Origin: a virus
Strand: one strand, 5' to 3'
Virus record (IMG/VR): IMGVR_UViG_3300017769_000051
Location: 1 to 34,299 of that record
Length of the DNA: 34,299 nt
Made by a program: the position numbers and the translations under genes. Below are positions 1-34,299 of the stretch, one piece after another (position 1 is the stretch's first letter; the number at the start of each line of letters is the position of its first letter). The notes under the pieces were generated by a model that was not told where the DNA came from, ran no database searches, and saw only the letters and a program-made list of their open reading frames with translations.

Positions 1-2
1 AT

Positions 3-629
3 GAACCAGCTACGGCTGCTCGTTTTGACAATCTCGTTGCATATGATGGCAACGATCCCGTGGGTATTGGAAAGTCATTGGCTGTTTTTTCTGCTTTCGC
101 AGAAGGAGTATCTTTATATAGTGCTTTTGCAGTTCTTTATTCTTTTCAGCTTAGGAATTTACTCAAGGGTATCGGCCAACAAATGAAATGGTCAGTAAGA
201 GATGAATCACTACACAGTAAAATGGGTTGTCAATTATTTAGACATATGTGTTCGCAAATACCAGGATTAAAAGCTGAATGTGAACCTCATATATTTGAAG
301 CAGCCTTAACAATGCACAATGCTGAAATGACCTACATCAGCAAAATATTCGAAATGGGAGATATAGAAGGAATAACTAAATATGATCTTTCACATTTTAT
401 TAAGAAAAGAGTTGGTGATAAGCTTGCGGAGCTTGGATATACCAGTAAAAAATATCAACAAAAAGACGGAATATTACGCGACTTTACATTTTATGACAAA
501 AAAGCAATTGATAAAATGGCTTGGTTTGATCATCTTACCGGGGGCCATACCCATACTGATTTCTTTGCGATTAGGCCAACTGATTATAGCAAAGCTAATG
601 AAGGCGAAGACTTTGAAGATATATGGTAA
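3..629 (+). CDS. nrdB: Class I ribonucleotide reductase beta subunit, 5' truncated by window edge
   Basis: This is the radical-generating small subunit of aerobic ribonucleotide reductase, which with NrdA converts ribonucleotides to deoxyribonucleotides in the cytoplasm. The frame is open from base 3 to the TAA at 627-629 (208 codons visible), so the true start lies outside the window; a GTG at 60 is internal. Family motifs are clear: EGVSLYSAFAVL carries the helix Glu that binds the metal, and SVRDESLH carries the RDExxH pair of metal ligands (equivalent to E238 and H241 of E. coli NrdB, by recalled alignment). The first ligands and the radical Tyr would lie upstream and cannot be checked. 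The C-terminus (DFEDIW) is the tail expected to dock on NrdA. The gene ends in a TAATG overlap with the next gene, which suggests translational coupling. The family call is secure; the subclass is not resolvable from this fragment. Confidence 0.95.
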   Translation, partial: EPATAARFDNLVAYDGNDPVGIGKSLAVFSAFAEGVSLYSAFAVLYSFQLRNLLKGIGQQMKWSVRDESLHSKMGCQLFRHMCSQIPGLKAECEPHIFEAALTMHNAEMTYISKIFEMGDIEGITKYDLSHFIKKRVGDKLAELGYTSKKYQQKDGILRDFTFYDKKAIDKMAWFDHLTGGHTHTDFFAIRPTDYSKANEGEDFEDIW

Positions 630-892
630 TGAATTCAAAAAGAAAATGGAAGTATAGACTTATAAAATTCTTAAGATATACTAATCAATTAACAAGTTAT
701 CAAAAGTTTGCTTCTCGTATTGGATATATGGGAGCAGGGTTTTTAGTAGCTGCTCAATGGACAATAGAACCTAAGCTTTACATAATAGGTTTTATTTGCG
801 TAATGATTCAAACATCAAGTAGAAAACAATGGAACTTAGTAGCTTTAAATCTTAATGGATTAATAGCTTGGACAAAACATTTATTTAATTAA
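629..892 (+). CDS. Small predicted membrane protein between nrdB and nrdA
   Basis: An 87-aa protein of unknown function. The start is taken at the ATG that overlaps the nrdB stop (TAATG, 627-631); an in-frame ATG at 623 would add two residues. The N-terminus is strongly basic (MNSKRKWKYR), followed by hydrophobic stretches at about residues 31-43, 50-61 and 69-80, interrupted by EPK and a SSRKQW loop, which suggests two or three short membrane passes. It has no Cys pair, so it is not a glutaredoxin-type reductant for the reductase. Its place inside the nrd operon, with overlap upstream and one base before nrdA, means it is co-expressed with the reductase. The role is unknown; a membrane anchor or an unrelated passenger gene are both possible. 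Confidence 0.75.
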   Translation: MNSKRKWKYRLIKFLRYTNQLTSYQKFASRIGYMGAGFLVAAQWTIEPKLYIIGFICVMIQTSSRKQWNLVALNLNGLIAWTKHLFN

Positions 893-893
893 T

Positions 894-2591
894 ATGTGGA
901 ATAACAATTGGAAAAAAGGAATTGATTTCCCCGAATGGGGAGATACAGATGTGTATAAAAAAACAATATCAGGAGGTTATTTATTTAATGGTGAATCACC
1001 TAAAGATGCTTATATGCGAGTAGCAAGCAAAGTTGCTAAACGTTTATATAAACCAGAAATGACTGAAACATTTTTTGATTATATATGGAAAGGCTGGTTA
1101 TGTTTAGCTTCACCAGTATTATCAAACACAGGTTTAGACAGAGGTTTACCTATTAGTTGTTTTGGTATTGATGTCGCTGATAGCGTACAAGATATTGGAC
1201 AAAAGAATTTAGAAATGATGCTACTCGCAAAACACGGCGGCGGAGTAGGTATCGGTATAAATATGATTAGACCCGCCGGTGCAAATATAACAGGAAATGG
1301 AACATCAGACGGAGTTGTACCCTTCTGCAAGATTTATGATTCAACAATTCTTGCAACAAACCAAGGATCAGTTAGAAGGGGAGCTGCAAGTGTTAATATC
1401 AACATTGAACACAACGATTTTGAAGAGTGGCTTGAAATACGAGAACCTAAAGGAGACGTTAACAGACAATCACTTAACTTACATCAGTGCGCAGTTGTTG
1501 GTGACAAGTTTATGCGAAGGCTTGAGCAAGGAGATGAAGAAGCAAGGCGCAAATGGAGTAAACTGCTTAGAAAAAGAAAAGCAACTGGAGAGCCGTATAT
1601 CTTGTTTAAAGGAAATACTAACAAAGCAAATCCAAAAGCATACAAAGATAACGCACTAAAAGTGCATATGACTAATATATGTAGTGAAATAGTATTACAT
1701 ACAGATGAGTCGCATAGTTTTGTTTGTTGCTTATCAAGTTTAAATATAGCTAAATACGATGAATGGAAAAATACAAACATTATACATGACAGTATATGGT
1801 TCCTTGACGGCGTTTTGGAAGAATTTATACAACGCGCTAAATATAGAAAAGGTTTTGAAAATGCAGTTAGGTCTGCAGAAAAAGGTCGTGCCTTGGGCTT
1901 GGGTGTTCTTGGTTGGCACACTTATTTACAGGAAAAAAATATCCCATTTGAAGGCTTGCTTGCACAGTTTGAAACTCGTAGAATATTTTCACAAATTAAA
2001 ATTGAAAGTGAAAGGGCAAGTAGAAATCTTGCAGAGATATATGGAGAACCTTTATGGTGTCGCGGAACTGGTTTACGTAATACTCATTTACGTGCTGTTG
2101 CTCCTACTGTTAGCAATAGCAAGCTTAGCGGGAATGTGTCGCCAGGTATTGAGCCGTGGGCTGCAAATGTTTTCACAGAACAATCTGCTAAAGGCACTTT
2201 CATACGTAAAAATCCGACGCTAATAAAAGTATTAAGAAAACATAAGTTAAACAACAGAGATACATGGGATCAAATATTATCAGACGGTGGATCCGTCCAA
2301 AATATTAAAGGTTTAGACAAAAATACCAAAGAAGTATTTAAAACATTTAAAGAAATTAATCAATTAGAATTAGTTAAGCAAGCAGGTTTAAGACAACAAT
2401 ATATAGATCAAAGCGTAAGTTTAAACTTAGCTTTTCCTAATGAAGCAACTCCTAAATGGTTAAATAAAGTACATATGGACGCTTGGAAAAATGGTGTTAA
2501 AACTTTGTATTATATGCGTACGGAATCCGTACTAAGAGGAGATATTGCTGATAAAGCAATGAGTGAAGATTGTATTGCTTGTGATGGTTAG
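894..2591 (+). CDS. nrdA: Class I ribonucleotide reductase alpha subunit without ATP cone
   Basis: The catalytic large subunit, 565 aa. Residues that match the E. coli NrdA active site are visible: C89 in PISCFG (C225), N261-C263-E265 in NICSEI (N437/C439/E441), C278 in CCLSSLN (C462), the radical-transfer pair Y539-Y540 in TLYYMRTES (Y730/Y731), the APTVSNS substrate loop near 403-409, and a C-terminal C560-x-x-C563 tail in place of C754/C759. The protein starts directly at the helical and specificity region; the roughly 90-residue ATP-cone domain of E. coli NrdA is absent, and the total length is about 200 aa shorter. Loss of the cone is expected to remove dATP shut-off (inference). The leader has no Shine-Dalgarno sequence (TTTAATTAAT before ATG). 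The TAG stop overlaps the stop of the convergent peptidase gene. Confidence 0.96.
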   Translation: MWNNNWKKGIDFPEWGDTDVYKKTISGGYLFNGESPKDAYMRVASKVAKRLYKPEMTETFFDYIWKGWLCLASPVLSNTGLDRGLPISCFGIDVADSVQDIGQKNLEMMLLAKHGGGVGIGINMIRPAGANITGNGTSDGVVPFCKIYDSTILATNQGSVRRGAASVNINIEHNDFEEWLEIREPKGDVNRQSLNLHQCAVVGDKFMRRLEQGDEEARRKWSKLLRKRKATGEPYILFKGNTNKANPKAYKDNALKVHMTNICSEIVLHTDESHSFVCCLSSLNIAKYDEWKNTNIIHDSIWFLDGVLEEFIQRAKYRKGFENAVRSAEKGRALGLGVLGWHTYLQEKNIPFEGLLAQFETRRIFSQIKIESERASRNLAEIYGEPLWCRGTGLRNTHLRAVAPTVSNSKLSGNVSPGIEPWAANVFTEQSAKGTFIRKNPTLIKVLRKHKLNNRDTWDQILSDGGSVQNIKGLDKNTKEVFKTFKEINQLELVKQAGLRQQYIDQSVSLNLAFPNEATPKWLNKVHMDAWKNGVKTLYYMRTESVLRGDIADKAMSEDCIACDG

Positions 2592-3052
2592 ATAACTTTA
2601 TATTTAGTTTTATTATTAGAATCTTTATATGCTTTTAAACATCTATTACGATTATCATCTTCATTTACATAAGATACGTGAACCCAATCAGGATTTTTAT
2701 CCGTACCAAATTCCCAAATCATTTGATCATAATTTAAATTTTTTCTAATATAATTAAACATTTCTGCATTAGCGGCGTAAGCGTATGAATCATCAATATC
2801 AATTGCTTGCCCTTTACAATGTTGTGATTTAGAACTTCCTCCGATTGCTTGATTAAGTTCAGGCGAACGATAGAATGAATTGATCTTTATAGGGCCGTTT
2901 ACGTGCTTTCTAAGAGGCTCAAATATTTTTTCTGCAAGTAACTCCATATTTGATAAATGATAGCTATTAGGATCATTTTTTATTCCTAATCTTTTTGCAG
3001 TTATGCTATACACTCCCTCCTTATAATTTATATTTTTACTTATATTTTTCAT
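2588..3052 (-). CDS. M15 family zinc peptidase, probable endolysin
   Basis: A 154-aa single-domain D-Ala-D-Ala carboxypeptidase-like enzyme (VanY / peptidase M15 group) that would cut peptidoglycan cross-links. The zinc-site signature SxHxxGxAxD is intact: S76, H78, G81, A83, D85 in SQHCKGQAIDID, with the second His at H125 in DWVHVSY. The motif NSFYRSPELN (58-67) is the usual strand before the site. There is no signal peptide, so it should need a holin or pore to reach the wall; the one-TM protein at 3468-3788 is the candidate partner. It is the last gene of the leftward structural unit, with 4 bases between it and the thioredoxin-like gene. Its TAA stop shares bases with the nrdA TAG. It could instead be a virion-borne wall hydrolase, but the position among envelope genes favours lysis. 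Confidence 0.88.
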   Translation of the reverse strand: MKNISKNINYKEGVYSITAKRLGIKNDPNSYHLSNMELLAEKIFEPLRKHVNGPIKINSFYRSPELNQAIGGSSKSQHCKGQAIDIDDSYAYAANAEMFNYIRKNLNYDQMIWEFGTDKNPDWVHVSYVNEDDNRNRCLKAYKDSNNKTKYKVI

Positions 3053-3056
3053 TTAA

Positions 3057-3467
3057 TTAAAATGCTGACGCTGTATTTATTTCATTTATAGCTTCTTGTA
3101 TTTCTTCTATATCTGTTGGTAATAATAAATCTAACCCAGCTTTAAAAGATTCTTCTACACTGCCGTTTTTAAATATTAAAATAGTTGGTGCCATTCTAAC
3201 TCTATATTCTTTTTTTATATTTGGCGCTTTAGCAATATCAATTCTATAATATGTTGCGTCTTTTATCATTTCCCATTCAGCAAGACAATTTGCTTCATTA
3301 AACTTTGCCCAAAATTCTACTACTATAGTATCTGTATTGTCATCGCCAAAAGCACTAGAACTAGTAATTGCTTTTTCAAAATTAGAATCATCAAGCCAAT
3401 ATTTGTCTGGTACATCTGATTGTGCAATTGATAATAATGGTATTAAAATTAAAATAATATATTTCAT
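3057..3467 (-). CDS. Exported thioredoxin-fold protein lacking the CXXC motif
   Basis: A 136-aa protein with an N-terminal signal sequence (about residues 1-16, hydrophobic ILILIPLLSIAQ) followed by a thioredoxin-like domain. The fold is recognised by VVEFWAKF (49-56, where thioredoxin has FWA then the active site), YYRIDIAKAPNIKKEYRV (matching the helix 2/strand 3 region) and the cis-proline turn MAPTILIFKNG (P94). In place of WCGPC the sequence reads FNEANC: only one Cys (C61) remains, at or near the resolving position. It is therefore unlikely to be a normal dithiol reductant, and because it is exported it should not serve the cytoplasmic NrdAB. The ATG directly abuts the stop of the TM protein upstream (TAAATG). 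A structural, chaperone or inhibitor role in the periplasm is possible but unproven. Confidence 0.75.
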   Translation of the reverse strand: MKYIILILIPLLSIAQSDVPDKYWLDDSNFEKAITSSSAFGDDNTDTIVVEFWAKFNEANCLAEWEMIKDATYYRIDIAKAPNIKKEYRVRMAPTILIFKNGSVEESFKAGLDLLLPTDIEEIQEAINEINTASAF

Positions 3468-3788
3468 TTATCTGTTTTTTTGAATCTCGTAAAGTCTTTC
3501 ATCAATTTTATCTAATTGATCTTTTATATCTTCTACATCTTCTTGTGTATCCATAATAGTTTGACGAATTAATTCATCTTTTAAATCATATTCAACTCGG
3601 TCTATAACGGGCTTTGGTAATTCTTTTGCTTCTGCAATATCTTGTTTTAATGTAAACCACATACCCGCTAAGGTAACAATACCAGCAACAATCATACCAA
3701 TTGTTTTTAAAGATATTTTTACATCTGCTTTTCCATCTCCGTCGATGTCTAGCCCCATTGAAGTGTTTTCGTCTAATTGTTTTGCCAT
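3468..3788 (-). CDS. Single-TM coiled-coil membrane protein, holin or spanin candidate
   Basis: A 106-aa protein. It begins with a soluble segment that holds a calcium-loop-like DxDGDGxAD motif (residues 14-22, DIDGDGKAD), continues with one transmembrane helix (about 28-47, IGMIVAGIVTLAGMWFTL), and ends with a charged helix (66-104) rich in alternating D/E/K and I/L, a likely coiled coil. There is no cleavable signal. This layout fits small phage membrane proteins of the lysis cassette, either a holin-type protein or an inner-membrane spanin-like subunit, and the gene sits two genes before the M15 peptidase. The family is not recognised with certainty, so the lysis role is inference from topology and position. 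The gene is 6 bases downstream of the outer-membrane protein gene. Confidence 0.72.
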   Translation of the reverse strand: MAKQLDENTSMGLDIDGDGKADVKISLKTIGMIVAGIVTLAGMWFTLKQDIAEAKELPKPVIDRVEYDLKDELIRQTIMDTQEDVEDIKDQLDKIDERLYEIQKNR

Positions 3789-3794
3789 TTTATT

Positions 3795-5012
3795 TTATCT
3801 AAATGTGTAGTTAATTCCAAAATTTGAGTTAAATAGCTCTGAGTCCCAAAATTTAGTATATTCACCTTCAATAAATATACCTATTGATTTGCCAACTTTC
3901 CAGCCAAATATTAAACCTGCTTGATAATCTGTCCACTGTTCCCCATCTAATAAATTATTATGTCCTCCTTTTCCCCAGCTGTTTCTATGAAGATAACTGA
4001 AATCTTCATTACCTTGTATATAATGGTGATAAGGTAATATTACATTACCGTAAGCATGTAACCAAAAATTACTTTTATAATGATAAAAATCAAATCCAGC
4101 TATAGGCGCTATTTCTGCAAACGCATCTAAAACATCCCAAGCTTCATTATTAAATCTATTCATTAAAGAACCAAATATACGATCTCTAAAATCTCTATCT
4201 CCGTAAGCAACTATATCTCCATCAGGATTCCTCCATATCCAATCATAAAATTCTTCACCAGTATCTACATTAGTATATCTAGTAAATTCATCACTAAAAT
4301 CATAATAATAACCAAGTGAATACCAAGGGTTTACTGGGTACTCTATAACATTACCGTCGGGATCTAATATAGGATTATTATCTTGATCTGTTAATATTTC
4401 AATTTCATTTAACCAAATTTCAATTGGATTATATCCGTATGCTTTTTGATGGGTACGGTATATAGCGCCGGCAGATATACTAAACTTTTTACCTATTGGC
4501 AATCTAGCTCTTATTTCCCCTGACATATATTCAAAACCAACTTTTCCTTGCTCTCTATCCTCAAATTTAGCTATATGATATTTACCTGTATGTCTAACAA
4601 ATAATCTTTTATTAGTAAATTCATCTCCATTTACTCTTTGCTTTTCCCAATGTAATAAATATTCTAATCCTTTAACAGCAGAAGTAGGTGCTGATAACCC
4701 TGTATTATTTTCTGTACCATTATAAAAATTAGGTTTGCTTTCATATCCAAAACGCGCTAATTTACGTATACCTACGCCATATCTATAATCATATGGATGA
4801 TAAACTGTTTCATCTATAACGTCTGGTATTGCGTATAAGTCGTCTGGATTTGTTCTTATAAAATAATCTGGCTGTTCTAATTTAGCATTACCTATATTAC
4901 CAGCTACGTATACAGTCCCATACTTTAAAAAATCTTCGTATAAATCTTTAAAAAGCTGTGATTGTAAATTAAATGATATTAATAATATTAGTATAGTTAA
5001 AATTTGTTTCAT
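3795..5012 (-). CDS. Secreted outer-membrane beta-barrel-like protein
   Basis: A 405-aa protein with a clear signal peptide (MKQILTILILLISFNLQSQ) of the style common in Flavobacteriia. The mature part is rich in Tyr, Trp, Phe and Asp and has many alternating polar/hydrophobic strands joined by acidic turns (for example QDNNPILDPDGN near 211-222). The C-terminal stretch has amphipathic strands (AGLIFGWKVG, IGIFIEGEY, FGINYTF) and ends in an aromatic residue before a final Arg, as in outer-membrane barrel proteins. It is therefore likely delivered to the host outer membrane. Its ATG overlaps the stop of the preceding small basic gene (ATGA), so the two are probably coupled. Blocking superinfection, altering the outer membrane for lysis, or acting as a virion component are all possible; no specific family is recognised. 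Confidence 0.7.
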   Translation of the reverse strand: MKQILTILILLISFNLQSQLFKDLYEDFLKYGTVYVAGNIGNAKLEQPDYFIRTNPDDLYAIPDVIDETVYHPYDYRYGVGIRKLARFGYESKPNFYNGTENNTGLSAPTSAVKGLEYLLHWEKQRVNGDEFTNKRLFVRHTGKYHIAKFEDREQGKVGFEYMSGEIRARLPIGKKFSISAGAIYRTHQKAYGYNPIEIWLNEIEILTDQDNNPILDPDGNVIEYPVNPWYSLGYYYDFSDEFTRYTNVDTGEEFYDWIWRNPDGDIVAYGDRDFRDRIFGSLMNRFNNEAWDVLDAFAEIAPIAGFDFYHYKSNFWLHAYGNVILPYHHYIQGNEDFSYLHRNSWGKGGHNNLLDGEQWTDYQAGLIFGWKVGKSIGIFIEGEYTKFWDSELFNSNFGINYTFR

Positions 5013-5287
5013 TTTTTATTTCTTTTAACGTTTTTTACTCTTCTTGGTTTTCCGGCCGGTTGCCCTAATCTTTTTTTCTCGGCTATTTTAGCTCTTTTTT
5101 CTGAAGCTGACATTTCGCCGGATGTTTTAACAGTTTTAGATGATATTCTTTTGCTTGGCCTACAATACGGAGTTCCTCTGCTTTCGCCTTTACGTCTACC
5201 GCAAGGTTTGCCAGTTCTTACATCAATCCATTTTTCTTTAAACCAACGCCTAAGATTTGCACCTTTTTTAGTTTTTCTTACTGCCAT
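5009..5287 (-). CDS. Small Lys/Arg-rich protein with CGR and YCRPSKR motifs
   Basis: A 92-aa very basic protein. Visible elements are RRWFKEKWIDVRTGKPCGR (about 13-31), a second Cys in TPYCRPSKRISSKT, and a Lys/Arg-rich C-terminus (KNVKRNKK). I recall very similar short proteins in marine phages and in algal giant viruses, where they are annotated only as domains of unknown function (possibly DUF5872; not verified). The charge suggests nucleic-acid or acidic-protein binding. It is the last of five small basic genes that overlap head to tail, and its stop overlaps the start of the outer-membrane protein gene. The opposite strand has a hydrophobic open frame that is simply the antisense of Lys codons. 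Confidence 0.8.
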   Translation of the reverse strand: MAVRKTKKGANLRRWFKEKWIDVRTGKPCGRRKGESRGTPYCRPSKRISSKTVKTSGEMSASEKRAKIAEKKRLGQPAGKPRRVKNVKRNKK

Positions 5288-5516
5288 TTAATAATTTTTT
5301 TACTTTATTTCTAGTACATACCATTTTTTTAGCATAACTAGGGTTCTTTTTTCTATTAAAAACATATTGTTGATTTAAACTACCAACTATTTTACGCATA
5401 TCACCTTTTCTAGATTTAATCATCCATTTAGCCAACGCTCCACAAGATAAACTTTTAAATTTACCTTTTGCATCAGGTGCATCAGAGTCTTTAAATGTAG
5501 GTCTATTTTTTGCCAT
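5268..5516 (-). CDS. Small Lys-rich protein, two conserved Cys, paralog-like to next gene
   Basis: An 82-aa basic protein of unknown function. It contains SCGALAKWMIKSRKGDMRKI followed, about 40 residues after the first Cys, by VCTRNKVKKLL. The pattern Cys - KS.K - RKI - Q - KK - Cys - NKVKK also occurs in the upstream neighbour (5503-5784), so the two look like diverged duplicates. It overlaps the next gene (5009-5287) by 20 bases and its start lies 14 bases inside the end of the gene upstream, so the whole cluster is translated as a tight block. No enzymatic motif is seen. A virion DNA-associated or capsid-decorating role would fit the charge but is inference. Confidence 0.78.
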   Translation of the reverse strand: MAKNRPTFKDSDAPDAKGKFKSLSCGALAKWMIKSRKGDMRKIVGSLNQQYVFNRKKNPSYAKKMVCTRNKVKKLLNGSKKN

Positions 5517-5784
5517 GCTTTTTTCTAACTTTATTTTTACAAGCTGTAGCTATTTTTGACTGCCTAGGCTTTTTGCCATATCTAGCTCTTTGCTCCATTA
5601 CGGTTAATATTTGTATTTTTCTAGCAAAAGATTTACTGGATTTCATAACTTTACGGCATGTAGTGTTAGCATCTGCTACACTAGCATATTTAATACTAAC
5701 TGTATCTTTTGGGTTTTCGTCTGTATATAAACGTCTACTGCTGCCTTTAGGTTTTTTACCCGTGCCTTTTACTGGATCTGCCAT
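5503..5784 (-). CDS. Small Lys/Arg-rich protein with two Cys
   Basis: A 93-aa basic protein. The N-terminal third is a flexible Gly/Lys/Ser segment (MADPVKGTGKKPKGSSRRLY), followed by VADANTTCRKVMKSSKSFA and a C-terminal ATACKNKVRKKHGKK. The two Cys are about 39 residues apart, close to the spacing in the gene at 5268-5516, with shared RKI and NKVRK elements. The start codon overlaps the stop of the upstream gene as TAATG (5782-5786). Function is unknown. The high positive charge and short length are shared with all five genes of this block. Confidence 0.78.
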   Translation of the reverse strand: MADPVKGTGKKPKGSSRRLYTDENPKDTVSIKYASVADANTTCRKVMKSSKSFARKIQILTVMEQRARYGKKPRQSKIATACKNKVRKKHGKK

Positions 5785-5966
5785 TATTTTAATAAGCCTG
5801 CTTGTTTATAAGCTTTTGTTAATGATCTTTTAGGTAATTCATTTATATGAAATAAATTAACACTTTTTTTAGTATGTGTTTTTCCGCTCATAAGTTGCTT
5901 ACCTGTTTTATGTGTAGCACCCTTAAATATAGTGCCATCTTTTTTAAAGTGTGATACTCCCTTCAT
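5784..5966 (-). CDS. Tiny basic protein, 60 aa
   Basis: A 60-aa basic protein of unknown function, with repeated HK/THK elements (SHFKKDGTIFKG, ATHKTGKQLMSG, KTHTKKS) and a hydrophobic-basic C-terminus (KAYKQAGLLK). Unlike its neighbours it has no Cys. It is joined to both neighbours by TAATG stop-start overlaps (5964-5968 and 5782-5786), which strongly supports it as a translated gene despite its size. No known domain recognised. Confidence 0.72.
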   Translation of the reverse strand: MKGVSHFKKDGTIFKGATHKTGKQLMSGKTHTKKSVNLFHINELPKRSLTKAYKQAGLLK

Positions 5967-6103
5967 TATTTTTTCTTTTTAGATTTATTGCCATAATTTG
6001 CTGCGCCAACTTTTCTGCATTTAGCGATTGCCCCACTAGCATAAGCTGAAGGAAATACTCTATAACGAGCTTTTACTTTATAATAACATGCGTCTTTTGC
6101 CAT
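5966..6103 (-). CDS. Tiny basic protein, 45 aa, with PSAYAS and KCRKVG motifs
   Basis: A 45-aa gene found by reading the gap between the 60-aa gene and the giant virion protein. It runs from the ATG at 6103-6101 to the TAA at 5968-5966. It contains KDACYYKVKARYRVFPSAYAS and AIAKCRKVGAANYG, then ends in KSKKKK. The PSAYAS...KCRKVG pattern is one I recall from many short proteins of marine phages and some algal viruses, with no known function. The stop overlaps the next start as TAATG, and the start lies 2 bases after the giant gene's stop, so it fits the operon exactly. It would be missed by gene finders with a 60-codon cutoff. Confidence 0.8.
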   Translation of the reverse strand: MAKDACYYKVKARYRVFPSAYASGAIAKCRKVGAANYGNKSKKKK

Positions 6104-6105
6104 AA

Positions 6106-9100
6106 TTATTTTAATTTACGTGTTTTTAATTTTTTTATTTTTAATTTAGCATGATTTAACTTATTGTTTTTTGCAGTTAAACCTTCGTTGTCATCTTCTA
6201 TATTTAATTCCCAAGTTGACCAACCTAAAATTAATGCTACTCTTTGCCAAGCCTCTGCATCTGATGCAACCGCCGCTCTATAATTATCAAATAATCTTAC
6301 TACTCTATCTAAAGGAATATTTGTTCCAGCAGAAATTATTTGTGCAATAGCTAAATTAGCGGGATTTTTTAAACTTAAACCTTCATCTAATATTTTGTCC
6401 ATTTCATTATCAAAAGTATATCCTGCAGATCTTAATTTTGTAATTTTTGAATCTATAGGAGGGGATATATCTAATACTTTCCATGCTGCATCCGAAAAAT
6501 TTGGTCTTGGTTTTTGTGCTCTTTTTGCAATATCTATTAATATATTTTTTCCAACCATTACAGCATTTCCAGCAACACCTGTTCCTCTTAAAACAGAATC
6601 AACCATTCCATTTGCTACACCAAAAGTTTTATTATCATTAAATTCTTCATCTTCTTCTCCGAAGCCTATAGCAAATAAAGCTTGTTGTAATGCATTAAAT
6701 ATAAAGTTTTGTATAATGCCATAATACATTATTTTAGACATATTAGTTTTCCAATCACCTCTTCCAGCGGCTAAATCCTGTGCTCCTCTTTTCATTAACC
6801 TAGTATATTGCATAGGTGTATTAGCAAATGCTAATATAATACGACCAAAGTTGCTAGCCTGTTGCATGGATATTCTGTCAGGTCTACTAGATTGCTGTGC
6901 TTCTTCAGTTAGTTCTCTAAAATCTTGAAATGCTTTTTGTTCTGCTTCTTTTTGAGATAAACCTTGTTTCAAATATGTATTAATTCTATTTCTATAAAAT
7001 GTTGCGCCGCCATTCGCTATAGCAAAACTATCAGCACCTCTTGTTAATATAAATCCTTTATTTAATAAATAACTAATTACACCTCTAACACCGTTACGAT
7101 TTGCTTGCTCAGCAAGTTCAGCTTCGTTAACATTTAATTTTAAACCGCCTCTTCTTTCAACTAAAAAATCTGAATTATAAATAAATATAAAATCTTTCCA
7201 AAATTGCGGTTGATTAGCATACGCCTCGGCTGCTTTCAAAGGATTGTTATCAGACCAGTTTATATAATTTACTGTTGAAATCATTTGTAGCATAGCAGAT
7301 CTTACATTTAAAAACATAATAACACCTACTGAATTATTAATCCATTCTAGCCAAGCATTAATTTGTGCATTACCTCCACCGGCTCTATTTCTACCAGTTT
7401 TCATTCTTGATAATATATCTTCAAGCGCCACTCTATAAGATTTACCAAAAGCTGCTTCTAATTTATTTAAATTTTCTTCAGTAAATATTTCATTAACATT
7501 ATTTTTCCATTTTTCTAAATACTTAGCTCTTTTTGCTGTATTTAAATTTTCAAATAAATCTATAGTAATATTTCCCGAATCCCATGAATTACTTGGTTTA
7601 ACATAACCTTCTTTTTTACTTATTTTAATTAATTGATTTGCAAAATCTACTAATTCTTTATCTTTTGTAATAAAATTTACTAATTTTGTTTCGTCAGTTT
7701 TTGTTAATCCTGGAATTTTCATTCCTTGTTTATTCCATATGTATACTCTTACAGCATCTTGAATAGTATAATCACCATTTAATATTTCTTTTTTAAGAGT
7801 TTTTGGTATATCTTTAATTTGTGATTTAAGAGCTTTGAAATCATTCATTACCGCTATTCTTTCGCGGCTTAAATTTTCCATTGCAATACCATAAGGTCTA
7901 AATAAATTTTGCCTCATCCATTCCATAGCTTTATTACCTAAATCACCTTTTGGTAATAATGCATACATTAGCCCTTGAAAATCTTCAGCGCCATATGGTA
8001 TAAAAAAGTTCATAATACCTTTTTCAACTTTTTTACCTCTCATGGCTGCTTTTTTGGGCGAAAATCTTTTTTCACTTGCAAATTTAGCGCCCTTTTTTTG
8101 TTCTATAATATCATTTAAATCTTGGCTTAAATTAGATTCTATACTTTCTAAAGATTCTAAAGCAGTTCCATCGTTTTTTATATTATATTTTTGCTCAAAA
8201 TTTACGCCATCTAAATCTACTAAGTCTTTAAAATTAAATCCACCGTCAATTTTTGCTATAATTGGATTTGCATATCTTTCTAACCAGCTATTGTCAAATA
8301 TATTCCAGTTTCTACCCATTCCATTTTTATAAGAAACTATCTTATTATTTAAATCAAGATATTTACCACTATCTAATTTTTTATCATTTTTTTCAGATAT
8401 TGCTATTAATTTATAATTATCATATAAATTATCTAATATTTCTAAATAATATTCAAATCTTACAGAGCCAGCAGCTTGTGTTAAAAGACGGTATGCTCTA
8501 ACATTTTGTAAAGCATGCTCAAATTTTAATTTTTCATTTGAACCGTTTATAATTCTTAATAAAGCAGGTAAGTTATATCCTACAAATTCAGCTCCTTTCC
8601 TATGGAAATGATCAGCTTCACTTACAGCATTTTCTAAAAAATGTAATATTGGAGTAATATTATTTATATCTTCATCTATAGCCTCAAAAAGAGCTAGCCA
8701 GCCTTTATAAAAAGAATTTTTATTTATTTTATTTATTGCGTCTATTTTATCTCTATCCTTATATATTTTTATTAATCTTTCAGTGTTAAATTTACTAGAT
8801 GAATAAACGCCATCAATATCCTCGCCATAAGTATATCCTTGATTTTTTTTCACCCAAAATTTATCTTTTAAAATTTCTTTTTTTATCGCCTCTCTTAATT
8901 CTTTTCTTTTTAAAGAATTCTTTTTAAAATCACTTGTACTAAAAACACCTAATCCATTGTATAAAGTGCCTAAATTAAGTAAACCGGGATATTTTTTAAA
9001 TTTGGGTAATATATTTTTTCTAAATAACCTAGCATATTTTATAGCAGAATTTTTATCCTGAATATTAAACCATTCAGCTTCTAAATTTTCAGCAATTTTT

Positions 9101-12100
9101 TGATTTTCAACGCTTTGTAGTGCTTCGGCTTTTCCAGCTTCTAAATTTGCTCTTGATTGAGGGTCTAAAACAACTTCAGCTCTATAAATTTCATTTGTTA
9201 TAGCACCATCAAACATTTTTATAATAGATTTAATATTTTGTGATTGTGGTGATCTAGTTGAAATAACATCTCCAGGTTTACCTACTAAATTTAATAAATC
9301 ATTTTTAGTTGCATTTTCATTTCTAACAAAAGGCGCGAGCCCAGCTCCTTTAGTACCTCTTACTAGTTTAGTATATAATGGGCTATTTAATAAGCTTCTT
9401 GCGACTCCAGTTGTTGTTCCTAATAAATTTTCCGATGCTTTATCAGTTTCTATCACTGCGCCTTGTGGTCTAGTTTTTAATATTAAATCAGCATTTTTAT
9501 TTATAAACATTCTTCCATTTGTAATTTCTTGTTTTGTTAAATTACTTTTTGGATTAGTAAATTTAGATGCGGGCACATTAGAAACTTTTTCTGTTATAGA
9601 TGCGGTTATGTTTCCTAATTTTTTATAAGTAAGTTCTTCAGGATTTTTACCTTTAGAATTTTCTAAAATAATATTTTTAGCTTCTTCGTATTGCTCATTG
9701 CTAAATATTTTACTAGCTTTTGTTCTTTTAATATCTTGTGGCTCAGTTATTACTTCTTCTTCTTGAATAATTTCTTGAGTAGTTTGTTCGTTTATTTGTT
9801 GATCTATACCCTGTTCTATAGATTTTATTCCTAATCTTTGCGCTAAGTTATTAGCTCTTAAAAAACCTCTATTAGTAATAAACTTTTCAATATTTTGTAG
9901 CCCTTTAAATTCTTCAAATATCATTGCATGAATATCTGATTTCATGGTTTCTTTAAAAGTGCCTCTATCAACATCTTGTTTTGCATCGGGCGCTATTGGA
10001 TCATATAATGCTTTAGTTCTGCTTTCAACAAAACTATCTACGGTAGGTTTTACTTTTTCAATAATTGAATTTTCAATTTTAGTTTCAGATGGTGTTTTTT
10101 GATATGGCTTATTAAATTTACTTGCTAAATCTTCTGCTTCTTTTCGAGCTTTTTGTAAATTATTTATTTCATTAGCAACATCCTGTTGTATTTCGCTTGA
10201 TAATTTAGATTCTAGCGTTTCTTTCACATCTGTTCCGCCTGCAGAAGCAACGTCAGCAACCGCGGAGGCACCCGCTTCAACTACCTCTTTTGTTGTTAAT
10301 GGAACGCCATTAAAAGAATTGTATTTTTGCATTAATTCTAACGCATTTTTACCATTTATATTTTGTGGTAATCTAACAAATTCTTCATATTTATTAGAAA
10401 ATATATCACCAATTTTTTTAAAAAATCCAGCTTGCTCTAAATTTTTTATAGCTTGCAAAGGGCTTAAAACATCAGATATTGCGGTAAAAAATTCGTGAAC
10501 TTGTACGTATTCACTTTGATCTTTATAATCCTCTAATCTTTTTTGTATTTTTTTATATACATTTTGTATTTCAGTATCATTGCTATTTTTAAATGCTAAA
10601 TCAATTTCATTTTTTAAACCTAAACGATCTGCATCAGGCAAGCTATGAAAAAGCATGTGCAGAACTTCATGATGAACAGCGTTACCAGCTATCACACTAC
10701 CTTTTTCTAAAGTATTATTTAATATTCTTTCATCTATTATATATGCTGTAGTGCCATCTTTTGAAAGTATCGCGTTGTTGTTTCCGTTAAGCCAATCAAC
10801 AATTTTTTTATCTTTCAAATCATTTGGTCTATTATTTTTTATATATTGCTCTAATTCTTTTTTATTCCTTCTTCTAATAATTTGTTTATCAGCAAATATA
10901 CCTTTTCTTTTTGAATTTATAAAATCTATTAATTTTGAACCATTTGATATATAATTATTAACATATAATATTCCGTCCATTTGATCTTGAATATCTGTTA
11001 ATTTTAATTTAGTTTCATTTATTTCGTATTCTAAATCTAAATCGTTTGGGGTTTCCTTTAGTTGATTTTCTAAAGATTCTATTTTATCAAATATTTTTTG
11101 CCTAGCTAACTCTTGTTCAAAAAATAATTTCCTAGCATTAGTTTTTTGCTCATTTATTTCAATCTCTTCTGAACTTAAATTATTAAATTTACTATTTTTT
11201 GTTAAACTTTCAGCTATATCTATTTGTTTTAATAAATCTAATTTTTTATTTTCAGATATATTTTTATCATTTTTAATTTCCTTGCGCATTTGTTTAGATA
11301 TAGCGCTAACGCTCTTTGGATCAGTTAAAGCCGTAAATTCAGCCATTCCTTCGTTATAAGCTATATTTGTTCCAGCAATCGATGTTTGAATACCGCCCGC
11401 ACCAATAATTGTTTGAGCTGTAGTTTCTAATAATAATTCAGCTGTTATAGGATCTTTTGCGGTACTTGCAGAAATTATTTCTTGAGCATTTTCTGTTATA
11501 ACTTCTCCAAGCGTTGCTAATCCTTGATATTTTGCTGCTTTACCTATTTCTTTAAATCTGCCCTTTAAAGCTCTTCTCCATGCATCCCTTGGTATAATCT
11601 TTGTTGCTGCTCTAGCTATTCCCGCCGCCCCTAAAAAATCTAATCCTTGATTAACAACGCCTACGGTAAAAGATTTATCTAATATATCTTCAGCTCTACC
11701 GTCATTTATTATATTTAAAAACGCTTCACCTTGTTCATTTTTAGATAAACGTGCGAAAGCTTCCTCTGACAAATTTAAATCTTTGGCCGCTTGCTTAGCT
11801 AACATTCTTTCCATAACATTTCCTCCTTCTTGAAAAAACGTAGCTCCAAAAAAACTAGATAACATTTGAGGCAATTGTTCTCCCATTATTTGCGGTATTT
11901 CTCTTGCTTGCAAATCAAGTTTTCCGTTTTTAAAAATTTGAGCTTTTTCAAATTTATTTATAGCTTCCTGTATTTCAGCTGCTTGTTCAAAGTTTTCAAA
12001 CCATAACTTTTCAATTCGAGCTTTTTCATTTTCATAATATTGCAAAGCGTCTTCTTTTGTTTTTCTTTCGGCCCCTATAGTATAGCCTTCTTTTCGAGAA

Positions 12101-12498
12101 TAACGGCCTCCTACTAAAAACGAATTAACATCAGGATTGTTATTTATAGAATTTATTTTTTTATTAATTTTAGTTAATTGTTCACCATATGCCATCATTG
12201 GTCCTTGCGCGGCAAAACCTTTATAAACATTTTTAATACCTATTCCTACAGATTCAAAAATATTCGGTAATTCTTTTGGTTTAGAAGAATTTTCATAATT
12301 AGATATATTTTGTTTTAAAATATTTATTGCTGCTTGTTTTTGACTATCACTAGGTAATGCTTTAGTGTATTTAAGATAAAACTTATCTATTGCTTGATTA
12401 GGCTCTAAAGTTAATGCATATTTAATTTTTTTATTAACTTCGTCAGATGTTAAATTTTTAGCGTACTTGCCATATAATAATTTAAATAATTCTTCCAT
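6106..12498 (-). CDS. Giant internal/ejected virion protein with HExxH metallopeptidase motif
   Basis: A 2130-aa polyvalent-type virion protein, probably carried in the head and injected with the DNA, as for the largest internal proteins of T7-like and crAss-like phages. The N-terminal part (to about 430) has Gly/Ala-rich helices (NQGLDFLGAAGIARAATKI) that may cross membranes. A zinc-peptidase motif HEVLH lies at residues 610-614 with a plausible third ligand at E669 (VHEFFTAISD), the arrangement of gluzincin-type domains. The middle is Lys/Asn-rich and helical. The C-terminal region (about 1700-2080) has the well-conserved aromatic and Gly segments (VGVIMFLNVRSAMLQMIS, RIILAFANTPMQYTRLMKR) seen at the end of many phage polyvalent proteins. 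It lies 10 bases after the 509-aa internal protein. Sure as a virion giant protein by context; peptidase activity is inference. Confidence 0.82.
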   Translation of the reverse strand: MEELFKLLYGKYAKNLTSDEVNKKIKYALTLEPNQAIDKFYLKYTKALPSDSQKQAAINILKQNISNYENSSKPKELPNIFESVGIGIKNVYKGFAAQGPMMAYGEQLTKINKKINSINNNPDVNSFLVGGRYSRKEGYTIGAERKTKEDALQYYENEKARIEKLWFENFEQAAEIQEAINKFEKAQIFKNGKLDLQAREIPQIMGEQLPQMLSSFFGATFFQEGGNVMERMLAKQAAKDLNLSEEAFARLSKNEQGEAFLNIINDGRAEDILDKSFTVGVVNQGLDFLGAAGIARAATKIIPRDAWRRALKGRFKEIGKAAKYQGLATLGEVITENAQEIISASTAKDPITAELLLETTAQTIIGAGGIQTSIAGTNIAYNEGMAEFTALTDPKSVSAISKQMRKEIKNDKNISENKKLDLLKQIDIAESLTKNSKFNNLSSEEIEINEQKTNARKLFFEQELARQKIFDKIESLENQLKETPNDLDLEYEINETKLKLTDIQDQMDGILYVNNYISNGSKLIDFINSKRKGIFADKQIIRRRNKKELEQYIKNNRPNDLKDKKIVDWLNGNNNAILSKDGTTAYIIDERILNNTLEKGSVIAGNAVHHEVLHMLFHSLPDADRLGLKNEIDLAFKNSNDTEIQNVYKKIQKRLEDYKDQSEYVQVHEFFTAISDVLSPLQAIKNLEQAGFFKKIGDIFSNKYEEFVRLPQNINGKNALELMQKYNSFNGVPLTTKEVVEAGASAVADVASAGGTDVKETLESKLSSEIQQDVANEINNLQKARKEAEDLASKFNKPYQKTPSETKIENSIIEKVKPTVDSFVESRTKALYDPIAPDAKQDVDRGTFKETMKSDIHAMIFEEFKGLQNIEKFITNRGFLRANNLAQRLGIKSIEQGIDQQINEQTTQEIIQEEEVITEPQDIKRTKASKIFSNEQYEEAKNIILENSKGKNPEELTYKKLGNITASITEKVSNVPASKFTNPKSNLTKQEITNGRMFINKNADLILKTRPQGAVIETDKASENLLGTTTGVARSLLNSPLYTKLVRGTKGAGLAPFVRNENATKNDLLNLVGKPGDVISTRSPQSQNIKSIIKMFDGAITNEIYRAEVVLDPQSRANLEAGKAEALQSVENQKIAENLEAEWFNIQDKNSAIKYARLFRKNILPKFKKYPGLLNLGTLYNGLGVFSTSDFKKNSLKRKELREAIKKEILKDKFWVKKNQGYTYGEDIDGVYSSSKFNTERLIKIYKDRDKIDAINKINKNSFYKGWLALFEAIDEDINNITPILHFLENAVSEADHFHRKGAEFVGYNLPALLRIINGSNEKLKFEHALQNVRAYRLLTQAAGSVRFEYYLEILDNLYDNYKLIAISEKNDKKLDSGKYLDLNNKIVSYKNGMGRNWNIFDNSWLERYANPIIAKIDGGFNFKDLVDLDGVNFEQKYNIKNDGTALESLESIESNLSQDLNDIIEQKKGAKFASEKRFSPKKAAMRGKKVEKGIMNFFIPYGAEDFQGLMYALLPKGDLGNKAMEWMRQNLFRPYGIAMENLSRERIAVMNDFKALKSQIKDIPKTLKKEILNGDYTIQDAVRVYIWNKQGMKIPGLTKTDETKLVNFITKDKELVDFANQLIKISKKEGYVKPSNSWDSGNITIDLFENLNTAKRAKYLEKWKNNVNEIFTEENLNKLEAAFGKSYRVALEDILSRMKTGRNRAGGGNAQINAWLEWINNSVGVIMFLNVRSAMLQMISTVNYINWSDNNPLKAAEAYANQPQFWKDFIFIYNSDFLVERRGGLKLNVNEAELAEQANRNGVRGVISYLLNKGFILTRGADSFAIANGGATFYRNRINTYLKQGLSQKEAEQKAFQDFRELTEEAQQSSRPDRISMQQASNFGRIILAFANTPMQYTRLMKRGAQDLAAGRGDWKTNMSKIMYYGIIQNFIFNALQQALFAIGFGEEDEEFNDNKTFGVANGMVDSVLRGTGVAGNAVMVGKNILIDIAKRAQKPRPNFSDAAWKVLDISPPIDSKITKLRSAGYTFDNEMDKILDEGLSLKNPANLAIAQIISAGTNIPLDRVVRLFDNYRAAVASDAEAWQRVALILGWSTWELNIEDDNEGLTAKNNKLNHAKLKIKKLKTRKLK

Positions 12499-12508
12499 AA
12501 ATTATAAA

Positions 12509-14038
12509 CTATAAATTTTCGTCAGTGGTTAATCCTAATTCGTTAGCTATATTTTCAATTTCATCTAGAGGCACGGGCTCTTGCCCAGTTTTTAGAAATC
12601 TTATAGTGTCTTTAACTTCTAATTGCATTTTTTCTTTAGGATCTACTAAAGGATCTAAAGAATCATCGCTTGAATCTAATTTATCTGCATATAGAGAAAT
12701 ATAATAATTTATAGTATTCTCATCTAACCCCGCTGCATTTAAATAATAAATAAATAAATCTTTTTGATTATCTAGAGGTATTGCTTTTTGGTCCTCAAAT
12801 ATATCACCTTTATATATCTTATTAAATTCTTCTTTTTTAGCGTCATCAGATAATTTATTAAACTGCTTACTGCTCATACCGACTAATTGAGGAGCATCCT
12901 CAGAGTTTTTGAAAAGATTAAAAAACTCATTTTTAGACATATAATCTTTTTTATTATCAAAATCTAATTTTTTTAAAGATCTAACCCTGGCCTCATCACT
13001 TAAAGCGCTAGTAGCAAAATTAAAAGCTTCAGACACTTTAGGTAAAGCTAATTGTATTTTGTCTTGTATTCCCTTTCCCAGGCCGGACACGTTGTTAATA
13101 TTATTATTATTGCTAATAGCAGAATAGTTATCATAAGCATTTTTATTTATTCTTTCATAATGCTGCAATAATTTATTTATTACTACATTTTTTGACTTAA
13201 CGGGGTCATTTATTATTTGAGCTTTTTCTTCATCCGTAAGATCTAATTTATATCCATCAAAAATATCGTCATTAACAATTGATAACATTCTATTTGTAGT
13301 ATCTTTACTAAGCAGCACGTTAAGCTGACCAACTGTGTTATCATAATTATAATCCCCCTGTTTTATTAACACACCTTTAGAACCAGCGGATGCAAAAGCG
13401 CCGCCAATCTCATTAGCTTGCTTATAAAATTCTACATCTTTTTCAGGCCAATTTAAATCTTCTGCTGTAAGTTTAATATTTTTGCCATTGTCTATTTGAA
13501 CAGTATAAACAGAGGATCCAGAATCGTCTATATCTAATTGATAGCTAGCATCGGGTAAAAGTAATTTATTTAATGCATCTTTTTTTTCTGCATTTAATCC
13601 ATTAGAAATATTACCATAATTTTTATTCCATTCATTTCTTTTTGCCTGTAAATTAATTAGATTATTATTAACATTAACATATGATTTTTTAATATTATTT
13701 AATTGTGATTGTAATTCTAAAAACTCCTGACTTCCAGGTCTTGTTTTTGCTAGAGCTCTTGCGCCTTCAAAATATTGTTGTTTTTTATTAGTAGCCCATT
13801 CTTGAAGTTTTTCAACATGTAAATTATCTACCTTATTAAACTCTATATCTTCTGGGAATTGATTAATAATATTTAAAGCTCTTGCATCAATTTTATTTCT
13901 ATATTCTTCTTGAGCTTCAAACATTTTAGCAATATTGCCCGTTGCTCTAGCTATACTTCTATCCACAGTAGCCGCTAAACCTGTATTAAATCTATCTGCT
14001 GATAATGCTGCGCCTGCTATTAAATTTCTATCTGCCAT
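12509..14038 (-). CDS. Helical internal virion protein candidate
   Basis: A 509-aa protein. It is almost wholly predicted helix: the N-terminus is Ala-rich (NLIAGAALSADRFNTGLAAT), followed by long charged heptad-like segments (residues about 40-150) typical of coiled coils, and an acidic C-terminus (PLDEIENIANELGL). There is no enzyme motif. It lies between the Ala/Gly-rich 272-aa protein and the 2130-aa giant protein, the same three-gene arrangement (small, medium, giant) as the T7 gp14-gp15-gp16 ejection set, so I read it as the middle ejection or cargo protein. That functional match is by order and composition, not by recognised sequence. Confidence 0.68.
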   Translation of the reverse strand: MADRNLIAGAALSADRFNTGLAATVDRSIARATGNIAKMFEAQEEYRNKIDARALNIINQFPEDIEFNKVDNLHVEKLQEWATNKKQQYFEGARALAKTRPGSQEFLELQSQLNNIKKSYVNVNNNLINLQAKRNEWNKNYGNISNGLNAEKKDALNKLLLPDASYQLDIDDSGSSVYTVQIDNGKNIKLTAEDLNWPEKDVEFYKQANEIGGAFASAGSKGVLIKQGDYNYDNTVGQLNVLLSKDTTNRMLSIVNDDIFDGYKLDLTDEEKAQIINDPVKSKNVVINKLLQHYERINKNAYDNYSAISNNNNINNVSGLGKGIQDKIQLALPKVSEAFNFATSALSDEARVRSLKKLDFDNKKDYMSKNEFFNLFKNSEDAPQLVGMSSKQFNKLSDDAKKEEFNKIYKGDIFEDQKAIPLDNQKDLFIYYLNAAGLDENTINYYISLYADKLDSSDDSLDPLVDPKEKMQLEVKDTIRFLKTGQEPVPLDEIENIANELGLTTDENL

Positions 14039-14055
14039 AATTTATACTTTAATTT

Positions 14056-14874
14056 TTACATTCCAAAAGGGCCAAACCCAAAGCCTGAGCCAGAACCAGC
14101 GCCTGAACCAGAACCAGCACTTGAACTAGCTTTCCCTTTGCCCTTTAAAAATCCAAATCCACTTCCACCCTTCATAATATCTCCTCCTACCGCAGCGCCA
14201 AGTGCACCACCAGCCATATCCGTTAAACCGCCAACTAATTGATTAGTCGCATCTTTTCTTGCTTGATCTGCCGCGGCTTTTCTTTGTTGGGACATACCCA
14301 ATAATGTACCAACTTTTTCTCTTTCCATTTGTTGAGTTTGTCTTTCTCCTGACGCTACAGCAAATTGTCTTTTTGCTTCGCCTTGTGCTGATAATATTTG
14401 ATTTCTTGATTCTTGTTGCGCAATACTAGCTGAAGCTTGTTGAGCAGCTTGTGATTGCGAGTTAGCAATAGATTGTGCTAAAGAAGCAATACCACCACCA
14501 CCGGCAGCTGCTGCTAAATTACCCATTATATTAGCTGCGCCTTGCGCACTTTGTTGGGCAGCAAAATCTGCAGCTTGAGTATTTACTGTAAGATTTTCAA
14601 ATGGATTAGTTATATTTTTATACGGATTAGACGTATCTAAAGACTCAAATTGTTGTTTTCTTTGTGCTAACTCTGCTCTAGCTCTTCTTTGCTCTCTTCT
14701 ACGTTTACCACCGCCAAATAAACTTGCACCAAACTTTATTATTCCACCTACAGCTTGAGATGCAGCGCCTATTACCGCGGGAGCTGCCGCGGCCGCGGCA
14801 GCTGGAGCTATCGCTAAGTTCATCCCCGTAGGAGCCTCTATTATTAATTTTGATATTTCTATAATACTTTCCAT
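14056..14874 (-). CDS. Ala/Gln/Gly-rich internal virion protein, gp14-like by context
   Basis: A 272-aa low-complexity protein. It has an Ala-run and hydrophobic helix near the N-terminus (residues about 18-55, PAVIGAASQAVGG then IIKFGASLFGGG), a basic patch (KRRREQRRARAEL), a long Ala/Gln helical segment with many QQ and AQQ steps (about 100-200), a second Gly/Ala hydrophobic stretch (LVGGLTDMAGGALGAAVGG) and a Gly/Ser/Phe tail (GSGSGFGFGPFGM). This composition, with two membrane-active helices, is typical of the smallest ejection protein of podoviruses, which forms the outer-membrane part of the DNA channel. The gene carries an 18-base tandem repeat and a 22-base perfect palindrome. Function is inferred from composition and order. 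Confidence 0.68.
   Translation of the reverse strand: MESIIEISKLIIEAPTGMNLAIAPAAAAAAAPAVIGAASQAVGGIIKFGASLFGGGKRRREQRRARAELAQRKQQFESLDTSNPYKNITNPFENLTVNTQAADFAAQQSAQGAANIMGNLAAAAGGGGIASLAQSIANSQSQAAQQASASIAQQESRNQILSAQGEAKRQFAVASGERQTQQMEREKVGTLLGMSQQRKAAADQARKDATNQLVGGLTDMAGGALGAAVGGDIMKGGSGFGFLKGKGKASSSAGSGSGAGSGSGFGFGPFGM
14083..14118. repeat. 18-bp tandem repeat, two copies
   Basis: Two adjacent 18-base units (14083-14100 and 14101-14118) differ at a single base (G at 14089, A at 14107). A decayed third copy follows to about 14130. They encode the AGSGSG repeats in the C-terminal tail of the 272-aa virion protein. Copy number may vary between relatives by slippage. Confidence 0.85.
14782..14803. 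repeat. 22-bp perfect GC-rich palindrome
   Basis: A perfect 22-base inverted repeat without spacer, with NotI- and SacII-type cores, inside the Ala-run of the 272-aa protein. It uses GCG and GCC alanine codons, while the surrounding AT-rich gene prefers GCT and GCA. It may be no more than a by-product of alternating GCC/GCG codons. Confidence 0.8.
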
Positions 14875-14893
14875 TTATATTTATAATTACATG

Positions 14894-17800
14894 TTAACTA
14901 CTTATACTAATCTCAGAACCAACTGAGTAAATTTCTTTTAACGAGGTTGAAGTTGTTTTCATTTTTGTTTCTGCAAAATAACCTAAAAGACCAGAAGTAA
15001 AAAATTTTGCGTTCTTAACATAAAACATATATGCTGATGATTGAGGTGCCTCGCCTGTATTAGCAATAGTTATTGTTTTATTAGTTTTATTTATAGCTGT
15101 AATTTTACCTAAATCTTGTTTAAGGCTAGATCCATCTACATAATATAAATTATCATTTACCTGAATATCATCATTTAAATTAAAATTAAATGTAAATATT
15201 CTATTGCTTCCTGAAATAGCCTGTGATGTTAAATTACCAATACCCTGTACATTTAAAGCTTTAACATCTACTGTATTTTCAGTTTCTTCAATACCTGATA
15301 TATAATTATAGTATTTGTTTTCTTTTTCTATAAAAGAACTAACATTTCCGTCTTGTTGATCTGTTACTATACTATCGCAATTCCATCCGCTACTGCCTTC
15401 GTAATTTAAAGTTCTAAAGTTTTTAATATTAGCAGGTGCTTCATTTAACAAGAATGTTACCTCTGGATTACCCGCTACGCTATAAAAAGTATTTCTTGTT
15501 CCTGTATGATGTTCAAATATATGTCCATTTTTAAACGTAAAATATTTACTATTAATACTTAAACCTCCTTCAGGTAAAAATGATTTTCTACTTGGCCAAC
15601 CATTTATTGATTCAGAAAATGAAACGGTTGTATTAACACTTGTAGGCAAGCTAACATTATATTGATTTTTTTTCTCGTCATACGATCCGTATATAAATCC
15701 CGTTTGAGCTCTTAAATTATCTTTAAAGTATCTTTTCATTCCGTAACCAGAAATAGCTTCCATACCATCTCCAGAATGTCTTACAACAACTCCATTTTTC
15801 TTATCAACAAAGTAACCTCTAAATGTATAATCTGCAAAGCTTTCAGGGTTTTTACCAATACCGTAATTAGAGTTATATGGTACTGATTGTCCTAATACAG
15901 CTTTATTTGATGTAACATTTACACTTCCATCTGCATTGAATAATGCATCTTTATTTGTTAATATTTTTAACACTTTATCTTCACAATATGCAATTATATC
16001 ATTATATCTAGTATGTAATAACTGTATACTGCCATAATCAGGATTTAAATCTTTTGTTATTGATTCTGCTATAATAAATTGATTTAATCTATTAATACCA
16101 GTTTTGCCATTGTATATTTGTGAAAATATTAATCCTGATTTTAAATTTTCTTCTTGATAATTATCTTCAAATACCGTTGATACCCTTACGCCTTTACCTA
16201 ATGCAGGTGCATTAAAATCATCTCTTATTACAAATGATTCAACACCATTTCCAAAACTAAAGCAATTATAGTAAGATAAAGAATTTTCGTTACCATGATC
16301 AGAAGAAACTGTAAAGTTTTCTTGCGTTTCATAATATATATCTATATCTACGTCGTCTTTTGGTTCAACCTCAAATATAGGTGGGTTAGTTATATTTTGT
16401 AAACTATCTGTTTTAAATTCATGTACTATTATAGAAAATTTATGAGGTATACTACTATCATTAGAACCTGTTTGATTCATAAAGGCAGGTAATCTGCCAT
16501 CTAAATTTCTATCTAATCTTATTGTCCAAAATCTTCTACCATCTGAATGATCTCTAATATCAACTTCTTCTATTTTATAAAACGTATTATCAGCAGCGCC
16601 ATCGTTTTTCTTTTTATTATGAAAGCTTAAATAGTTACCGGCTTTTAAATTTAATGCAAAAGCATGCGTAGAATACGCAGATTCAGTATCACTAAAAGGC
16701 ACTGAGGTACCTATAGTAAAATGCCATCCTTTAGTATGATCTAGTACAGGTGAGCCAAATGATGTATTAGTCGTAGGTGAATCATTAAACCCACCGCTAT
16801 TAACACTAGTGCTGTTTGTAGTTGAAGAATTAGCGCCGTGTTGTCCACCAGCCCTTATACAATACTGTCTATCTGGATTACTGGGTGATCCCGATGTGCT
16901 GCTAGAATTAAGAAAATCGCCGTCTACACCCTGAGTTGCAGATATTGCATTTAAGTTTTCAGTATTAGTTCCTTTTAATCCTGCTAATAAATTATTATCA
17001 GCTTTTAATTTAAGAAAAAATCTACCCTCAAATTCTGCACTACCAGTTTTGTCTTTTTGTTCTAACGCAACCATCATTCCAAATACTTTAGCGCTTGTTT
17101 CATTGCCAACGTAATCCTCGTATAATATTAAAACATCATTACCAAACTCTTCTTCAAAATGTACTTCAATATCATCACCTCCTATGCTGTGTATTTCTAT
17201 GGATTTTACAGTATAAATTTCTGATTCTGCTTCGCCTCTTACAAATTTTACTTTTTTACCAGGGGATATTGCGTCAATTGCTTGGGACGACGCCCCATGA
17301 TCACCTAATGCGAAAGTACTTCCATCATCTATTGCGGTATCGCCAACTTTAAAAAAGTCCATTAAAGTAATTGTATTACTATTAGGTACAGGCGTAGAAC
17401 CAGCTTTTATAGTTGTTTGTTCAGTACCATCCCCAAACTGAAAGCTATATGTAAATTTATGTGGCCTATATGCTACTTCTAATGGTTTTGATAAAAATCC
17501 CGGAGGCGTGGTTAGTTTATCTAATACTTTAAACTTAGTTTTTATATCAGACGCTTCAGTTCCCGTTTTCTTTTTTAATAATAATATATCGTTTTCTTGT
17601 ACTTTATTTATTTCAGAAGAAGGAAAAGATACATACATATACCCGTCTTCATCTTGATAAAAACTATCTGCACAAATATTATAATTAACTGAAGATATTT
17701 CTTTAATAAAATATTTATAACTTTGAAAAGATGGCGCTGATGATGTTATTTTAGCTGTAAACTTTGTATTATCTTTAGCTTGACCAAATGGTACTTTTAT

Positions 17801-19327
17801 AATTCCGCTTTTATCTGTTAATACTGGCGTTTGCCTACCAAATTCATCCATATAAACAACACCTATTTGATATGTTCTATTAGATTTTATAGATTGTTTT
17901 TGATTTTTTAAAGCTGTAGAATTACCAGGATTGTATCTATTTTTTAATTTTACATCTAATACTACCGATGCCGGTAAATCAAATTGATGTGTATAATTAC
18001 CATATATTATTCTATTAGCTGTTATATCTTGTGCTTTAGCTTTTTTAGGTACGCTATCAAATAATCTTAACAATTGATTAGATGGTAATACTTTAAATAT
18101 TTGTTCATCTTTTACTTCAAATGTAGAAGCTATACTGCCACCGCTTCTTTTTATAGTATCAACAACATAACAGTTTGAGCTAACTGAATCTTTATATATA
18201 ATGTCAATTTCTTCAACATCATTACTTATATTATGATTTAAATTAGTTAATGTTAAACTTCTAAGTGTATTAACCATTGCTAAATTATAACCATCCTCAG
18301 CATTATATTCAAATCCAGTTCCGCTTCCTACAGTAGAGTCTGGTAAAAATGCAGCATTTGAAAAACTTGAAAAACAAGAATATTGCCCGTTATCATATTT
18401 ATATCTATATGCAAATCTTGGAAACTTTAATTCAAATAAAGGATCGTCTTCTTCTAATAATGCTGAATAGTTTATAGCATTCCCAACCATACGAGGGCTA
18501 ATAGTTAATATTTCAGCACTAAATGAAGTAGCCCCTGCAGAATAATTAGAAGCTAATCTTACTCTTGCTTCTGTTTTAGTAACCTCACCATCACTACTTG
18601 AAGTAAAATCGTGAGCTAATATTATAACATCATTTGCAACATAATTAGGAGAACCACTAAAAGTACCCGTTACTGTGGTACCAGAATCTTTTGCATCAGC
18701 TAAATCAGTTCCTGAACCGCTGCTTAAATCAATACTTGCTGTAATAGTATTACCACCTGAAGTACCAGCTCCTCCTCTTGTTGAAGAACTCATTGTTAAT
18801 CCTGGTGCGGTTAATGGAGATTTTTTAATTATAGTTATTCTTTCGGCAGTTAAACCAGTGCTTGTGCTATTAAAATCAGATGTTTGAGTTTTCCAATATG
18901 TAATATCAACTTGTCTTGGCTCATTTAAGTTATCTGTAAAATATAATACATTGTCTAATACATTAACACCAGTAATTAAATTAGCTGTATTAAAATTTAA
19001 AACACTTCCCGTGTCAACTAAAACAGCAGCCGCTGTTGAAGAAGCAATATCATATTCTGCTATAATATCTTTTGCAGATGATGTTATAAACCAATATATT
19101 TTATCGTTTTCGGTATCTTTAATTTTACCAATGCATGTAGCAGATGATAAAGATATAGAATCTTTTTGTGTATTACCTAAAATATTTTTTAACGCACCGA
19201 CGTCACTACCTTCTGAGTAATCAACATCAATGTTCAACGCGTCTCTATATTCACCATTAGGAACTAACCTTTCATCAAGGTCTTTATTCATTTTACCTTT
19301 AATGAATGCGTTTTTAATTTCAGGCAT
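14894..19327 (-). CDS. Tail stabilisation / tail tubular B-like structural protein
   Basis: A 1477-aa virion protein. The N-terminus MPEIKNAFIKGKMNKDLDE and the following VPNGEYRDALNI are the hallmark opening of phage tail 'stabilisation' proteins (P22 gp10-like / T7 gp12-like tail tube) that I recall from marine podoviruses. The rest is beta-rich with many Ser/Thr/Asn/Gly turns and aromatic strands (KIYWFITSSAKDIIAEYD), as expected of propeller and beta-domain tail proteins. A late segment (RHSGDGMEAISGYGMKRYF) is again typical of the family. At 1477 aa it is longer than P22 gp10 or T7 gp12, so it may include extra receptor or nozzle domains. It starts 3 bases after the stop of the 293-aa connector protein. 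Confidence 0.8.
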   Translation of the reverse strand: MPEIKNAFIKGKMNKDLDERLVPNGEYRDALNIDVDYSEGSDVGALKNILGNTQKDSISLSSATCIGKIKDTENDKIYWFITSSAKDIIAEYDIASSTAAAVLVDTGSVLNFNTANLITGVNVLDNVLYFTDNLNEPRQVDITYWKTQTSDFNSTSTGLTAERITIIKKSPLTAPGLTMSSSTRGGAGTSGGNTITASIDLSSGSGTDLADAKDSGTTVTGTFSGSPNYVANDVIILAHDFTSSSDGEVTKTEARVRLASNYSAGATSFSAEILTISPRMVGNAINYSALLEEDDPLFELKFPRFAYRYKYDNGQYSCFSSFSNAAFLPDSTVGSGTGFEYNAEDGYNLAMVNTLRSLTLTNLNHNISNDVEEIDIIYKDSVSSNCYVVDTIKRSGGSIASTFEVKDEQIFKVLPSNQLLRLFDSVPKKAKAQDITANRIIYGNYTHQFDLPASVVLDVKLKNRYNPGNSTALKNQKQSIKSNRTYQIGVVYMDEFGRQTPVLTDKSGIIKVPFGQAKDNTKFTAKITSSAPSFQSYKYFIKEISSVNYNICADSFYQDEDGYMYVSFPSSEINKVQENDILLLKKKTGTEASDIKTKFKVLDKLTTPPGFLSKPLEVAYRPHKFTYSFQFGDGTEQTTIKAGSTPVPNSNTITLMDFFKVGDTAIDDGSTFALGDHGASSQAIDAISPGKKVKFVRGEAESEIYTVKSIEIHSIGGDDIEVHFEEEFGNDVLILYEDYVGNETSAKVFGMMVALEQKDKTGSAEFEGRFFLKLKADNNLLAGLKGTNTENLNAISATQGVDGDFLNSSSTSGSPSNPDRQYCIRAGGQHGANSSTTNSTSVNSGGFNDSPTTNTSFGSPVLDHTKGWHFTIGTSVPFSDTESAYSTHAFALNLKAGNYLSFHNKKKNDGAADNTFYKIEEVDIRDHSDGRRFWTIRLDRNLDGRLPAFMNQTGSNDSSIPHKFSIIVHEFKTDSLQNITNPPIFEVEPKDDVDIDIYYETQENFTVSSDHGNENSLSYYNCFSFGNGVESFVIRDDFNAPALGKGVRVSTVFEDNYQEENLKSGLIFSQIYNGKTGINRLNQFIIAESITKDLNPDYGSIQLLHTRYNDIIAYCEDKVLKILTNKDALFNADGSVNVTSNKAVLGQSVPYNSNYGIGKNPESFADYTFRGYFVDKKNGVVVRHSGDGMEAISGYGMKRYFKDNLRAQTGFIYGSYDEKKNQYNVSLPTSVNTTVSFSESINGWPSRKSFLPEGGLSINSKYFTFKNGHIFEHHTGTRNTFYSVAGNPEVTFLLNEAPANIKNFRTLNYEGSSGWNCDSIVTDQQDGNVSSFIEKENKYYNYISGIEETENTVDVKALNVQGIGNLTSQAISGSNRIFTFNFNLNDDIQVNDNLYYVDGSSLKQDLGKITAINKTNKTITIANTGEAPQSSAYMFYVKNAKFFTSGLLGYFAETKMKTTSTSLKEIYSVGSEISISS

Positions 19328-19330
19328 ATT

Positions 19331-20212
19331 TTAATGTTTTATATGTTTAGATTTGCCTCTCATAGTTTGCGTAAGCTCTTCTATTTTTAAATTTGATAAT
19401 CTAAGTTTAGCTTTTCTTACAGCTGCAAACTTTTCTTTTTTAGCTCTCATAACTAAATACTCTGGGACATTTCCTCTTGTAGATAATATAAAATATGAAA
19501 TACATTTATATATAGCTTCTTCAGCTAATTTATGTACTTTCATTTCTGCGTCTGTCCCTAAGCTATCACTTATATATTTTAACTTAACTGTTCTATTAGT
19601 TAAACTTGCGGAAAAATGTATTTTTGAAGTTATAGGATCTATATAAAATGATCCATTAGAGTTCATATACTCGGGGCTAGATCCATATCTTCTACCATTT
19701 AATATTTGAAAAGATCTATTGTCTTCTAAGTAAAAATCATTTACAACATCTGCATTTTGATTTTGATCTTTATATTTTTTCCAAGTTTCTGATTCAGATG
19801 CTTTTATTAAATTTCCATCACTATCAAAAGTATAGTTATAACTATTGTCTTGTACTAAAGCTTCAGGATTGCTAGTTTTAATAGCGGGATAAATAGTATG
19901 TTCAATACCGCTGTCATCACACCAAGTTAATTTAACATAGTTTACATAATCATGAGGTAATATCATAGTTAAACTAGGTGGAACATCTATTTCTTGTGAT
20001 TTTTCACATTTTAATGTATCATAACTTAATTCTTGCAATGCTCTTTGCGCAAAGAAAGAAACATTATTTCTTTTAATTTTAGGTATAATTTTATCTTCAC
20101 CAACATAAGAAATTATAAAATTATTTACAATATCTTTTAGTGTTATAAACTGATAATTACCATAGTTGCTACCTTGATAATACGATTGTTGAGTTTGATT
20201 AAATAATCCCAT
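19331..20212 (-). CDS. Head-tail connector / ring protein candidate (293 aa)
   Basis: A 293-aa structural protein of a type conserved in crAss-like and marine podoviruses. The opening MGLFNQTQQSYYQGSNYG, the helix AQRALQELSYDTLKCEKS and the strand LTMILPHDYVNYVKLTW are features I recall from this group; ILPxDYVNY marks the beta-layer of adaptor-type proteins. The C-terminus is basic (MRAKKEKFAAVRKAKLR, GKSKHIKH). It lies 3 bases after the 230-aa ring protein and 3 bases before the stabilisation protein, in the position of head-completion or tail-adaptor genes (P22 gp4-like). The exact ring in the connector cannot be told from sequence alone. Confidence 0.68.
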   Translation of the reverse strand: MGLFNQTQQSYYQGSNYGNYQFITLKDIVNNFIISYVGEDKIIPKIKRNNVSFFAQRALQELSYDTLKCEKSQEIDVPPSLTMILPHDYVNYVKLTWCDDSGIEHTIYPAIKTSNPEALVQDNSYNYTFDSDGNLIKASESETWKKYKDQNQNADVVNDFYLEDNRSFQILNGRRYGSSPEYMNSNGSFYIDPITSKIHFSASLTNRTVKLKYISDSLGTDAEMKVHKLAEEAIYKCISYFILSTRGNVPEYLVMRAKKEKFAAVRKAKLRLSNLKIEELTQTMRGKSKHIKH

Positions 20213-20215
20213 TTA

Positions 20216-20908
20216 TTATGATTTTTCTTGTGAAACATTTTTTACGTCTTCGCCGCTAGCTATTCCATATAAGGAATTATCTCTTAATATTATACCGGCT
20301 AATGCTAGTATTTTTATTACAAGTTCTGTTTCTTCTGATTCATGCAATTCAAAGTTTGTAGAATTACCCGCGTCGTAAGTTCCTGTTACGGAATTTGCTG
20401 CCCATGAAACAGAAGCAGGTTGTTTTATATAGTTACACGTAACACCTGAAGTTTTTTGTTCTAACGCGCCTGCCACATTCTTGCCATAAACTTTTATTCC
20501 ATTTTCATCTCTAATATATATAGGAAAATCATTGTTAGGTTGTGCAAGAGGAGCTTGCGTTACGTAGATATAATCTTTTTGACTTATAGATTCTGCCTCA
20601 GCGCCATTAAAAACTACTGAACCTAATCTATATAAATCTGAGGGTAATGTTGTTCCGCTATTAACAGCTTGTCCAACTTTTTCAAATACACTTATTTTTT
20701 CTTCTAAAATATCAATCATATCAGAATACTCCGTATCATTACCCGGTATTCTTAAAAATTGATTAATATCATAAAAATATTGCTCAAATATATCTAATTG
20801 AGCTTGGTTTGCTAAATAATTAAACTCTTGAGCCGTTATAAAACCTCTTTGTTCTTTATTCGTTATAGCTAATACCCTTTGGTATACTGTATTTACATTT
20901 ACACTCAT
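20216..20908 (-). CDS. Connector / ring structural protein candidate (230 aa)
   Basis: A 230-aa protein. The N-terminal part TVYQRVLAITNKEQRGFI, QEFNYLANQAQLDIFEQYF and the TEYSDMIDILEEKIS segment form a conserved helical block I recall from crAss-like phages, where homologues are virion ring or adaptor proteins. The middle is beta-rich and ends with a helical stretch (ETELVIKILALAGIIL). It follows a hairpin (20923-20956) and precedes the 293-aa connector by 3 bases, so these two genes and the tail protein form one translation block. Structural role is well supported by context; the precise ring is not. Confidence 0.7.
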   Translation of the reverse strand: MSVNVNTVYQRVLAITNKEQRGFITAQEFNYLANQAQLDIFEQYFYDINQFLRIPGNDTEYSDMIDILEEKISVFEKVGQAVNSGTTLPSDLYRLGSVVFNGAEAESISQKDYIYVTQAPLAQPNNDFPIYIRDENGIKVYGKNVAGALEQKTSGVTCNYIKQPASVSWAANSVTGTYDAGNSTNFELHESEETELVIKILALAGIILRDNSLYGIASGEDVKNVSQEKS

Positions 20909-20922
20909 TATATTTTTATTAT

Positions 20923-20956
20923 AGGTTAAAGACCTGCAAAAGCAGGCCTCTTACCT
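20923..20956 (-). terminator. Long hairpin between the 255-aa and 230-aa genes
   Basis: On the transcribed (minus) strand a stem of about ten pairs (including two G-U) closes a UUUU loop at 20938-20941, and four more pairs (20923-20926 with 20953-20956) follow after one mismatch. The 3' side runs into UCUUU and then AACC, a weak U-tract. It fills most of the 56-base gap, so it is either a partial terminator/attenuator or a processing site that sets lower expression downstream of the capsid genes. Confidence 0.65.
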
Positions 20957-20964
20957 ACAATTGC

Positions 20965-21732
20965 TTACTTTAATTTTTTTTCAACATTTTGAAATACTTC
21001 AATACCTTCGTCGGTTTTAAAATATGCTGTTAATGCTGAATATGGATTTTCATCAAATGGAACTGTCATAAGCTTTCTATCATTTGAACCCCACATAAAT
21101 GTTCTATTGTCATTAGAAAGTTTAATTATTCTAGCCTCTACAGCTTTTATGCCAATATTTCTAATATTTATGTCGTCGTCCTGTGCTAATTCTAAAAATA
21201 GTTTAGGATTGTTTCTAGCAAATAATAATAAATCTCTTTTAACCTCCTTAGAAGTCATCGTAGATACCTTATTTCCAAGCTCAGACCTTAATATTGCCTC
21301 AGCATGATCAATTTCTATTTTTTGTGCTAGATTTAAAGCTTCTATTTCAATTTCTAAATAGCTAATATCATCTTCTGCTATTTGCACGGGGTTGTATTCT
21401 TCAAAAGTTCTTCCATTATCTTTATGATAATCTAAAAATTTTTGTAAAGTTTGTTTTTCTTTTGGTACAAAAAGTTGACCATCTCTAAAAATAATATGAC
21501 TTAATCTTTCAGGCCCTTTCATTTCATCTACAAATATTGTTTTTTGATTTTCACAATATTTAATTTCTCTTTCGTAGCCTTTTTTTTCGTCATACCATAA
21601 CATGCCTCTTGATTTTAATATGTATACAATAGGTGTTTTTTGTAATGTTAATTGGTAAACTTTATCTTTTATTTGTGGTACAGCTTTTTTAGGCTGCTCA
21701 GTAGCCACTTCTACTTTTTTGTTTTTTGCCAT
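20965..21732 (-). CDS. Uncharacterised protein downstream of the capsid gene (255 aa)
   Basis: A 255-aa protein of unknown function. After a charged flexible start (NKKVEVATEQPKKA) there is a beta-rich part (KVYQLTLQKTPIVYIL, GMLWYDEKKGYEREIKYC, IFRDGQLFVPKEKQTLQKFL) and then a helical half (KVSTMTSKEVKRDLLLFA, NPKLFLELAQDDDINIRN). The C-terminal stretch (TVPFDENPYSALTAYFKTDE) is compact. I recall similar proteins beside capsid genes in marine phages, where they are unnamed. The gene is flanked by hairpins on both sides (21762-21793 upstream and 20923-20956 downstream), so it may be expressed as its own unit. A head-completion, decoration or accessory role is possible; none is shown by motif. 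Confidence 0.72.
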   Translation of the reverse strand: MAKNKKVEVATEQPKKAVPQIKDKVYQLTLQKTPIVYILKSRGMLWYDEKKGYEREIKYCENQKTIFVDEMKGPERLSHIIFRDGQLFVPKEKQTLQKFLDYHKDNGRTFEEYNPVQIAEDDISYLEIEIEALNLAQKIEIDHAEAILRSELGNKVSTMTSKEVKRDLLLFARNNPKLFLELAQDDDINIRNIGIKAVEARIIKLSNDNRTFMWGSNDRKLMTVPFDENPYSALTAYFKTDEGIEVFQNVEKKLK

Positions 21733-21761
21733 GATATAATATAATAAAAATTAATAAAAAT

Positions 21762-21793
21762 AAAGGGCAGGGTGCCGAAGCACCCGTTCCTTT
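21762..21793 (-). terminator. UUCG-loop hairpin terminator after the major capsid gene
   Basis: On the minus strand the sequence folds as a six-pair GC-rich stem (GGGTGC with GCACCC) closed by the very stable cUUCGg tetraloop, extended after a 3x3 internal loop by AAAGG/CCTTT. The transcript then reads CCUUUAUUUUUAUU, a broken U-tract. It starts 11 bases after the capsid stop codon. This is a convincing rho-independent terminator or attenuator, placed to cap the high-level capsid transcript. Confidence 0.82.
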
Positions 21794-21803
21794 AAATTAA
21801 GTA

Positions 21804-23258
21804 TTAAGAGTTGAATAATACAAAGTTATTTGCTGCTTGTACTACTAAACATCTTTCTGACAGATAGTGAACTTCCATCTTGTCATCGCCAGTTGTAGAT
21901 GCACCACCTACTGAACCAGTAATCCAAGATTTCATTTTTCTATCATCAGTTTCAGAAGCTCTATATCTTATGTGTAAGAAAGGTCTTCTAACGTTTTTAC
22001 CTAGTTGCTGATCATATACTGAAGATGTACCAGCTGGAATTAAAATACCGCTTAATCCTCCAACTAAACCTCTTGTAGAAGCATCATTTAGATATTTCCA
22101 ATCAGTTTTATAAAAGTCATAAGAACCTCTTCTAAATCCAGAAAATCCTAAGTTTAATGCCATATCTTCTGAGTTTTCAAATACTCCATAAGATAAACCA
22201 CCAGTAACATGAGGATTTAAGCCAGCCAATAAGTCATCAAAATAAAGATTTGCATCTCTGTTTAAGAATAACATATTTTCTTCAATAGCTCCTTGCTTAT
22301 CTAGCTCTTTAAGTAATGCATCAAATTCAGGTAATTTATCAGGAGCAGTTGTACTAGAATCAAATTGATTTGTAGCTACAATACCTCTTGAAGAAACCGC
22401 AGAAAATAAACCTTCTGAACCATCTACTCCTGCACCCACTTCTGAGTTTTCTGTAGCCGTACCAGATACGTTTTTCTTTTCAGCTTCAATCATTGACATT
22501 TCTAAGTAGTCTTCATATCTAACTCTTGTGTCGCCTTCAGCTTTTAAATACCATAAATATCCTGTTTGTCCAGATTCTCCAGAAACTTCTACCCAGCCGA
22601 TTTGAGCTGTGTCAGAACCAGAAACTTCATAGTGATCTTTTATAATCATTGGTTTGTTTGTAAAAGATTTGAAGTTAGGCTCTACAGCTTCAGTCATGCT
22701 TGGGGCTCCTTTTGCAAATTCAGAACCGTAAACAAAAAACTTTATTACTTGGTTGTCTGTATCTGCAATACCAGATAAGTCATTAACATTTTGTGCGCCA
22801 TAAGGCTTAATAGTTAATGCATCAGTTGCAGTTTCAACACCAGCTGATACTATTGCTTTGAATACAACGCTATTAACAACAGCTACTACAGTAGCTCCTT
22901 TTCTAATTGCGTGTGCTTCTGTAGCTCCAGAATCAATACCAGTAATAGTGTCAATTGCTCCAGTAACAGGATTAATTTGACCATTATATGCTAAGTGTAG
23001 TCTACCTTGCTCAGACCAAATAACTTGATCAGAAGCCATAGGCATTTCAGCACCTACCATTTTCAAGAAAGAAGATACAGTTCTATTTCCATATCTTTCA
23101 ACTTCTTGCTCATATAATTCAGGTAAATACTGTTGTGCCCAGTTTACTCCACCTGAATGAAAATTTAGATAGTTAGACGCTAACGTTGCTTTTTGCACCG
23201 CAGGCGTTACTATCCCACCGGCCGCAGGACCGGAAAATGAAACATTATTGTTTGCCAT
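21804..23258 (-). CDS. Major capsid protein
   Basis: A 484-aa HK97-fold capsid protein, by position and by resemblance to crAss-like capsid proteins. The N-terminal segment includes NYLNFHSGGVNWAQQYLPEL and YEQEVERYGNRTVSSFLKMV, then AEMPMASDQVIWSEQGRLH, which is the conserved block I associate with this family. The rest is a mix of beta-strands and a long helix region (FDALLKELDKQGAIEENMLF), with FLHIRYRASETDDRKMKSW near the C-terminus. Codon use is richer in G/C than in neighbouring genes, as expected for the most highly made protein. The leader is A/T-rich (ACCTTTAAAATTTAAAAAA before ATG) with no Shine-Dalgarno. It follows the probable scaffold gene by 18 bases and is followed by a strong hairpin. 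Confidence 0.88.
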   Translation of the reverse strand: MANNNVSFSGPAAGGIVTPAVQKATLASNYLNFHSGGVNWAQQYLPELYEQEVERYGNRTVSSFLKMVGAEMPMASDQVIWSEQGRLHLAYNGQINPVTGAIDTITGIDSGATEAHAIRKGATVVAVVNSVVFKAIVSAGVETATDALTIKPYGAQNVNDLSGIADTDNQVIKFFVYGSEFAKGAPSMTEAVEPNFKSFTNKPMIIKDHYEVSGSDTAQIGWVEVSGESGQTGYLWYLKAEGDTRVRYEDYLEMSMIEAEKKNVSGTATENSEVGAGVDGSEGLFSAVSSRGIVATNQFDSSTTAPDKLPEFDALLKELDKQGAIEENMLFLNRDANLYFDDLLAGLNPHVTGGLSYGVFENSEDMALNLGFSGFRRGSYDFYKTDWKYLNDASTRGLVGGLSGILIPAGTSSVYDQQLGKNVRRPFLHIRYRASETDDRKMKSWITGSVGGASTTGDDKMEVHYLSERCLVVQAANNFVLFNS

Positions 23259-23276
23259 TTTTTTAAATTTTAAAGG

Positions 23277-24572
23277 TTAATAATTTTTAAGTTTTAATTT
23301 TAACCCTGATGAACTATCACCACCCATTACTTTAGCTTTAATACCAGTTCCCTCAACCGGTTTGAAACCAGATCGAGGATCCATGTTGATATTTTTAGCA
23401 GACTTAACAGATTCTTTAATAGCGTCTGATTTGCCTTGTTCGTAAAAGTGCTGAGCAATTGCATCAGCGTTCATGCCTGTAAATAAAGCTTTGTGATAAC
23501 CTGCGGCGTCATTCATAACGTTATTACTATCTAAGAACCTCTTAGCAAAGTTATTTATATCGCTTTGTGTTTCTTTTACTTGATTCACATTTTTGACATT
23601 AAACCTATATTTTTTTTCTCCTACCTTATATTCAAAACCTTTGAATTGATTATTAAAAAAAGTATTGGTTTTATTGTTAAACGTATCTCGTTGAGACTTG
23701 TTTATTTTTTCAGCTTCTGCACTTTCTTTATTATATCTATTAAAAAAGTCCATTGCTTTTTGCTGCTCAGGCGTTAGCTTAGAGCCAGCTTTAATTTCTT
23801 TATAATAATTAGCTTTTTGTCCTTCAAGATGATTTTTTGCTGAAGCAACTTCTTCTTTAAATGCTAATTTTTTTCTTTTTATATCTCTAGGATCGTCAGC
23901 TTCTTCGTCAAATGAAAATTTATCATCAATTAAAAATGCAATTTCATCTGCTGATAAATGGGGTTTTGATTGAGTGTAATACTCATGTAACAAATCCATT
24001 TGTTCAAATTTTTCGTAATCTTTATTTAAAGCTACATAATCCTCTAAATTACCTCCTGTTTCATTCATGAACTTTACTAAGTCCATAATGTTTTCAGGAT
24101 ATTCTACAGGTTCTTGTGTTTCTTCTTCCTGTAATACTTCTTCTTGTTCCGGTGCGGGGTTGGTAACTTCATCGCTTCCTGCCACTCCTGCCTCGTCAGT
24201 ATTATTTGTTTCATTGGTTTCATCGGTTATTTCTTCTATTATTGGTATCTCTTCTTTTTGCGTATCCCGCACATCTCCATCGCTGTTTTCTTCTCCGGTA
24301 GGGTTTTCAATTTGTTCTTCGGAGTTTCCTTCTTGAACTTCTCCGCCATTTTCGGATTCGTTGCGTACAGGAACCTCATCTGTGCTTTGCTCTGGAACGG
24401 CATCTGTTTTTTCTTTTTGTTGTTCTTCTTGATTTACGGGTGGTTTTGAAAGGTCCACTTTGTACATCTGCGATTCTTCATCAAACCCAGAATTTTTTTG
24501 TACAACCTCTTCTTTTTCTTGTATAGACTTTTCTTCAGTCTCTACAACTTTAGCTTTAATTTTTTCTGCCAT
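23277..24572 (-). CDS. Probable scaffolding protein (431 aa)
   Basis: A 431-aa protein located between portal and capsid genes, the usual place for a scaffold. Residues 1 to about 165 are extremely acidic and low in complexity (many EE, EN, DE and PE steps), followed by a helical, charged middle (KKLAFKEEVASAKNHLEG, SKLTPEQQKAMDFFNRYNK) and a basic C-terminal end (GSGLKLKLKNY-like, SSGLKLKLKNY) that would contact the capsid shell. No peptidase motif is visible. It could also be an abundant cargo or internal head protein; the acid-rich head plus basic tail fits a scaffold best. Confidence 0.68.
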   Translation of the reverse strand: MAEKIKAKVVETEEKSIQEKEEVVQKNSGFDEESQMYKVDLSKPPVNQEEQQKEKTDAVPEQSTDEVPVRNESENGGEVQEGNSEEQIENPTGEENSDGDVRDTQKEEIPIIEEITDETNETNNTDEAGVAGSDEVTNPAPEQEEVLQEEETQEPVEYPENIMDLVKFMNETGGNLEDYVALNKDYEKFEQMDLLHEYYTQSKPHLSADEIAFLIDDKFSFDEEADDPRDIKRKKLAFKEEVASAKNHLEGQKANYYKEIKAGSKLTPEQQKAMDFFNRYNKESAEAEKINKSQRDTFNNKTNTFFNNQFKGFEYKVGEKKYRFNVKNVNQVKETQSDINNFAKRFLDSNNVMNDAAGYHKALFTGMNADAIAQHFYEQGKSDAIKESVKSAKNINMDPRSGFKPVEGTGIKAKVMGGDSSSGLKLKLKNY

Positions 24573-24605
24573 AATAAAATATTATATAATTATACAATTT
24601 ATATA

Positions 24606-27029
24606 TTACCTAGGTTCAAACGCACCTAAGTCAAAATCACCGCTTAATATATCATTGCCAGCTGATTCAAAGCTTTTAGGCGGTGTATTATTTTTTCTTT
24701 GTTCTATAAGTTCACTTTGCTGGCTAGCTTGTATTTTAGTTCTTTCGTCTTTACGATCTTCTTTTTTATTTATTTTTTCAGAGTCACCTGCAGACCTTAC
24801 TTTAGCTAATTCCATATTCATTTGAAATTCCAATTGCATTAAATCTTTTTTCATATTAGCTTCGGACTGCATTTTTTCCATATCAAATTGTGCTTTAGCT
24901 TGTTCTAATTGAATTTTACTTTGAGTTAACGCTTGTTGTTTTTGTACTTCTGCAGCAGCCGCAACTTGTTGAGATTGCGCATTGGCTTGAGCCTGTGCTT
25001 GTATATTTTGTTGCTGTATAAGTTGATCGTTTTCTTTTTTCTTTTTTCTTCTTAATTTTAAAAGCTGATTAGCTAATTTAAGATTTTTAGTTTGACGAAT
25101 ATCAATAGCATCTTCTAATTCAATGTTATTTTGTGCTATTGCAACTTGAATATTATTTTCAAGTAATTGTTTTTCTTCTTCATCTGGTTCAAGTTCTAAA
25201 AATATACCGAAATCATGTAAATGTAATTCAGTTAATTCTTTTAATGTACCTACATTATGTGCTCCTATGCTTTGTATAAACGCGTTTGCTGTAGGAGAAA
25301 ATTCTAATACATCAGCTATTCTTAACGATATTTTTTCTGCAGTTTCTGCAGTTAAAAATAAACCACTTTGTAAAATATGTCTAGTAGCTGTATTGCTATT
25401 AGCTGCTGCTAATTTTTGTAATCCTACTAAAGCGTTTTTATCAGGGGTACTCGCGTCTCTTGCTTCATTCAATCCAGTAGCATCTCTAATCATTTGTAAA
25501 TAATAATTATAAGTACTTATTAAAGCAGATAATTTTCCAGTACCAGCGTTATTATTTATTTCTTGTATAGGTATTCTTCCTGGATTCATATCACCTTCAG
25601 AGGTTAATGATCTACCTATAATACTACCAGTTTGGAAAAACATATTTAACGCTTCTTGCGGAGTGTAGTTAGTTCCATTACCTAAATCTATTTCAGCAAG
25701 TCCGTCAGCATCAACATAGACACCATCGGGAACCATACGAGACAATACTTGTTGTATTTTTAAATGAGTTAATTGTATCATATCAGCAAACCCTGTTATT
25801 CTACCAACTAATGATTCAATTCTGCCGTTATATATTCTAGGCGCAACTAAAGAATAATTTAATTTAACTTTATTAATATCGCTCTTTTCTCGCAGCATGT
25901 TATCACATAGTTGCCATTTTAATAATATATTAGAGCCAGGTACATAAACACCTTCATAAAGTACTTCAATATTTTTTGCTATTTTTTCAAATCTTAATCC
26001 TTCTGTTATAGGTGGATTAAAAGCATCAGATTTTTTAATTATTTTTTCCGCGCCAGTTGCAGTTTCTTTTACTTTATATACTTCGTTCATATATGTTTTA
26101 TAATTAAAATACATAAGTTGAACAGAGTTATTATCTTTATTGTTTATTTGTGTATTAAATTTATTATATACATTATAATCTTGGCTGCCTTGTTCTGATA
26201 TTTTTCTTAATTCTTCGTCTGTTAAATTAGGGAATTCTTTTTTTAATTCGTTTATTGTTATATTTTTTATTTCTCCAACATAATATATATCATCAAAAAA
26301 TGGTGATTCCGTATAAGAATATACAATATTTGCAGGGTCTACGTATTCAATTTTAATTCCTTCTGAAGTTGAAAATGTATTCTTAACACAACCAATACCT
26401 AAAACAGCTAAATCATAAAAAAATCTTTTTTTAGTTAATTCATAATTATTTTGATTAAATACAGTTTGAATAGCTTGCTCTTCTGCAATTTCTATAGACT
26501 GCTTATAATTAAGTTGCATATGCAATTGTAACTCTTCTTCATTTTCAGGAAGCTCATCTGCAGGAGAATTATATATATTTATACCAAATTGCTCATCTGC
26601 AAAGTCAGATATTTCTTTAGTCATCATGTCAGACATAATACCCTCCATATAATCTGTTCTTTGTTTAACCCCAAAAGGATCTTGAGAATATGCTTTTACG
26701 TCATACGTTCTTTCAGCAATTCCATTAACAACTATATCAACAAATTTAGGAACAATTGGAACAGGCTTCCAATCTAAATTAAGATATGATAAATCACCAT
26801 TTATAGATAATTCATCTTTATATTTCTGTATACTTTGTTCTCCTCTGGCATATAGTCTTAATTTATGATATTGATTTTGATTAACATAAAATCTATTAGC
26901 CCCACGATCTTTTTTAAACCATTCATTTTCTATAGCTCTAGCAACCTCCATACCATAATCCATGGATAGTTTTTGTTCGTCGCTAGCCGTTTGGCTTGGA
27001 AAGTAACTTTTATAACTAGATTCAGCCAT
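24606..27029 (-). CDS. Portal protein (807 aa)
   Basis: The dodecameric DNA gate at the head vertex. The length (807 aa) and the order TerL-portal-scaffold-capsid fit the large portals of crAss-like and P22-like phages. The N-terminal part holds typical portal stretches (MDYGMEVARAIENEWFKKD, YHKLRLYARGEQSIQKYKD, LSYLNLDWKPVPIVPKFVD); the central part has the clip and stem region (LTHLKIQQVLSRMVPDGVYV, TGLNEARDASTPDKNALVG). From residue about 663 to 780 there is a Gln/Ala/Lys-rich coiled coil (QQQNIQAQAQANAQSQQ) that would form the barrel extending into the head. The start overlaps the TerL stop by eight bases (ATGGCTGA), so translation is coupled. The acidic C-terminus is GDFDLGAFEPR. Confidence 0.88.
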   Translation of the reverse strand: MAESSYKSYFPSQTASDEQKLSMDYGMEVARAIENEWFKKDRGANRFYVNQNQYHKLRLYARGEQSIQKYKDELSINGDLSYLNLDWKPVPIVPKFVDIVVNGIAERTYDVKAYSQDPFGVKQRTDYMEGIMSDMMTKEISDFADEQFGINIYNSPADELPENEEELQLHMQLNYKQSIEIAEEQAIQTVFNQNNYELTKKRFFYDLAVLGIGCVKNTFSTSEGIKIEYVDPANIVYSYTESPFFDDIYYVGEIKNITINELKKEFPNLTDEELRKISEQGSQDYNVYNKFNTQINNKDNNSVQLMYFNYKTYMNEVYKVKETATGAEKIIKKSDAFNPPITEGLRFEKIAKNIEVLYEGVYVPGSNILLKWQLCDNMLREKSDINKVKLNYSLVAPRIYNGRIESLVGRITGFADMIQLTHLKIQQVLSRMVPDGVYVDADGLAEIDLGNGTNYTPQEALNMFFQTGSIIGRSLTSEGDMNPGRIPIQEINNNAGTGKLSALISTYNYYLQMIRDATGLNEARDASTPDKNALVGLQKLAAANSNTATRHILQSGLFLTAETAEKISLRIADVLEFSPTANAFIQSIGAHNVGTLKELTELHLHDFGIFLELEPDEEEKQLLENNIQVAIAQNNIELEDAIDIRQTKNLKLANQLLKLRRKKKKENDQLIQQQNIQAQAQANAQSQQVAAAAEVQKQQALTQSKIQLEQAKAQFDMEKMQSEANMKKDLMQLEFQMNMELAKVRSAGDSEKINKKEDRKDERTKIQASQQSELIEQRKNNTPPKSFESAGNDILSGDFDLGAFEPR

Positions 27030-29238
27030 AATTTTTTATTATTTTAGATGAAGTTCCTTTATTTTCATATTTTGAAAAGCTAATATTAACTTTTGATTTT
27101 GTTTTTTCAATATTAGGTCTATACAAATTTTTATTACAAGCCATTGCTGCCAATCCGGAACTTATTGCGGCATCAAATCTTGTTCTTTTGTTTATATCAA
27201 ATTTAGCCCAATCATTTAATGTATTGTTAAAATACATATTGCCATATTTACCTTCATCAGTAACGCCAACATAATTATTAATATATGTCTCAATAGCAGC
27301 AGCGTGAGCTTGTCTTATATCTTCGCTTGAATTAGGTATACCACCTATTTCTTTTTCTGTAATAGATAACTTATTCCAAAGTCTATCCGGCCTATTCATA
27401 GAATACCCGCGGTACCCCCTCCTTCTTAAATAGTATAATAATCTAGGCTTATTATTTTCTGCAAGTATTGGCATGCCATAAAATACTAATGCCATAAGTA
27501 CATCTTCAAAAAATATTTCAGCGGTTTGTGGTCTAGCTATATATTCTAAAAAAAACTGATTAGGCGGCGCGTCTTCCATGCTAAATTTAGTAAGACCATG
27601 AAGTGCACCTTTAGATCCTTTACCATCTGTAGTTCCAGATATATCATAACTATCGCAGCCAAATGCACCCATATGTTCATTACCGGGATATTTAATTCCA
27701 TTTCTACTTATAATATTGTTTTGTAAATTTAAATTAGGTACCCAACTAATTTTAAATCTTCCATTAGGGTTTGGTGTAAACTGAACTTTAGAATCTTTTA
27801 TTCCATTTTGCCAAGAAAAATTGCCTTTTGTTATATTAGCATCTTGTGTAATATCATCGTTATAATCAATTTGCTCGTAAATTCTAGCTAAATTAAATAA
27901 ACTATTTTTGGTTTCATCCCTAAACGCATGCTCTTCGGTTCTTGGAAATTGCCTGTAAAATTCATTTAATGCGTCTTGATCTCCTTTTAAACCGGCAACT
28001 TCATTTTCCCAGTGCTCGATAACCCCAATATCGATAACTGTTCCATGTACATCCACAGCTTCTTTTTTCGGGGTATTGAATACAGGTAGTCCATAAGAAT
28101 CAATGAATCCTTCGAAGTTCCATTCCATAGGTATGAACAAACTATATAATCCCGAGCGAGTCTGTCCATTGCGATTTCTCTTTGTAACGTTTGAATTATC
28201 GTATAATTTTTTAAAGTTTTCTCCACCTTTATCTAATGAATTACTTGTTGAGCCCATCATACATTTACCAATAACTCTACTACCTAATCTTAATGTTGTT
28301 TTTGTAACTCTCCAGTTATTTAATATGTTTTCGGGTCTTTCCCATTTACCAGCTTCATCATGAACTAGTAAATTTAATTTCTCCCCGTCGTACGAGTTAT
28401 CACCGGTGTTTTTCCAGTCGATTGTGGTATCGAGCCCAGAGAGCTCCTCGGTCCTTTCGTTCGCGAGTAATTTTTTCCTTGTAAACTTGGACGCGGGTAC
28501 ACGATATGCCAACTCGGTTTTGGGTCTATCCATTCCATCCTGTATTGGTTTGAAAAAGAACGGATAATTGACCGATATTGGTACGACTTTATCTGTGAAC
28601 ATTTTTTTAGCGTCGGACCCAGATTTGGACAATATGCCGTACCGTGAGTCGGATGAAATTGTTGCGAGATTAATAGTCTCTGCTGAAGCCATAAAGGAAA
28701 AGCCGGATCTTCTATTTTTAAGATAGCACATTCCATAACTTCGTTTATCTGCTTTACAAGCTTCCCAGAATATGAAGAATAATCTGTTTGCTTCTCTAAA
28801 CTCTGGCCGGCCAACATCAATCTTGGTCCACTGCAAGTACATATAGTGAGTACCAGTAATATAAGTATCAATACCTTTATTACGGAACCAATAACCATAT
28901 TCTCTTTTAGTAAACTCATCATCTATATAATTATGCCATTTATTTTGAAAATCTGTTGGTAAATCTTTCCAATCAAATATTGTTTTAATTCTATTTAATT
29001 CTTTTGGTAAAGATACTACTTGCCATTTATTATGTTCTTTACAAACGCTTTTGGGTTTAGGTAAAGCAATACGTAAATTTTGTATTTCATATATTTCACC
29101 AATTTCACCAGTTTTTGATATAATAACAATATCATGTTCTTTATTATATCCATACTCCCATTTTTTAGATTTATTTAATCTTTTTATTGTGTTTATTCTT
29201 ATAGGTTCAACAACCTTATACAAAGTTTGTTTATACAT
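27022..29238 (-). CDS. terL: Terminase large subunit (ATPase and nuclease)
   Basis: The 738-aa DNA-packaging motor. The ATPase domain has a deviant Walker A at about 173-182 (LKNRRSGFSF, with no classical GK[ST]), a Walker B at 288-295 (LNLLVHDE) and a coupling motif at 329-333 (GSTSN). The RNase H-like nuclease has D529 in GAFGCDSYDIS and D689 in TRFDAAISSGLA, with the middle helix IRQAHAAAIETYINNYVG. The adaptor-like opening YITGTHYMYLQW (127-138) is one I recall from crAss-like TerL. The start overlaps the small-subunit stop as TAATG (29236-29240). Odd feature: a segment between Walker A and Walker B is far richer in GC than the rest of the gene (see the patch at 28384-28830), although the reading frame stays intact. 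Confidence 0.92.
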   Translation of the reverse strand: MYKQTLYKVVEPIRINTIKRLNKSKKWEYGYNKEHDIVIISKTGEIGEIYEIQNLRIALPKPKSVCKEHNKWQVVSLPKELNRIKTIFDWKDLPTDFQNKWHNYIDDEFTKREYGYWFRNKGIDTYITGTHYMYLQWTKIDVGRPEFREANRLFFIFWEACKADKRSYGMCYLKNRRSGFSFMASAETINLATISSDSRYGILSKSGSDAKKMFTDKVVPISVNYPFFFKPIQDGMDRPKTELAYRVPASKFTRKKLLANERTEELSGLDTTIDWKNTGDNSYDGEKLNLLVHDEAGKWERPENILNNWRVTKTTLRLGSRVIGKCMMGSTSNSLDKGGENFKKLYDNSNVTKRNRNGQTRSGLYSLFIPMEWNFEGFIDSYGLPVFNTPKKEAVDVHGTVIDIGVIEHWENEVAGLKGDQDALNEFYRQFPRTEEHAFRDETKNSLFNLARIYEQIDYNDDITQDANITKGNFSWQNGIKDSKVQFTPNPNGRFKISWVPNLNLQNNIISRNGIKYPGNEHMGAFGCDSYDISGTTDGKGSKGALHGLTKFSMEDAPPNQFFLEYIARPQTAEIFFEDVLMALVFYGMPILAENNKPRLLYYLRRRGYRGYSMNRPDRLWNKLSITEKEIGGIPNSSEDIRQAHAAAIETYINNYVGVTDEGKYGNMYFNNTLNDWAKFDINKRTRFDAAISSGLAAMACNKNLYRPNIEKTKSKVNISFSKYENKGTSSKIIKNYG
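28384..28830. other. GC-rich mosaic patch inside terL
   Basis: Hand counting gives about 45% GC for 28381-28680 (53% for the first 60 bases) against about 29% for 28201-28380 in the same gene. Codons here end in C or G unusually often (for example TCG, CTC, GAG, ACC, GTA). A weaker patch of about 38-40% GC lies at 28021-28200. The protein stays in frame and reads as normal terminase, covering about residues 137-285. This points to homologous replacement by DNA from a relative with different base use, or to an assembly chimera. Confidence 0.7.
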
Positions 29239-29510
29239 TATTTAGATCTTTTTTCAGCAAAACCTTTAAATACGTTTTCTTTTTTTTCTAAAGGTTTATT
29301 TTCTAATAATGATTTTTCTTCTTCAATACGATTTAATATTTCAAATGCGTCAAATATTGCTAACTTTTTTGTAGCTGCTGCATTTTTTAATCTATCAGCA
29401 GAAATGTCATCTTCAGAATCTACAATAGGTTCTTTAGCGACTTTGATTAATTCATCAACTGCTTTTTGTCCAGCTTGGATTATATTCTTTTTCGTTTCCT
29501 TGACGTTCAT
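29238..29510 (-). CDS. Probable terminase small subunit / short packaging protein
   Basis: A 90-aa helical protein directly upstream of terL. Start chosen at the ATG at 29510 (MNVKETKKNIIQAGQKAVDE), which leaves a 56-base overlap with the upstream gene; an in-frame ATG at 29555 would raise the overlap to 101 bases. The protein has charged amphipathic helices (AADRLKNAAATKKLAIFDAF-like core: ADRLKNAAATKKLAIFDAFE, then ILNRIEEEKSLLENK) and a basic end (FAEKRSK). I recall a near-identical core (KNAAATKKLAIFDAFEIL) in marine phages next to TerL. It has no recognisable helix-turn-helix, so the small-terminase role is from position and size. The stop overlaps the terL start as TAATG. Confidence 0.62.
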   Translation of the reverse strand: MNVKETKKNIIQAGQKAVDELIKVAKEPIVDSEDDISADRLKNAAATKKLAIFDAFEILNRIEEEKSLLENKPLEKKENVFKGFAEKRSK

Positions 29511-30054
29511 ACTTAATAGATATTGAATTAGTTGGTACTCTATACATTCTTTCACCGTTTATAATAAATTCATATTCACTACTAGGTGTAAAACCAATTA
29601 AATCTTCTTTTTGTATATCATTAAGATGCTTGTCAACATGCTTTATAATACCTTTTAAAGGTTCTTCTTTTTCGTTTAATAATATATTATTAGATACAAT
29701 TGGTTTAACAAAACAGAAACCTTTTAATGTTTGCCATTTCCCATTTTGTTTATATAAAAATATTTGATCAATAGTAACAAAATATTGATTTTCCGTATAA
29801 TAACTACGACTGTTTTTTTCTTTACCGCGTACATTATACCATCTTCTAAAAACATTATGATGTACAATTACTTCATCCCCAACTTTAATTTCAGTTGTTT
29901 CAGACTTAGGTATTGCTGTCACTATACCAATACGACTAACATATTGATGATCGGATATTTCTGTATTTAACAGCAACTCCGAACCATCAATATATTTTTT
30001 ATTATCGTATCTTCCGTTTTTAGGTTTAACTATAAAGTTAAATAAACTTTGCAT
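29455..30054 (-). CDS. Tandem GroES-like protein, possible phage co-chaperonin
   Basis: A 199-aa protein that reads as two copies of a GroES (Cpn10)-like fold. Half A (about 6-102) has an IVKP strand, a long mobile-loop-like segment, RIGIVTAIP, KVGDEVIVHHNVF and YFVTIDQIFLY, matching GroES G-V-AVG / VKVGDKVLF / dI-A-I in order. Half B (about 112-183) repeats the plan with FVKPI, KGIIKHV, DLIGFTPSSEYEFIINGE and YRVPTNSISIKY. Sequence identity to GroES is low; the call is by motif order, so it is a hypothesis. T4 gp31 and similar phage co-chaperonins help fold capsid protein, and this gene sits in the head-packaging block. It overlaps the next gene by 56 bases and starts in a TAATG overlap (30052-30056). 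It may instead be a structural beta-protein. Confidence 0.5.
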   Translation of the reverse strand: MQSLFNFIVKPKNGRYDNKKYIDGSELLLNTEISDHQYVSRIGIVTAIPKSETTEIKVGDEVIVHHNVFRRWYNVRGKEKNSRSYYTENQYFVTIDQIFLYKQNGKWQTLKGFCFVKPIVSNNILLNEKEEPLKGIIKHVDKHLNDIQKEDLIGFTPSSEYEFIINGERMYRVPTNSISIKYERQGNEKEYNPSWTKSS

Positions 30055-30272
30055 TAATATTCTAAGTTATATTCAACGGCTATAGCCATATTTTTATTAA
30101 AATCTTTCCACGGTAATACTTCATTTTTCTTTTTAATATAAATAGAAAACTTATCGTCTTGTTCTAATATATCAACGATAGTGTGCCCTCCATAAACTTC
30201 TTGGCCTACGGAATAATGCATAGCGTCGTTTTTATAGTCTCTACCTATACTAATTTTTCTTACCAGTGACAT
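30054..30272 (-). CDS. Conserved small protein of unknown function (72 aa)
   Basis: A 72-aa protein with visible segments SLVRKISIGRDYKNDAMHY, GQEVYGGHTIVDILEQ and IYIKKKNEVLPWKDFN. It is predicted to be mostly beta-strand, without Cys or membrane segments. I recall similar short proteins with the same SLVRKISIG opening in marine phages, always unnamed. It is joined to the GroES-like gene by TAATG and starts 4 bases after the 86-aa gene. The gene is supported by close packing and by the recalled conservation; no role can be assigned. Confidence 0.72.
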   Translation of the reverse strand: MSLVRKISIGRDYKNDAMHYSVGQEVYGGHTIVDILEQDDKFSIYIKKKNEVLPWKDFNKNMAIAVEYNLEY

Positions 30273-30276
30273 GATT

Positions 30277-30537
30277 TTATTTTATTAATTCTGGTTTTTC
30301 TTCTTCTTCAGGAATTGGAACGTAAGTACCGTCTTGTATGTTTACACTAACTTTACCGTATTCTTTTTCTAAATTATTTTGCAATTCATTAAGATTACTC
30401 TGAAAAGTTTGTGAAGCATGTAAAAGCTGATGTTTTTGCATTTCAATATTACCTAATTGACTTGAAGCATTATTAAGCTTTCCAACTAAGTCCTGTAAAT
30501 TTTTTAATTGTTCTTCGGTTATTTTGTTTTCACTCAT
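30277..30537 (-). CDS. Coiled-coil protein (86 aa)
   Basis: An 86-aa protein consisting of a long predicted helix (residues 5-65: EEQLKNLQDLVGKLNNASSQ, then HASQTFQSNLNELQNNLEKE) followed by a short acidic, Pro-rich tail (TYVPIPEEEEKPELIK). Heptad-spaced Leu and Asn favour a coiled coil. No enzyme motif. Short helical proteins of this type are common beside phage packaging genes and could be a virion component or scaffold helper. It precedes the 72-aa gene by 4 bases and is preceded by the largest intergenic gap of the window. Confidence 0.7.
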   Translation of the reverse strand: MSENKITEEQLKNLQDLVGKLNNASSQLGNIEMQKHQLLHASQTFQSNLNELQNNLEKEYGKVSVNIQDGTYVPIPEEEEKPELIK

Positions 30538-30614
30538 GGTTTTAATTTTTAAATTATTTAATTATATTACACTATTATTTATTAATTACTTGTTTTGGTT
30601 GTTTTCTAAATATA
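30538..30614 (-). other. 77-bp AT-rich spacer, possible promoter region
   Basis: This is the longest non-coding gap in the window, between the 109-aa and 86-aa genes. It is more than 80% A+T, without a convincing hairpin. It is the best place for a promoter feeding the packaging and head genes, but I could not find a clear Bacteroidota -33/-7 pair, so a promoter is only a possibility. Confidence 0.3.
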
Positions 30615-30944
30615 TTATTCTTCCGCAAATGGAGAAGAATAAGTTTTTGATGTTGGTATTTTTAATTCTGCTATTTGAGAAATTAAACTTTCTTTCATAG
30701 AATCAATGTCTAAGTTAGCCTCTAGCCAACCCACTACATCACTTTTTTTCAAATCTTTATATTCAATAAAGCTATTTTCATCAAAAGATACAGAATAAGT
30801 CCCTATATTAGATGCACTAAATTCCCCCTCGGTACAGTTGTATGTCCAATGAATAGTATATACAACATCTTCTTTTCCTTCTTTGCTAGGATATGTATCT
30901 AAAGCGTTTATATTCCAAGAATATATTTTATCAATTTTTGCCAT
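30615..30944 (-). CDS. Short protein beside the tail fibre gene (109 aa)
   Basis: A 109-aa protein. The first two thirds are beta-rich (KIDKIYSWNINALDTYPS, VVYTIHWTYNCTEGEFSA, IGTYSVSFDENSFIEYKDL), and the end is helical (LKKSDVVGWLEANLDIDSMK, then ESLISQIAELKIP). The VYTIHWTY...GTYSVSF...KDLKKSDVVGWL plan is one I recall from small proteins encoded next to tail-fibre genes in cyanophages and other marine phages, named only as unknown domains. It starts 4 bases after the tail-fibre stop, so the two are likely co-translated; a fibre-associated or fibre-assembly role is plausible but not shown. Confidence 0.7.
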   Translation of the reverse strand: MAKIDKIYSWNINALDTYPSKEGKEDVVYTIHWTYNCTEGEFSASNIGTYSVSFDENSFIEYKDLKKSDVVGWLEANLDIDSMKESLISQIAELKIPTSKTYSSPFAEE

Positions 30945-30948
30945 TTTT

Positions 30949-33900
30949 TTATTTTTTACAATTACAATTACACTTTTTTAATTCTTCTATTTCTATTTTT
31001 AGTTCTTTAACTGCTTCAATTAAATATCCAGTTAAGTTTCCATAAGCAACACTTAATGTTCCATCATTGTCAGTTACTAATTCTGGTGCTATTTTTTGTA
31101 TTTCTTGCGCTATAACACCACTGCTATCTTTACCAGTATCTTTTCTAGTAAAGCTAACACCGCGCATATCGTATACTTTAGAGCCATCTAAAGTTTTAAT
31201 ATTTTCTTTTAATTTTTTATCTGAAAAAGCTACAACATCACTAGACGCTAATATAGATCCTGTAACGTGTAATTTTTGCGATGGGCTTGTATTTCCAATT
31301 CCTACATTACCTCCGTTAAAATATGAATTGCCTGAGGTATTAATTCTAACCGTATTACTATTAGATGAATTTCTTAAATATATAACACCATTAGTGCTTT
31401 CAGAACCTAATAAATGTGTACGCACACTACCATTAAAAATATGAAAAGTATCATCATTTGCAGAGCTTACGGCTAAATGTAATTTTGCACTAGGCGAAGC
31501 TGTTCCAATTCCGACGTTTCCTGAGGTTAAAAAAGTCGTGGATGTTGATGGTGAATTCCAAGTGCCTATGCTCACACCATTGTGCCCCTCAATATTTACC
31601 ATACCAACAGATGAGCCACCACCCCAAGAACGCCCAAAAAAGTGAATCACACCTGTTGCATCAGTACTTTGAAATGCTCTTATAACGCCATAGGAAGTAG
31701 CAGCATTATTGAGTTCAATACTTGCGTTAGAATCAACTCCAAAATTATGCAATCCATTTATTAATAGTCCTTTTGAATTAGTAGCTCCATTAACATCTAA
31801 TTTTTGACTAGGCGAATTTGTTCCGATTCCTACTTTTCCATTGTGGGTAAATCTTGTGTTTAAACTATTAGATGCTGTATTTATATCTATATGCCTTTCA
31901 AAACTTGCATCTGTTACAAAATCAATACTTGACATTAATGTAGTATCTACTCTTGTTTGAAGTCTAAAAGTTGTGCTATTCCAATCACTAGATGCGCTAG
32001 TTCTTATTTGTTTAAATATTAAATCGTGTCTATCTCCTTCAAAAATAACACCATCAACTTCATCATTTGCATTGCTTCCAATACCACCTATTCTTACTTG
32101 TAATTTAGATGCTGGCGATGTCGTTCCAATTCCTACGTTGCCGCCGTTAGCAATAAATATTCTACCATCTGCCGCTCCTAGTTCACCTAAATTTAATCCT
32201 GTTGTTCTTGCTGCCCAATACCAATTACTTCCTCCACCACTATTTGCCAACCTAATTTGCCCACCGTCCGTTCCGCTATTTACAGAATATATATTACCTA
32301 TAACGTGAAGTTTTTGCGCAGGCGTAATCGTTCCAATTCCGACATTTCCGTTAGCCGCAATTCTCATTTGCTCACCACCTCCAGCAATAAGCCTTATATA
32401 ACCCCAAGTACTTGTAGTTCTATTGTATGATTGCCAAGCTGTACCGCTTGCTTCAGAAAATAATTCTAAATCAAAATTAGAACCCGATTTTATAGCAAGT
32501 TCAGCGTTTTGTGAATTTTGAGTTCCAATCCCAACTTTACCTCCAGAAGTAATACGCATACGCTCATTAGAATTTGTAGTAAATAAAATTGGATGTGTAC
32601 TTTTTTTGTTTTCTATATAAGCATTACCTCCACCATCTACACCAAAAACTGCTGTATCTGTATTACTGCTTGATTTGAATGCTAATGTTGAAAATGCTTG
32701 TGTTGATTCTAATAATGCTACATCAGCTGCGGCTGTATTATAAACGTGTAATTTTTTTGAAGGCGAAGTTGTACCGATTCCTACGTTGCCGCCTTGTTCA
32801 AATCTTACTATTTCACTTTGTGAAGCACCCATACCTGAGCCTTTAGATCTGAAAGTAATATGTCCCCCGTGAGCACCGTTGTCAATAACTCTTATACTTG
32901 CTGCGGCATCGGGGTTTGTGCCTGTTAAACCATAGGTTGTAAAATCTAAATCAACAAAAGCCCCAGCCCCACCTGTTGTATTATTTAAATGTAGAGCAGT
33001 ACCATTTGAAGTTATAACATTATGTTGTAAATCACTAGGCGTAATCGTTCCAATTCCTACTTGACCTGTACTAAGAACAGTTACTCTATCTTGTGTTCCT
33101 AAATTTGAAGAACTAGCAATTTTAAATTTTCTACTATCATCATAATCAACACCTACAGTATAACTTTGACCTGACACATTAAATTTTATAACAGAATCTG
33201 TTGTGCCTTTTGTAATGTTTACGTCACCTGCAAAAGTTGCATTTGCAGTAACACCGTCTATTTTAAGTGCAGTTATGTTCGCGGTCTCATCTTTAAAATA
33301 TAAATGACCATTTGAAACAAATTGACCCCATTTACGGTTTGGATCTTCTAAATATATTACAGGAGCACCTCCACCAGAAGAATTTATATACAACTGGTTG
33401 TTACCAGAGGATTTTGTCATTGTAATGTTATCTTGAACAGTAACACCTCCTGCAAAAGTTGCATTTTGTGAAGTATCTAAAGTTAAAGCTACATTACCAG
33501 TATTTGTTGTTAATAATAAAGCAGCCTCACTTCTTAAAACCATATCGTGATCAGAAGCAGATTGTGTAATTGTTGAACCGTTACTAAAACCTAATATACC
33601 TCTTATTGTACCATTATCTTCAAAATGTATTGCACCAGTATCTGAACTTGTATCTAATTCTAAAACTTTTTCCTGAGTACCAGTTATTTTTACATTTCCT
33701 GCAAAAGTTGTGTTTCCTGTTTTACCTACACTTACTAAAGCAGTATCTACATTAGCGCCACCTATAACAAAATTATCAGTAGCATCATCGTGTCCTATTG
33801 TATATTGTGCAACACCATCATTAAAAAACTTAATTTCTGTATCAGAACTCGCAGGTGCATCTAGTCTAATCCGACAGTCTCCACTTGCAGTTTTTAAATC

Positions 33901-34299
33901 TAAAACTTCTACTGGTGTTATTCCTGAGCCAATTTTACCTGCAAAAGTTGCATTATTATTATGTGCTAATATTAAAGCTGGACTATCAACACCAGCTCCA
34001 GCACCAGAAGGTTTGGTAAAAAATCTTAAATCAGCGCCATTTAAACTAGTTGTTCCATGTGCTTCAAATATCGCATCTATACCCGCAACTTGCTTGTGCG
34101 CATCTGCTTGACCACCTGTGGCTGTAAAATAAACTCCACCTATTTGATCATTGTCTGTAGTGGAGCTACTTTCTAACATTATAAATGAGCCATTAGCACC
34201 ACCATTTAATGTTAAAAATTTACCATTTGAATCAGGTTTGAAAAAGCTGCCAGAATTTATATGTGTTGTCGGACCTGTTTGACCAATTCCAACATTACC
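30949..34299 (-). CDS. Tail fibre protein with C-terminal S74 self-cleaving chaperone, 5' truncated
   Basis: The frame is open to the right edge of the window (at least 1116 aa); the ATG at 34179 is internal, since GNVGIGQTGPTTHINSG lies upstream in frame. The shaft is made of repeats of the type GNVGIGTxSPSxKLHV separated by beta-rich and Gly/Asn-rich stretches, plus several NATFAG elements. The C-terminal part is an intramolecular chaperone (peptidase S74, endosialidase type): FSDKKLKENIKTL with the probable catalytic Ser codon at 31222-31224 and Lys three residues on, followed by GVIAQEIQKIAPELV and a final coiled coil (YLIEAVKELKIEIEELKK). The last residues are KCNCNCKK. The protein should trimerise and shed its chaperone tail. 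It is the likely receptor-binding fibre. Confidence 0.9.
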   Translation of the reverse strand, partial: GNVGIGQTGPTTHINSGSFFKPDSNGKFLTLNGGANGSFIMLESSSTTDNDQIGGVYFTATGGQADAHKQVAGIDAIFEAHGTTSLNGADLRFFTKPSGAGAGVDSPALILAHNNNATFAGKIGSGITPVEVLDLKTASGDCRIRLDAPASSDTEIKFFNDGVAQYTIGHDDATDNFVIGGANVDTALVSVGKTGNTTFAGNVKITGTQEKVLELDTSSDTGAIHFEDNGTIRGILGFSNGSTITQSASDHDMVLRSEAALLLTTNTGNVALTLDTSQNATFAGGVTVQDNITMTKSSGNNQLYINSSGGGAPVIYLEDPNRKWGQFVSNGHLYFKDETANITALKIDGVTANATFAGDVNITKGTTDSVIKFNVSGQSYTVGVDYDDSRKFKIASSSNLGTQDRVTVLSTGQVGIGTITPSDLQHNVITSNGTALHLNNTTGGAGAFVDLDFTTYGLTGTNPDAAASIRVIDNGAHGGHITFRSKGSGMGASQSEIVRFEQGGNVGIGTTSPSKKLHVYNTAAADVALLESTQAFSTLAFKSSSNTDTAVFGVDGGGNAYIENKKSTHPILFTTNSNERMRITSGGKVGIGTQNSQNAELAIKSGSNFDLELFSEASGTAWQSYNRTTSTWGYIRLIAGGGEQMRIAANGNVGIGTITPAQKLHVIGNIYSVNSGTDGGQIRLANSGGGSNWYWAARTTGLNLGELGAADGRIFIANGGNVGIGTTSPASKLQVRIGGIGSNANDEVDGVIFEGDRHDLIFKQIRTSASSDWNSTTFRLQTRVDTTLMSSIDFVTDASFERHIDINTASNSLNTRFTHNGKVGIGTNSPSQKLDVNGATNSKGLLINGLHNFGVDSNASIELNNAATSYGVIRAFQSTDATGVIHFFGRSWGGGSSVGMVNIEGHNGVSIGTWNSPSTSTTFLTSGNVGIGTASPSAKLHLAVSSANDDTFHIFNGSVRTHLLGSESTNGVIYLRNSSNSNTVRINTSGNSYFNGGNVGIGNTSPSQKLHVTGSILASSDVVAFSDKKLKENIKTLDGSKVYDMRGVSFTRKDTGKDSSGVIAQEIQKIAPELVTDNDGTLSVAYGNLTGYLIEAVKELKIEIEELKKCNCNCKK
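31266..33075 (-). repeat. Degenerate GIGTxSP repeats in the tail fibre gene
   Basis: Eight imperfect copies of a unit of about 50 bases that codes for GxVGIGTxSPxxKLHV lie near 31266, 31475, 31795, 32098, 32305, 32515, 32748 and 33026; a ninth begins at the window edge (34276-34299). Spacing is mostly 200-300 bases. The shared DNA core includes CCAATTCC. Such repeats allow domain gain, loss and exchange by recombination. Confidence 0.8.

Follow-up and report, generated by a model that had tools for sequence, protein, structure and literature searches.

The DNA analysed here (the window) is the IMG/VR virus record IMGVR_UViG_3300017769_000051, positions 1–34,299 (34.3 kb), probably a genome fragment, from a podovirus-like phage. 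Its large terminase (738 aa) shares 62% identity with that of MW202828 and about 44% with that of Flavobacterium phage elemoE, and parts of the DNA also match Cellulophaga phi38:1 and Maribacter phage Panino. An uninterrupted ORF of 405 codons fills positions 3795–5012 on the minus strand, the plus strand of this interval being rich in stop codons. Its product, OMP, is encoded together with two smaller proteins, TMC and TRX (Table 1). The first-pass annotation had placed OMP between virion and lysis genes, which agrees with the gene for a 2130-aa protein upstream and the M15 peptidase gene downstream, but TMC and TRX, which it did not mention, intervene. Four small basic genes between the 2130-aa gene and the cassette are absent from some relatives; their consecutive products (5009–5966) are Lys/Arg-rich, one being DUF5872, and relatives repeatedly encode comparable basic proteins (DUF6321 and others) around the cassette. 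Ribonucleotide reductase genes occupy positions 60–2591 of the window on the plus strand, opposite to the cassette.

Table 1. Features of the OMP-TMC-TRX locus in the window
Feature	Position	Strand	Basis
OMP, 405-aa secreted protein, predicted outer-membrane beta-barrel, 12 long strands	3795..5012	minus	ORF, alignments, AlphaFold2 model
OMP signal peptide, about residues 1–19	4956..5012	minus	cleavage site placed from alignment
OMP residues 189–297, insertion between barrel strands 7 and 8	4122..4448	minus	model
OMP last barrel strand, residues 392–402, followed by the aromatic C-terminal end	3807..3839	minus	model
TMC, 106-aa single-TM protein, putative periplasmic coiled coil, probable N-in topology	3468..3788	minus	
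TRX, 136-aa thioredoxin-fold protein with signal peptide, without CxxC	3057..3467	minus	
M15 peptidase, endolysin-like, directly downstream of the cassette	2588..3052	minus	
2130-aa virion-type protein upstream of the cassette	6106..12498	minus	
Four small basic genes (92 aa DUF5872, 82 aa, 93 aa, 60 aa)	5009..5966	minus	

OMP begins with a signal peptide of the Bacteroidota type (MKQILTILILLISFNLQSQ). Among 40 aligned relatives (49–77% identity), the M[K/R] start is present in 40/40 and the A/G/S-x-Q-like end in 39/40, so that the Sec signal peptide pattern expected of outer-membrane beta-barrel proteins is retained in 39–40 of 40. The C-terminus, FGINYTFR, is of the aromatic type found in outer-membrane barrels, and the last three residues are TFR, TLR, TLK, or TFK in 90 of 104 non-redundant relatives. 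A single-query scan of IMG/VR returned 62 loci with 46–75% identity, and a profile scan returned 543 matching stretches. Alignments of 40 and 105 sequences contained invariant residues over the whole chain, which, together with the existence of relatives in IMG/VR, indicates that the ORF is not a chance occurrence. The signal peptide and aromatic C-terminus described by the first-pass annotation were thereby confirmed for a minus-strand gene.

AlphaFold2 models of OMP were built from 40 sequences (pLDDT 72, pTM 0.62) and from 105 sequences (pLDDT 83, pTM 0.72). Both contain 12 long strands, an even number as in outer-membrane barrels, taken from the strand count rather than from barrel closure in the coordinates. 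Searches with Foldseek and VIA-align returned nearly exclusively outer-membrane barrels, and the top PDB matches of both models were without exception of this kind. The best matches included the 12-stranded channels KdgM, NanC, and Tsx for the first model (Z 13–14), and CymA, OmpG, and Tsx for the second (Z 10–12). With Z values up to 14, low global TM-scores, and no one family ahead, the matches define the barrel class but not a subfamily. Enzyme barrels (OMPLA, omptin) matched at about the Z of the channels, and this assignment was set aside, with no catalytic pattern established. The only likely relative among viral models was the unnamed A0A516LKJ4 (24% identity, E 2.7e-25), the remaining matches being generic barrels. 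The residues that face the lumen are charged and vary less than those that face lipid (entropy 0.63 vs 1.05 bits). By itself, the inward/outward hydrophobicity pattern of the strands is weak, being reached by 93 of 2000 shuffles. The insertion at residues 189–297 is ordered (pLDDT mostly 88–96) and largely conserved in both alignments, with a conserved helix at 272–294; judging from strand parity, it is probably extracellular. The models thus predict with high confidence that OMP is an outer-membrane beta-barrel, as had been proposed; a soluble or virion fold, named beforehand as the outcome that would contradict this, did not appear, and the signal peptide speaks against OMP being part of the virion.

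OMP had zero matches in Pfam, NCBIfam, and PADLOC (a library of bacterial defence rather than phage exclusion genes), and no significant match in PHROGs, PDB sequences, or 50,697 phage records. Membership of the Tsx, KdgM, NanC, or CymA families accordingly found no support from Pfam, NCBIfam, or PDB sequences. By profile, OMP was absent from the cultured relatives MW202828, phi38:1, elemoE, Panino, and immuto; the same profile does detect it in contigs that carry it. A scan of a genome collection located OMP only in five contigs of metagenome-assembled genomes, all phage-like by gene order. Matches in genomes labelled ‘Woesearchaeota’ or ‘Alphaproteobacteria’ (L065, L066, L067, L068) were rejected as host genes because of this gene order, and these contigs appear mis-binned. 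Capture of the gene from a host had been raised earlier; no homologue was found by profile in a shallow sample of 394 other Bacteroidota genomes (best four candidates per genome), and recent capture is therefore not supported.

To examine the linkage of the three genes, we inspected loci fetched via each of them. OMP, TMC, and TRX occurred together in 136 of 140 loci fetched via OMP; the exceptions were one locus with OMP and TMC and three with OMP alone, all four probably cut by contig ends, judging from their coordinates (e.g. L005, L098, L145, L019). Among newly fetched loci, 69/76 obtained via TRX and 74/76 obtained via TMC were complete, and in the nine others the match lay no more than about 0.8 kb from where the locus starts; these counts are no census, since they derive from the best 80 matches each and the sets share contigs. 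The genes run OMP-TMC-TRX in 266 loci and TMC-TRX-OMP in 17; the OMP-TMC gap has a median of 3 bp, and TMC and TRX overlap. TMC covaries with TRX (r 0.81) more than OMP does with either (r ~0.37). The cassette is present in podovirus-like and T4-like phages, the latter (L030, L038, L049, L060, L232) having a terminase of about 524 aa vs 738 aa in the window; that of L049 shares 58% identity with Flavobacterium phage immuto. As the OMPs of the window phage and the T4-like contigs are nevertheless about 50–60% identical, the cassette was probably transferred among lineages of phages with similar hosts. We conclude with high confidence that OMP-TMC-TRX constitutes one near-obligate cassette, widespread but unnamed in marine Bacteroidota viruses; a literature search found no description of it in the papers covered.

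TMC consists of about 17 residues, one TM segment (a single TM in 98/100 relatives), and a coiled coil of about 59 residues. An N-terminal TM followed by a periplasmic coiled coil is the i-spanin layout, which TMC shares if, as predicted, its coiled coil faces the periplasm. TMC lacks cysteine in 96/100 relatives, and with OMP also mostly cysteine-free (85/104), the intermolecular disulphide of two-component spanins is not expected here. A weak similarity of TMC to PHROG 739 ‘Rz-like spanin’ (E 0.066; best 0.011; 6/30 members at 0.1) was left out of the evidence, since PHROG 739 also has matches in all 14 control genomes. Assignment of TMC as a holin was likewise rejected, as two large relatives (G413 and G415) carry a separate phrog_3427 holin. 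Next to TMC, many loci (e.g. L048 8584–8907, L008 7221–7526, G413 20844–21164) encode a TMC-like paralogue marked by the conserved motif EFRIKWPRGEMGALPDDAKQDLRI (phrog_20984), which has distant relatives in Pelagibacter phages. TRX has the thioredoxin fold, scoring above the cut-off of Pfam PF00085 (E 3.3e-7), and lacks the CxxC active site in 101/101 relatives; the cis-proline region is kept (MAPT), and the C-terminal residue is Phe or Tyr in all relatives. The missing CxxC and constant terminal Phe/Tyr suggest that TRX serves in binding, not in redox chemistry. G412 encodes another secreted thioredoxin-like protein (15392–15745), far from the cassette and with an intact CxxC (WCKHC).

The genomic neighborhoods were examined in 104 non-redundant loci, which were chosen for having all three genes and are therefore uninformative on linkage. 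The M15 peptidase of the window matches PHROG ‘endolysin’ (E 2.7e-30). An M15, endolysin-like c27, DUF5675, or holin gene lies near the cassette in 81/104 loci, a raw count without control for chance proximity that agrees with the location of spanins in or near lysis gene clusters; individually, M15 was found in 64, holin phrog_3427 in 11, endolysin-like c27 in 9, and DUF5675 in 7. The cluster of the 2130-aa virion-type protein is near the cassette in 66/104. In the genome type of the window, M15 is downstream of the cassette; in the reversed-order type (TMC-TRX-OMP), the succession OMP-M15-phrog_3427 holin recurs in most of 11 loci; and in the T4-like type, the cassette directly follows nrdB-nrdA, with small two-TM proteins and then a phrog_33083 endolysin-like or DUF5675 gene on its other side. 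Ribonucleotide reductase genes thus accompany the cassette both in podovirus-like phages, on opposite strands, and in T4-like phages, upstream, the upstream position being seen in L040, L046, and L054. In L042, where the cassette is not beside nrd genes, a PAP2-family phosphatase gene (8126–8773) follows shortly downstream.

We then searched for the lipoprotein that a canonical spanin would need. A lipobox as in o-spanins is absent from OMP and TRX, and the window contains no plausible lipoprotein; we therefore do not file the cassette as a canonical spanin and claim only that it works in a spanin-like manner. G413 (67.4 kb) and G415 (69.1 kb), comparable in length to other large members and of unproven completeness, yielded no lipoprotein-like ORF of at least 30 aa in any frame by pattern scan, and hence no canonical o- or u-spanin was found there; their phrog_3427 holin is far from the cassette. 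By simple pattern, G413 encodes no exported proteins beyond those of the cassette. The same kind of scan finds one plausible lipoprotein each in G408 and G409, close to the cassette. The 4.5 kb downstream could be inspected in 82 loci with sufficient sequence, of which 35 have a lipoprotein-like ORF in this interval and 47 have none. One such lipoprotein (cluster c11), Asn/Pro-rich and a possible o-spanin or accessory, is encoded downstream of M15 in about a fifth to a quarter of loci (e.g. L008 8891–9298, G408 31112–31552, G409 48376–48786). Cultured relatives without the cassette encode a protein, close to genes for lysis or packaging, that combines an N-terminal TM with C-terminal alternating strands and an aromatic end (MW202828, L069 35390–36013; elemoE, L071 15605–16159; Panino, L072 27701–28357), which might be a single-chain inner-to-outer-membrane protein.

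A survey of spanins found none in about 13% of genomes, including Croceibacter and Bacteroides phages; it lists spanin-less flavobacterial and Bacteroides phages, names an outer-membrane protein as a possible o-spanin, and describes disulphide links as near-universal in two-component spanins (PMC6139136). A later survey detected no spanins other than unimolecular ones in Bacteroidetes phages (PMC12596118). Neither text, in the parts consulted, describes a barrel-based lysis system.

From the computed features (barrel fold, signal peptides, single TM, cassette, lysis neighbours, and no lipoproteins in two large relatives), we infer a physical complex of OMP, TMC, and TRX, its topology, its timing, and a disruption of membranes. 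The three proteins would form one apparatus late in infection that breaches the outer membrane in the final step of lysis. TMC, as the i-spanin-like part, would have its anchor in the inner membrane and extend its coiled coil into the periplasm; the OMP barrel would substitute for the o-spanin lipoprotein in the outer membrane; and TRX, without redox cysteines, would be a periplasmic adaptor joining the two. After removal of peptidoglycan by the holin and M15 endolysin, the complex might collapse and thereby fuse or tear both membranes. To this reading, a spanin-like envelope bridge in which the barrel replaces the lipoprotein, we assign a probability of roughly 0.45. It is supported by the near-obligate linkage, the lysis neighbours in three genome types, the layout of TMC, the presence of a holin but no lipoprotein-like ORF in G413 and G415, and the survey's spanin-less phages and its mention of an outer-membrane protein as possible o-spanin (PMC6139136). 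Against it stand the position after nrdB-nrdA in T4-like phages, the lack of cysteines in TMC, the good conservation of all three proteins, a conserved charged lumen more in keeping with a channel than with a passive anchor, the looser covariation of OMP, and the separate lipoprotein, a potential o-spanin, in a sizeable minority of loci. Of the three functions originally suggested, the strongest support now goes to preparation of the outer membrane for lysis, with a superinfection block and altered uptake retained as possible roles. The earlier interpretation of OMP is thus partly supported; what it had missed, that OMP is one third of a near-obligate cassette, decides how its function is read.

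Known spanins are small and variable, and we know of none with a barrel or thioredoxin fold. The two-component spanins lambda Rz/Rz1 and T4 PseT.3/PseT.2 share with the cassette the i-spanin layout, genes that overlap or abut beside holin and endolysin, and a partner for each membrane. They differ in that their outer partner is a small lipoprotein rather than a 405-aa predicted beta-barrel, and the cassette adds a third, thioredoxin-fold protein, a cysteine-free TMC, and high conservation. Unimolecular spanins (T1 gp11) would share the outcome, outer-membrane disruption, whereas the cassette has neither a lipobox nor a single chain across both membranes. The 12- to 14-stranded channels and autotransporter barrels (KdgM, NanC, Tsx, CymA, OmpG, EspP) resemble OMP in predicted fold and charged lumen, but OMP has a long conserved insertion, belongs to a phage cassette, and shows no similarity to them detectable in PDB, Pfam, or NCBIfam sequences. 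Lom-type and other phage-coded outer-membrane proteins are, like OMP as modelled, phage-made outer-membrane barrels. Unlike thioredoxin PF00085, TRX has a signal peptide, no CxxC, and a constant C-terminal Phe/Tyr.

The conserved, charged lumen could alternatively mean that OMP is a narrow, substrate-selective channel importing a nutrient (e.g. nucleosides, phosphate, or acidic oligosaccharides), TMC and TRX being its accessories in the periplasm. Structural matches to KdgM, NanC, and Tsx, then to CymA, OmpG, and Tsx, as well as ribonucleotide reductase genes ahead of T4-like cassettes, are in line with import, which we nonetheless consider unlikely: diverse barrels score about equally and thus indicate no single substrate, the cassette has no inner-membrane transporter or binding protein, TMC having only a single TM, and its lysis neighbourhood is left unexplained. 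Outer-membrane or envelope proteins serve superinfection exclusion in other phages, and OMP, with its long, ordered, probably extracellular insertion, might similarly block or mask a receptor while TMC and TRX stop DNA from crossing the periplasm or inner membrane. This is about equally doubtful, because three co-inherited envelope layers exceed the needs of known exclusion systems, an arms race predicts highly variable outer loops whereas the insertion is mostly conserved, and adjacency to endolysin fits lysis better; PADLOC also gave no match, although its scope is bacterial defence.

A division of labour, in which TMC and a lipoprotein (cluster c11, c13, or c16) make up a two-component spanin of the usual kind, with TRX assisting, and OMP has another job, would account for the downstream lipoproteins in 35/82 loci and in G408 and G409, and for the closer covariation of TMC and TRX. 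It seems improbable given the 47/82 loci without such a lipoprotein, its contig-wide absence from G413 and G415, and an OMP as constant as TMC. That OMP belongs to the virion or the DNA-ejection machinery, forming an outer-membrane conduit at entry, is suggested by its proximity to the 2130-aa gene in 66/104 loci and is highly improbable: the conserved Sec-type signal peptide indicates export from the infected cell instead of packing into virions in the cytoplasm, and its neighbours in T4-like phages are nrd and lysis-type genes.

The cassette bears on how the outer membrane is breached by phages that lack recognisable spanins, among which flavobacterial phages have been listed. The spanin-like reading provides a defined three-gene candidate for this breach, common in ocean viromes. 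More tentatively, the cassette may be a lysis apparatus of a new class, spread across unrelated marine Bacteroidota phages, with an outer-membrane barrel that takes over from the spanin lipoprotein and is linked to an inner-membrane coiled coil by a redox-dead thioredoxin fold. Should it prove to be a channel or exclusion device instead, it would still be a widespread, unnamed, phage-built envelope complex in the host.
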